Shown one piece after another: positions 1 to 45,685 of a DNA stretch of 45,685 nt. A program made the position numbers and the translations under genes. Source of the stretch: a virus; IMG/VR virus record IMGVR_UViG_3300030107_004365, positions 1 through 45,685 of that record; one strand, 5' to 3'. Position 1 is the first letter of the stretch, and each line of letters starts with the position of its first letter. The notes beneath the pieces are model-generated. The model worked only from the letters and a program-made list of their open reading frames with translations, was not told the DNA's origin and did not search any database.

Positions 1-2
1 TG

Positions 3-992
3 TTAGATATATGCGGGTCCAAGGGGGCCAACTCCACTCAGTTCCGAAAAGAACTGAATCTGGCCCTGCCTAGACTCTACAACATGGGTATGTGGCGCGA
101 CCTCGTTTTCGAGGATGTAGTCACCACTACTTCCAGCACATTTACTATCCCCGACAATGCCGAATCAATTATTTCGGCTATTGTCGATGGTGACGGGAGC
201 AGCACCGATTATTCTTTTCCGAGGACTATCCGCAGCCAGTTCCACGACTACCGTTTGTTCGGACGGGATGACACTGCTGGGGAGCACACATTGGCCGCGC
301 TGGGTATCGTAGACGACGGTTATTCGGCCACTGTCGAGGAGCCTGTGGATGGGAAGACTTACAGCTTGCGGTTGGCCCCTATTAACCCTGATGGGAACCT
401 CCCCTCCTCTGGGATTATTTTTGTTACTTACTCAGACGGGACTGATACGTCTAATCCTGCGGTAGATGAAGATTCATCTTCTCCTACTAATGGAGGTAAA
501 TTCACTTTGTCGAGTGCGTCCGCAATGAACACTCATGCAACCGATATTACGAGCATTAGTGAAATCAGGGTAGATACAACCGAGCTATCCAAACCCGTTC
601 AACTGTTGTGGGTTGAGACAGGCTCGTCCCCCGAAGTGACTCTCGTAGCTGCGAGCAGCCTTCAACAGGCTAACCAAGTAACCCGCTACCGACGCTACCG
701 GATTGATAACCGAGATGACAAGACTGTTACCCTTCGCCTCCTTTTGAAGCGGAAGTTCCAGAAACTTCTCAGCAGCACGGACGTTGTTTACATCTCCAGC
801 CTCAACGCGATCAAACACGCGCTTCTCGGCTCTATCGCTGAAGAGAATGCAGACGTTGAGCGAGCTAACTACCACTGGTCCGTGTGTCGCGCTTTGCTCG
901 ACGAGCAACTGGACGCACACCGTGGAGCGGCCAAGCCCGCTGTAAATTTCTCTCCCGCCGGAGCAGGCGGAAGCACAATCAACATAATGTAA
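3..992 (+). CDS. Phage virion structural protein, 5' end outside window
   Basis: The reading frame is open from the left edge, so the true start lies outside. An internal ATG at 84 is a poor start because the residues before it (ending RKELNLALPRLYN) read as protein. The C-terminal half has a pattern I associate with tail-tube or adaptor-like proteins of podovirus-type marine phages: an arginine-rich RYRRYRIDN stretch, a KRKF motif, then a helical segment with NAIKHALLGSIAEEN and an HRGAA motif before a glycine-rich tail. The middle is beta-rich and acidic. It stands directly before the lysis genes on the same strand, as late structural genes often do. The exact role is inferred from weak family resemblance only; the virion assignment is more secure than any named function. 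Confidence 0.6.
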   Translation, partial: LDICGSKGANSTQFRKELNLALPRLYNMGMWRDLVFEDVVTTTSSTFTIPDNAESIISAIVDGDGSSTDYSFPRTIRSQFHDYRLFGRDDTAGEHTLAALGIVDDGYSATVEEPVDGKTYSLRLAPINPDGNLPSSGIIFVTYSDGTDTSNPAVDEDSSSPTNGGKFTLSSASAMNTHATDITSISEIRVDTTELSKPVQLLWVETGSSPEVTLVAASSLQQANQVTRYRRYRIDNRDDKTVTLRLLLKRKFQKLLSSTDVVYISSLNAIKHALLGSIAEENADVERANYHWSVCRALLDEQLDAHRGAAKPAVNFSPAGAGGSTINIM

Positions 993-1000
993 CCCCCACC

Positions 1001-1180
1001 ATGATCCAATACATCACAGAAAACGCAGAGCAACTTCTGCAAATCGCAGCCAGCGTCATCGCGGTGGCTTCACTCGTCGCCACCCTGACACCGAACGAAA
1101 GCGATAACAAATGGGTCCAGCGCATTTCAGGCGTCATTAGCTGGCTCGCTCTCAATGTGGGCAAGGCTAAGTCCAAGTGA
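1001..1180 (+). CDS. Small single-pass membrane protein, lysis cassette
   Basis: This 59-residue protein starts at ATG 1001, eight bases after the preceding stop; a longer version starting inside the previous gene is less likely. Residues about 13-28 (LQIAASVIAVASLVATL) form one hydrophobic segment. A short polar loop follows, then a second weakly hydrophobic helix (VISWLALNVG) and a basic end. The size and topology fit a holin-like or holin-accessory protein, but no family motif is recognisable. It overlaps the next gene by four bases (GTGA at 1177-1180), which implies translational coupling. No Shine-Dalgarno sequence is seen before the ATG. Confidence 0.6.
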   Translation: MIQYITENAEQLLQIAASVIAVASLVATLTPNESDNKWVQRISGVISWLALNVGKAKSK

Positions 1181-1395
1181 AGACCTTCTTTCGTTTTTTA
1201 ACCGCTGCTCTACAGGCTTATGTCGAACATATCAGGTGGCAAAGAGACAGGTATATCGATGGTTTGGAAGATCGTCTTGATGCACTGGCCGCTGACGGTT
1301 CTGCTGATAGCAAGCTGCGGATCGAGCGAGTCGCGAAACGCCTCAAGCGCGAACGCGAGCGCATTATACGATCCGCCGACGATCACTCTGATTGA
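1177..1395 (+). CDS. Coiled-coil protein overlapping a nested lipoprotein gene, possible spanin partner
   Basis: This 72-residue product starts at GTG 1177, overlapping the previous stop. It begins with a short amphipathic stretch (FFRFLTAALQAYVEHIRW) and continues as a highly charged helix rich in Arg, Glu and Asp, likely a coiled coil (about residues 20-68). The gene for a lipobox protein begins inside it in another frame. That arrangement recalls Rz/Rz1, where the outer-membrane spanin gene is embedded in the inner-membrane spanin gene. However, the N-terminus here is a poor transmembrane segment, so assignment as the inner spanin is tentative. The protein at 1501-1803 has the better membrane anchor. 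Confidence 0.55.
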   Translation: MKTFFRFLTAALQAYVEHIRWQRDRYIDGLEDRLDALAADGSADSKLRIERVAKRLKRERERIIRSADDHSD

Positions 1396-1501
1396 GGGCA
1401 AAACATATGATTTTTGCGAAGGTAGTTTGGTGGGTCGGAAAGACCACAAGTTTCACAGCGACTACAGTTATCGCCGTGCTGTGATCATTGGAGATAAATA
1501 A
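1259..1501 (+). CDS. Small lipoprotein, o-spanin (Rz1-like) candidate nested out of frame
   Basis: From ATG 1259 the product is 80 residues: a short basic and hydrophobic signal (MVWKIVLMHWPLTVLLIAS) followed directly by Cys, giving the lipobox I-A-S-C with processing before Cys20. The mature part is Ser/Ala-rich then hydrophilic. Alternative starts are ATG 1220 and ATG 1280; I chose 1259 because it gives a normal-length signal with a Lys in its N-region. About 137 bases overlap the coiled-coil gene in a different frame. Its stop shares a base with the next start (TAATG, 1499-1503). Outer-membrane spanins are short lipoproteins that join an inner-membrane partner to disrupt the outer membrane at lysis. 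Function is inferred from lipobox plus context. Confidence 0.6.
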   Translation: MVWKIVLMHWPLTVLLIASCGSSESRNASSANASALYDPPTITLIEGKTYDFCEGSLVGRKDHKFHSDYSYRRAVIIGDK

Positions 1502-1803
1502 TGGACACTAAGTTTCTTATATCTCTAGGTGTTGGCCTCGCTGTTCAAGCGGCGGGCATCGTCTGGTGGGCTAGTAAGCTCCAGAGCGAGGTGCAACACA
1601 ACGACTTCCAGATCCAGATGATTGCTAAGGACGTTGAGAAGCACGCTATCTTCGTCCGTGATTGGCCTGCCGGAAAATGGGGGAGTGGATCTTTGCCAGA
1701 CGATGTGAGGCAGAACCTTAAAATCGGAGAGCTGGAGCAACAAGTAGACCAGATTATGGCCAAGCTCTACAATCGCGATCCTCTAAGCAACATAGGCGAA
1801 TGA
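1501..1803 (+). CDS. Membrane-anchored coiled-coil protein, i-spanin or lysis accessory candidate
   Basis: This 100-residue protein has an N-terminal transmembrane helix (about residues 5-25, ending GIVWWASKL), then a periplasmic-type helical region with heptad-like charged residues. A central loop (DWPAGKWGSGSLPDD) precedes a second helix (GELEQQVDQIMAKLYNRD). The topology, one N-terminal anchor plus coiled coil, is that of an inner-membrane spanin, and the lipoprotein gene lies immediately upstream. The ATG at 1501 overlaps the upstream stop (TAATG) and its own stop overlaps the next start (ATGA, 1800-1803), so the lysis genes are translationally chained. No enzyme motif is present. Confidence 0.6.
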   Translation: MDTKFLISLGVGLAVQAAGIVWWASKLQSEVQHNDFQIQMIAKDVEKHAIFVRDWPAGKWGSGSLPDDVRQNLKIGELEQQVDQIMAKLYNRDPLSNIGE

Positions 1804-1964
1804 TCAACACCCGAATATTCGATTCCCTGATCGGAATGGCGGCACCCGTCATTGGGCTGATCACAAGTATGCAGGAGCAGTTCGAATACTGGCTACGAGT
1901 GGGGTCGCTCATCGTGGGCATCGCTGTGGGGCTGGCTTCACTCTATCGCATTCTTAAAAAATGA
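1800..1964 (+). CDS. Holin candidate, 54 residues
   Basis: A 54-codon frame starts at ATG 1800, overlapping the previous TGA, and ends in a TGA (1962-1964) that overlaps the amidase ATG at 1961. The product has two hydrophobic stretches, residues about 9-23 (SLIGMAAPVIGLITS) and 34-48 (VGSLIVGIAVGLASL), joined by a polar turn with Gln, Glu and Tyr-Trp. It ends in the basic tail RILKK. Two transmembrane helices, a short length, a lysine/arginine end and position directly before the endolysin are the hallmarks of class II holins. It is short enough to be missed by gene callers that use a 60-residue cutoff. Confidence 0.7.
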   Translation: MINTRIFDSLIGMAAPVIGLITSMQEQFEYWLRVGSLIVGIAVGLASLYRILKK

Positions 1965-2512
1965 AGATTGGATTGGCAGTCGGACACTCTCGGTTAAGAG
2001 ACCAAGGAGCCTATACTGTAGGCGACTACATTCTCTCTGAGTGGGATTTCAACCGCGATATCGTCCGGCGTATTTCCAGCGTGTTGTCGGTTGATTATAA
2101 AATATACGACCAATACCCCGCTAAAAGCTACGTGGGCGGAATCAACTACCTAGCCCGTAAGCTGGTAGAAGACGACATCGACGCAGTCATTGAGTTGCAT
2201 TTTAATTCCGCTGGTCCGTCAGCCTCTGGGCACGAATGGCTTTACTGGCACACCAGTAAAGGCGGCAAGAAGTTTGCCAGTATATTGAGCGATGAAATGT
2301 CCGCTTCTTTCCCCGACATGAAAGCCAGAGGGGCGAAGCCAAGGACACGAAATCAACGTGGCTCCTACCTGTTGCGAAAGGTGCGCCCTGTAGCTGTGAT
2401 TGCTGAACCATTTTTTGGGAGCAATGAAGAAGAGTGGGACATGATTAACCACAATCGCGGGGCCTTAGTTGGGGTCTACGCCCGTGCGATTGAAAGATTC
2501 GCAGGAGGATGA
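1961..2512 (+). CDS. Endolysin, N-acetylmuramoyl-L-alanine amidase (Amidase_3 type)
   Basis: This 183-residue enzyme should cut the amide bond between muramic acid and the stem peptide of peptidoglycan. The zinc-amidase signature is visible: His9 in GHS, Glu27 (SEWDFN), His80 in ELHFN as the three metal ligands, and Glu149 in the AEPFFGSN motif as catalytic acid. The GHEWLYW and RGSYLLRKVRP motifs are also family features. It is a single catalytic domain without a cell-wall-binding module or signal peptide, so it would need the holin encoded just upstream to reach the wall. Its start overlaps the holin stop (ATGA) and its end overlaps the next gene (ATGA, 2509-2512). Confidence 0.9.
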   Translation: MKIGLAVGHSRLRDQGAYTVGDYILSEWDFNRDIVRRISSVLSVDYKIYDQYPAKSYVGGINYLARKLVEDDIDAVIELHFNSAGPSASGHEWLYWHTSKGGKKFASILSDEMSASFPDMKARGAKPRTRNQRGSYLLRKVRPVAVIAEPFFGSNEEEWDMINHNRGALVGVYARAIERFAGG

Positions 2513-2829
2513 GTGTCCCCAAAAGCATAACCATGGGTGGGGTTCGGGTCCGAATCCGATTCAGAGATCTAGGCGACGACGACTGTTATGGGGTTTATTC
2601 CCATAGGCGGAAGCTCATCGAGATCGACAAGAGTCTGAAAGGGAAAGATCTCATCGAGACAATCCGCCATGAGATGGTTCACGCTGCGTTAGGCATTTCC
2701 GGTCTCGCTTATTGTGAGGCGTATGAAGAAGAGGCCATTGTTCGTTGTATCGACGAAATATTTTTTCCAGCATGGGAACGATTTACAAAAAGATTCCAAG
2801 CTAATGCCAAAAAAGAAATCCAGAGTTAA
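2509..2829 (+). CDS. Small HExxH zinc metallopeptidase-like protein
   Basis: The 106-residue product has a clear metallopeptidase core: HEMVH at residues 54-58 on a predicted helix, followed by EAYEEEAI at 70-77, where Glu74 or Glu75 is placed to act as third zinc ligand. The N-terminal half is basic and beta-rich (VRVRIRF; KLIEIDKSL). The layout resembles minimal SprT- or ImmA/IrrE-like domains common in phages, although the family cannot be fixed by eye. It starts in a four-base overlap with the amidase. The AGGAGG just before its ATG is too close to serve as a ribosome site and simply encodes the end of the amidase. The substrate is unknown. Confidence 0.7.
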   Translation: MSVPKSITMGGVRVRIRFRDLGDDDCYGVYSHRRKLIEIDKSLKGKDLIETIRHEMVHAALGISGLAYCEAYEEEAIVRCIDEIFFPAWERFTKRFQANAKKEIQS

Positions 2830-2983
2830 CGAAGCAGGCAACTACACAAAGCCCACGATGCGTAAACGTCTCTTTGAACGGATTAAAGCCGGATCAAAAG
2901 GAGGCCGTAGCGGGCAGTGGTCTGCCCGAAAAGCACAAATGCTCGCCCGTGAATACAAAGCTAAGGGAGGAGGATACCGATAA
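2804..2983 (+). CDS. Small basic protein, DUF5872-like
   Basis: From ATG 2804 this encodes 59 residues. I prefer this start to an upstream one because the family pattern begins here. The recognisable core is TKPTMRKRLFERIKAGSKGG followed by an S-G-Q-W-S-A-R-K-A-Q-M-L motif, which I recall from DUF5872-type proteins of ocean phages and large algal viruses. The product is strongly cationic (many Lys and Arg) and glycine-rich at the end. Its start overlaps the metallopeptidase gene by 26 bases and its stop overlaps the next ATG (TAATG, 2981-2985). Function is unknown; DNA binding or packaging into the head is plausible. Confidence 0.7.
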   Translation: MPKKKSRVNEAGNYTKPTMRKRLFERIKAGSKGGRSGQWSARKAQMLAREYKAKGGGYR

Positions 2984-3234
2984 TGGCCTTGAAGAAGTCG
3001 CAGAAGTCCTTGAAAAAGTGGACAAAAGAAGACTGGGGAACCAGCTCTGGTAAGAAGTCTTCCGAAACGGGGGAGCGTTACTTACCCCGAGCCGCTAGAA
3101 ATAAACTGACCTCTGCACAAAAAGCCGCAGGTAATCGCAAGAAACGTGCAGCCACAGCCCAAGGAAAACAGAGAGCTAAGTATACCGATGCTGAACGAAA
3201 AGCCTTTTTAAAATCAACCAAACGAAACGCATGA
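2983..3234 (+). CDS. Small lysine-rich conserved phage protein
   Basis: This 83-residue protein has a pattern recurrent in aquatic phages: a K-x-S-Q-x-S-L-K-K-W-T-K-E-D-W start, then T-S-S-G-K-K-S, T-G-E-R-Y-L-P, and a late A-T-A-Q-G-K-Q block. It is very basic and has no membrane or enzyme motif. The start is well supported: a purine-rich ribosome site (GGAGGAGGA, 2967-2975) lies upstream at ordinary distance, one of the few clear ribosome sites in the window. It is chained to both neighbours by overlapping start and stop codons. The role is not known. Confidence 0.7.
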   Translation: MALKKSQKSLKKWTKEDWGTSSGKKSSETGERYLPRAARNKLTSAQKAAGNRKKRAATAQGKQRAKYTDAERKAFLKSTKRNA

Positions 3235-3467
3235 AGAAGAAAGACTTCAAACCACACAATATGTATCACCCGAAAACGGGTAAAGCTGTAGCTGCTAAAA
3301 CCTACGAGCAGCACCTCGCGCTCAAGAAAAAAGGTTATGGGCATTCGGCCCCGAAGAAAAAAGCCACTAAGAAAAAAGCTGCTAAGAAGAAAGTCGCTAA
3401 GAAAGCCGCTAAGAAAGACGAGTCTTTCACGGAGGCAGTAGAGAGGCGTATGGGAAGTGGCTACTAA
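3231..3467 (+). CDS. Histone H1-like lysine/alanine-repeat protein
   Basis: This 78-residue protein has a polar N-terminal half containing HNMYHPKTGKAV. The second half is a run of Lys-Lys-Ala type repeats (about residues 42-62, for example KKKATKKKAAKKKVAKK), closing with an acidic-basic end (ESFTEAVERRMG). The lysine/alanine tail resembles bacterial H1-like and AlgP-like DNA-binding tails, so non-specific DNA binding is likely. It overlaps the previous gene (ATGA) and the next gene by 11 bases. It belongs to a run of four cationic small proteins that could coat or condense phage DNA. That role is inferred from composition. Confidence 0.65.
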   Translation: MKKKDFKPHNMYHPKTGKAVAAKTYEQHLALKKKGYGHSAPKKKATKKKAAKKKVAKKAAKKDESFTEAVERRMGSGY

Positions 3468-3750
3468 GCGGTTCAAGCGCCTTCCTTCAGGTAGAATCCA
3501 ATACCACGGAGAAACCTTTGCTGGTTTCAACAAACCGAAACGCGCCCCTAAAGGAAGCAAGAAAAAGTTTGTGGTCCTCGGCAAGCAAGGCGACAAAGTT
3601 AAGAAGGTATCTTACGGGCACCGTGATTATTCAGATTTTCGCAAACACAAGAACCCCAAACGACGTGCTAATTTTCGCGCCCGCCACAATTGCAAAACTG
3701 CAAAAGACAAAACTACGGCGAGATATTGGGCGTGCAAACACCTCTGGTAG
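3457..3750 (+). CDS. Small basic conserved viral protein with SDFRKHKNPKRRANFRARH motif
   Basis: This 97-residue product starts at GTG 3457. Its C-terminal half carries a distinctive pattern: SDFRKHKNPKRRANFRARH followed by N-C-K-T-A-K-D-K-T-T-A-R-Y-W-A-C-K, in which the two Cys and the following Trp are conserved in similar proteins of ocean phages and giant algal viruses (from memory). The N-terminal half (LPSGRIQYHGETFAGFNKP) looks like a small beta domain. It is strongly cationic, consistent with nucleic acid binding. The stop is immediately followed by the next ATG with no gap. No function is established that I can name. Confidence 0.7.
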   Translation: MATKRFKRLPSGRIQYHGETFAGFNKPKRAPKGSKKKFVVLGKQGDKVKKVSYGHRDYSDFRKHKNPKRRANFRARHNCKTAKDKTTARYWACKHLW

Positions 3751-4287
3751 ATGAAGAAAAAACTGTCTCGTCAGTTCTCAAAAGAACGCCGAGGCAAACT
3801 TATTAAGTTCACCCCGAACTCCGAAAATGTAAAACAGGCTTTCGAGAGGAGTCAGAATCTTGGTGTGCTCCCCAATTCGTTCACCCGTGGTGCGGGCCGC
3901 ATGACGGGCTTCCTTGGTGAAATTGGGTTTGAACTTCTTTTTCCCGATGCCAAATACGTCGGCAACTACAGCCTGACCCACGACTACTTATTGGGAAATC
4001 GAAAAATCGACGTAAAGTCCAAGACATGCCACGACAAACCTAGGCCACATTACACGGCATCTGTGGTGTGTGGAGAGGGTAAACCCCTGAAAGCGAGCCA
4101 TTACTTTTTTGTCCGTGTCCGTAAAGACCTCACCCGCGCTTGGATGTTAGGGTGGATAACCAAGAACCGTCTGCTGGAGCAGGGTGAATTCAAGCGCAAG
4201 GGAGAAGAGGACGACTATGGCTTCGCCTACAAAGTGTCAGGATATCATATCCCCATCTCCAGCTTGCGCTCCCCATCCTCTTTATGA
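3751..4287 (+). CDS. PD-(D/E)XK-type endonuclease-like protein
   Basis: The 178-residue protein shows the restriction-endonuclease fold signature: Glu57 in GEIGFE on a first helix, Asp78 in the strand HDYLLG, and Asp87-Val-Lys89 in KIDVKSK. Spacing fits the E-D-DxK arrangement. It would cut DNA with divalent metal; resolvase, nickase or host-DNA degradation roles are all possible. It begins directly after the previous stop and is the last plus-strand gene of the left block. Its TGA (4285-4287) abuts the stop of the convergent primase-helicase (4282-4284), leaving no space for a terminator. Confidence 0.65.
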   Translation: MKKKLSRQFSKERRGKLIKFTPNSENVKQAFERSQNLGVLPNSFTRGAGRMTGFLGEIGFELLFPDAKYVGNYSLTHDYLLGNRKIDVKSKTCHDKPRPHYTASVVCGEGKPLKASHYFFVRVRKDLTRAWMLGWITKNRLLEQGEFKRKGEEDDYGFAYKVSGYHIPISSLRSPSSL

Positions 4288-6441
4288 AGCCACGACTGTG
4301 GCGGGCGTGATGTCGTATTTTTCTTCCACGCTTATAGTCCACACTTTCCCCCCACCATGCCCCACTGATTTTACGGGCCTGACGTTGGTGTTCGCTTTAC
4401 CAGCTTCTTCCAGTGCGGACATACCGCGACGGACGAACTCAAGATTATTTGACATCCCGACGTTACGCCCGTTGTTGAAGTCGTGAAGGGTCACCTGAAA
4501 TTCCGTGAGGGTTCCCTCCCAACTCTTCATTGTATCGTTCATGGCGCGGCACTTTTTAGCGAAGAATTCAACCAGTTCAGCAACAGCAGATCGGCTTGAG
4601 TTGTCGTAGGCCGCTGAAGCAACGGAGATGTCGATGAAGCTAACAACCCCGAACCTCCCATACGATTCAATTTCTTGTGGGACTGTCCAATCCAGTAACC
4701 ACTTACCAAAAAAGGGAAGCTCTTTTTTAATAGTTGCTTCTAACAATTTATTCGGGGGGAAGCTGCTCGTAGCAAAGTCTCTCACTTTTAAGGCTATGAG
4801 CTTGTCACGGTTGCTGCTGTCAAGGGCGGGGATCACGGATAAGCTATTGGCGTCCATGTTCAGGGACATGATTACACGCCCTGCCCATGGGATCGAGATG
4901 GCGTCCGCATACTTAGCCATGTATTCAATCCTCGGGTTAGCAACGGCTCGCTTGATTAGCTCGGTTGCTTTTCTTTGATCCTGAAAGGAACTCGCGCTTG
5001 TCGTGTCGTCAATAACCCATGCTGCCACGCGCCCCAGATCTTTGTTGAACTTGGTGTGGCCCGACAAGTAATCGGAAGCATCAGAGAACCCACCGACTAG
5101 CCCCGAGATAACTCTGTTAGATAGCAGACTCTTTCCTTTGTTAGTTGGTCCGACAAGAATCAACGCTTGCCCCTGCCGTGTCTCCCGTTCAAGGACCGCT
5201 TCGTAAAACCTCTTCATCCACGCGTAGAAGTATTCCACTGTGGGGCGGGAAGTAGAATTATCGAATAGTTGAGATAGCCATGCGTTGAGGAATGGCCAGT
5301 TCTTTGGGTCACCGTCGTCAGCAGGCTCCACTGGTTCTACGGTTGCTGTGTTGAGAATACGGTTACCACTTTCTTCAACTACTCGGTGCTTGGAGAATAC
5401 AACCGGAGCGATCTCCGTGATCCTGTTTTGGTTGCTTATCACAAGCAGGGCGGCCTCGACTTCTGACAGCGGCTTACCTTTTTTCTGCTTCGGACAGAAC
5501 CCCATCTGGCGCAACTCTAATACGAGTTGGTCTCTTGGTATCTCCACGGCGATATCGTTTAGGAGTTTGAAAAATCTCTTTCCGTTAAACCAGTATTCAT
5601 CGAGAAGAGACCCGAGCTTTTTCTGTTCGTAATCTTCTACGAAAGGAGACCCAAAGATGTCCCTCCAAGACAGGAACCCACGGCCCGCCCTGTCGCTGTA
5701 GCAGATCATTCCGTCTTCGGCGACCTGACAACCTTCCCTGTCGATACCGTCATCAATCCAGAATAGTGGGCCACGGCTTCCTATTTCAAACGGGCCTACC
5801 CACCTGTGCCCAAAGTCAGCTTTAACTTTTTCCGCGACTACATCTATGGGGACGGCAGTGTCACCGGATTGCGGTGGGTTTGTTTCTGCGGCTTTGAGTA
5901 ATGCGGTGTGGACAATAGCCTTTGGAAGGGGTCCACCAATCTTATGCCAATCAACCCCTAACTCAAAATATTGTGATGGATTTAACGAGGTCTCATCGAA
6001 GCCAGCAAAAATCTTGTTGAGCTTTAGTATCTTTTTCAGTTCCTTGGCGAACGCCGCAAACATATCTGGAGGAACTGGGACGCCGTCTTCAAATTCCCAC
6101 ACCAGACGAATGTATCCACTGTATGTTTTAGTTCTCCATGTTGGGAGGTTGTTGGCACATATTGTAGATATCTTACCATCCACCAAACTCCAGTTAACGG
6201 GAGCGTCATAGTCAGCAACAATACCATAAACCTTGTTGAGTGGGTTATCGGTAGACACCCGTTTCGATGGGGCGCGACCTTCTATTGTTGAGTAAAATAC
6301 GTGTTTTGTTTTTGTGTCCGCACACCATGCGCGGTATTCGGCTTTCGACGCGAACTTAGGTATGGGGGAGTTTATTTTGGAGAGGTCAGCCGACTTTCTG
6401 GCAGCAGAACTCCGCAGGTTTTCAATATAACGGTAAGTCAC
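4282..6441 (-). CDS. PrimPol-SF3 helicase fusion (replicative primase-helicase)
   Basis: This 719-residue protein combines an archaeo-eukaryotic-type primase and a superfamily 3 helicase. The primase half has Asp77 and Asp79 in GIVADYDAP as metal ligands and an NPSQYFELG motif near 154-162. The helicase half has Walker A GPTNKGKS (431-438), Walker B with Asp478-Asp479 (AAWVIDD) and an SF3 motif C-like strand ending at Asn528 (RVIMSLN). It should lay primers and unwind the fork for the polymerase encoded directly upstream. The start is GTG 6441, overlapping the polymerase stop (GTGA), so the two are translationally coupled. It is the last gene of the leftward replication operon. Confidence 0.88.
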   Translation of the reverse strand: MTYRYIENLRSSAARKSADLSKINSPIPKFASKAEYRAWCADTKTKHVFYSTIEGRAPSKRVSTDNPLNKVYGIVADYDAPVNWSLVDGKISTICANNLPTWRTKTYSGYIRLVWEFEDGVPVPPDMFAAFAKELKKILKLNKIFAGFDETSLNPSQYFELGVDWHKIGGPLPKAIVHTALLKAAETNPPQSGDTAVPIDVVAEKVKADFGHRWVGPFEIGSRGPLFWIDDGIDREGCQVAEDGMICYSDRAGRGFLSWRDIFGSPFVEDYEQKKLGSLLDEYWFNGKRFFKLLNDIAVEIPRDQLVLELRQMGFCPKQKKGKPLSEVEAALLVISNQNRITEIAPVVFSKHRVVEESGNRILNTATVEPVEPADDGDPKNWPFLNAWLSQLFDNSTSRPTVEYFYAWMKRFYEAVLERETRQGQALILVGPTNKGKSLLSNRVISGLVGGFSDASDYLSGHTKFNKDLGRVAAWVIDDTTSASSFQDQRKATELIKRAVANPRIEYMAKYADAISIPWAGRVIMSLNMDANSLSVIPALDSSNRDKLIALKVRDFATSSFPPNKLLEATIKKELPFFGKWLLDWTVPQEIESYGRFGVVSFIDISVASAAYDNSSRSAVAELVEFFAKKCRAMNDTMKSWEGTLTEFQVTLHDFNNGRNVGMSNNLEFVRRGMSALEEAGKANTNVRPVKSVGHGGGKVWTISVEEKYDITPATVVAS

Positions 6442-8210
6442 TTTGTGTATCTAGTTAGTGTGGTTCCTTCAGCATCAAGTGGGATGTCAGCGATCCACTC
6501 CGGTGGGGTAGACATTATGTTGAGGACATCCCCCAAGACTTCGTCCGCCTCATCCGCATCAGCCTCAACGACGATTTCATCGTGGACATGCATGATTACT
6601 CTATGCCCCGCTTCGTTTATTCTGACAAGCATATCCGAGAAAATATCTCTCGCGAGTGCCTGCGAAGCGTTTTCAGCGATGAACCCGCCCCACAGTCGGA
6701 CGGGGACCATCTTAGCTCCTTTGGGGAAATATGCGGTGTATTGAAGTCTGCCCTTGAATGGCTCGGCTGATATCAGCCCGTAATCGAGAGACCGTCCACT
6801 CGGCAAATCTACGGTAAACGGGGTGGACACCCCCTGCTGGGAAAGGTCATAGGCACCCCTAACTTCTACATTATATTTTTGCCATAAGCTCGTTACACTT
6901 CGCATTGAGTTCCGATACAAGTCAACGGCCATGTCAGCTTCGGCCTGAGCCATGCCAGACATTTCAGCAAACCGTTTCTTGCCTGCTCCGTATCCACACC
7001 CCAGAACCATCGCCTTAACTTTGTGCCGGAGCTTGGGGTCTTGTTTGAGTGACCCTTTCTCTTTACTCCATGCCCCGAATCGAATCGCGAACGCCTCGTA
7101 AATATCGTTCGACTCCTCGATCTCTTTCATCATGTCCGCATCCCCTGCCAGCCAGCACAATGTTCGGACTTCGATCTGACTCAGGTCGGCTACCACCAAT
7201 CTTTTTTCCTTTTTTGTGGATATGAGGTGGCGCAAGTTGACCCCAAACATCTCCTCCCTTGGCAAGTTCTGGAGGTTGAGGTTCCCCCCACTCCCGCTGA
7301 ACCGTCCGGTATGAGCCCCAAAATACATAAATCCTCCGTAGTATCTGCCGTCTGGCATAGTGGCTACGTCGAAGCTCTCGACCTTTTTCTTGAGCGCGTT
7401 GATCCTCCTCCAGTTCTGCGTGGCCTCGATCCAGTCGTGCTTCTGACTGTTGTATTCAATCCACTTCCTACTCTCTGGGTTGGTCTTCGCTAGACTCGCA
7501 GGTGGCTCCAGCCCCACCTTCTGGCACTCCTCGTCGAACGCTGCGCGGCTTAGAAGGGGCTTACTGCCAAGCCATGGGATTGTGGACTCCGCCTCAAACA
7601 ACTTCTCGTTGATGGTCTCCAGTTGTTTCTTCAAGAGGTCCGTGTCGATTGGGATTCCTCCCTGACAGATCCTCCGGTTCAGGGTGCTGATAACCCGTTC
7701 TTCTTCTGGCCAGCGGCCGCTGAACTCTTCCCACAGCCGTAAGCAAAGTTCTGCGTCCTTGATAGCATACGCGCTTACCTCTTCGCGGAACTCGTCCGTC
7801 ATCGACTCCCACCTCTTCCCGCTCATGTTGTCGCGAGTGGACTTGTCGATCTCTAGTCCAAAAGCTGCATGACTCGCTCCTTTAAGCGACCGAGGAAGGC
7901 GGCAATACGCCGCAAGGTCCGCCGTGCAATGCCACTCGGCTGGTTGGACTTTTGGCCACCACGATTGGGCAGCGCCATATAGATATAAGGTTTCATCGAA
8001 AGATGCGTTGTGGCTCAGGGCCGTATTACCAATAAGTAAATTCCAGTTAAACTTTTTGGGGTGTCCGACGAACTCTGTGCCGTCGGTTCCCTTCACGGTC
8101 AGCAGGTAAGCGTCGAATTCTGGGTGCGAGAAGTATCCCAGAGGGCCGAGCGTTTTAATGCTGCACCGCTTGTCATAATAAGTCTCGTAGTCGAGCGCGT
8201 AGATTTCCAT
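6438..8210 (-). CDS. Family A DNA polymerase with 3'-5' exonuclease domain
   Basis: From ATG 8210 the enzyme is 590 residues. The exonuclease domain starts at once with Asp7-x-Glu9 (ALDYET). The polymerase domain has motif A (VVADLSQIEVR), motif B (R-x3-K-x7-YG, in the stretch RHKVKAMVLGCGYGAGKK) and motif C (HVHDEIVVEA). No 5'-nuclease domain is present, as in other phage Pol I enzymes. An in-frame GTG at 8234 falls inside a hairpin (8225-8263), so I prefer ATG 8210. It is coupled to the primase-helicase downstream. A terminator-like hairpin directly before the start suggests its expression may be attenuated relative to upstream genes. Confidence 0.93.
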   Translation of the reverse strand: MEIYALDYETYYDKRCSIKTLGPLGYFSHPEFDAYLLTVKGTDGTEFVGHPKKFNWNLLIGNTALSHNASFDETLYLYGAAQSWWPKVQPAEWHCTADLAAYCRLPRSLKGASHAAFGLEIDKSTRDNMSGKRWESMTDEFREEVSAYAIKDAELCLRLWEEFSGRWPEEERVISTLNRRICQGGIPIDTDLLKKQLETINEKLFEAESTIPWLGSKPLLSRAAFDEECQKVGLEPPASLAKTNPESRKWIEYNSQKHDWIEATQNWRRINALKKKVESFDVATMPDGRYYGGFMYFGAHTGRFSGSGGNLNLQNLPREEMFGVNLRHLISTKKEKRLVVADLSQIEVRTLCWLAGDADMMKEIEESNDIYEAFAIRFGAWSKEKGSLKQDPKLRHKVKAMVLGCGYGAGKKRFAEMSGMAQAEADMAVDLYRNSMRSVTSLWQKYNVEVRGAYDLSQQGVSTPFTVDLPSGRSLDYGLISAEPFKGRLQYTAYFPKGAKMVPVRLWGGFIAENASQALARDIFSDMLVRINEAGHRVIMHVHDEIVVEADADEADEVLGDVLNIMSTPPEWIADIPLDAEGTTLTRYTK

Positions 8211-8224
8211 GGCTTCAAAAGAAA

Positions 8225-8263
8225 AGCCCCCCACTGGGCAATGAGCGAAACCAGTGAGGGGCT
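8225..8263 (-). terminator. Hairpin with T-rich tail just before the DNA polymerase start
   Basis: A 13-base inverted repeat with one mismatch (AGCCCCCCACTGG at 8225-8237, CCAGTGAGGGGCT at 8251-8263) surrounds a 13-base loop. Read leftward, the stem is followed at once by TTTCTTTT and then, six bases on, by the polymerase ATG. This is the form of an intrinsic terminator, but it sits inside an operon, so partial termination or attenuation is the likely effect. The G-run of the stem also lies where a ribosome site would be, so it could affect polymerase translation. Confidence 0.65.
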
Positions 8264-8374
8264 ATTCGATAACGCCGTGGCTTTTATGTGGTTACCACGA
8301 AGGCGATGCTTTAACCAGAATGACTAGAGAACAAAGAATAAATCTCTAATCACCCCGCCACAATACCTGACCTG
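8264..8374 (-). other. Intergenic segment with two further inverted repeats
   Basis: Between the 78-residue gene and the polymerase hairpin there is no plausible reading frame. The segment holds an 11-base palindrome, GTGGTTACCAC (8288-8298), and a stem of GACTAGAGA (8322-8330) with TCTCTAATC (8343-8351) around a 12-base loop. Together with the terminator-like hairpin this makes three stem-loops in a row, consistent with a structured untranslated RNA. I could not fold it as a tRNA. Confidence 0.4.
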
Positions 8375-8611
8375 TTACTGCTCCTCCTTGACCACATCGA
8401 CTTCTTCCCCGTCCATGACAAGAGTCAGATCTAACTGGTTCTTGTCTTCTGCTGGAAGGGACATGCCGATGGCCCCCGCTAACGCGGCTCGGATGGACAT
8501 GAGCTTGTGCTTACTTTCGTAGGCAGTATTGATTGAGTTGTCGAGGTCGTCGATCATGCCCCCAAGCATGACGACTTCCTCCTCCACTGTCTTTTCGTCG
8601 AAGTCCGCCAT
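8375..8611 (-). CDS. Small acidic helical protein, unknown
   Basis: The 78-residue product is mainly helical: an acidic N-terminus (DFDEKTVEEEVVMLGGMIDD), a middle with KHKLMSIRAALAGAIG, and an acidic beta-like end (LTLVMDGEEVDVVKEEQ). No family is recognised. Its start overlaps the stop of the upstream gene (TAATG at 8609-8613), so the pair is probably co-translated, and it could be a partner of that protein. Acidic small proteins next to polymerase and recombination genes are often accessory replication factors, but nothing here proves that. Confidence 0.6.
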   Translation of the reverse strand: MADFDEKTVEEEVVMLGGMIDDLDNSINTAYESKHKLMSIRAALAGAIGMSLPAEDKNQLDLTLVMDGEEVDVVKEEQ

Positions 8612-9246
8612 TACCTTGCAAAGTTATTGGTGAACTTCTGGACAGCCTCACTGGTCTCCTTGTCGGTGAACGTGAGGGACGGAGCATACCACGAATACTT
8701 CCCACGAGAGATGAGCGAGGACGTAAAGTCCCAGTATCTCGTCGAAGGAGGTGTGTCGGGGTTGAACAGGGTGAACGTAGCCAGACGCTTGAAGGTCTGG
8801 CGATACGCGTCCTTCGCCACGTTGATGCGGCCAAGGGCGTAGAGGTGATCCCCAATAGGGAACGGATAGGCGGCCCCTACATCCGTCTTGTCCGGCTTCT
8901 CAAAGAGAAGCGTGATGTCCGCGAACTCCAGCATTGGGTAGTCTGAAGTCTTGGCGATCTCGTCCCGCTCCTCCTGAGAGTTAGCGATGCGAGGAATCTC
9001 GTCGTCGTCGTAGGGAATGTCTTCCCGCCACCCCTTGGCCACGGAGACTGGGATGGCCGCGACAGCCGTCTCCGGCTCTGCGATAACGAACTGCTTATCC
9101 AAAACGATGCTCCCAAACGGGGCGTCAATCTCAGATGTTTTTTGCACAACATTGATCCGTGGGATCTCGATGTCGCTTGGTTCAATCATCATGCTCGCGG
9201 GAGACATGATTTCCGTTGTTGCGGCTTCCTTAATTTTACCTGCCAT
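8611..9246 (-). CDS. Conserved phage protein, possible single-stranded DNA-binding protein
   Basis: This 211-residue protein has an N-terminal region with alternating hydrophobic residues (IEIPRINVVQ, FGSIVLDKQFVIAEPE, IPVSVAKGW). It also has an aromatic, basic central part (YPFPIGDHLYALGRINVA, RQTFKRLATF) and an end rich in aromatic residues (RYWDF, YSWYAP). This beta-rich, aromatic pattern in a replication operon suits an OB-fold ssDNA-binding protein, yet no diagnostic motif allows firm assignment. It lacks the acidic C-terminal tip of classic SSB. No Shine-Dalgarno precedes the ATG; the leader is A-rich. It lies between the exonuclease and a small acidic protein, in a replication-recombination context. 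Confidence 0.55.
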   Translation of the reverse strand: MAGKIKEAATTEIMSPASMMIEPSDIEIPRINVVQKTSEIDAPFGSIVLDKQFVIAEPETAVAAIPVSVAKGWREDIPYDDDEIPRIANSQEERDEIAKTSDYPMLEFADITLLFEKPDKTDVGAAYPFPIGDHLYALGRINVAKDAYRQTFKRLATFTLFNPDTPPSTRYWDFTSSLISRGKYSWYAPSLTFTDKETSEAVQKFTNNFAR

Positions 9247-9272
9247 GTTTCTTGTGTCTGTGTTTCGTTGCT

Positions 9273-10391
9273 TTAGGAGAGGGTGTGCCTCGCCTGAGAT
9301 GCGGTGACTATACCCGCTTCGACGCAGGCGTCAACAAATTCTTGAGAAATTTTTTTCCGGTCTTCTTTTGGCACTTTGTCGCCCACCACTTTTGCCAGTT
9401 TTGCGAGGGGGAGGTTAGCTGCTTCCAGCACTTCGTCCTTATCCAAACCGAACTGTTCGGCAATATCCACCAGCCCTATGTTATCTTCCACCTTCTTCGT
9501 GGTCCCCATGTTGCGGAGGCGTAAAGTTGGAAACTCAATTCCGTTTTTAGCCATGTTGACTGCCCGCTTTTTCAGCCGGTCAGCCCAGTTAGATACCATC
9601 TTTGCGATGACCCATAGCTGCTCCACGACCTCTGGGTCGTCGGTTTCGTCGAGGTCAACGTCCGGCAGTTCAGTATTGATCTTCTTGGCTACAGAAACCA
9701 CTAACCCACCTAGCGCGGGGCAAGCATCTTCATGGCGACAGAACCGACAGTTTACTGTGGGAGTTAGGTCGGAGAGTTCTGGTGTGCCGTCGTTCCATTT
9801 AGGCCGGACTTCTTCTGCTTTTTTGATTATTTCCGACAGCTTCCTGACAAGTGCAGGAACATCATCCCGAGTGAACGTGTGAAACAGCGTCTCGTTTCTA
9901 ACGGGGACGTAGAATACAAATGTGATCTCATTCAATTCTGGGAACCTCTGAAAAGTTCCTACGGTGTAAGCCTGCGCCTGCCAGTTTTTTTCCGGTGGAT
10001 CAATCAAGGAGATTCCCGTTTTGTAATCTGCTTGAACTGCTGTGTCGTCATCGAAGACGGTAAGGCGGTCGCAAGTCCCCCAAGTTTCTGTCCCTTCCAG
10101 TTCAACGGTCAACTGGATCTCCTTGAAATCTTCGGTCTGTTCTCTCCCGCTCTGGGCGTAGTTGGCGAGGAACGCTCCTTCCTCCTCCATAATCTGCTCA
10201 TAGATAGAAATCTCTTCCTCGCTCTGAAGGTTGGAGGTGTCCTCGACTTCCAACGCTTCGTGTATCCTTGTGCCCTTTTCGGCAGCCGCGCTTGTTCCGC
10301 TTCTTCCGTGAAACCCAGCACAGCCTGCTATATACTTCAGAGCAGAAGGAGAAAATTCAGCGTGGTCTCTATCAGAGTGGCTGTTTGGCAT
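9273..10391 (-). CDS. PD-(D/E)XK exonuclease, RecB/Cas4-like (DUF2800-like)
   Basis: From ATG 10391 the protein has 372 residues. A longer frame would run into the resolvase gene, so this start is preferred. Motifs: S-P-S-A-L-K-Y with a nearby Cys, a GTRIHEALE motif (His in the first helix), GTCDRLTVF with the first acidic ligand, then QADYKTG giving Asp-x-Lys, and a Q-A-Q-A-Y motif. A late Cys cluster, NCRFCRHEDACPAL, matches the Cys set that binds an iron-sulphur cluster in Cas4/AddB-like nucleases; the early Cys would complete it. Likely an exonuclease for recombination or host-DNA breakdown. The final helical third (residues about 270-370) is family-typical. Confidence 0.75.
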   Translation of the reverse strand: MPNSHSDRDHAEFSPSALKYIAGCAGFHGRSGTSAAAEKGTRIHEALEVEDTSNLQSEEEISIYEQIMEEEGAFLANYAQSGREQTEDFKEIQLTVELEGTETWGTCDRLTVFDDDTAVQADYKTGISLIDPPEKNWQAQAYTVGTFQRFPELNEITFVFYVPVRNETLFHTFTRDDVPALVRKLSEIIKKAEEVRPKWNDGTPELSDLTPTVNCRFCRHEDACPALGGLVVSVAKKINTELPDVDLDETDDPEVVEQLWVIAKMVSNWADRLKKRAVNMAKNGIEFPTLRLRNMGTTKKVEDNIGLVDIAEQFGLDKDEVLEAANLPLAKLAKVVGDKVPKEDRKKISQEFVDACVEAGIVTASQARHTLS

Positions 10392-10399
10392 AGCGGTAA

Positions 10400-10912
10400 T
10401 TATACACCTTTCTGTCGGCCTGTCAAAATATATTGAGCAATTAAAAACGCATCGACCATTCCGTCGTGTGGAGTCCGGCACCGTTTGTTCTTTAGCCAGT
10501 TTTCTTCGGGGGCCATTCTCTCGGCAGCATTGAGGGCAGCCACTTTGGACATGCCCTTTGGTATGTTACCCAGTATTTTCTTTTGCCACTTATGGACGGA
10601 GACCCGAACCAGATCGTATCCTTTTACCTCGGCCATCCCGACGATTTTCCCAAAGCTAAGAGCCATCGAACGGACTGCTTGCGAACTCTTCGCGTGGGCC
10701 AGCGGTTCCTCTACTGCCAGCGTGAACGGCGTGTTCAGGTTGACCAGCCACTCGTTTATCTTGGCGGTGGCCACTTCCCGCTTCTTGCTTCGCTGCATCG
10801 TGGGCATTGCAATTTTATCAATGATGCCCCCGTCGAATGCGGAGATAGCGCAAAGCCCTCCGTCTAATCCGTTGTCTATCCCAACAATCACTGCTTCATA
10901 CCCTTCAGGCAC
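10400..10912 (-). CDS. RuvC-like Holliday junction resolvase
   Basis: The 170-residue protein carries an RNase H-fold resolvase signature: Asp13 in VGIDNGLDGG, Glu68 or Glu69 in AVEEPLAH, a K-x-AA-L segment near 123-131, and Asp150 and Asp154 in PHDGMVDAFLIAQY. This is the D-E-D-D set of RuvC. It would resolve branched DNA before packaging. The start overlaps the upstream small gene by 25 bases and the stop is nine bases before the exonuclease start. The length matches bacterial RuvC (about 170 residues). Confidence 0.85.
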   Translation of the reverse strand: MPEGYEAVIVGIDNGLDGGLCAISAFDGGIIDKIAMPTMQRSKKREVATAKINEWLVNLNTPFTLAVEEPLAHAKSSQAVRSMALSFGKIVGMAEVKGYDLVRVSVHKWQKKILGNIPKGMSKVAALNAAERMAPEENWLKNKRCRTPHDGMVDAFLIAQYILTGRQKGV

Positions 10913-11139
10913 GAAGGGGATATGATCAGACCGTCGCCGTTTTCAGGTGTGAACACAACGTAATTTTTAACCAACCCTTGGATAAAGAACACTTCTCGGG
11001 CAGTCGAAGGGATCACCCTGAAAAACATGCCCACTAATATTTTGTGCTTAAACGAGAAATCATTTTTGGATGGGTGATCTTCGCGAATCAGGACGGTTGG
11101 GTTGACCTCAATTTCCCTATTCTTAAACAAAGGTTCCAT
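10888..11139 (-). CDS. Small protein of unknown function
   Basis: From ATG 11139 the product has 83 residues. I chose this start because it overlaps the upstream stop in a TAATG junction, the style used across the operon. The sequence is beta-rich, with FFRVIPSTAREVFFIQG, YVVFTPEN and GDGLIISPS stretches that suggest a small beta-barrel. No motif identifies the family. It lies between the resolvase and another unknown small gene in the replication operon. Confidence 0.6.
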   Translation of the reverse strand: MEPLFKNREIEVNPTVLIREDHPSKNDFSFKHKILVGMFFRVIPSTAREVFFIQGLVKNYVVFTPENGDGLIISPSCLKGMKQ

Positions 11140-11501
11140 TATTCCAAGTCGGTTGAGTCGAGGAAGCACGGGGTGTTGGGGCCGAGGTCGCAAGACTTCA
11201 GTTGGTCGAGCGCCATACTGATCTCTTTGTCGTTAAGGCCGTGCTTCTCTTTCAGAATAGTTTTGGTCCCCGATACTGAATAGCAGGCCACTGGGGGGTT
11301 TCGCGGGTGTTCAACCACGCCTATGTATGCGTCCTTCAGTTCGCTGAACATAAGGACTCCGCTTTTCTTTTTGCTGCTAGCTTCTTCGGAGAAGCCTGTG
11401 TAGCAAGTTGGGTCAAGCTGGCGGTAGAAGAACGGATCGTCTGACGGCTCGTATCGAGCGCCACTGAATTCAGGAGCACCGGAGTCAAAGTCAAAAATCA
11501 T
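11139..11501 (-). CDS. Unknown 120-residue protein of the replication operon
   Basis: The protein starts with an acidic aromatic segment (MIFDFDSGAPEF) and has a central basic patch (EEASSKKKSGVLMF) and a strand-rich middle (AYIGVVEHP, VACYSVSGTKTIL). It ends in a helical portion (NDKEISMALDQLKSCDLG). Five cysteines are present but not in metal-ribbon spacing. No family is recognised. Its start overlaps the HTH gene's stop (ATGA at 11500-11503) and its stop overlaps the next start, so it is translated as part of the operon. Confidence 0.6.
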   Translation of the reverse strand: MIFDFDSGAPEFSGARYEPSDDPFFYRQLDPTCYTGFSEEASSKKKSGVLMFSELKDAYIGVVEHPRNPPVACYSVSGTKTILKEKHGLNDKEISMALDQLKSCDLGPNTPCFLDSTDLE

Positions 11502-12073
11502 CAGTCTAAGTCGATAACTGGCTTAACCGCGCCGTCACCTCGGTCGGCTTTTGTGTTGTTGAGTATTGAGATGTCGATTTGCATCTTACTACTTCCGCCC
11601 GACTTGGCGTTCAGTCCGAGATTTCGGCGTATAAATTGGTCGAGTTCAGATAGTTCACGAACTGTCTTTGGTGGGCGCAAGTTTTTGACGCTGTCGCGCA
11701 TGAGCTTGATGCCCGTGGCTGCCGCATAATGTTGGTATTTATCAGCGGGCGTGGACTGACGCTCCGCGATTTCCAGAATCGCTTCGTCCTCTTCCTGCCG
11801 AGCGTCGTGACTTGCTCGCAAAATCGCCTCGTCAGTAGTGGATTCAAGTTGGTTGTCTATTGCTTCGGCAAGCTCGTCCGAAGGCTTTTCTTCTGGGGGC
11901 TCCGCGTGAGGTTGCAGCCCGTTCTTCTTGGCGGGTATGCCCATTTTTTTGAACCAACGACGCACCGTGCCGGGGTGGACCCCTAGTTCTTTAGCGATGG
12001 AAACTGTTTTCCAGTCCGCTTTATACATCGTCAAGGCCCGTTGCTGGAGGCTGTCTTTAGGTTTGTCAGACAC
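11501..12073 (-). CDS. HTH DNA-binding protein, probable small terminase subunit
   Basis: This 190-residue protein starts at GTG 12073. Residues about 18-45 form a helix-turn-helix (TVSIAKELGVHPGTVRRWF). A long acidic, helical middle follows, then a conserved-looking end with ELDQFIRRNLGLN. An N-terminal HTH, helical oligomerisation core and divergent position next to TerL fit a small terminase subunit that recognises the packaging site. A transcription regulator is the main alternative. It is unusual that it is encoded on the strand opposite to the large subunit and leads the replication operon instead. A leftward promoter is placed inside the start of the terminase gene. Confidence 0.6.
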   Translation of the reverse strand: MSDKPKDSLQQRALTMYKADWKTVSIAKELGVHPGTVRRWFKKMGIPAKKNGLQPHAEPPEEKPSDELAEAIDNQLESTTDEAILRASHDARQEEDEAILEIAERQSTPADKYQHYAAATGIKLMRDSVKNLRPPKTVRELSELDQFIRRNLGLNAKSGGSSKMQIDISILNNTKADRGDGAVKPVIDLD

Positions 12074-12091
12074 TTTGTTACGGCGTAATCT
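12063..12091 (+). promoter_or_regulatory. Possible sigma70-type promoter for the large terminase
   Basis: Read rightward: -35 TTGTCA (12063-12068), 17-base spacer, weak -10 TAATCT (12086-12091). The start site would be near 12098, just before ATG 12104. The spacer holds a short palindrome, TTACG-G-CGTAA (12078-12088). That palindrome lies between the two divergent starts and could be an operator. The -10 match is weak. Confidence 0.4.
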
Positions 12092-12100
12092 GTGGATTTG

Positions 12101-12129
12101 ATTATGTCGGTAAGCGCCCCAAGCATCAA
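12101..12129 (-). promoter_or_regulatory. Sigma70-type promoter for the leftward replication operon
   Basis: Read leftward: -35 TTGATG (12124-12129), 17-base spacer, -10 CATAAT (12101-12106). Transcription would begin near 12094, giving a leader of about 20 bases before GTG 12073. It lies inside the first codons of the terminase gene. Confidence 0.55.
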
Positions 12130-13891
12130 GCAGATACTGGAACCCCGAATCGACCCCAAGACAAAACGCATGGATGTAGGGGGTCTTTCGCTACCACCCA
12201 CCAGTCTCATCACCGCTTTGTTGTATGGGTTCGCTAATCATGAACACCTACGTGCGCGAGAGTATTATTTTTGGAGAGTGTGTGACGAGTTGTGGAACCA
12301 TAGTGATCTCCCTGAAAAGTTAATGGTGAAGCACCCATGGGCCGAACAAATGATTTGGGCGGCACTCAACAACAAGTATTTGGCTATCGGCGGTTCCGCT
12401 TCTTCTGGCAAGTCGCACACTATGGCGGCATGGGGAATCGTTAACTGGTTGTCGAAACCAAAAGACACGCTCGTCTTGATGACATCGACTACGTTGCGTG
12501 AAGCCCGCAAAAGGATCTGGGGTTCGGTAATGTCGTTGCTTTCCGTGATTGACGGAGCGCCGATCAAGATTCGCGACTCGATTGGTAACGCAGCATACAT
12601 TGACGAGAAGGGGACGCTTATCGAGCGAGCGGGCATTTCGTTGATCGCGGCGGAAAAGAGCAAGACGAGGGAGGCCGTTGGCAAGTTTATTGGTATAAAG
12701 CAGAAACGAGTGATCCTGATCGGGGACGAGCTTTCTGAGTTATCCGAGGCCATTCTTCAGGCGGGGCTATCCAACTTGTCCAAGAACCCTGAATTCCAAC
12801 TGATCGGCATGTCTAACCCTAACAGCCGATTCGACGCGTTTGGGATCTGGTCGGAGCCAATAAACGGCTGGGACTCAGTGGACACAAACACGGAAGATGG
12901 GTGGCCGACGAAATGGGGTGGTGACTACATCCGGTTGGATGGGGAACGCTCCCCTAACATAATAGCTGGAGAAGTTATCTACCCTTGGCTTCCTACTCAG
13001 GAAAAGATTGACGAAGATAAGGGGCTGCTCGGACCCGAATCTCGCGGTTACATGCGAATGGTTCGCGCTGTGTTCTTTGATTCAGACGAGGCGACGGGGA
13101 TTTATGGGGAAAATGAACTGTCGATGAGCAAAGCCATGGACAAAGTTGAGTGGCAGGGGACTCCCGTAAAAGTTGCAGGTGTGGACCCTGCCTTCACGAA
13201 TGGGGGTGACCGGACTATTCTTTACACGGCGTCCGTAGGATATGACACCACGGGGCAATATGTGATTGAGTTTGGAGATGCTGTTCACATGAACGACGAC
13301 GCCACGAATAAATCGGTTCCCCGAACGTATCAAATTGTTCGACAAATAAAAAACTACTGCCTGAAGCACAACATTTCTGCTGAAAACGTGGCGGTTGATG
13401 CGACGGGTGCGGGCGCTCCTTTCTGCGATGTGTTGTCTGGGGAATGGGAAAGCGGGTTCTTGCGGGTTGGGTTTGGCGGGAAAGCTAGCGACAGACGAGT
13501 TAGCGCCAATAGCCGCTCTGTAGGCACAGAGCTGTATGTAAACAGGGTCTCCGAGCTTTGGTTCGTCGGGAAGGAACTAATGCGGACTCGTCAAGTATTT
13601 GGAGTCAGCACCGATCTGGCCCAAGAAATTACCAGCCGCAATTACGACATGGTAAAAAGCGGAACCTTGCGGGTAAAGATAGAGTCGAAGCCTGAATTTA
13701 AGTCCCGTTTTGGACGTAGCCCCGACCTCGCTGACGCCGCTTTTCTGGCATTGGACTGCGCTCGACAGAGACTGGGCCTCGTCGCGGTAGACCCACCCGA
13801 AAAAGGAAACAATAATTCACCGGCCAAAAGACGAACAATAAAGCAGTTGGGCCAAGCATTGCAGAACAGAGATGCAGTTTTGCTCGATTGA
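12104..13891 (+). CDS. Terminase large subunit (TerL)
   Basis: From ATG 12104 the protein has 595 residues (GTG 12092 would add four); numbering here includes those four. The ATPase has a Walker A GGSASSGKS at 100-108 and a Walker B strand VILIGDE with Asp212-Glu213. The RNase H-fold nuclease has Asp365 (AGVDPAF), Asp436 (VAVDATG) and Asp545/Asp548 (SPDLADAAFLAL). It pumps DNA into the prohead and cuts concatemers. The -10 of the suggested promoter ends 12 bases before ATG 12104, which supports the shorter form. Its stop overlaps a strong promoter for the following virion genes. Confidence 0.93.
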   Translation: MSVSAPSIKQILEPRIDPKTKRMDVGGLSLPPTSLITALLYGFANHEHLRAREYYFWRVCDELWNHSDLPEKLMVKHPWAEQMIWAALNNKYLAIGGSASSGKSHTMAAWGIVNWLSKPKDTLVLMTSTTLREARKRIWGSVMSLLSVIDGAPIKIRDSIGNAAYIDEKGTLIERAGISLIAAEKSKTREAVGKFIGIKQKRVILIGDELSELSEAILQAGLSNLSKNPEFQLIGMSNPNSRFDAFGIWSEPINGWDSVDTNTEDGWPTKWGGDYIRLDGERSPNIIAGEVIYPWLPTQEKIDEDKGLLGPESRGYMRMVRAVFFDSDEATGIYGENELSMSKAMDKVEWQGTPVKVAGVDPAFTNGGDRTILYTASVGYDTTGQYVIEFGDAVHMNDDATNKSVPRTYQIVRQIKNYCLKHNISAENVAVDATGAGAPFCDVLSGEWESGFLRVGFGGKASDRRVSANSRSVGTELYVNRVSELWFVGKELMRTRQVFGVSTDLAQEITSRNYDMVKSGTLRVKIESKPEFKSRFGRSPDLADAAFLALDCARQRLGLVAVDPPEKGNNNSPAKRRTIKQLGQALQNRDAVLLD

Positions 13892-13916
13892 CAAATAAAG
13901 TCTTAACACATATTCT
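13888..13916 (+). promoter_or_regulatory. Sigma70-type promoter for internal virion genes
   Basis: -35 TTGACA (13888-13893) is perfect and overlaps the terminase stop codon. A 17-base spacer separates it from -10 TATTCT (13911-13916). The start site would be near 13923, about 18 bases before ATG 13941. The four genes to 33439 could be one transcript from here. Confidence 0.7.
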
Positions 13917-13940
13917 TGATCCGCACTTTAGCCGCTTGAA

Positions 13941-14573
13941 ATGTCATTCAAATTTATCCCTCCCCCTGACGCTGCGGCAAAAAAGCAGCGCACCGCAGAC
14001 CGTATAAAATTATACGACACCGTAATGGGGAAAGCGGAAAAAGGGGAACTGACTTTAGGTGAATACCGTGATTTTCAAGCTCGTGAAGGTGGTCTTTTGG
14101 ACATTGACCCCGAGCGGTTTGACAAGACGTTTGCAGACGCGGGACTTTCTATTGATAAAGTATCGGGGTTTGAAGCCATGCTCACGGAAGGGAAAGATGA
14201 GAATGAAGTTTCGATGCGACTAAAAAAGCCGGAAGAACAAGCCCGCAGGGATGCGTTAGGTGGGGCGAAACGTGCCCTCACCGGTCTTCGCAAACAAGAC
14301 TTTGCTACTCAGGGAGGCTTTGATGCTGCTGTTGCTAGACAAAGTGGTGGGGGTGCCGACACACCCACTGCGGGATCGGACGACAGGGGGGAGCCAACTA
14401 AGGGTGACCGTGGCAAGACCACGAAAAGAACTCGCGGCGGTAGTGTTCAGGGTGCCGTTGGCGTTCAGGGTGCCGTTGGCGGTGTGGGGGCTTCAACTCT
14501 CTCCAGCACATCTTCAATGGCTCCATACCGTGGCTTAGGCCGTAATCCAAATTCAAGACTCAAGAGAGGTTAA
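13941..14573 (+). CDS. Probable internal virion protein, unknown
   Basis: The 210-residue protein is charged and helical in its first half (KKQRTADRIKLYDTVMGK, DFQAREGGLLDIDPERF) and low-complexity, Gly/Thr/Arg-rich in its second half, including an 18-base tandem repeat. The segment LTGLRKQDFATQGGFDAAV (about residues 112-130) closely matches LGLRTQDFGSFGGFKVAT in the next protein, so the two share a module. Position between TerL and large helical proteins suggests a virion or head-internal protein. No enzymatic motif is visible. Its start lies about 18 bases after the predicted transcription start. Confidence 0.6.
   Translation: MSFKFIPPPDAAAKKQRTADRIKLYDTVMGKAEKGELTLGEYRDFQAREGGLLDIDPERFDKTFADAGLSIDKVSGFEAMLTEGKDENEVSMRLKKPEEQARRDALGGAKRALTGLRKQDFATQGGFDAAVARQSGGGADTPTAGSDDRGEPTKGDRGKTTKRTRGGSVQGAVGVQGAVGGVGASTLSSTSSMAPYRGLGRNPNSRLKRG
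14445..14480 (+). repeat. Perfect 18-bp tandem duplication
   Basis: GTTCAGGGTGCCGTTGGC occurs twice in a row inside the 210-residue gene, in frame, encoding the VQGAVG repeat. It lies in a low-complexity glycine-rich tail. Confidence 0.9.
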
Positions 14574-14579
14574 TAAGTT

Positions 14580-16484
14580 ATGGCCGCGAAGAAGAAGAAG
14601 GCTGCGAGCAAGAAGACCGCTTCCAAGAAGGCTGCGAGCAAGAAGGCTGCGAGCAAGAAGGGGAGGGAAGCTGCTGCGAAGAAGGCCGCTGCCGCCAAGG
14701 CGAAGAAGGCCGCTGAACAAAAGGCTGCCAAAGAGGCCGCTGACGCCAAGGCGAAGAAGGCCGCTGCCGCGAAGAAGACACCCTCGCCCCGTAGTGGCAC
14801 GGGACTACGCAGCAGAATTCCAAAAGCTGTTAATCTGGGTATTTTAGATGACAGGCCCGTGCAAGGACCAAAGAACCAGTCATCGTGGACGAAGCGCCGA
14901 CGGATGCGTGACCTCCCGAAAGATACGCTCAAAGCACTAAAAAAGACTCCTGCTGCCGTTAAGCCGGTTGCCAAGGCGGCTGCCAAGACGCTCCCTATCG
15001 CCCAAACCGGAATGCAGTTGTATAAGGTGGGGGATCTGGCTGTTAGTGAGGAAGCGCGAAGGGAGGCCCTGAGAAAGCATGGTTCCGAAGCGGAATTTAT
15101 GGGCGAGAAGGCAGGGGATTTAGAAATTGGCTCCCCGAAAAATATTTTACGGGCGGTTGAAGCTGGGGTCTTAAACCCCGTTGAGTCAGCCTTCGCCTCG
15201 TTTAAGGCGGGGCAGTTAGTGCGCCAAGATCCTGCGGGAGACTTTCTAAAGAGTGCGGCAGAAGCTGGAAAATCAAAGGCCGAAAGGCAACGCGAGTCTT
15301 TTGCCCGCGCTAGCCAAAAACTCGCTCTTCTGCGAGGGGACGCAGTAAGGGACAAGTATACGTCAAAAATGGACCCTCAGTTTCGTCCTTCAAGGGACCA
15401 GCTTGACCTTTTTTCTGGCCTTGTTGACGACCCTGAATTTTCTTTCACAGAACAAGATGAGTTTTCTACGGCCCCGAAAACGTATGCGGCATTGGTTGAA
15501 TCGCGCCGAAGTGATGATGAAGCGATAAAAGAGAGGGCTCTGGCGCGGGAGCGCAAGGTGGCAGATTTGCAGGGTAGGGAACCACGCTCTTGGGAAGAAT
15601 TAAAAAAAATACCCCAAATAGCATCTAAGAGCGGAAAAATTTCTTTCGATGCGAACGACCGGAGGGCTTTTTTGCAAGCGGCACAAAGCGGTCAACTACT
15701 CGAAATGTTTGATGCCGACGGCGACGGAAAGTTGTCCCGTGAAGAACGGGGCAAGTTTTTCCTCAGTAACGATGAAGGGTTCCGTAGTAAGGCTCAGTCG
15801 GCGGGAATATACGCTGACGCTATGCCCCCGACAGACCCAGAAGAGGCTCCTTTGGGTATCGACCCCAATACCGGAGATCCTATCATGCCTGAATATACTC
15901 TCCCACCCCCTCCTCCCACTCCTCCTCCGGTAGACGAGCTTGCTGAAAAAGGTTTGGAGGGGGCTCCCCCCATTCAGTATGAGCCGGAAAATATAGTAGA
16001 GGAAACACGAGAGGAAAGACCGAAGACAGAAGCTGAAAAGAGAAGAGACCTCATAGCTGAAGGACGGAAGTTAGGGCTGAGAACCCAAGACTTTGGTTCG
16101 TTTGGCGGGTTTAAGGTGGCAACTGATATCGCAGCAGGCAGACGACCCGCCAGCGGTGCCACCGCACTGACCGGATCTGTCGGTCGTCTTGGGGACGCTC
16201 CCCGCCGACTCGGAACAAAAGCAGGACGCTACCGACGAGAAGCGCGTAGGCTGGAGCGGGAAGGTTACCGCACAGAAGCGGGTAAGCTGAGAGGAGTGGC
16301 AGCCTCTCTTTCGGTTAACGAGCCTAACGTAAAGTCACAAGCGGACATCCTTGAGGAACAGAGAAGGGCGAGAGAGAACGCCGAGATCGCCGAAAATCAA
16401 CGCCGCCAAGCACTTGCAGCCGCCCGCAAAAGGGAAGAAGAACCCTTGGTCACGGCAGGAGAAAAATCCATCAATAGCGACTAA
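14580..16484 (+). CDS. Virion-associated protein with H1-like tail and an EF-hand
   Basis: This 634-residue protein opens with about 70 residues of Lys/Ala repeats (AASKKTASKKAASKKAASKK and similar), a histone H1-like DNA-binding tail. The middle is helical and charged. Around residues 378-396 lies LEMFDADGDGKLSREERGKF, a canonical EF-hand loop with D-x-D-x-D-G at the ligand positions and Glu at position 12. A proline-rich linker follows (PPPPPTPPPVD), then the module LGLRTQDFGSFGGFKVAT shared with the preceding protein, and a basic helical end. Such a mix suggests a structural protein that binds packaged DNA and calcium. It belongs to the plus-strand internal-virion block. The ATG at 14580 is preceded by AAT-rich sequence without a clear ribosome site. 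Confidence 0.65.
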   Translation: MAAKKKKAASKKTASKKAASKKAASKKGREAAAKKAAAAKAKKAAEQKAAKEAADAKAKKAAAAKKTPSPRSGTGLRSRIPKAVNLGILDDRPVQGPKNQSSWTKRRRMRDLPKDTLKALKKTPAAVKPVAKAAAKTLPIAQTGMQLYKVGDLAVSEEARREALRKHGSEAEFMGEKAGDLEIGSPKNILRAVEAGVLNPVESAFASFKAGQLVRQDPAGDFLKSAAEAGKSKAERQRESFARASQKLALLRGDAVRDKYTSKMDPQFRPSRDQLDLFSGLVDDPEFSFTEQDEFSTAPKTYAALVESRRSDDEAIKERALARERKVADLQGREPRSWEELKKIPQIASKSGKISFDANDRRAFLQAAQSGQLLEMFDADGDGKLSREERGKFFLSNDEGFRSKAQSAGIYADAMPPTDPEEAPLGIDPNTGDPIMPEYTLPPPPPTPPPVDELAEKGLEGAPPIQYEPENIVEETREERPKTEAEKRRDLIAEGRKLGLRTQDFGSFGGFKVATDIAAGRRPASGATALTGSVGRLGDAPRRLGTKAGRYRREARRLEREGYRTEAGKLRGVAASLSVNEPNVKSQADILEEQRRARENAEIAENQRRQALAAARKREEEPLVTAGEKSINSD

Positions 16485-16495
16485 CAAAACAGTAA

Positions 16496-17431
16496 ATGGC
16501 TGAGTTTTCTTATAGCGATGACATCGCCCCGATGAAGGGGAATTACTTTGGTCGGCCCATATCGACCCACATGTCGCAGTATCTTTACGAGGAATACGAC
16601 AGACCCCTGATGCAGATGTTGGCGGAAGACCGTCGAATGCAGGCACAGGAACTCGCTTTCCAACGGGCGCAATTTGAGTTTGAGAAAGCAAAGGAAGAAA
16701 GCAGGCGACAACAGGAAGAGGCAGACGCTATCTCCAGAGTGTCTGCCACCTTGTCCGAGGGCCTTAACTCGGATATGGATTCTCTCAGTAAGGTGGGCTT
16801 CATCAATCAGACTCGCCAAGATGTGTTCACGCAAAACCCCCGTCTCGCGGGGAGCCCGATGTTTAACAGTTTGTTCAACAGTGCCGCTCAATCCGTAACT
16901 GGTGCAGACGCGCAGAAAAATTTCTACACCACGCAGATGAACGCAACTGCTTCACTTGGGGATGTAGGAGCTACCGAACAGCTTGCCGACATGGACGGTA
17001 TACGCACCCCCAAAGAACTCGGCATTATTCAAGTGGCTAAGGCGCAGGACAAAGCCAACAGAGCCCGAACACAAACCGGCATACTGGCGAAGCGGCAACA
17101 GGCTGAGTTGAAAGCTGTGGACGACGCCATTCGGACAGTGCGGGTGCTAGGGGGCGAAGTTGAGCCCACGCCTGAACAAATCGAAGCGGGAGACTACGCA
17201 ACAAAATTCCGTTTGAACGAGTCCGAGCGACTCGCGCAAGACTCTGCGATGCGGCAAAACTTTACCGCTAAAGAATACGAAGAGTATGCCAAGGGCACGT
17301 ATACGTCTCCGGCACAGAAAAAACAATTTGTCCTCGATATGCTCATGCAAAAGCAGCGAGCTTTGTCTGTAGGTAACGTCCCTACGTCTCAAGACGACGC
17401 CGAGGAAGGAAGATCACTCATTAAAAAGTAA
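16496..17431 (+). CDS. Coiled-coil internal virion protein candidate
   Basis: The 311-residue protein is almost entirely helical. Residues about 42-85 (EDRRMQAQELAFQRAQFEFE and onward) have strong coiled-coil character. A second helical part around 180-225 (KAQDKANRARTQTGILAKRQ) follows, then an end with KKQFVLDMLMQKQRALS. There is no membrane segment, signal or enzyme motif. Size, composition and position directly before a giant virion-type protein resemble the mid-sized internal (ejection) proteins of podovirus-like phages such as T7 gp15. That comparison is by architecture only. Confidence 0.6.
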   Translation: MAEFSYSDDIAPMKGNYFGRPISTHMSQYLYEEYDRPLMQMLAEDRRMQAQELAFQRAQFEFEKAKEESRRQQEEADAISRVSATLSEGLNSDMDSLSKVGFINQTRQDVFTQNPRLAGSPMFNSLFNSAAQSVTGADAQKNFYTTQMNATASLGDVGATEQLADMDGIRTPKELGIIQVAKAQDKANRARTQTGILAKRQQAELKAVDDAIRTVRVLGGEVEPTPEQIEAGDYATKFRLNESERLAQDSAMRQNFTAKEYEEYAKGTYTSPAQKKQFVLDMLMQKQRALSVGNVPTSQDDAEEGRSLIKK

Positions 17432-17464
17432 ACTAACTAAACCACATATCCAATCGCGTCAGCT

Positions 17465-20400
17465 ATGTCTGAGCAAACTGATACCCCGACCGTCAACACC
17501 CTCGGTTATTCCGAGTGGTCCGCCAGCAATGTATATGACGACCCGCTTGAGAGCAGGTTAAAGTTCGGGGATTATATCCGCGAAGAACTTATACGGGCGG
17601 ACGCTTACACCCCCGACATTGAAACTGGACTCCGGCAAGGTTTTACGGAGTTGTTACAGGAAGACGGGATTCTTGCCGAAGACAATTCCAACGCCGCAGA
17701 AGTCGAGCAGAGGATCGCCGACATTCAAAGAGGCCGGACGTTCGATCAGTTGGCCCGCTCTTTTCAACAGAGCCTAGCCACCAGTGAACCGGATCGACAG
17801 ATCCTCTCCGATTACCTGTCTGCGTCTTCTGTTGAGTCTCCTTCTGTTGAATACACAGAAGAATTGCAGCCGCTACTCAACAACGCCACGGAAGTTGTAA
17901 ATAAAAACCGAGACCAGTTGTTACGCACCAAGGTGGACTCCGGCGAGCTACCCATGGCGAAGCTGTCAAACGGCCAGCTTATTGTTGGCGAGTCTGCGGC
18001 ACAAATGGAGCTTGTCGAAGCACTGAAGGCTTCTTCTGAAGGGGGTGTTGGTATGGGCGATGCGATGGCCGCGCAGGCCCAGTTGTCCACACCGGATGGC
18101 TTCGACATCCCGCTGTATCGCATCCAAAAAGTAGCCCAAGCGTCCCGACTTCTTGCGGTCGAGCGTTCCGAGAACGAGGACTTCGACATTCAGCTCGATG
18201 GGTTGTCCACTGAGGCCGCCGAGTCCGAGTATAGTTTCATGGACTGGGTGGAGAAGAAGGCTAGTGATGTTGGGCGGGGAATAAAAAATTTCTTTGGGTC
18301 TATCATGGGCCAAGGAGAAGCTATTGAAAAACAAGAGGCCCGCCGCGAAGCTATTGACGAAGCCCGTGGGACGAACATCAAGCAACTGGGGGCAAAGTAT
18401 GCCCTCAAGTTCGACATGCGCCCCGAAGACATGGAACTGGCCATCGAGCAGATGGTTCTGGAGAACGCCGTCAACAAGGAGATGTTTGAGTTCCACGACT
18501 TGGACGACGACGACATTGGAAAAAATCTCCGCGTAGGGGGCTACGGGCTCCCCGTCATGTCGATGCAGGCGATGGTGAACAAGGATGTCTTCGACAAAAC
18601 CCTTGCCGCCAACCCAGACCTTAGCGAAGAAGTTGTTAATATGCTTAACAAGCAGCGCATTGGGGTGCTGCAATCTGAGTTCACTCGGTTGGATAAGTTC
18701 CTGTCTGACTCAAATGTGTCTGACTCGTGGAACACGGCCCTCGTGTCTGGTCGCTCGGCAGGCGTAGAAGATTACAAGATTCTTGAAGGGTTCATCGCAG
18801 ACGAAGACAATTACAATGAGTTTGCGGAACGGGCTGCCGGAATCGGAATGTCATTTGTAAACGGGGTTGGCCAGCTATTCGCAGCTATTCCGGCTGTGTT
18901 CGGGTTTGATCCGGCCAAAGACTACTTGGCGTCCGTGAGTCAGGCGAACGCAGACCGCCGCCAACTAGCTGCCGTGTTCGGAGAAGAGTTTGGGTTTTTC
19001 CAAGATGCCGCCGAGACTGCGTTCCCTATGCTTATCGACATTGCCGCGACTACCCTACTCGCTGCAGGCACGGCCCCTTTGGGTGGCGCGGGAGGAGTCG
19101 CTTACGCGTCCCTTAAAGCAGGCGGAACCGCGACTGCCAGCATGACGGCAAAGGGGATGGTTAAGGCCGTTACCTCCAGTGTCTTCAGGAAAACCGGAGC
19201 CAAGTCTGCCGCTGATCAGGCAGAAGATTTGCTCGCAGCAAACCTAGTCAAAGGCTCCAAGGAAGGGGCGGTTGACATACTCAATGCTTACAATAGCAAA
19301 CTTTCTTCTCACTTGGGCAACCTCCCCGCCATTTTCCTCCCCGCCGCGACTCGCTCCGGTTCGGCAACCTACGGCGCGGTATATAATCAGCTAAAGCAAA
19401 ACCCTGACGTTAGTCCTGATGAGGCTCACGACAGGGCACTCGGAGCCATGCTTATGGCAGGCACATTCACAGGGCTCCTTACTTCTGCTTTTTCTACTAT
19501 CGGGCGCGGCGGCATGGAAGACGCCCTACTAAAAGGGCTTTCCTATAAACAGATGAACAGGGTAGGAAAGTCTATCACCGGCAAATTAGACGGCGACCTC
19601 TTGAGCGCGGCACAGATTGCTCTCAAGAAGACCATGAAAAAATATGCTTTCGGGGGTGTAAAAGGAATTGCCAAGGGAGTAATTGACGAAGGTATCGAGG
19701 AGAGCATTGACGAGTTTGTTAACGGGCTCATCACCGACGCGGCACTCCATGAGGACACCCCGATGCTGGAGCGTCTCCAGCAAACCTTCCACGCTTTTGC
19801 TCTGGGCGGTATGATGGGAGGCTCGGTCCCTCTTGTGCAGCGGGGGCTGCGCTCGCTTCAACCTGACGTTATCCGTCAGCGTGAGATGTCCTCGTTTTAC
19901 GACGATGTGCTGGAGCAAATGTCCACTGATCTCACCGAGAGCGGTGCGCCCATAACTGCTGAAGTGGTAGACACGATAGTATCTGATATGCGTAGGAAGG
20001 ACGCACGGGCATCCGTGGTCCCAACCGCTGAAGAACAGGCGGCCTTGATTGGGCGGGCAGAGCCGGAAGCCACCGAAGAAGGGACACAATTACCGTCCGG
20101 CATAACGCCGGACCCAGAAATGGAAGCGTTGCTGGGAGAAAAGGTAAACCCAGACTCCGTTGCCAAAGCCTTGTCTGAAGTTCTCGCAGAGGATGTCCCC
20201 ATCGCTGAAGGCGCAGACCCGACAACCATCGAAGCAAAAGGAAATATGCTTCGACAGCTTGAGCTGCCTCTCCGTGAGTCGAGTTCTATCGAAAACGCCG
20301 ACCACCAAGCGGTCAGAGGGCTCATGCAAAAGCGTCGTGCTTTGATCGAGGGGGCGCAGCTAGGGAGCGAAATGCGGGCTCAGGTTACCCCACCAGCCAA

Positions 20401-23400
20401 ACGGACATTCATAGACCCTGCCCGCGCAGAAGAAGCAGCGGCCATCGAACAAAATTTCAGGAATACCATTCTTGCGATAAACGAGGCCGAAGCTCTCTAC
20501 AAAAAAATGGAGCAGCAGGTAGCTCAGTCCGAAGTCACGGGAGAATCTTCTGTCAGGCGGGCGCTCAACAAGCGTGTCCGTGAAGGGAAAGCGGTAAGCC
20601 CAGAACAAGCTGTCGAGTTAAGGGGTGAAGTATTTAAGGATCGGGTTCTCGCGCTCAAGGGCTTGAAGATAGAGAAGAAAGTCGAACTTGAGGAAGTTAC
20701 CCAGTCTCCCGAAGAGATCGCGTCGATTGACTCCATCATCGATAGCGGGTTCCCCCATGTTGTAAGCATAGCCAAACTGAAGAAACTTAACGTGCCCGTT
20801 AATCAGCGGACGACTACTGACTCGTTTCTCAGCGCAGCTAACGACCGCATATCCTCCGAGATCAAAGCTAGGTTCCCAAAAATTCCTGTCACAAAGCCAG
20901 AAGGGGGCACAGCTCTTGATGTTGCATATGGTGAGGGCAAAGTGTTTTTGGACAGGTTCGGTGTGGGCCAGTTTAACAATGACCCGCTTACTATGCTCAG
21001 TCTGCTTGAGACGGGAGCACCTATCGTGGTTGAACCCGATCAGTTGAATTCTCCTACGCTGAACCCCGCCTTCAAGTTCTTCCGTGTTGGCGACAACATC
21101 GTAGTGTCGGATATCGTGGTCCCCGAATCCGGCGGCCTTGTTTCTGCGCTTACGCCCGCCGACCGTGTGCTTGCGTTGCAGCCTAATTACACACGGCTTG
21201 TTGGCTTGGTTGAGCGTGTGACCGCGATTCGTAGCGAAGAACTTAGCTCTCCAGATGAACTCATCCAGTCTCCGTTCTCCCCCACAGAAAAAATTACCCG
21301 ACAGGATGTTCTTACCCGCCTTGAAAATAACGAATCCGTGGCGGGGTTCCTCATCCCCAACACAGGGCAACTCTCGCCCGAATTCACGGAGTCAGCTCTC
21401 ATTGAGTTACGACTCAGGGCGCAGGAATCACTTTTTAATGGCGACCCCATATCCCTCCCGTCTCTCGGTAGAGAAGTTGCCGACACATACATGACCGAAC
21501 AGAAGGCCCGCCTCAAGCACATGAGGGAATCCTTCGCGACAACGGTTAGTGTTAATTCTGTGTCTGCACTCGAAACGGACCCCGACTTTAACGCGGTATC
21601 TGAATCCGAAGATACCTACACCGCGTTTCCAGAAAACGCGCCTCCCCCTTTCAACGAGTCCGGCATCGCCGACATGCTCAAAGAAGTTCAGTCAAATGCG
21701 CTGGCGGCTATTGATGCGGACCCCAGCTTGCGCCAGAGCTTCGTCAACCTTGTGCAGAACGAGGTGTTTGAATCATCCACTACCGACTTTAACCGGACGA
21801 GCAGCAAACAACTATTTGGTTTTACACTTCAATGGATGGCGCAAGGCAACAACAGGGCTAACGCATCCAGCCTCGCGTTCCAAAAAGCTCTCCGCGAGGG
21901 GCAGTTTGAAATGGGGTCTCCAGTAAGGGAGGCGCTGCAGTTGATGGGGCTGTCCTCCACGTCTGTCGAAGGGTCTCCTAAGACCAACCCAGCATACCGT
22001 GCGTTCCTCAAAGATAAGCTACGCCCCCTCAAGGGAGGAGTCACCCCGTCGGACGCAGAAGTTGTATCTTTCCACAACTACGTCCGCAGGTCAGTTGGCG
22101 CTCTTATGCTTCGTTCACAGCAGCGGAATCTTGGCAAAGGGTATATTCAAGCGGTGAACAAGAACGGGATCGCTGCACTGGGTCTAAAAGATGGAGATTC
22201 GGAGTCCATTATCGAGGCGCTTCGCAGAATTGCTGATGTGTCCGACCGCGCCCAGAAAGAATACGATTCGCATCTCGTCTCCATTGCCCGACTCCTTCTT
22301 GGATCTCCTGATTTTATCCGGCGAATCGAGCTGTCTATTGATGAGACCAACCTCAACTACGCAGGTAAGTTTGACAATCTGGCTGACGGCACCCCCACTA
22401 TCTCGATAAACATTAACGGGGATAACCCTCGGGGCGTGGCCGACACGTTACTCCATGAGTTGATCCACGCGTATGTCACCGGAGTCACGAGAAAGCCTGC
22501 TGACTTACAGACCGAACAAGAAGTCAGAGCTATTGACCTCCTTGAAGGAGTCATTACGGACATCAAGTCGGACTTTAAGAAGATGTCACAGCAGGGAACC
22601 ATTTTCCACCTGCCGACCACCATACGTCAGGCAGATTTTGGAGTCTATAAATACCACGACACCCGCATATACGACGCGCTTTCAAACGTAGATGAATTTG
22701 TAGCCCACTTCCTTACGTCAACGGATTTTCAAAAATTCGTAAAGAGCATTCTTGTTACTCGTAATGCCCCTGCTGAATACAGCAGGTTCGAACAAATCAT
22801 CGCAGCGATCCGTAAGTTTTTTCGGGGCGCGAGTCCTGAGTTTGATGCGGCGTTCTCAGCCGTTCTGGATCTATCACATTCGTCGGTTCTGGCAGCGGGT
22901 GCAAGACGCCGTAGCAAAAGGGATCTTATCGGTGTGGAGGAGTTCCTTAACCTCCCAAACAAGAAGTCCCGCACAGCTAAGGACTTCATTGCCGACAGCG
23001 TGTTCCCCACAGACCCCGCCACGAACAACACAGCGGCCAAAGAGCCGGTTACCGCAGATGCAATCGTAGGCAAGATCGCAGAAGACGTTTCTCGCTCGCA
23101 AGAAGAGGCGGTCAGACTTTCATCCGGCTTGCAGGCGGCGACTGGAGTGGATGTCAGGGCCGAGCAGCGCGGTCAGCAGGCACTAGAAAGACTCATTTCC
23201 TTTGTCAGGAACCGCGTTGCCCCTCCCGAAATGCGGGTGGACGTTGACCTTAACCACCCAACTATGGCGTCCGTTAACTCGGAAACCGGAACCATGGTTA
23301 TCAACCCCACTAAACTCGCAGCTTTGGTGAAGGATCTCCAGAACCGCAATGGGGGAAGACCCGTTTCCATGCGGAATCAGATGAATGCCGTGGCTGTCGT

Positions 23401-26400
23401 TATCAACGAGGAGGTAGCCCACGCCGCTTCTGTGGCCTCCCTTACTCGTTCGGAGCAACAGGAGATTATTGATAGCATGACGTTCGCCGAGGCGGAAGAA
23501 GCTATAAGCAACTACGGAGACGAGGGCAGTGAGGCCAAACGGGCCAGTCTACGAGACGGTTGGCAAAACGGAAACAGGGATGCTCAGGTCGAAGTGATGG
23601 AGGAATATCTGCGCCAACACGCCCAGAAAGTTACTAGGGGGTTCAGCACAGAGGAAGAGGTCGCTTTCATTCGCCGAAACCCAAACGTCCTCCAATACGT
23701 TATTCGGTATTTCAAGCGGTTCCTGAAAAAGCTCGGCTATTACAGGGCTCGCAGAGACATCAGCCCACAGCTTAGGACCGCAGTTGACCGAGTCGTCAAC
23801 GAGGTCAGGGCTCTGGAGGCAGGATTCAGGCACATATCCAACCTCAAACCATTCGACCCGAACAACCCTGAGTCTGTCATCGAACAGTTCAGGAAACAGG
23901 CGAACATGAACAAGCCTATCGAACGGGCCGATGAGCCGAAGGAAACCGAACGCGTGATGGTGGATTCAGGGATCACGGTTCAGGTTCCAGAAGATGCAGG
24001 CGATGTTATCAACGCCCGCGAGTGGGACAAGGTTGGCAGACAGCTTGGCTCTAACATGGGCGGGGTGTATGAAGACGAGAATGGGAAGAAGCATTACTTC
24101 AAACAGAGCAAGACACCGGAACACGCTCGTAATGAGGTGCTGGCCACGATTCTTTACGAGACTGTAGGAGCTGATGTTCTCCCCATCCGATTGGCGACGG
24201 GCAAAAATGCAGCGGGAGAGGACGTTCTGGGGACGGCCTCTGAGTGGCGAGAAGACTTCACGGACTTCGACCCAGAAGATCCAGCGATGCGTAAACTAGC
24301 TTATGACGACTTCGCAGTCCACGCGTGGTTGGCCAACTGGGATGTTGTCGGGTTGGTGTATGACAACCTGATGGTTGATGGTGAAGGGAACGTGGTTCAT
24401 GTAGACACGGGTGGCGCACTCAAGTTCAGGGCGCAGGGTGAACCGAAGGGTGGCGCTTGGAACGAGGAAGGTTCTGAGTTCGCAACGCTGCGCGTGATGG
24501 GGCAGGCAGGGGAAGTGTTCGGCGACATGTCCACTGCTGACCTCCAGAACAGCGCGAACAAGTTGCGTAAAATGACCGATGAGGTTATCCGGTCAGCCGT
24601 CGAAAGTGTAATGGGTGTGGGTGTAGACAGCACCGACATGGTCAACACCCTTATTGCGAGACGCGATAATATACTTAACGTGGCGTTCGGTGAGGGCCAG
24701 TTCGTGTCCTCCGGTATCACTGCTACTGCTGGCCGTGACGTTCAGCAGCAGGCTGGGATCACGGCTGAAGTTGATGCGGAATACATGGCCGCAGTTGAAA
24801 GAGGCGATACGGGAACAGCGCAGAGGATGGTGGACGAAGCTACGAAAGCGGCGGGGTATCCCGAGAGAGGGGCTAGAGCGGGAGTTTACCGAGATGGGAA
24901 ACCCCTTCTCCCGAGTCAAAGAGGACTTCTTGGAGTTGGTTACTATGCAGTCTTAGATGGAACCAAGGAAGATGTGCGTGAGTTCGCGGGACCAATCGAC
25001 GCCAACGTAAGAGATGATAAATCTCTCGAAAGCCGAGTAGATAATATAGCATTAGACCTTGGGAGTAACCCGCTATTTTTCGACTCGACACAGGGGATTA
25101 ACATATACATCAGAGAAAATGGGTTGACTGATGCTTATAATGCTTGGGCAGCGTATCAAGAGACTATCAATGCCGCATACAAAAAGATCGGGGTAGACCG
25201 CCCCGATTCACTAGAAGCAAGAAGAGGCAGCGGATTTTTTAGGGTTTCCGAAGAAGAATTAGCGCAAGCAGAAAAAGAAATGCGGGATGAAGGGGCTTCC
25301 GAAGAGCGTATTCGGGAGCGCCTAGAATTTGAAAAAGGAATTAAAAACTATGCGAGCACTCGACCAGACGCAAGCTACCTTCTTGAAAGCGGTTTTGCGA
25401 CCGCAATAATTGTAGACCACAGCAAGAGCGACGGGGAGCGTGACTTCAAAGAAGTTATAGTAGCAAATCCTAACCAGATCAAATCCGCAGAACCCGTTAC
25501 CCGAGACGCAGACGGAAACGTAATCCCACTCTCGCAGAGATTCGATACCACACAGGAAAGTATCCTGCGTTCAGGGATCACGGTCGGTGACTTTGATTTC
25601 GACGGCGACTTCCCTGAAGGTCTTGAATATGATAGGTTTGAAGACGGCAGGTTCCGAGGTGCTCCACTCCGCAAGTTTCAAACGGGGATGCTCTCCGAAG
25701 GAGAAAAGCCTTCGGAAGACCCCCTAACAGAAAAGGAGGTCGAGGAACTAGAGGAACGCCTCAAGAAACTAACTGTTGAGGGCGAGGTAGGCCGCTTCTG
25801 GTATGAAGACGCCGCCAAGAAGATTCTCGAAATAACCAACGGTGATGTTGTCGAAGCCGAAAAGCTCATCGCGTTGTTGGCTATCTACTCCCCGCAAACC
25901 GGAGTGCAGGTTAATACTTATTTCGCTATTCGGGGTTACGAGCAACACGCCAATAACGTCTCCCGCAAAGACTATAAGGTTAAAACTGCGGTTCAGGATA
26001 ACAAAGCTCGTGCCGTCCTATACGACAACAAAGATTGGGTAGGCCGGAAGACGGACAATTTCTACAAGAACATCATGTTCCACATCGTGCAGGAAGCGAC
26101 ACCGGAACAACTGAAGGCGATGCGTATCGACACCGCGTTCTTGGAAGACATCCAGCAGCCAGTCACCGTGGACATGTGGGTCTACAGGGCCTTGGGCTAC
26201 GATACTATCGGGCTGACCGACAAAGAAGGGAAAGGGCCGTTCGGGTTTTCCGAGAAGATGATCAACCGCATCACCTACTCTTTGAACCAGAACCTTGCCG
26301 AGGGGGAACCCCGATACGAGGCGCACCAAGTGCAGGCGATGATCTGGACTGCAATCAAAGCTCGTTCCGAAGACAAAGCGGTCAAGAAGAAGACAGAAGC

Positions 26401-29400
26401 CGAAAGCATAGCGGCGGGGGACTTGGTCAGAAGAGGCCAAGAGCGCATCTTCACCAAGAGGAAAGTGACCAAGATGGTCAAGGGGAAGAAAAAAGAAGTC
26501 ATGTCCGATGCGCCATCTGAGCGAGACCACCAACGTAGGTGGACAGAGAATGCACTGGCCGCAACCGGAGTTGATTTCGTTGAAGCGTCCCGTTCTTTCG
26601 ATTACTTCGTAAACTCGATGGGGCTGTTGGCAACGTGGGAAGTAATCGCGTCTACAAAAACAGAGGTAGGAGAACGCCTAGCCGCCATGTCTATTGACGA
26701 GAAAAGGTCGTTCACGGAGCAAGCGATGCGATTGATCATCGACCCTACTACCGGAGAAGACCTCCTCGCAAAGGAACTGGGCATAGCGCTATCCACAGCA
26801 AAAATCTCTATGGGGGGATACCAAGGCGGAGTTACGCCTAACGTCCTGTCCACCCTTTACCCCAACAAACCAAAAGACGTAGGGGGCAAGGAGACTTACG
26901 ACGACGACGCTATCCGCGCTTACGCACGGGGGCTGCAATACATCTTCATGCAGGACGCCGTGCCGTGGGCTAGGTTCGTTAAGCACACGAAGCAGGATGT
27001 TTTCTACAAAATATCAAAGCGTGGAACGACCTCCAGAGGGGGCGCTCGGTTTGAAACGCAGGAAGAAGCGGAGAAGTTCGCCGCGAGTGAAAACGCTAAA
27101 ATTGATACGGGCAAAGTTGTAAAGGTTGAAGATGGCGAGGGGTATCAAATCCAGAATAAAAAGGGCAAGCCATACAAGCTACGGAGCAAGGAAACAAAAA
27201 GGATGGAGGAGACCCCTGTCTTTGTTCCGACCGTCACCGAAGACCCCGACCTCACCGAGCAACAGCGTATCGACAAAGCCGATAAGGAAGCGAAGGAAGC
27301 AGCCGAGTCCTTTAGGCGAGACAACCTGATGCACATCGTTGGGGGCAACAACCAGTCCCACGGTGTTCGCCTCACTTTCGCAGAAGATTTAACAGAGTCC
27401 AAGGAACAAGAGATACAGGATTTCTTGTCGGCCACGCACCCCGACTTGGGGTTCACGAAGGTGGGCGTTAACCAGATAATTATAGTTAACTATAAGATGG
27501 ACTACATGAACATGCTTCCTGTGTTGACAGACGACACGTTTACTGATAAAATTATCGAACAATATGAGCAGGAAGCAGAACTTGAAGAAATCACAACAGT
27601 CGGAGAATACGGATACCACGACTGGAAAACGGACAAAGCGGGGGAGGGGATACTTACCCTCAGTCCCCGATTCGGACCCGATGTTCAAACGTGGATTCGT
27701 GGTCGGCGGGAGAGGTTTCAGCGGATCGCGCCCCAGCCCGAAGAAGGAAGACTAGCTTCCGGCATCACCGCCCGAATGGGCGACGAAGATTACGTCTTCG
27801 CAAGTGAAGCCATGCGGCGAGTGTTTGAGCCGCGCAGGGACAGGCTCAGAATTCGCACCGATGTAGAACGTGACGAATCGCCTGCCATCCAACTGACTGG
27901 GGACTCAGAAGAGCCGTCGTTTCTGGATGTAATCAAGAAAGCCCCGCAGAGACAGCAAGAGGCGAGGAAAGACGTTGGCAACGTGCCGATAAGACTGCGG
28001 GCAATCGACCGCGAGTTCTTTGCGCTTGAGCAGAAGCGGAAGCAAGCCCCCACCGCTGAAGAGAGAATCGAACTCAGCGAAAAACAACGGGACCTTATTC
28101 TGGAGGTAGCCACGCTCAAAGGTTACTCCCCGTCGCTATATCACGGCACCGCCCGCAAGTTAAGTGTGCAGGCTTTGTTCGCCAAGTATGGCATCTCACA
28201 CATCACGGCAGATGGAGACCCTGTAATGAACAAGGGGTATTCCGCGCAGCTTGTTCCCGATGATCTGCTGGATAACATAAAGGAGTTTGTAGATGAGAAG
28301 TCCTTTAACCACAGATATCCTTTCGAGGTTTACAAGGGGGCTGTCGGTGAGCATTACACTCCCGCAACAGGATTGATGTTTTTCACTCCTCGGGATTACT
28401 CTGCCAGATCCTTTGCAACGATGAAGACAGACCATATGGGGTCGGAAGATACATCGTTCTACAAGGGATCTGAATATTACGAACCTATCGTCCTGCCCAC
28501 ATTCATCAAGGCGGATAAGATCTTCGACCCACGGGAGGATTGGGAGCAGGTCGCCGACATCTTAAACAGGTTGAAAGCCGAAGGCAGACTTGGCAACTTG
28601 GCGTATTCCCCTATTACTCCACGAGGAGTTTCTCCGGCGGACCCTGTCCCGTTTCACCTCCCGCCCAAAGCAGAAATAAAAAGAGATGATGTTGCCGCTC
28701 AACACTCGGAAGATTACTACCGCATGGTCAACGGCAAGTGGGATTGGTGGGAAAAGCCAGAGGTAATAGACGCGGTGTTCGACATGGGATACGACGCGAT
28801 CCTTGTTTCGGAATACGCAAGTGATAAGCGGGTTGACCCAGACAGCACCTTCAACATCGCTGTGCGCGACCCGTCCAAAGTAAAGACCGCCCACACCAAA
28901 ACCTACGACAAGGGCGGGAACATAATCCCACCGTCGAAGCGGTTCGACGAGGGTAAGGACGCCCACATGTTTTCGGGTATCACGACGAGCTTCGGGCAGG
29001 AAGAAGGCGACAGCTTAACAGGCGAGCAAGCCAAGGAGCTGAAGGAAATCCAAGAGGAATACGACAGTATTCTCAACGAATATAGGGGCGTCCTTTCCAG
29101 CGACCCGAGGATAAGGAACGGATCGACTAACGCCAAAGAGGCTGCCCAGATCAAGACAATTCTTACTCAGACAGAAGAGGTGCAACAGGGCTACCTCTAT
29201 GAATTTCTCGGCGAGGAATTCGAAGGGTTTGGTTTCTCTCCTGACCTTGAAGCGTTCGGGGACGCTCCCGATATGTCGGTCCCACAAATGGTGGCGGACC
29301 AAATAACGAAAAGGCTACAGCCTCTCGTGGATAGGGCGGCTGAACTTACGGGGTGGTCGCGGCGGAACATGTATCATGGGACTAGCGTGGCGAAAGATAA

Positions 29401-32400
29401 GCGACCCAAGTTTGACACGTTCGACCCTAGCAAAAGCGATTTTGCCGGTAAGCTCGGCCTCACTTTCTTTTCCCCAAAAGTTCTCAAGGCTGAAGAGTTC
29501 ATCCAGATGCAAGAAACAGGGATCGACGGACACGCGGTCATACCCGTCGTAGCAAAAGACGAGATGAGTGTGTTTGACCCTCGTGTTAACTGGGAAGAAT
29601 TTATTGACGATATGGGCGTGGCTTTTGCCCGCGAGTATTTCGGTCCTAACGCCGAATACGCCACAGACGCGGAAGTTCTCAAAGATTACCGAGACACGAG
29701 ATCGTCATACGGCGACGTTGGAGAGGTGTTCAGTGAATCCATCCTCAATAAAATTAAGAGGGGCTACTGGCTATATTGGGAGAAGGCCGAACTGGTGGAC
29801 ATAATCATGTCTAAATACGACGGGATGCTCGTCACCGAAGTGGGGGGTGGAAACAGAATGCTCCCCGAATATGCGGGTGACGACGGCCTACCCAAAGACG
29901 AGCACATGAATCTCGCTATTCGTAACCCCAACCTCGTCAAGAGTGTGGCCCCGATAACCTTGGACTCGAAAGGGGAGATCGTTCCACTGAGCGACAGGTT
30001 CAACCCAGACAGCCCGAAATACATTCACTCCGGCGTCACAACTTTCGGAGCCGCCTCCGACCTCCCGTCCGAATTCAACTCGGAGGGCGTGGACTACAGC
30101 CAGTTCATCGAGGTCTTGGAAATGCCGTTCATCGAGAAGGGTGGATTCCAGAACGTGAAGGGGACGTTTATGAAGTTGTTCAAGGGAGAGACCGACCCGA
30201 CCGTGCAGCGTTACGTCAGGCAGCGGGACTCGTTCCTCAGAACTTCCGATAAGGTGGTCGATGAATACCACACCAAGTATAAGGCCGCGCTGAAAAAAGA
30301 CTTCCCGAACTCCGCAGACATTCCGTGGGACACCATCCAAGCGGCTACCGGAACCACGGACAACATCGACCCAGACCCAGACAACGTGTTGCTGGACGCA
30401 CGGAACAAGGTGAAGGATGCAGCTCACGCCCAGTATCAAAGCGACCTCGCCACCGAGTATGCGAAACACAAACAGGCAGAGGATGCCGAGCGGATTAAGA
30501 TAGACGCTGCCGAGTCAGACCCAGACAAGAGGCAGAAGCTATACTCCGCAGCAGCCAAAGCCCGTAAGTCAAAGCAGGAATCTTCTAAGGCCGCCCTTAA
30601 AGCCACCAAGGACGCCGCCTACGAAAAAGCCCAAAAGGATTACGAGGAGGACAAAGCCAAATCGTTCGACGCCAAGAAGGCCGACATGATCAAGGACCGG
30701 AACGAGGCGTTCGACAGTTTGCGTGAATCGGCCCCCAACTTGTTCCCCGTTCTCCTCGACCTCCGTCGGCTGACTGACGAACTGTCCGCGAAAGCCAAGA
30801 AGTTGTTCGGAAGGTTCTCCAAGAAAGACCTGAGCGTTAAGTTCGATAACAATATGGGACTTTACGTGACGCGCAGGTATCAGATGTTCTCCGACACAGA
30901 CTACGTTGAGCGCATTCTTACCTCGGAGGAGGACGGTGCGCGGGCTGTAAGGGACGCCGCCATCGACTTCATGCGCGACCAGTATATCAAGTTTGAATAC
31001 GACAGGTTCAGGAAAGATGGGAGAACGGATGCCGAAGCACAGGCAGCAGCCGAAGCTAAATACGACAGCCGCGAAGAAGGGAGCCAGTCGCTCGGATACA
31101 AGATGGTGCATGACTTCCTCAATTCATTTGATACTGAGACCGGAGCGGTAGACTTTGCGTCGGCGTTCGACTTGGCAGGTAAGCCCGCCTCCCTGCCCGC
31201 CCGAATGTCTGACTCACTCAAGGCGCTGACCAAAAACCTTGAAGGGAGGGCCGAGATCCCCAAGCCGCTCGCGGACTTGATGGGCGCGAACAACGTGCCG
31301 GAAGACAGCATCGACTCGCTCCTCTACACGATGGGGACGGTATCCAAGATTGCTGCCCACCAGTCATTCCTCAACGCAATGCGAGAGCAAGGGCAAGAGA
31401 GCGGTTGGCTTATGACCTCCACCCAACGGAACGAAGCGTTGAAGAAAGCCAAGACGAAAGAAGAGTTCGACCTGATCAACTCGATGAAGCCCGTCGTGTC
31501 CTCTGGTGCTGACAGTGGGTTGAACCCTCTGGCCGGAATGTATGCGACGAAAGAAGTCATCGAAGACATCCGCCCGATGTTCCAGCAGACGGTGCGGCAA
31601 GCCAACGACGCTTCTTCTCGGGCGATCCACAACGTAGTTACTTTCGCACAGAAAGCGACGGGAACCGCCATGGCTGCCAAGACATTGGGTTCAATCGGAT
31701 TCTACCTCCGCAACATGCTGAGTAACGTGCTGTTCTTCGGTCCAGCTCAGGGGTATTTCGGAGCGGCTAAATCTCTCTACTCTGGGAACCCACACAGCGG
31801 AACGGGTATGTCCGCCGCAATGGCTACGGGCCGCGCCTTCAGGGGCAACTCAGCCCAGACCAGTGCATACTTGCGGGAGCTTGAAGCTCTCGGTGTGTTC
31901 GGTGACGAAGTCCGCTCGGAGATTATGATTAAGCTGATGCGCGGAGAAGAGACTTTCGAGTCCCTTGAAGGGAAGCTAGCTGACCTCAACAAGAGAGCAG
32001 CCAAAGCTAAAGGGGCTAAGGCTCTCGCGTCTATCCATAACACTGCTGCCCGACTCGGGTCCGCAATGGATTCGTTCTACAAGATCGGATACTTTGAGCA
32101 CGAGTTGGCGGTCATTGAGAAGGCAGCCGAAGCAGAGAAGGGGATGCCACAAAAGGACCGGAAGTATTCTCTCATGTCCGACATGCAGAAGAAGCAGGCA
32201 GCCGCTGACATCGTCTCGGCCACCGCTCAGTCATACTCTAGGGCCATCCCACTCGTGAAGAAAATAAGCGGGTCCGGTGTTGGTCTCGTCATCGCACCGT
32301 TCATCCGGTTCACGGCGGAGGTTCCACGAATCGCGGTGAACACGTTCACGCTGGCGCGTAAGGAGATGAAGGATTCCAACCCAGTTATCAAGTCTCGCGG

Positions 32401-33439
32401 GCGGAGACGAATGGCTGGATTCGGGACGGTAGCAGTGTTCTCGACAGCCGCCCCCGCTCTTCTTATGCGGTTGTTGTCTGGGATGGGAGAAGACGAGGAC
32501 GAGGCATATCGCATGTCCCTCCCCCCTTATCTCAGAAACCATACTTTCTATTACTTCAAAGGGGACAGCGCCATCGCTAAGGCAGCGCGTAAACTGTCAG
32601 GAGGCAAGGAGGGAGACCTCACTACGTTCGACCTCACCTACCTGAACCCGTTCGCCGTGATCGCTGACCCGTTCCTCCGTGGAATGGAACACCTCGTCAG
32701 GGGGGAGCCCGTCACCGCTGCCGAGAAGATCATAACGACCGCATTTCTTGAGCCATACCTCGGGGACCAGATCCTCGCGGGGTCCATCATGGACGTTAAA
32801 GAGAACAGGGACGCCCGATCCGGCAGGCCGATTTTCGAGGAGTCCGATCCGCTGTGGCGGAAGATGGGCAAGCAAATGCTCTACGTGGGCAGGGAGGCTT
32901 ACGGTCCCCGAACTCCATTAAAAGTAATGGAGGCATTTCAGTCCGCTGGTGGAGAGGTTGAAAAGTTTGCCGACTCCCCGTTCGGGATAATCGCAAGTGA
33001 GTTTTATCCAGTAAGGCCCCGCGCAAATGACCCCGCCGATCAGTTCTCTCGGGTTGTATACCAACTTCGGGATGAGCAACGTCGAGTTCAGGCCCGATTC
33101 AATAAGCTCAAGCAGAGCAAGGGAATGGGTGAGGGGTCTGTGAGGAGCGTCTACAAAGATGTCTTGGAATCCCGCATGAGGATCAACCAAAGAATGTCCC
33201 AAGCATTACGCGGGTTCAACGGCCTTGGCGTAAAGAACTCTGAACTTTATAGCAAACTACGGGCTGCCCGATACGGGGACCGCCGAACCAAGTTGCTGTT
33301 TGCAGGGTTCATGGAGAACCCAGTCCCAACAACTGACCTCGTGCAGTCCCTGATGAGAACTACCCAAGGCCAGCAACGGCTCAAGTGGCTTATGAACGAG
33401 CAGTCGAAGAACCCCCGCTTCCTCCGGCTGGACGACTAG
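17465..33439 (+). CDS. Giant polyvalent virion-associated protein, 5324 residues
   Basis: One uninterrupted 16-kb frame. In order: a helical N-terminal part with hydrophobic segments (to about residue 810); SGIT at 878; coiled coil and linker regions; a zincin (HELIH 1664-1668); a degenerate zincin-like stretch (NEEVAH 1981-1986); a kinase-like domain (about 2172-2412); ADP-ribosyltransferase-like domain 1 (about 2420-2700); a DNA-glycosylase-like helical domain (about 2750-2970); ART-like domains 2 (YHGT 3559) and 3 (YHGT 3970); and a long helical C-terminal region. SGIT/SGVT recurs at 878, 2168, 2416, 2703, 3432, 3837 and 4189, mostly at domain borders. This matches the 'polyvalent protein' class described by Iyer, Burroughs and Aravind, thought to be carried into the cell with the DNA. 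The gene shares its stop bases with a convergent gene (CTAG, 33436-33439). Confidence 0.85.
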   Translation: MSEQTDTPTVNTLGYSEWSASNVYDDPLESRLKFGDYIREELIRADAYTPDIETGLRQGFTELLQEDGILAEDNSNAAEVEQRIADIQRGRTFDQLARSFQQSLATSEPDRQILSDYLSASSVESPSVEYTEELQPLLNNATEVVNKNRDQLLRTKVDSGELPMAKLSNGQLIVGESAAQMELVEALKASSEGGVGMGDAMAAQAQLSTPDGFDIPLYRIQKVAQASRLLAVERSENEDFDIQLDGLSTEAAESEYSFMDWVEKKASDVGRGIKNFFGSIMGQGEAIEKQEARREAIDEARGTNIKQLGAKYALKFDMRPEDMELAIEQMVLENAVNKEMFEFHDLDDDDIGKNLRVGGYGLPVMSMQAMVNKDVFDKTLAANPDLSEEVVNMLNKQRIGVLQSEFTRLDKFLSDSNVSDSWNTALVSGRSAGVEDYKILEGFIADEDNYNEFAERAAGIGMSFVNGVGQLFAAIPAVFGFDPAKDYLASVSQANADRRQLAAVFGEEFGFFQDAAETAFPMLIDIAATTLLAAGTAPLGGAGGVAYASLKAGGTATASMTAKGMVKAVTSSVFRKTGAKSAADQAEDLLAANLVKGSKEGAVDILNAYNSKLSSHLGNLPAIFLPAATRSGSATYGAVYNQLKQNPDVSPDEAHDRALGAMLMAGTFTGLLTSAFSTIGRGGMEDALLKGLSYKQMNRVGKSITGKLDGDLLSAAQIALKKTMKKYAFGGVKGIAKGVIDEGIEESIDEFVNGLITDAALHEDTPMLERLQQTFHAFALGGMMGGSVPLVQRGLRSLQPDVIRQREMSSFYDDVLEQMSTDLTESGAPITAEVVDTIVSDMRRKDARASVVPTAEEQAALIGRAEPEATEEGTQLPSGITPDPEMEALLGEKVNPDSVAKALSEVLAEDVPIAEGADPTTIEAKGNMLRQLELPLRESSSIENADHQAVRGLMQKRRALIEGAQLGSEMRAQVTPPAKRTFIDPARAEEAAAIEQNFRNTILAINEAEALYKKMEQQVAQSEVTGESSVRRALNKRVREGKAVSPEQAVELRGEVFKDRVLALKGLKIEKKVELEEVTQSPEEIASIDSIIDSGFPHVVSIAKLKKLNVPVNQRTTTDSFLSAANDRISSEIKARFPKIPVTKPEGGTALDVAYGEGKVFLDRFGVGQFNNDPLTMLSLLETGAPIVVEPDQLNSPTLNPAFKFFRVGDNIVVSDIVVPESGGLVSALTPADRVLALQPNYTRLVGLVERVTAIRSEELSSPDELIQSPFSPTEKITRQDVLTRLENNESVAGFLIPNTGQLSPEFTESALIELRLRAQESLFNGDPISLPSLGREVADTYMTEQKARLKHMRESFATTVSVNSVSALETDPDFNAVSESEDTYTAFPENAPPPFNESGIADMLKEVQSNALAAIDADPSLRQSFVNLVQNEVFESSTTDFNRTSSKQLFGFTLQWMAQGNNRANASSLAFQKALREGQFEMGSPVREALQLMGLSSTSVEGSPKTNPAYRAFLKDKLRPLKGGVTPSDAEVVSFHNYVRRSVGALMLRSQQRNLGKGYIQAVNKNGIAALGLKDGDSESIIEALRRIADVSDRAQKEYDSHLVSIARLLLGSPDFIRRIELSIDETNLNYAGKFDNLADGTPTISININGDNPRGVADTLLHELIHAYVTGVTRKPADLQTEQEVRAIDLLEGVITDIKSDFKKMSQQGTIFHLPTTIRQADFGVYKYHDTRIYDALSNVDEFVAHFLTSTDFQKFVKSILVTRNAPAEYSRFEQIIAAIRKFFRGASPEFDAAFSAVLDLSHSSVLAAGARRRSKRDLIGVEEFLNLPNKKSRTAKDFIADSVFPTDPATNNTAAKEPVTADAIVGKIAEDVSRSQEEAVRLSSGLQAATGVDVRAEQRGQQALERLISFVRNRVAPPEMRVDVDLNHPTMASVNSETGTMVINPTKLAALVKDLQNRNGGRPVSMRNQMNAVAVVINEEVAHAASVASLTRSEQQEIIDSMTFAEAEEAISNYGDEGSEAKRASLRDGWQNGNRDAQVEVMEEYLRQHAQKVTRGFSTEEEVAFIRRNPNVLQYVIRYFKRFLKKLGYYRARRDISPQLRTAVDRVVNEVRALEAGFRHISNLKPFDPNNPESVIEQFRKQANMNKPIERADEPKETERVMVDSGITVQVPEDAGDVINAREWDKVGRQLGSNMGGVYEDENGKKHYFKQSKTPEHARNEVLATILYETVGADVLPIRLATGKNAAGEDVLGTASEWREDFTDFDPEDPAMRKLAYDDFAVHAWLANWDVVGLVYDNLMVDGEGNVVHVDTGGALKFRAQGEPKGGAWNEEGSEFATLRVMGQAGEVFGDMSTADLQNSANKLRKMTDEVIRSAVESVMGVGVDSTDMVNTLIARRDNILNVAFGEGQFVSSGITATAGRDVQQQAGITAEVDAEYMAAVERGDTGTAQRMVDEATKAAGYPERGARAGVYRDGKPLLPSQRGLLGVGYYAVLDGTKEDVREFAGPIDANVRDDKSLESRVDNIALDLGSNPLFFDSTQGINIYIRENGLTDAYNAWAAYQETINAAYKKIGVDRPDSLEARRGSGFFRVSEEELAQAEKEMRDEGASEERIRERLEFEKGIKNYASTRPDASYLLESGFATAIIVDHSKSDGERDFKEVIVANPNQIKSAEPVTRDADGNVIPLSQRFDTTQESILRSGITVGDFDFDGDFPEGLEYDRFEDGRFRGAPLRKFQTGMLSEGEKPSEDPLTEKEVEELEERLKKLTVEGEVGRFWYEDAAKKILEITNGDVVEAEKLIALLAIYSPQTGVQVNTYFAIRGYEQHANNVSRKDYKVKTAVQDNKARAVLYDNKDWVGRKTDNFYKNIMFHIVQEATPEQLKAMRIDTAFLEDIQQPVTVDMWVYRALGYDTIGLTDKEGKGPFGFSEKMINRITYSLNQNLAEGEPRYEAHQVQAMIWTAIKARSEDKAVKKKTEAESIAAGDLVRRGQERIFTKRKVTKMVKGKKKEVMSDAPSERDHQRRWTENALAATGVDFVEASRSFDYFVNSMGLLATWEVIASTKTEVGERLAAMSIDEKRSFTEQAMRLIIDPTTGEDLLAKELGIALSTAKISMGGYQGGVTPNVLSTLYPNKPKDVGGKETYDDDAIRAYARGLQYIFMQDAVPWARFVKHTKQDVFYKISKRGTTSRGGARFETQEEAEKFAASENAKIDTGKVVKVEDGEGYQIQNKKGKPYKLRSKETKRMEETPVFVPTVTEDPDLTEQQRIDKADKEAKEAAESFRRDNLMHIVGGNNQSHGVRLTFAEDLTESKEQEIQDFLSATHPDLGFTKVGVNQIIIVNYKMDYMNMLPVLTDDTFTDKIIEQYEQEAELEEITTVGEYGYHDWKTDKAGEGILTLSPRFGPDVQTWIRGRRERFQRIAPQPEEGRLASGITARMGDEDYVFASEAMRRVFEPRRDRLRIRTDVERDESPAIQLTGDSEEPSFLDVIKKAPQRQQEARKDVGNVPIRLRAIDREFFALEQKRKQAPTAEERIELSEKQRDLILEVATLKGYSPSLYHGTARKLSVQALFAKYGISHITADGDPVMNKGYSAQLVPDDLLDNIKEFVDEKSFNHRYPFEVYKGAVGEHYTPATGLMFFTPRDYSARSFATMKTDHMGSEDTSFYKGSEYYEPIVLPTFIKADKIFDPREDWEQVADILNRLKAEGRLGNLAYSPITPRGVSPADPVPFHLPPKAEIKRDDVAAQHSEDYYRMVNGKWDWWEKPEVIDAVFDMGYDAILVSEYASDKRVDPDSTFNIAVRDPSKVKTAHTKTYDKGGNIIPPSKRFDEGKDAHMFSGITTSFGQEEGDSLTGEQAKELKEIQEEYDSILNEYRGVLSSDPRIRNGSTNAKEAAQIKTILTQTEEVQQGYLYEFLGEEFEGFGFSPDLEAFGDAPDMSVPQMVADQITKRLQPLVDRAAELTGWSRRNMYHGTSVAKDKRPKFDTFDPSKSDFAGKLGLTFFSPKVLKAEEFIQMQETGIDGHAVIPVVAKDEMSVFDPRVNWEEFIDDMGVAFAREYFGPNAEYATDAEVLKDYRDTRSSYGDVGEVFSESILNKIKRGYWLYWEKAELVDIIMSKYDGMLVTEVGGGNRMLPEYAGDDGLPKDEHMNLAIRNPNLVKSVAPITLDSKGEIVPLSDRFNPDSPKYIHSGVTTFGAASDLPSEFNSEGVDYSQFIEVLEMPFIEKGGFQNVKGTFMKLFKGETDPTVQRYVRQRDSFLRTSDKVVDEYHTKYKAALKKDFPNSADIPWDTIQAATGTTDNIDPDPDNVLLDARNKVKDAAHAQYQSDLATEYAKHKQAEDAERIKIDAAESDPDKRQKLYSAAAKARKSKQESSKAALKATKDAAYEKAQKDYEEDKAKSFDAKKADMIKDRNEAFDSLRESAPNLFPVLLDLRRLTDELSAKAKKLFGRFSKKDLSVKFDNNMGLYVTRRYQMFSDTDYVERILTSEEDGARAVRDAAIDFMRDQYIKFEYDRFRKDGRTDAEAQAAAEAKYDSREEGSQSLGYKMVHDFLNSFDTETGAVDFASAFDLAGKPASLPARMSDSLKALTKNLEGRAEIPKPLADLMGANNVPEDSIDSLLYTMGTVSKIAAHQSFLNAMREQGQESGWLMTSTQRNEALKKAKTKEEFDLINSMKPVVSSGADSGLNPLAGMYATKEVIEDIRPMFQQTVRQANDASSRAIHNVVTFAQKATGTAMAAKTLGSIGFYLRNMLSNVLFFGPAQGYFGAAKSLYSGNPHSGTGMSAAMATGRAFRGNSAQTSAYLRELEALGVFGDEVRSEIMIKLMRGEETFESLEGKLADLNKRAAKAKGAKALASIHNTAARLGSAMDSFYKIGYFEHELAVIEKAAEAEKGMPQKDRKYSLMSDMQKKQAAADIVSATAQSYSRAIPLVKKISGSGVGLVIAPFIRFTAEVPRIAVNTFTLARKEMKDSNPVIKSRGRRRMAGFGTVAVFSTAAPALLMRLLSGMGEDEDEAYRMSLPPYLRNHTFYYFKGDSAIAKAARKLSGGKEGDLTTFDLTYLNPFAVIADPFLRGMEHLVRGEPVTAAEKIITTAFLEPYLGDQILAGSIMDVKENRDARSGRPIFEESDPLWRKMGKQMLYVGREAYGPRTPLKVMEAFQSAGGEVEKFADSPFGIIASEFYPVRPRANDPADQFSRVVYQLRDEQRRVQARFNKLKQSKGMGEGSVRSVYKDVLESRMRINQRMSQALRGFNGLGVKNSELYSKLRAARYGDRRTKLLFAGFMENPVPTTDLVQSLMRTTQGQQRLKWLMNEQSKNPRFLRLDD
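18970..19885 (+). other. Giant protein: hydrophobic helical N-terminal region
   Basis: Residues about 503-807 contain several hydrophobic helices: TAFPMLIDIAATTLLAAG (near 516), AMLMAGTFTGLLTSAFS (near 661) and FALGGMMGGSVPLV (near 780). A GIEESIDEFVNGLI segment lies near 740. Amphipathic and hydrophobic helices like these occur in ejected internal virion proteins that cross the host envelope. This part may anchor or translocate the protein; no known domain is recognised. Confidence 0.5.
22240..22870 (+). other. Giant protein: zincin metallopeptidase domain
   Basis: HELIH at residues 1664-1668 (DTLLHELIHAYV) provides two zinc-binding His and the catalytic Glu. Glu1744 in NVDEFVAHFL has the E-x2-A context of the third ligand in gluzincins. 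The surrounding strand PTISINING is typical of the edge strand before the active helix. Such peptidases in polyvalent proteins may process the protein itself or cut host targets. Confidence 0.75.
23150..23800 (+). other. Giant protein: second, degenerate zincin-like region
   Basis: VVINEEVAHAASVAS (residues 1981-1986 for NEEVAH) has the layout of an HExxH helix, with the first His replaced by Glu. An edge strand (TGTMVINPTKL) lies before it and an acidic MEEYLRQHA follows. It looks like a zincin that has lost one ligand, so it is probably inactive or uses altered metal binding. Confidence 0.45.
23978..24700 (+). other. Giant protein: kinase-like domain
   Basis: Flanked by SGIT at 2168 and 2416. 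A glycine-containing strand (LGSNMGGVYEDENGKKHYFK) is followed by an invariant-type Lys near residue 2211 and RNEVLATILYETVG, resembling the N-lobe helix with its Glu. HAWLANWDVVGLVYDNLMV then gives the catalytic Asp and Asn, and HVDTGGAL (Asp about 2314) the metal-binding Asp. The order matches HipA and PI3/4-kinase-like folds. It may phosphorylate a host protein after entry. Confidence 0.6.
24720..25570 (+). other. Giant protein: ADP-ribosyltransferase-like domain 1
   Basis: Residues about 2420-2702. AGVYRDGK, then LLGVGYYAVLDG with a following REFAGP, resembles the R-x-S/T...G-x-G-x-Y-A core of phage ART domains. The end VIVANPNQIKSAEPVTRDAD followed by IPLSQRF is the closing signature I know from ART-PolyVal domains. 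The catalytic Glu is not obvious. Confidence 0.5.
25720..26360 (+). other. Giant protein: DNA-glycosylase-fold-like helical domain
   Basis: Residues about 2752-2966 are helical. KTDNFYKNI (about 2861) is followed by a VTVDMWVYRAL motif near 2901, and then by AHQVQAMIWTAIK. This K-x-x-N-F-x-x-N-I ... V-T-x-D-x-W/H pattern resembles HhH-GPD-like modules found in phage proteins, where Asp would be the catalytic acid. DNA contact is inferred; the fold needs a structural check. Confidence 0.45.
28100..28980 (+). other. Giant protein: ADP-ribosyltransferase-like domain 2
   Basis: YHGT at residues 3559-3562 is the NAD-binding His-Gly-Thr of diphtheria-toxin-like ARTs. GLMFFTPRDYSARSFA then gives the F-(S/T)-P strand, KIFDPREDWE and GYDAILVSEY the core and probable catalytic Glu. 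VRDPSKVKTAHTKTYD with a following PPSKRF forms the closing signature before SGIT 3837. Confidence 0.65.
29330..30028 (+). other. Giant protein: ADP-ribosyltransferase-like domain 3
   Basis: A second YHGT at residues 3970-3973 is followed by GLTFFSPKVLKAEEF, SVFDPRVNWEEF, YWLYWEKAEL, YDGMLVTEVGGG and IRNPNLVKSVAPIT with PLSDRF, then SGVT at 4189. The block order is the same as in domain 2, so the two are duplicates that have diverged strongly; the third block, domain 1, is more distant. Confidence 0.65.
30032..33436 (+). other. Giant protein: long helical C-terminal region
   Basis: Residues about 4190-5324. A charged coiled-coil stretch (about 4320-4430) comes first. A region with AAKTLGSIGFYLRNMLSNVL (near 4740) recalls the LPD38-like 'large polyvalent protein-associated' segment. 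A hydrophobic stretch (VAVFSTAAPALLMRLLSGMG) and YLNPFAVIADPF follow near 5000-5070. This part probably anchors the protein in the virion or membrane. Confidence 0.5.
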
Positions 33440-33666
33440 CGACTGATGATCTCCAGTTCCTCGGAGTCTGCGACGGCATCCAGAATTGCTCGGGGCGCGA
33501 GACTGGCGGCCTCCCACCCGTGCCTGATGCCCATCATGTAGAGGGCGTCGAGGTTCTTGGCGAGAGTGTCCTTCGTCCACTTGCGGTCGGCTACGTTCTC
33601 GACGATCTCGTCGGTGCGCTTCTGGTGCTCGGTAGCTTGGCGGCTTTTCAGTTTGTCTAATGTCAT
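33436..33666 (-). CDS. Small helical protein, unknown
   Basis: From ATG 33666 the protein has 76 residues. It is helical and charged (KLKSRQATEHQKRTDEIVEN, DTLAKNLDALYMMGIRHGWE) and ends in SEELEIISR. No family is recognised. It is the last gene of the leftward transcript that begins with the SF2 helicase. Its stop and that of the giant gene on the other strand share the palindrome CTAG, so the two operons meet with no spacer. Confidence 0.6.
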   Translation of the reverse strand: MTLDKLKSRQATEHQKRTDEIVENVADRKWTKDTLAKNLDALYMMGIRHGWEAASLAPRAILDAVADSEELEIISR

Positions 33667-33680
33667 TTTAATTATTTGAG

Positions 33681-34166
33681 TTAAGGGGCTGTGGCAGGCC
33701 ACGCATAGTTGAACCATTCAGGTTGCTCGCGCCGAGTCCACTTAGCGAAGTAAGCCTTCTCGGCGTTGTAGTAAGCGCGATAAGCGGTCACCGCACAGGC
33801 ATTTTTGAATTCGTCAGGCATGGCCTGAGCGAAAGGGGTTTGCCCCAGCTCACTAAGGTTGAGGTGGTGTGAGTTGTCACCGCACCATTGGATCGCGTCG
33901 GAAGACTTGTGGGCTTTGCCGTAGCGGTGAGTGTATTCGTGGCACATCTCGTTAGCGTGAGTGAGGAGCCACTCGTAGTTTGCGGCTGACTCCCTCGCCC
34001 ACACGGTGCATGGGTGGTTGTAGAAGGCCCTCTTGTATGGAGCCTCACCTTTGGGGTAAGCCGCGCACAACATCTGCGCTGACTCAAGGATCATCTTGAC
34101 CACATGCTTGTCGCACAGTTGCTGTGCGGCGATGGTTGGATCTTTGTCTACGATGAAAATGTTCAT
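33681..34166 (-). CDS. Pyrimidine-dimer glycosylase-like phage protein (Pyr_excise-like)
   Basis: The 161-residue protein carries motifs of a family common in phages: MNIFIVDKDPTIAAQQLCDK at the start, HVVKMILESAQML, NHPCTVWARESAANYEWL, TPFAQAMPDEFK, and PEWF near the end. I associate these with the Pfam Pyr_excise group, named after a T4 endonuclease V-like pyrimidine-dimer glycosylase; many members are annotated only as hypothetical. If active it would start repair of ultraviolet damage. The start overlaps the upstream stop (ATGA). It is co-transcribed with the helicase. Confidence 0.65.
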   Translation of the reverse strand: MNIFIVDKDPTIAAQQLCDKHVVKMILESAQMLCAAYPKGEAPYKRAFYNHPCTVWARESAANYEWLLTHANEMCHEYTHRYGKAHKSSDAIQWCGDNSHHLNLSELGQTPFAQAMPDEFKNACAVTAYRAYYNAEKAYFAKWTRREQPEWFNYAWPATAP

Positions 34167-34369
34167 TTGTTAATGATGTCGGTCAGCCGGATAGCAATAT
34201 TGTATTGAGCTTTGGTGTCTAGGAGCGGGGAGGCGGGTAGGATCTTGTCGCCCATGATCGGATACAGTTTGCAGGTTTCAGGGTCCACCGGATCATCATC
34301 GAAATGCTCACCCTGAATCATCATCGGCATTCCGTTCGGGAAGAACTCTCGGACTATCTGTCTATACAC
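34163..34369 (-). CDS. Small protein of unknown function
   Basis: This 68-residue product starts at GTG 34369 inside the end of the helicase gene (eight-base overlap) and ends in an ATGA overlap with the next gene. It begins basic (MYRQIVREFFPNGMP), has an acidic middle (GEHFDDDPVDPETCKLYP) and ends in DIINK. No domain is recognised. Its translation probably depends on ribosomes finishing the helicase. Confidence 0.55.
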   Translation of the reverse strand: MYRQIVREFFPNGMPMMIQGEHFDDDPVDPETCKLYPIMGDKILPASPLLDTKAQYNIAIRLTDIINK

Positions 34370-35660
34370 CGTGCAGCTCTTTGAGGTTGGACAGACGGCG
34401 GTTGATCGACCGCATCACATGCTCCTCGATGGAGTCCGTTGCGACCAGCACCTGCTGGAGCGCGTCACTCTTACCACCGTTGCGGTGGATGCGACCGAGC
34501 ACCTGCTTGTAGATCTTGCAGTTGAAGGTGGGCGAGATCAGCGCCACGCGTGGGCGGTTGCCAATCGTGTCGTGCAGGGAGATCCCCGTCCCGCCAGCCG
34601 CAGCGTTGACTGCGATGCAGTGGGTCTGGTCTGCTTGGAACTCGTCGATCACACGCTGACGGTCGTCCTCTGATTGCCGCCCGTCGATCCGATCACACTT
34701 CAGCCGGAGCCGGAGGGCGTCGATGGTGTCACTGTAATTCACGAAAAGAACTACCGACTTACCCTGATCCATGAGATCCTCTGCCATCTCGGCAAGGTCT
34801 ACCACCTTGAATGCTTCGGCCAGTCGGCGAGCACGGGTGATGTTGGCGAGGACATGCTCGCTGTCGGTCACGGTTCCCTTCTCGATGAAGTCCTCCACGA
34901 TCTGAGGAGTAATGCCGAGGTCGTCGTAAGCCTTCTGGATCTTCTTGTTCTCGCGGAACTGGACAGGCGTGGTGAACACACGGTTGTCCTTGAAGGAGTT
35001 CGGGAAGTCATCCACCGTGAGACGGTGAGTAGAGGAACGATACATCTTCTCGCGGAGATGGGGGAGGAAGAACGGATCTTCCAGAACCCACGCACCCCAC
35101 TCGTTCTTCGCACACCCGAACATACGCATCCACGGCCACCACCTCTTGAGTCCATCCACCTTCTCGTCGCCGGAGTGGAGGCCGAGTGCCAGCCCGAGCG
35201 GGCGCATCTCAGTCGGGTCTTCGCAACTGGTGCCGGACATGCTGTGAACCGTGAACCCCTGCTTGACGAGAGATATGAACAGCGAAGCGTTCTGGGTGAA
35301 TGGTCCCTTGCACTTGTGAACCTCGTCCACGAACACAATGGTGTCGGGGTCGATGAGCCACTTGAATGCTTTCTTGCCCACCTTGGAAACGTGGGGAGTC
35401 TTACCCGTGCGAAGGGATTCAAGGTTAAGGATGAAGGTTGCAGTGACCCCCTCCTCCGCCAGTTCCTGCTTCCATGCAGGGATGACAGCCTTGGGGCAGA
35501 TGACTGCGATGGGCTTGCCGAGAGCGGCTGCCAACTTGACTGCGACCACAGTCTTGCCAGTCCCCATGTCGGACTGGTCGAGGGTGGCGAGGCCAGCGGA
35601 GAGCCGCTTGTAGAAGAAGTCGAACGCTTCTTGTTGCTTGGGGAAAAGGGTCTTGCTCAT
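34362..35660 (-). CDS. SF2 DEAD/SNF2-type helicase
   Basis: This 432-residue protein shows the full superfamily 2 set: a Q-motif-like PKQQEAF near residue 7, Walker A GTGKT at 33-37, a DEVH box at 112-115, motif III-like SMSGTS, and a C-terminal RecA-like domain with VVLFVNYSD, INAAAGGTGISLH-type motif V (VNAAAGGTGISL) and motif VI QVLGRIHRNGG. This is close to the SNF2/ERCC3-like phage helicases. It may act in replication, recombination or displacement of bound proteins. It has its own promoter (35691-35719) and a leader of about 25 bases, unlike the leaderless genes further right. Confidence 0.85.
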   Translation of the reverse strand: MSKTLFPKQQEAFDFFYKRLSAGLATLDQSDMGTGKTVVAVKLAAALGKPIAVICPKAVIPAWKQELAEEGVTATFILNLESLRTGKTPHVSKVGKKAFKWLIDPDTIVFVDEVHKCKGPFTQNASLFISLVKQGFTVHSMSGTSCEDPTEMRPLGLALGLHSGDEKVDGLKRWWPWMRMFGCAKNEWGAWVLEDPFFLPHLREKMYRSSTHRLTVDDFPNSFKDNRVFTTPVQFRENKKIQKAYDDLGITPQIVEDFIEKGTVTDSEHVLANITRARRLAEAFKVVDLAEMAEDLMDQGKSVVLFVNYSDTIDALRLRLKCDRIDGRQSEDDRQRVIDEFQADQTHCIAVNAAAGGTGISLHDTIGNRPRVALISPTFNCKIYKQVLGRIHRNGGKSDALQQVLVATDSIEEHVMRSINRRLSNLKELHGV

Positions 35661-35690
35661 TTAATAGGTAGTTAGTTTTAGGATGCGGGT

Positions 35691-35719
35691 AGTATAGCAG
35701 GTGAGTTGACTAGCGTCAA
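35691..35719 (-). promoter_or_regulatory. Sigma70-type promoter for the SF2 helicase operon
   Basis: Read leftward: -35 TTGACG (35714-35719), 17-base spacer, -10 TATACT (35691-35696). The start codon is 30 bases further on at 35660, so this is the one right-arm promoter of the set with a real leader. The leader is A/C-rich and has no Shine-Dalgarno. Confidence 0.75.
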
Positions 35720-35746
35720 GAACTTTATGGTATATTTTTTTGAAGC

Positions 35747-35821
35747 AGCCGCTCGGGTGTTTCATTGGGGACTAGCTAAACCCGTTGCAGGATCTCCCTG
35801 CACACCATGCCCGAGCGACTA
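35747..35821. ncRNA. Candidate structured RNA, three-way junction
   Basis: A 75-base segment between genes is closed by CGCTCGGG (35750-35757) with CCCGAGCG (35810-35817), extended by two pairs beyond a mismatch. Inside are GCAGG-ATCTC-CCTGC (35787-35801) and a GGG/CCC stem (35767-35783). No T-run follows either end, so it is not a plain terminator, and it does not fold as a tRNA. The strand is unknown. It could be an RNA processing or decay signal, a trans-acting RNA or a DNA cruciform. Confidence 0.5.
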
Positions 35822-35827
35822 CTAAAG

Positions 35828-35941
35828 TCAGAAAAGTAAATATTCGATAAAGTTCAGCCCTGCGTGGGTCAGGAGTATAGTGCCCACTATTGACGCAAGG
35901 ACAAGAGTTATGGTCTCGAAAATAGCTAGTTCTTTTTTCAT
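35828..35941 (-). CDS. 37-residue single-pass membrane micropeptide
   Basis: From ATG 35941 the product is MKKELAIFETITLVLASIVG followed by TILLTHAGLNFIEYLLF: a basic start, one transmembrane segment (about residues 10-27) and a hydrophobic end. A longer reading starting upstream overlaps the preceding gene, so the short form is preferred; its start is five bases after that gene's stop. Function is unknown. Small membrane proteins in early phage regions often act on host enzymes or envelope. Confidence 0.55.
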   Translation of the reverse strand: MKKELAIFETITLVLASIVGTILLTHAGLNFIEYLLF

Positions 35942-35945
35942 TAGG

Positions 35946-36101
35946 TTAGAGGGAGTTGTCGAATTCGACTTTCTCGCGGACTGCGGAGAGACGGCATCCG
36001 AAACTGAAATCCAGCTCCCCGTTCTCTTCTGCTTCGGTGAGAAGTGAGAGGATGACTCGGGCTTGCTTTTCATTGTCTGTGCTGATGGTCAAGGTTGCCA
36101 T
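35946..36101 (-). CDS. Small acidic protein, unknown
   Basis: From ATG 36101 (or 36107) the product is 51 to 53 residues: MATLTISTDNEKQARVILSL, then LTEAEENGELDFSFG and REKVEFDNSL. A beta-alpha-beta pattern is likely. No family is recognised. It lies 17 bases after the preceding gene and five before the membrane micropeptide, so the three form one small operon driven by the promoter at 36281-36309. Confidence 0.55.
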   Translation of the reverse strand: MATLTISTDNEKQARVILSLLTEAEENGELDFSFGCRLSAVREKVEFDNSL

Positions 36102-36118
36102 GTCCATTGGATTGGGGG

Positions 36119-36274
36119 TTACAGTTTCTTGAGCAAGTAGAGGATGGCATCCACCCTCGGCTTGAGTGCGGCTTCTTCTAAGGCGATGGCCTCCAGTTCC
36201 TGCTCGATGACGTAACGGGTGCAACCTTTACGCATCTTCGGAAACCATTTGCGGACATCAATTATTTTAGCCAC
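36119..36274 (-). CDS. 51-residue basic protein from a leaderless GTG start
   Basis: The product reads MAKIIDVRKWFPKMRKGCTR and continues as an acidic then basic helix ending in ILYLLKKL. I chose GTG 36274 because a -10 element TATAAT ends exactly six bases upstream, the same spacing as at seven other starts in this arm. Longer versions with ATG starts upstream would begin inside or before the promoter. No family is recognised. Confidence 0.6.
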   Translation of the reverse strand: MAKIIDVRKWFPKMRKGCTRYVIEQELEAIALEEAALKPRVDAILYLLKKL

Positions 36275-36280
36275 GCCGGA

Positions 36281-36309
36281 ATTATACACGGATCTAACAG
36301 ATTGTCCAA
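36281..36309 (-). promoter_or_regulatory. Leaderless sigma70-type promoter
   Basis: Read leftward: -35 TTGGAC (36304-36309), 17-base spacer, perfect -10 TATAAT (36281-36286), then six bases and the GTG at 36274. The -35 match is only three of six. This copy is outside the repeated cassettes but keeps their geometry. Confidence 0.65.
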
Positions 36310-36485
36310 TGGTTTTAATCATGTATTTGAAAGGTAAAATGTGGGGAGGGATTACTTTTGTTACCCCCAACTTTCGCCATCCAGATAAAGATCATTTAGG
36401 CTACTCGCGCTCTGCTCTCTCTGCTCAGTCGGTTGACCCCTGCTCAAGATACAGACACCTTTAGGCTCTTGGATTACACCTATGT
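36310..36485. other. Gap without a supported gene
   Basis: I see no convincing coding sequence here. A 26-codon frame on the minus strand has no ribosome site or promoter. No terminator or tRNA is visible. The segment is pyrimidine-rich in part (36408-36425). Confidence 0.5.
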
Positions 36486-36917
36486 TCAGTCACTCACGGT
36501 TGGGGAGCTACCCCAAAATATATGCGCCCCGTCGTTTTCTTCGTAGGCTTCTTCAAGCTCCTTCGCTTCCTTCTGGGCGGCCCACATCGCACTCCATGCG
36601 TCGGTCATGTGATACTTCATCACGGACCTGAGAGGTTGTGGGATGTCGGTGTTACCGGCATAACTATTTTTGTAGTTACCGTAGTCAATCTCGTCCACCT
36701 CTCTGGCAATCTGTGCGACCACCATTTCCTTGGGGAGAAAGACCCTGAACCTGTAGTCAGCTTTAGGGGTCTCAGTTACCCACGCCCCAGCCGCTTCTAT
36801 TTCTTCGCCGAACACCCGCTCCAAGTCTCCTTTAATCCGAGAACGGACGAGCAATTTTGTGGAGTCGTTGCGATCCTGCACCACCGAGAAGAACCCTTTG
36901 TTAGTGAAGACCCACAT
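36486..36917 (-). CDS. Conserved phage/bacterial protein of 'MWVFTNKGFFSVV' family
   Basis: From ATG 36917 the product has 143 residues. It starts MWVFTNKGFFSVVQDRND, continues LLVRSRIKGDLERVF, then ADYRFRVFLPKEMVVAQIAR and EIDYGNYKNS, and ends with a TDAWSAMWAAQKEAKELEEA helix. The first and third blocks match a widespread family of small conserved proteins with no function known to me. Longer upstream reading overlaps the alpha-CTD-like gene and is not conserved in style. The start is one base from the preceding stop region, so the gene probably depends on translational coupling. Confidence 0.7.
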   Translation of the reverse strand: MWVFTNKGFFSVVQDRNDSTKLLVRSRIKGDLERVFGEEIEAAGAWVTETPKADYRFRVFLPKEMVVAQIAREVDEIDYGNYKNSYAGNTDIPQPLRSVMKYHMTDAWSAMWAAQKEAKELEEAYEENDGAHIFWGSSPTVSD

Positions 36918-36918
36918 T

Positions 36919-37785
36919 TTACTGGCCCCCCTTTCGCTGGATCTTGTTACGCTGGCGACTTCTCCTCTGGGAAGCACGGATTCTCTCTTTGTTCTTTCGA
37001 TACCAGCCCTTGGAGTAGGCACGGGCCTGCTTCTTGTTAAGCTCTTTGATGTCGAGCGCCTCCTCAAGTTCTTTCTTGCTGGAGAAAGACGAGATGCCGA
37101 GTTCGTCGGCAGCTTCCCATGTGACAGCCCCGTCGTAAAAAGCGGCGAGCAAGGACTGCAAGGCAGCAGGTCCAAAGTTAGGGAGGGTGAGGAGATACTC
37201 AGGGGTCTGATCAGTAACCTGCCCCACGTTCACGAGCCCCTCCCCGAGCAGCGCCTTCACCGCGTTGTGGGGGATACCGAGCGACTCGATGGAGTCGAAA
37301 GAAGAAACCGCTCGGACATCGCGTGGGATTTCCTCGGGCTCCGTGTTCGCACCTAGAATAGTAGCGAGGCTGGGAACCTCCGGCGCTTCTGCTTCTTCTG
37401 CGGCTGCGGCTGCGGCTGCGGCTATTGCCTCTTCGGCTGCCGGTGTTAGCCGTGGAATGGGGGGAGACGAAGTGTAAGCGGGCTTGGCGAACAACTCTGA
37501 TTCGTGGTCGGTCTCGAAATATTCGCGGTCGGTCTCGAAATTCTCAATGATCTCCTCAAGGTGAGCCTTCTTCGCCTTGAACCCCATGCCTGTAACATGT
37601 TTCAGATGGCACTCACGGAGCCCATCGAGAAGCCTGTCGGCTGCCTCGCGCTCGTTGAGCAGCATGTTGGTCAGGTCCGCGATTCTCTCGTGGGACTTCA
37701 GTTGTTCGTCGGTCTGGCTCAGGAGCAAATCGAGGCCAGCTTGAGTGTCCTTGAGGAAGGACCGGATAGATGTAATGTTTGCCAT
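36919..37785 (-). CDS. Protein with RNA polymerase alpha-CTD-like HhH domain
   Basis: This 288-residue protein has a helical N-terminus (about residues 1-100), an Ala/Glu-rich linker (115-137), and at about 163-217 a segment that tracks the RNA polymerase alpha subunit C-terminal domain: DSIESLGIPHNAVKALLGEG, then VNVGQVTDQTP, then YLLTLPNFGPAALQSLL. The E. coli domain has the same order: D-L-E-L-x-x-R-x-x-N-x-L-K, G-D-L-V-Q-R-T, and L-L-K-T-P-N-L-G-K-K-S-L. A basic C-terminal tail (ASQRRSRQRNKIQRKGG) could bind DNA. It may bind A/T-rich upstream elements or activators, steering host polymerase. It is transcribed from its own leaderless promoter (37792-37820). Confidence 0.65.
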   Translation of the reverse strand: MANITSIRSFLKDTQAGLDLLLSQTDEQLKSHERIADLTNMLLNEREAADRLLDGLRECHLKHVTGMGFKAKKAHLEEIIENFETDREYFETDHESELFAKPAYTSSPPIPRLTPAAEEAIAAAAAAAAEEAEAPEVPSLATILGANTEPEEIPRDVRAVSSFDSIESLGIPHNAVKALLGEGLVNVGQVTDQTPEYLLTLPNFGPAALQSLLAAFYDGAVTWEAADELGISSFSSKKELEEALDIKELNKKQARAYSKGWYRKNKERIRASQRRSRQRNKIQRKGGQ

Positions 37786-37791
37786 GGTGAT

Positions 37792-37820
37792 ACTATAACA
37801 GAGGGGTAGGATTTAGTCAA
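37792..37820 (-). promoter_or_regulatory. Leaderless sigma70-type promoter
   Basis: Read leftward: -35 TTGACT (37815-37820), 17-base spacer, -10 TATAGT (37792-37797), then ATCACC and ATG 37785. It belongs to the first cassette copy of about 94 bases; the second copy is at 38289-38382. Confidence 0.8.
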
Positions 37821-37862
37821 TAACTTTCTGCAAATAAATTAAGCGAGTGTTAACTGGAAACT

Positions 37863-37949
37863 TTATTTTTCAGTTAAGCTCTCCCGCTTCCGCCGGAGAA
37901 CGAGGAGCAGGACGAGGGGGACAAGGATCAGGAAGAGGGTTGCAGTCAT
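37863..37949 (-). CDS. 28-residue single-pass membrane micropeptide
   Basis: The frame starts at ATG 37949, overlapping the previous stop (ATGA), and ends in TAA at 37863-37865. The product is MTATLFLILVPLVLLLVLRR plus KRESLTEK, that is one strong transmembrane helix with a basic cytoplasmic flank. Coupling by overlap and the clean positive-inside pattern make translation plausible. It is far too short for family recognition. The end of the frame lies within the repeated promoter cassette. Confidence 0.5.
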   Translation of the reverse strand: MTATLFLILVPLVLLLVLRRKRESLTEK

Positions 37950-38098
37950 CAGGATAGGTTGATGATTGGTTTGCGACATGCAGTCTTCCGCACATGTTTC
38001 TTCTGATCTCGGTAACGGGTGGTCGGAGGGGGCATGGCGTGACGAGCCATGTTCCTCTTCTCAAGGGAGGTCGTTGGGAGTTTGTGCTTGGTCTTCAT
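37949..38098 (-). CDS. 49-residue basic protein
   Basis: From ATG 38098 the product is MKTKHKLPTTSLEKRNMARH and continues with AMPPPTTRYRDQKKHVRKTA to a short end. It is rich in Lys, Arg, His and Thr, so nucleic acid or anionic partner binding is possible. It overlaps the upstream gene by 38 bases; a longer N-terminus is unlikely. No family is recognised. Confidence 0.5.
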   Translation of the reverse strand: MKTKHKLPTTSLEKRNMARHAMPPPTTRYRDQKKHVRKTACRKPIINLS

Positions 38099-38288
38099 GG
38101 ATCTCTCTTTCCAGTTCGTCGATCTCTTGGGCAGTCTGATGCGAGTCGAAGTCGGCGTAGTCTCGGGGTCCGTCTTCAATCGACGATTTAATTTCTCGCA
38201 GGACTCGGGAAACTACCTCGGGTCTCGGGAGACCCTTGGGGCGGGCGGCCTCGAAATAGTCGTGGATGCTTTGGTTGATGTGTGGCAT
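38061..38288 (-). CDS. Small acidic helical protein from a leaderless ATG
   Basis: The 75-residue product reads MPHINQSIHDYFEAARPKGL, continues through VVSRVLREIKSSIEDGPRDY and ends with an acidic helix (AQEIDELEREIHEDQAQ). It is mainly helical and could be a dimeric regulator or an anti-host protein, but no family is recognised. It is the first gene behind the second cassette copy, with the -10 ending six bases before its ATG. Confidence 0.6.
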   Translation of the reverse strand: MPHINQSIHDYFEAARPKGLPRPEVVSRVLREIKSSIEDGPRDYADFDSHQTAQEIDELEREIHEDQAQTPNDLP

Positions 38289-38294
38289 GGTGAT

Positions 38295-38323
38295 ACTATA
38301 ACAGAGTGGTAGGATTTAGTCAA
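38295..38323 (-). promoter_or_regulatory. Leaderless sigma70-type promoter
   Basis: Read leftward: -35 TTGACT (38318-38323), 17-base spacer, -10 TATAGT (38295-38300), then ATCACC and ATG 38288. It is nearly identical to the promoter at 37792-37820. Confidence 0.8.
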
Positions 38324-38376
38324 CAACTTTCTGCAAATAAATTAAGCGGGTGTTAACTGGATATTTTATTTTTGAG

Positions 38377-38430
38377 TTAAGCGTAACCCCCGTCGTTGAT
38401 GCGGTCGTCAGCCTGTCCTGTTAACTGCAC
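38377..38430 (-). CDS. Possible 17-residue peptide
   Basis: A GTG at 38430, inside the last codons of the preceding gene, opens a frame coding MQLTGQADDRINDGGYA, ending at TAA 38377-38379. There is no other evidence; the overlap would allow coupling but the frame may be chance. Confidence 0.2.
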   Translation of the reverse strand: MQLTGQADDRINDGGYA

Positions 38431-38597
38431 CGTTCGATGTGGGCGAGCTTGACTTTTTCCTGCTGGGTCAGAGGTCGTGGACGAAGAGCCTTAGCGCGTC
38501 GCTCGATCTCGGCAAGATATTCGGGGGTGAGGCTGGTGCGCTTGGTCACAGGTGCGGGGCGCACTACGATGTCATCGTTTCTATTTAGATTGTCCAT
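38421..38597 (-). CDS. 58-residue unknown protein
   Basis: A frame from ATG 38597, overlapping the upstream stop (TAATG), encodes MDNLNRNDDIVVRPAPVTKR, then TSLTPEYLAEIERRAKALRP and RPLTQQEKVKLAHIERCS. The helices IERRAKAL and QEKVKLAHI and the basic content suggest nucleic acid contact. It is below the length at which gene callers usually report. Translational coupling supports it. Confidence 0.5.
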   Translation of the reverse strand: MDNLNRNDDIVVRPAPVTKRTSLTPEYLAEIERRAKALRPRPLTQQEKVKLAHIERCS

Positions 38598-38848
38598 TAT
38601 TTTACAAGGGGCAGGGTTTCAGGGTTGATAACTTCAGTGACTGCCTCGGCAAACGCCTCGCGCTTCCTCTCGGACTGCTCGGCCTCGTGAGCGGCAACGT
38701 AGTCGCGGCAGGACGCAAGCAGGGCGGTCTCGGTCTCGGCAACGTGGACGACCATGTCCGCGCCGTAGGGGATGATGTAGCGGAAGCCCATCTTGCTGGC
38801 GGCAAGGACGAACAGTCGCAGCCACATCGTTTGGATTAGATCTCTCAT
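38597..38848 (-). CDS. Unknown 83-residue protein
   Basis: The product starts with a hydrophobic helix (MRDLIQTMWLRLFVLAASKM) and strands (FRYIIPYGADMVVHVAE) and continues as a charged helix (AAHEAEQSERKREAFAEAV). No family is recognised. It follows the class II leader (38849-38878) after the stop of the VWA gene, so it is expressed in that transcript. Confidence 0.55.
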   Translation of the reverse strand: MRDLIQTMWLRLFVLAASKMGFRYIIPYGADMVVHVAETETALLASCRDYVAAHEAEQSERKREAFAEAVTEVINPETLPLVK

Positions 38849-38878
38849 GGTAACTAGTTTTCTATTTTCAGGTTAAGC
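38849..38878 (-). repeat. Class II leader cassette, divergent copy
   Basis: The stretch between the VWA stop and ATG 38848 reads leftward as GCTTAACCTGAAAATAGAAA then ACTAGTTACC. It shares the TTAACC start and GTTACC end with the copies at 43091, 43371 and 44025. Confidence 0.55.
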
Positions 38879-40402
38879 TATGTTGATGGCGACTCGCTCG
38901 CCGAACGGGTAGCAGGTGACACCGATGTTCTCGGGGGCGTGGTAGCCAAAGCACAGCCACAGGATGGGGCAGTGTGGCTCTCTCATCTCCTCCCAGTCGT
39001 ATTTCCACGTGTAACCGTCGGTCAGGTAGATGATGCCGTCCGCGTTCGGTGCGTTCTCCTCGGCCCAGTCGAGGGCTGGCTTGAGCAGAGTGCCGCCGCC
39101 ACCTTCAAGGGTCTCGGGGAGTTGGCCCCCAGCGTCCACCTCGTGGGTCGTGTGGACCTGTCTGTCGCAGGGGACAACGTGGGTGAGGCGGGGCTGGAAC
39201 TGGTCAAGCACCTCCTGCACCTTGTCGAGCATCGGACCCATCCGGTTGACGTTGGAGCCGGAGGTGTCCACGAGGAACACAAGCTCGCCAGCTACCTTGG
39301 AGCCACGGGCGCGGCGGACCACGCCAGTCCGGTCAAAGGTGCGTGTGCAGAACGGACGGTCCCAGCCTTCCTCGGAGCGAGCCTGAAACCAGTTGGCAAG
39401 ATGCTCGGTCCAAGGGACACGGTTCGTGGTGCGCTTCAGGTCGCTCGATGTGAACGTCCCTGCCCCGCCGGAGGTGAGTCCCTTGGTCTCGTTCACCCGC
39501 TCCTCGTAAGAAGCCTGCTGTGCAGCCTCACGGTTCGCGGCGTCGAACTCCTCAAGGGTCTCGCCGTCCTCAAGCTCAGGCTCGCAGAAGTCATCGTGAC
39601 CACCACCGAACTCTCCGGTGGTTGCCCCACCCCCCGAGCCATCAGGGGATGGGGACTCACCATGCTCGTCCGACTCGGCACCACCCTTGCCGGACTCACC
39701 TTCATGCTCACCATTAGAATCGTTCTCGTCACCGGAGTCACCGCCGTCCTGATCACCAGCCTCGTCGCCGGAGTCAGGGTTCGGGGTGCCGGAGCCATTG
39801 CCAGCCTCGTCACCTTCCTCGTCGGACTTCTCGGAGCCACCGCTGTTCACGTTCACAGGAGGAACGGGGTGGGTCTTGAGGATCTTCTCGATCCCTTGCT
39901 CGGAGGACAGGTCTTCCTTGTCGGTATCGTATAAATCTTTTTCGTCGATAAGAATATCTCCGAGGGGAGTCATCACATCGAACGGCTCAAGTCCGGCGTC
40001 GATCATGGCCTGACGGGCCTCGGTGTTGAGATCGCGGAGCCACGCGTTGATGATCAGATCACTCATCACGTTGGCGGCGCACCATACCTTGCCCTTCCAG
40101 AAGATCTGAGCGCCGACCTCACGGTAGCGGCGGAACCTCTCGGGGTGATTGAGAACGATGTGACCATTCTCGTGACCGACCACAAACCCAGCCTCGGCGG
40201 GGGTGAGGGAGTTCAGGTTCTCCTCGTTGTAGTAGCCGTATCTACCGTCGGTCATGCCATACTTGGTCTCGGTAGTCCGCTTCATGCCTCGGAGGCAGGG
40301 GCGGTAGAGGTATCCGACATAGTTGCGGAGGTTGCGGACCCCGACCTCGATGGGGGTGGTCCCCCTTGGGTGAACGTCGATGAAGTTGGAAGTGGCAGGC
40401 AT
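38873..40402 (-). CDS. VWA-domain protein with N-terminal HExxH metallopeptidase
   Basis: This 509-residue protein has three parts. Residues about 60-130 hold a metallopeptidase-like helix with HENGH at 77-81, plus a possible third ligand in VMSDLIINAW. An acidic low-complexity linker (186-262) follows. The C-terminal VWA domain has a MIDAS motif DTSGS at 379-383 (FLVDTSGSN). This layout fits the DUF2201/VWA-like family often encoded with MoxR-type ATPases. The MoxR-like ATPase and a helical protein lie just upstream, so the three likely form one metal-dependent remodelling complex. It is transcribed from its own leaderless promoter (40409-40437). Confidence 0.75.
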   Translation of the reverse strand: MPATSNFIDVHPRGTTPIEVGVRNLRNYVGYLYRPCLRGMKRTTETKYGMTDGRYGYYNEENLNSLTPAEAGFVVGHENGHIVLNHPERFRRYREVGAQIFWKGKVWCAANVMSDLIINAWLRDLNTEARQAMIDAGLEPFDVMTPLGDILIDEKDLYDTDKEDLSSEQGIEKILKTHPVPPVNVNSGGSEKSDEEGDEAGNGSGTPNPDSGDEAGDQDGGDSGDENDSNGEHEGESGKGGAESDEHGESPSPDGSGGGATTGEFGGGHDDFCEPELEDGETLEEFDAANREAAQQASYEERVNETKGLTSGGAGTFTSSDLKRTTNRVPWTEHLANWFQARSEEGWDRPFCTRTFDRTGVVRRARGSKVAGELVFLVDTSGSNVNRMGPMLDKVQEVLDQFQPRLTHVVPCDRQVHTTHEVDAGGQLPETLEGGGGTLLKPALDWAEENAPNADGIIYLTDGYTWKYDWEEMREPHCPILWLCFGYHAPENIGVTCYPFGERVAINIA

Positions 40403-40408
40403 GGTGAT

Positions 40409-40437
40409 ACTATAACAGAGTGTTCGTGATTAGTCAA
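40409..40437 (-). promoter_or_regulatory. Leaderless sigma70-type promoter
   Basis: Read leftward: -35 TTGACT (40432-40437), 17-base spacer, -10 TATAGT (40409-40414), then ATCACC and ATG 40402. Same -10 to start geometry as its siblings; it belongs to the ATCACC subgroup. Confidence 0.8.
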
Positions 40438-40454
40438 TATGTTTCTGATCTTTT

Positions 40455-41390
40455 TTAGACAAGCCCACTCGCGGCGAGCTTGTCCTCAAGGGCGGCAGTC
40501 ACCTTGGTGAACTCCTCGGCCTTGTCCTTCCTCTCGGAGGGGTCGAGACCGACAACGTCGAGTCCCTCGACGAGACCGGCAGCAGTGGCGGCAGCCGTCT
40601 CCAGTTCGGGGAGGTCGAGCAGGTTCTTGCCCCGCACCTCGGCGACCAGTTTCTCCACGGTCTTGAACTTGTCGGCGCGGAGCCGCTTGTTCTTCCCGCC
40701 CTCCTTGGAGCCAGCGGCGGCCAACCTCTTGACGCACTCACCGAGAGCGTCGAGCAGGTTCTCGACAGGCTTAGCGTGGGCCGAGAGAACCTTGGCCTTG
40801 GTAGACTCCTCGGCCTTGATCTTGATCCGCTGGACCGTCTCGGCCAGCACGGTATCGAAGATTTTAGAATCCGAGATAGTGGTTTCGATGTCGAACCCGA
40901 GTTCGCTCCGGCGGAGGAACCGATCCACGGTGGGATACTCCACGCCCTTCCCGAACACGAGCATCTCCTCCTTGCCCCGCTCCTTGAGAGCCTCCCAGTT
41001 CCGGCGGATCTCGGCGTTGCACTTGTCGATGCTGACCTTCGCAGCGTTGAAGATCTCCTCGAAACGGTCGAAGTCCTGCACTCGGCAGAGGTAGGTGTTC
41101 GGTCGGCCAGTCTTCGCTAGCCCACGGTAGCCCCGCTTAGGGTCACCAGCCACGATGTCCTTCTTGAACTGATTGACGAAGGACCGCGCCGTTCCGATAG
41201 CAGTGTCGGTGGCGGGGAGGAAGCGGCTGTTCGCCGACAGGAGTTTCTTGAGTCCGGCCCGATCCTCGGGATCGACCTGATCGAGCAGGACTTTCTTTGC
41301 GTTGGGGTTGGTCCCCGTGATCACGTAGGACGGGGTGGCGAGGTGGATCTCGATGAGAGAGCGGAGGGAGGAAGATTTGATTTCGAGCAT
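40455..41390 (-). CDS. Helical partner protein, DUF3150-like
   Basis: The 311-residue protein is almost entirely helical. Features: MLEIKSSSLRSLIEIHLATP, a mid helix around RSFVNQFKKDIVAG, a helix with KCNAEIRRNWEALKERGKEE, and late helices (KIKAEESTKAKVLSAHAKPV). Position between a MoxR-like ATPase and a VWA/metallopeptidase, plus size and helical nature, matches the DUF3150-like protein found in CobS/CobT-like three-gene modules of phages and integrative elements. The family match is by context and composition rather than by motif. It has its own leaderless promoter (41397-41425). Confidence 0.55.
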   Translation of the reverse strand: MLEIKSSSLRSLIEIHLATPSYVITGTNPNAKKVLLDQVDPEDRAGLKKLLSANSRFLPATDTAIGTARSFVNQFKKDIVAGDPKRGYRGLAKTGRPNTYLCRVQDFDRFEEIFNAAKVSIDKCNAEIRRNWEALKERGKEEMLVFGKGVEYPTVDRFLRRSELGFDIETTISDSKIFDTVLAETVQRIKIKAEESTKAKVLSAHAKPVENLLDALGECVKRLAAAGSKEGGKNKRLRADKFKTVEKLVAEVRGKNLLDLPELETAAATAAGLVEGLDVVGLDPSERKDKAEEFTKVTAALEDKLAASGLV

Positions 41391-41396
41391 GGGAGT

Positions 41397-41425
41397 AGTA
41401 TATCAGCTAGGTGTTAAGTTGTCAA
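41397..41425 (-). promoter_or_regulatory. Leaderless sigma70-type promoter
   Basis: Read leftward: perfect -35 TTGACA (41420-41425), 17-base spacer, -10 TATACT (41397-41402), then ACTCCC and ATG 41390. An A-rich stretch lies just upstream (AAAAATAAATTAAGAAAACA), where UP elements bind polymerase alpha subunits. Confidence 0.85.
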
Positions 41426-41449
41426 ATGTTTTCTTAATTTATTTTTGGG

Positions 41450-42643
41450 TCAGGCAACGAGACCTTTCAGGCGAGCAGCAGATGGGTGGGCGAAGATGGG
41501 GTTGTCCCCGTCACCCTCGGGCTGAGTGTGGGCGGCGAGGGTGGAGAACACCCACGCTCCCAACTCGGGGCTGCATCCTTCAAAGAGGTCGAAGGCCCAG
41601 TCCCACTGGCCGGAAGAGATCGCGGCAGGGTAGTCCTTGCCCCCCTCGTTCAGGGCGATGCGAGCGGCGGCAAAAGCCACGGCGGGGTGACGGTGCTTGG
41701 GAACCTCGGCCATGGTCTTACGACCCTCGCGGACCTCGGTCACCTCCGGCCCCACCTCGATCACGGTCTTGATGAGGTTGACCATGTCCTCGACTACAGG
41801 AGTCGGGATGCGGGATGCAGCGTGCAGGGCGAAGAAGTCTACGTCCTCGATGGAGTCCCAGTCGGGGAACATCCTGAGGACGCCTTCCCATGTCCGGCCA
41901 GAGCATACGGCTCCGCCAGTGTAGCGGGACGGCTTGTCCTCGCCCTTGACCTTGCCCGTCCACGGGTTGAGACCCTCGCCCTGAGTCTCCACGCCTTGGC
42001 GGAAGAAGTTCAGGTAGGCCCAGACAGGGCTGCCCTTGAAGGTGGGGGCAGTGTAATCGAGGAAGTCCTCGACCGAAAGCTGGAAGCGATACTGGCTGCA
42101 CCGTGCAGCGTCAGGCTGGGAGAGTTCCCGCCCGTTCTCGACATCGTCGAGCCGACCGTTGAACGTGATCATGAACCTCACGTTAGGACCGACCTTGTGG
42201 ACCCCGATGTAGCGGTCCTGCCCGTCCGGTGCGTAGAGAGCGGATCGAAGCGCCTGCTTCAGTGGGCCGGGTGCCGCCTGATATTCATCGACGACACAAA
42301 GGACATGAGCATCCCCGACGGTCGCCTCGACAGGAGCCTCCTCTGGGATGAGGGAAACGGAGCGGTAGATTCCATCGCCCTCGTGGTGAGGAACTTGGAT
42401 GCCACGGGCAGTCTCCTCGTGGACTCCGGCGCAGTTGAACACAACGATCCCGCCTTTGTGGGCCTCGCTGATGGGGCGGAACACGGGTTCGATGCCGAGT
42501 TCCTCGGCGACCTCCTTGGCAGAGGTGGTCTTGCCTCCTCCAGAGGGGCCGCCGACTGCGAGGACCGAGCCGGAGCGTTCGGCCATTCGGGTTGCGGGGC
42601 GGACGCCGGAGTAGGAGATGATGGGGAGAGAAGTTTCAAGCAT
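41450..42643 (-). CDS. MoxR-like AAA+ ATPase
   Basis: This 397-residue protein has Walker A GPSGGGKT (32-39), a Walker B strand VLCVVDEY with Asp119-Glu120, and a sensor-like stretch VRFMITFNGRLDDV. A helical lid with SQPDAARCSQYRF follows. The N-terminal start MLETSLPIISYSGV is shared in the first three residues with the next gene, which is part of the cassette. It most resembles MoxR/CobS-type AAA+ proteins, which with VWA partners remodel or assemble other proteins. In this phage the partners are the genes at 40455 and 38873. It has a leaderless promoter (42650-42678). Confidence 0.75.
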   Translation of the reverse strand: MLETSLPIISYSGVRPATRMAERSGSVLAVGGPSGGGKTTSAKEVAEELGIEPVFRPISEAHKGGIVVFNCAGVHEETARGIQVPHHEGDGIYRSVSLIPEEAPVEATVGDAHVLCVVDEYQAAPGPLKQALRSALYAPDGQDRYIGVHKVGPNVRFMITFNGRLDDVENGRELSQPDAARCSQYRFQLSVEDFLDYTAPTFKGSPVWAYLNFFRQGVETQGEGLNPWTGKVKGEDKPSRYTGGAVCSGRTWEGVLRMFPDWDSIEDVDFFALHAASRIPTPVVEDMVNLIKTVIEVGPEVTEVREGRKTMAEVPKHRHPAVAFAAARIALNEGGKDYPAAISSGQWDWAFDLFEGCSPELGAWVFSTLAAHTQPEGDGDNPIFAHPSAARLKGLVA

Positions 42644-42649
42644 GGGAGT

Positions 42650-42678
42650 AGTATATCAGCTAGGTGTTAAGTTGTCAA
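42650..42678 (-). promoter_or_regulatory. Leaderless sigma70-type promoter
   Basis: Read leftward: perfect -35 TTGACA (42673-42678), 17-base spacer, -10 TATACT (42650-42655), then ACTCCC and ATG 42643. The sequence from 42641 to about 42704 is almost identical to 41388-41451. Confidence 0.85.
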
Positions 42679-42691
42679 ATGTTTTCTTGAA

Positions 42692-43090
42692 TTATTTTTG
42701 GGTGGAAAGAAACTCTCTGATCTCAATAAACAGATCATCCGAGATGTCCATATGCTCTTGCAGGTCATCGTGGATACTAGCACAGGCGATCCTTGCCATC
42801 TCCATGATTTCAGTTTTGTATTTCATTACCTTAGTGTTTCTGAACTTGAAAGGCACGGCACGTTGGACTGCGTCGAGCAGGCCCCTGCTGTAGAGGCAAG
42901 TGAGACGGGTGGTGGTCTCCTCAAGGTCAGGCACGAGACCGTTCAGGTAAGCGTCCTCGGCGTTGAGTTCATCGACGATGCGGTTGAGACTGTCGATAAT
43001 GGCGACGAGATCCTCGGTCTTGATCTCAAGATATGGGGTGGGGTCGTGGGAATCAGGCATGAATGAAGCGGGGCAAGTGATTTTGGGCAT
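42692..43090 (-). CDS. Unknown helical protein
   Basis: From ATG 43090 the protein has 132 residues; a longer frame would read through the class II leader. It is helical, with EDLVAIIDSLNRIVDELNAE, a TTTRLTCLYSRGLLDAVQRA helix, and an end with DISDDLFIEIREFL. No family is recognised. It is preceded by the class II leader cassette at 43091-43124, which begins at the stop of the gene upstream. Confidence 0.55.
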   Translation of the reverse strand: MPKITCPASFMPDSHDPTPYLEIKTEDLVAIIDSLNRIVDELNAEDAYLNGLVPDLEETTTRLTCLYSRGLLDAVQRAVPFKFRNTKVMKYKTEIMEMARIACASIHDDLQEHMDISDDLFIEIREFLSTQK

Positions 43091-43124
43091 GATGGTAACT
43101 GGGTAAATGTTTCTGGGGTTAAGC
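43091..43124 (-). repeat. Class II leader cassette, copy 1
   Basis: Read leftward it starts GCTTAACC, containing the upstream stop TAA, and ends GTTACCATC directly before ATG 43090. The 34 bases match 43371-43404 and 44025-44058 at most positions. No Shine-Dalgarno and no -10 are present. Confidence 0.7.
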
Positions 43125-43370
43125 GGCGAGACCGAGCTGGGATTTGATGTCGCGGTGGGCGGCGGTGATGTAATCCGAGATGGCCTGTAGAGGGTAGTCC
43201 TCGGGGGTGCCAAGGAACTTGCGGACGAGAGGCTCGGCGGGCTGAGTGGACACTTGGATTCCCTTCGCCTCGGAGCGGAGGGCGGAAGCCCATACGGTGA
43301 GGGTGACGAGGAAGACTTCTTTAGGCTCGCCGTGGAAGTCGTGGACGCGGACAGTGAATGTTGGTGACAT
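43119..43370 (-). CDS. Unknown 83-residue protein
   Basis: From ATG 43370 the product starts MSPTFTVRVHDFHGEPKEVF, with strand-rich sequence (FLVTLTVWASALRSEAKG) and a helical end (QAISDYITAAHRDIKSQLG). No family is recognised. Its stop lies within the class II leader of the next gene and its start is directly after another copy of that leader. Confidence 0.55.
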   Translation of the reverse strand: MSPTFTVRVHDFHGEPKEVFLVTLTVWASALRSEAKGIQVSTQPAEPLVRKFLGTPEDYPLQAISDYITAAHRDIKSQLGLAA

Positions 43371-43404
43371 GGTGGTAAGTGGGTAAATAATTCTGGGGTT
43401 AAGC
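43371..43404 (-). repeat. Class II leader cassette, copy 2
   Basis: Reads leftward from GCTTAACCCCAG to ACTTACCACC directly before ATG 43370. The centre (AGAATTATTTACCCA) is the same as in copy 3. Confidence 0.75.
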
Positions 43405-43602
43405 GGAGGGTTCAAGGGTGACCGAGAGGTGGGGCTTTCCCCATCCCCAGCAGGCGGTGGAAACCCAGCGGGATGCCTGCTTCCTTGCCTCCTTGTTGGA
43501 GGTGGCCTCGACGGTGAAGAGGGACCGCTCGTCCCCGTCCACGATCACACGATAGGTTCGCATGGGGCGGGGCAGGGCGGACTGGGTAGTGGTAGCAGGC
43601 AT
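43399..43602 (-). CDS. Unknown 67-residue protein from a leaderless ATG
   Basis: The product begins MPATTTQSALPRPMRTYRVI, then VDGDERSLFTVEATSNKEAR and KQASRWVSTACWGWGKPHLS. A beta-hairpin and helix with a Trp/Cys-rich end are likely. No family is recognised. Its start has the -10 six bases upstream, and a second possible ATG at codon 14 (MRTYRVI) would give a leadered start instead, but the geometry favours the first. Confidence 0.6.
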   Translation of the reverse strand: MPATTTQSALPRPMRTYRVIVDGDERSLFTVEATSNKEARKQASRWVSTACWGWGKPHLSVTLEPSA

Positions 43603-43608
43603 GGTAAG

Positions 43609-43637
43609 ACTATAGCAGATGGGCGTTAAGTTGTCAA
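43609..43637 (-). promoter_or_regulatory. Leaderless sigma70-type promoter
   Basis: Read leftward: perfect -35 TTGACA (43632-43637), 17-base spacer, -10 TATAGT (43609-43614), then CTTACC and ATG 43602. A-rich sequence lies upstream (AATAAATTGAGAAAACAT). Confidence 0.85.
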
Positions 43638-43650
43638 ATGTTTTCTCAAT

Positions 43651-44016
43651 TTATTTTTGGGCCTTGAGGTGGTCGATGGCATCAAGAAGATGGTGGTTCT
43701 CGTTGTGGTCCGCCAGCATAATGGCAGTGAACAACTCGACCCCGTCACGGAGGACTCTCTCCCCCTCGACGATAGCCTTGGCAGCGTCCTGCACCTCGCG
43801 GACAACCTCTCGACGGGCGGGGATGTCCTCGACGAGAGCGACCTCACCGAGGGCCGCATCGGCGGCGGCGTCGATTGCCTCGGGGTGGGGTGACCCGAGT
43901 TCCCTCACGATGAGGGGGACTCGTCCAGAGTCGATGAGCTTGGCGAGGGACAGTCCCGTCCAGTTGCGGTGGCGGAGGACGGCGAAGGCGGATGGGGAGA
44001 GGTGGTTTACAGACAT
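43651..44016 (-). CDS. Unknown 121-residue helical protein
   Basis: The product starts MSVNHLSPSAFAVLRHRNWT and continues with helices (SLAKLIDSGRVPLIVRELG, AIDAAADAALGEVALVEDIP). The end has VELFTAIMLADHNENHHLLD. Several His and Asp residues cluster at the end, but there is no defined metal motif. No family is recognised. It follows a class II leader (44025-44058). Confidence 0.5.
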   Translation of the reverse strand: MSVNHLSPSAFAVLRHRNWTGLSLAKLIDSGRVPLIVRELGSPHPEAIDAAADAALGEVALVEDIPARREVVREVQDAAKAIVEGERVLRDGVELFTAIMLADHNENHHLLDAIDHLKAQK

Positions 44017-44024
44017 GATCTTGA

Positions 44025-44058
44025 GATGGTAACTGGGTAAATAATTCTGGGGTTAAGC
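44025..44058 (-). repeat. Class II leader cassette, copy 3
   Basis: Reads leftward from GCTTAACCCCAG through AGAATTATTTACCCA to GTTACCATC; eight more bases then precede ATG 44016. It begins at the stop of the DUF6011-like gene. Confidence 0.75.
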
Positions 44059-44697
44059 GGCGGCGGTCTTGTCGCCCCATGGCAGGCCGAAGTTCTCGGC
44101 GCACACTGGGCCGAACCCAGCGGCAAGGGACTCGGGGGTGGTCAGCTCCCGCCGACAGAAGCAGCAGTTGCCGGAGGCATGGCCGTGTTCCGCCGCCACC
44201 TTGGCAGGGTCAGCGGCGAAGTCCTTCACCAACTGGACGACCTCGGGGGTCGCCTGCCGAGCGGGGTGGAAGGCACCGTCCTTGATCACTCCGAACCAGC
44301 CTGCCCCGAACTCGGGAGCGGCGACGGTGATGGACCCGTGGTGCTTGGACCGAGGCCCAGCCTTCGCCACCTTCAGGGTGACGGGGCCACGATTCAGGAT
44401 AAACTTCGGAAACTTCAGCTTGGCCGAAGCGGTGGCGAAGATAGCCTCGATGGCGGAGGCATCCACCGCAACGGGCGCGGCCTTGGCCTCGGGAGTGGCG
44501 ACTCGGTGGAGCCAGAACTTGCGAGCGGCGGACAGGTTGCCCCACTTGGTGAAGGCGTTGGCGAGATCCTTGGCAAAGGAACTGGCATCGGGGTCAGCGA
44601 AGACGGCAGCGGCGGCCTCGGCGTCGGTTGAAAACTTGGAAGTGAATCCGGCGTGGGTCTTGCCGGAGGCGGAGGTGATGGAATCGAACTTGAGCAT
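44053..44697 (-). CDS. DUF6011-like zinc-binding protein
   Basis: This 214-residue protein ends in a Cys cluster characteristic of DUF6011: CCFCRREL (Cys178-Cys181), then GFGPVCAENFGLPWG (Cys199). The N-terminal part is Ala-rich and helical (FSTDAEAAAAVFADPDASSF), and a central strand-rich portion has FPKFILNRGPVTLKVAKAGP and a GSITVAAPEFGAGWFGVI segment. The His-x-H (AAEHGHASGN) before the Cys cluster may complete the metal site. The function is not known; the family is frequent in phages. It has its own leaderless promoter (44704-44732). Confidence 0.7.
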   Translation of the reverse strand: MLKFDSITSASGKTHAGFTSKFSTDAEAAAAVFADPDASSFAKDLANAFTKWGNLSAARKFWLHRVATPEAKAAPVAVDASAIEAIFATASAKLKFPKFILNRGPVTLKVAKAGPRSKHHGSITVAAPEFGAGWFGVIKDGAFHPARQATPEVVQLVKDFAADPAKVAAEHGHASGNCCFCRRELTTPESLAAGFGPVCAENFGLPWGDKTAAA

Positions 44698-44703
44698 GAC
44701 GGT

Positions 44704-44732
44704 AGTATAGCTGGTGGTTAGATAATTGTCAA
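44704..44732 (-). promoter_or_regulatory. Leaderless sigma70-type promoter
   Basis: Read leftward: perfect -35 TTGACA (44727-44732), 17-base spacer, -10 TATACT (44704-44709), then ACCGTC and ATG 44697. A-rich sequence (AATAATTCAAGAAAACAT) lies upstream. Confidence 0.85.
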
Positions 44733-44758
44733 ATGTTTTCTTGAATTATTTTTGGGGT

Positions 44759-44920
44759 TTAATAGCCTCCGGTCAGGGTGACGCCGACGATGCCCTCTGG
44801 AGCATCGTGAGTGTTGTGCTTCAGGTCGAAGGTCAGGCCTCGCTCAACATAGGTGAGAACCAAGCGGCCATAGGCCTCGGCTTGATGTTTGTCGGTCAGG
44901 TCGAAATAAATGGTGTTCAT
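44759..44920 (-). CDS. 53-residue unknown protein
   Basis: A frame from ATG 44920 to TAA at 44759 encodes MNTIYFDLTDKHQAEAYGRL, then VLTYVERGLTFDLKHNTHDA and PEGIVGVTLTGGY. A beta-alpha-beta fold is likely, with no recognised motif. It is short enough to be missed by default gene calling. The codon use and GC content match the neighbours and no longer frame competes on this strand. Confidence 0.55.
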   Translation of the reverse strand: MNTIYFDLTDKHQAEAYGRLVLTYVERGLTFDLKHNTHDAPEGIVGVTLTGGY

Positions 44921-44960
44921 AATCTTGGGTAGTTTAGGTTGGTGAGATTTCGGGGCGGGG

Positions 44961-45206
44961 TTATCGGTGGCGATGTGGGCTGGTGTTCAGGAAGGCATCG
45001 ACATCCTGTAGCGAGACTCGGAAGTCGATCTCAGCTTGGAAGTCGTCGCGGACAGACTTGATGCAGGCCCAGCCAGCGGAGTCGATCTCGGCGCGGGTCA
45101 GGATCTGATCCAGACTGGCAACGTCCTTTCTCAGCCTTGGCAGGGAGAGGGTCTTGGCGTGGAGGGTCATGGGGGAGGGGCGGCGGTCGGAAGTAGGAAC
45201 TGGCAT
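44961..45206 (-). CDS. Small protein sharing its N-terminus with the next gene
   Basis: This 81-residue protein starts MPVPTSDRRPSPMTLHAKTL. Its first dozen residues match the start of the 140-residue protein upstream (MPVPTTSDRRPSS), as do the bases. The rest is helical (SLPRLRKDVASLDQILTRAE, IKSVRDDFQAEIDFRVSLQD). No family is recognised. A downstream ATG (codon 13) could be the original start before the duplicated 5' end was added. Confidence 0.5.
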   Translation of the reverse strand: MPVPTSDRRPSPMTLHAKTLSLPRLRKDVASLDQILTRAEIDSAGWACIKSVRDDFQAEIDFRVSLQDVDAFLNTSPHRHR

Positions 45207-45254
45207 GGTAGCTGGGTATGGTTGGTAGTTCAGGATTCAGGATTCGGGGCGGGG

Positions 45255-45677
45255 TTATCGGCCAGCGTAGGCGGCGTAGCGGGCCTCGTCGGCGGTGCCA
45301 TCGGCCTGACGCTGGAGCCTGTCGCGGACCTCGTCGATGGCCTTGCGAGCGGCCCAACGGCCCTCGACCTCGGCCTCGGAGAGACCCTCGTCGAGAGGGT
45401 GGTAGGTGTCGAGGGCGGAGGTGAGGGCATCGATGGCCTCGTTCAGCACATCGACCTCGGCGTAGAGGGCGGCGGAGGAGAAGGGCGGGAAGTAAACCAC
45501 CCCGTTCCCCTCGGAGGTATCCACCCCCGTTGAGTTCCACCTCCGGCCCTCCTCGTCGATGAAGACTTCCCCATAGAACCGCCCCTTGGTGGAGGGCTCA
45601 CCGGAGGCAGCGTCTCCGGTGTAGTAGGCGAAGGGGGCGGAGGAGGGGCGGCGGTCAGAAGTAGTAGGAACTGGCAT
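45255..45677 (-). CDS. Unknown 140-residue protein, possibly extending to the right edge
   Basis: The product starts MPVPTTSDRRPSSAPFAYYT and contains strand-rich sequence (GRFYGEVFIDEEGRRW, GNGVVYFPPF). It then continues as a long helix (LNEAIDALTSALDTYHPLDE, EGRWAARKAIDEVRDRLQRQ). No family is recognised. The ATG at 45677 lies eight bases from the window edge, so the promoter or leader cannot be judged. Confidence 0.55.
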   Translation of the reverse strand: MPVPTTSDRRPSSAPFAYYTGDAASGEPSTKGRFYGEVFIDEEGRRWNSTGVDTSEGNGVVYFPPFSSAALYAEVDVLNEAIDALTSALDTYHPLDEGLSEAEVEGRWAARKAIDEVRDRLQRQADGTADEARYAAYAGR

Positions 45678-45685
45678 GGTGGAAC

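Follow-up and report, generated by a model that had tools for sequence, protein, structure and literature searches.

Most work on leaderless translation in bacteria concerns Actinobacteria, Deinococcus and a small number of E. coli phage genes. Lambda cI, when transcribed from pRM, gives a phage mRNA that begins at its AUG, as predicted for the genes described here, but it is one gene rather than many, and E. coli otherwise relies on Shine-Dalgarno (SD) sequences. PeSL, the mobile early-promoter cassettes of T4-type phages, are short, repeated and located between genes; repeated promoter cassettes were also found in the present phage (families D1-D3), but these have no terminator-like stem-loop and carry the start codon inside the repeated unit. 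The middle and late promoters of Thermus phage P23-45 are reportedly leaderless, a description attributed to Berdygulova et al. in 2011. They belong to the extended -10 class (PMC7403470), and P23-45 is similar to our phage in having many leaderless promoters in one genome and a host phylum rich in leaderless genes; however, its promoters have no -35 element, whereas those of our phage combine a near-consensus -35 with the TG at -15/-14. In Cluster O mycobacteriophages (the Corndog group), the leaderless SigA promoters PL1, PR2 and PL2 have been predicted, and several promoters likewise lie in a leftward-transcribed right region (PMC4351075), but these phages are unrelated to ours, have an actinobacterial host and only about three leaderless promoters, and no duplicated promoter-ATG cassettes are described for them. 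TA-led leaderless genes, known above all from Actinobacteria and Deinococcus-Thermus, share with the present genes a TANNNT whose first T precedes the start codon by 12 bases and the lack of an SD sequence, but they were described for cellular genomes, not phages, and Verrucomicrobia were not mentioned (Zheng et al. 2011, PMC3160421).

Leaderless phage promoters are consequently a known kind of element, and what is new here is their occurrence in this phage lineage, how dense and exact the array is, and a genome-wide pattern in Verrucomicrobiota. A first-pass annotation had called the array unusual, which holds for lineage and density but less so otherwise, given the earlier Cluster O predictions and the same signal across the genomes of the probable host group.

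Promoter-start codon sites in the right arm

The window, meaning the whole stretch of DNA that was analysed, is the 45,685-base virus record IMGVR_UViG_3300030107_004365 from IMG/VR, derived from an uncultured and probably marine phage. No near relative was found among 50,697 GenBank phages, where searches by DNA, by terminase protein and by ATPase protein gave no match and the polymerase and helicase gave distant matches only. A search of IMG/VR with the polymerase gene recovered approximately 40 relatives, and two of these (G001 and G002) closely share the right arm; IMG/VR searches with the ATPase, VWA, 311-aa and DUF6011 proteins returned the same two contigs and one short partial match. 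Searches of the window for tRNAs and Rfam families found nothing.

The first-pass annotation had listed eight right-arm promoter sites, each by the last base of its -10 hexamer, and had assigned all of them a 17-base spacer and a -10 ending six bases before the start codon. All eight sites are present, and this geometry is exact in seven, while the eighth, at 36281, deviates from it (see below). The seven exact sites lie on the minus strand and read TTGAC(A/T)-17-TATA(C/G)T-6-ATG, with TTGACT-17-TATAGT-6-ATG in three (first base of the -35 at 37820, 38323 and 40437) and TTGACA-17-TATA(C/G)T-6-ATG in four (41425, 42678, 43637 and 44732). Within the right arm this strict pattern occurs seven times on the minus (coding) strand and never on the plus strand, and none of 1000 dinucleotide-shuffled versions of the arm contained it. 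The hexamers match the consensus at 10-11 of 12 bases, and the spacer falls within the 16-18 bp of host sigma-70/SigA promoters. An in-frame stop precedes each of the seven ATGs with no possible start in between, and codons 2 and 4 of the ATPase gene vary synonymously among relatives (CTT/CTC and ACT/ACG), so this frame is coding from the very start.

From right to left, the predicted leaderless promoter at 44695..44732 (-) (TTGACA-17-TATACT-ACCGTC-ATG), identical in both hexamers in its G001 orthologue, heads the gene of a 214-aa DUF6011 protein (44053..44697, -), which is followed by a gene without its own promoter (43651-44016). The next predicted leaderless promoter, at 43600..43637 (-) (TTGACA-17-TATAGT-CTTACC-ATG), heads a gene for a 67-aa protein (43399..43602, -) and then two genes lacking promoters of their own (43119-43370 and 42692-43090). 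A predicted leaderless promoter at 42641..42678 (-) (TTGACA-17-TATACT-ACTCCC-ATG), whose geometry is kept in both the G001 and G002 orthologues, precedes the gene of a 397-aa AAA-type ATPase (41450..42643, -); its AAA_22 match (E 0.0031) is below the family cut-off, and from its VWA neighbour we infer that it may be MoxR-like. The same 38 nt recur at 41388..41425 (-) as the predicted leaderless promoter of a 311-aa protein of unknown function (40455..41390, -) with 82-95% identity in two relatives. The three remaining predicted leaderless promoters all read TTGACT-17-TATAGT-ATCACC-ATG and are located at 40400..40437 (-), before the gene of a 509-aa metallopeptidase-like and VWA-like protein (38873..40402, -; assigned on the basis of DUF2201_N and DUF2201), at 38286..38323 (-), before a gene for 75 aa (38061-38288), and at 37783..37820 (-), before a gene for 288 aa (36919-37785) that is followed by one without its own promoter (36486-36917).

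Promoters in the arm thus head units of one to three genes, and genes without their own promoter lie between promoter-headed ones. No terminator-like hairpins were found at the cassettes or separating the units (five in the arm versus 9.8 expected). The sites fall into two sequence (cassette) families and are partly duplicated, with the region of the 38286-38323 site sharing a 105-nt repeat at 92% identity with 37775-37879. Because right-arm sites are partly duplicates, the seven do not represent seven independent events, and duplication contributed to the promoter array. The first-pass view that each gene has an independent promoter and is regulated separately is not supported, since genes without promoters are interspersed, no terminator-like hairpins lie between units and each promoter closely resembles one of two cassettes; such near-copies suggest joint rather than separate control.

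Conservation of the geometry and scarcity of Shine-Dalgarno sequences

Per-position conservation was assessed over 23 sites taken from three phages. All 23 have C at -1 and A at +1, and T-35, T-34, A-32, C-31, T-12, A-11 and T-7 are also invariant; T-12, the first T of the -10, lies at the same distance from the start codon as in TA-led genes. The -35 begins with TTGAC in 21 of the 23, T-15 and G-14 (the extended -10 TG) occur in 21-22, and GAAA at -43 to -40 is nearly invariant. Comparison of spacing in related phage genomes, which the first-pass annotation had proposed as a check, bore out the fixed geometry: every orthologue set from G001 and G002 has zero indels between the -35 and the ATG, while differences between orthologous promoters affect 7% of -35 positions and 12% of -10 positions versus 24% of spacer positions. 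Across 13 contigs, the interval between -10 and start codon clusters at 6 bases (44 cases) and 7 bases (17 cases, mostly one promoter, that before the exonuclease gene at 10426) against about 5 cases per other distance, and a reversed control gave 1 and 4 cases at these two distances. The more distant relatives G010 and G011 keep the geometry, but with weaker hexamers only. Spacers diverged while the distance stayed fixed, which shows that selection has maintained this distance, and the promoter-to-ATG layout as a whole is under selection.

SD complementarity at p<0.05 was found in 3 of the 44 genes of the phage and in none of those headed by a promoter; the seven promoter-headed genes have no anti-SD pairing above background, and genes without their own promoter mostly lack an SD as well. 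The first 45 nt of the promoter-headed mRNAs are weakly structured (-3.6 versus -11.3 kcal/mol inside genes, p 1e-13), although low structure around starts is common in bacteria generally, and their 5' ends are G-poor. The earlier proposal, which makes the A of the ATG the first transcribed base, has good in silico support from the canonical spacing, the invariant C-1/A+1, the conserved geometry, the near absence of SD sequences and the unstructured, G-poor 5' ends.

The explanation that we favour, and consider highly probable as a whole, is that promoters of the host primary sigma factor have been fused to start codons. The sites would act as strong promoters, each with a -35 TTGACW, a 17-bp spacer, usually an extended -10 TG, and TATAnT, and would abut the start codon so closely that the first base copied by RNA polymerase is its A, which is the seventh beyond the -10 and is preceded by C at -1. 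The mRNAs of the short one- to three-gene units, presumably expressed with early timing, would have no 5' leader, and ribosomes would recognise the 5'-terminal AUG, which fits the near absence of SD sequences from the genes of this phage. The right-arm promoters would have spread partly via duplication of the two cassettes, with selection preserving the promoter-to-ATG distance, in a probable verrucomicrobial host in which leaderless genes would be common.

Probable host and wider meaning

Relatives of the phage terminase were found in metagenome-assembled genomes (MAGs) labelled Opitutae (74-76% identity), Blastopirellula (88%) and Altibacter (78%), so the closest matches lie in three MAGs of different phyla. 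Short phage contigs are prone to mis-binning. Further genomes were searched, with class labels taken from the titles of the three MAGs. Among 384 genomes of the Opitutae MAG's class, four others contain more distant terminase relatives, in two cases on contigs that are 314 and 489 kb long. The class of the Blastopirellula MAG (398 genomes) and that of the Altibacter MAG (395 genomes) yielded none beyond the query MAG; overall, 5 of 384 genomes contain a relative versus 1 of 398 and 1 of 395. In 122 genomes from the same class as the Opitutae MAG (Verrucomicrobiota), the leaderless signal TTGAC-18-TANNNT-6-ATG had 499 matches versus 56 in a reversed control, and 107 versus 59 when the start codon was shifted by 9 bases; the Opitutae MAG itself has 2 matches versus 1 in the control. 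The excess was weaker in Planctomycetia, the Blastopirellula MAG's class (249 versus 108, 99 genomes). In Bacteroidia, the Altibacter MAG's class, the pattern was not enriched (165 versus 260, 99 genomes), which argues against the Altibacter label, and we rejected Bacteroidota as host on this basis. Our best guess, somewhat favoured by these counts, is a verrucomicrobial host. PMC10783764 lists Akkermansia as SD-scarce.

Because the layout is conserved in relatives and matches a common Verrucomicrobiota signal, it looks like an adaptation to the host's reading of leaderless mRNAs rather than an oddity of one phage. We tentatively suggest, as a possibility short of an even chance, that a marine Verrucomicrobiota phage lineage has nearly dropped SD initiation and employs promoter-plus-start-codon cassettes as exchangeable modules of expression, mirroring a widespread but little-described leaderless habit of Verrucomicrobiota. 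The genome counts point to Verrucomicrobiota as a leaderless-rich group, and a phage lineage with many near-consensus promoters on its start codons would provide a natural system in which leaderless initiation could be tested cleanly. The cassettes could serve as ready expression modules for Verrucomicrobiota, where genetic tools are few, and in annotation, promoter position can be used to call start codons in such phages.

Competing explanations and exceptions to the layout

The fixed distance could also have been inherited, not selected for leaderless translation, if one or two promoter-plus-ATG cassettes were duplicated by recombination. The two sequence classes, the 92% repeat and the two sites sharing all 38 nt fit such copying, as does the PeSL-like recombinational spread of promoters in T4-type phages, but spacers have diverged while distances have not, orthologue sets contain no indel, and the 6-7 base distance also occurs with unrelated spacers, both before the exonuclease gene of the left arm and in less closely related phages; we consider copying by itself unlikely. 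Another explanation keeps the promoters functional but lets transcription start a few bases upstream or downstream, which would give leaders of 1-6 nt or mixed ends and ordinary SD-independent initiation. A is frequent at -3 (17 of 23) and -6 (19 of 23), genes without their own promoter are mostly SD-less too, and one gene with this promoter type, encoding the helicase, has a leader of 24 nt that lacks an SD, so SD-less translation of leadered mRNAs seems to exist in this phage. Only the pairing of C at -1 with A at +1 is invariant, however, and its spacing from the -10 is the usual one, which makes shifted starts quite improbable.

That the hexamers arose by chance, or as a by-product of coding or base composition, is hardly credible overall: it is refuted for the seven exact sites, which are absent from the shuffled arms, intergenic and conserved, although it is partly true for the site at 36281 and for the one that precedes the first gene of the window in relatives. 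Promoters fused to start codons and kept there by selection remain our preferred reading, and some sites depart from the layout of the seven. The ambiguous promoter-like site at 36272..36309 (-) has a TATAAT whose end lies six bases before the GTG of a 51-aa frame (36119-36274), and the closest -35 match is TGGACA at a spacer of 16 bases, or TTGGAC at one of 17. An ATG at 36322, 48 bases upstream and in frame with the GTG, could lengthen the ORF, and in this longer possible frame the hexamers double as codons. The nucleotides of the site are identical in 8 phages, synonymous positions included; since three of the 8 have no upstream in-frame start codon and keep the same nucleotides, the site may be more than plain coding sequence, and a promoter with a GTG start is possible.

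Two further sites were omitted from the first-pass list. The helicase gene (34362-35660) is preceded at 35682..35719 (-) by a promoter of the same type (TTGACG-17-TATACT-ACCCGC) with ATC at the predicted +1, and in view of its SD-less leader the leaderless layout is a rule with exceptions. In the left arm, a leaderless-type promoter at 10389..10426 (-) (TTGACA-16-TATAAT-TACCGCT-ATG) stands at the exonuclease gene, which starts at 10391 and was assigned by an exonuclease family match. This promoter is kept in most of 12 relatives, with a 16-base spacer of variable sequence; its conservation may be partly coding because it overlaps the 3' end of the gene at 10400-10912.

The idea that a giant 5324-aa protein could be a tape measure of the P23-45 type that includes an RNA polymerase was rejected because neither Pfam nor PHROGs shows such a domain. 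Its HELIHAYVTG motif suggests a multi-domain protein containing a metallopeptidase.

Leaderless-gene pattern in the probable host group

Among 122 genomes from the same class as the Opitutae MAG that carries a terminase relative, the leaderless-gene pattern, running from promoter to start codon (TTGAC-18-TANNNT-6-ATG), occurred 499 times versus 56 for the reversed control (~9-fold), and only weakly after a nine-base shift. This excess, and its weakness when shifted, suggest from sequence that leaderless genes are widespread in Verrucomicrobiota.

Promoter-like sites in the phage and its relatives

The left-arm exonuclease promoter (window 10389-10426, minus strand; TTGACA-16-TATAAT-7-ATG) is kept by most relatives and lies within the 3' end of the preceding gene, whose stop codon falls within the -10. 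At 36272-36309 (minus strand), ATTGGACA..CTGTTAGA...RTGTATAAT is common to eight phages, synonymous positions included. This conservation exceeds the needs of a promoter, and the site may be an operator or reflect a regulatory overlap. In four more distant relatives (G009, G013, G014 and L026), TTGAAA-16-TATACT-6-GTG stands ahead of a 427-453 aa frame and is a candidate additional leaderless-type site.

Intergenic repeat and giant protein

Intergenic repeats of the TTAACCCCAGAATTATTTACCCAGTTACCATG type (43091-43128, 43371-43408, 44025-44062 and 38349-38386) stand ahead of genes without a promoter or SD; they may be promoter cassettes whose -35 and -10 have been lost, or may serve as a coupling signal. 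One third of the window is occupied by the gene (17465-33439, plus strand) for a 5324-aa multi-domain protein. This protein contains a HELIH metallopeptidase motif, matches DUF7178 and resembles phage polyvalent proteins.
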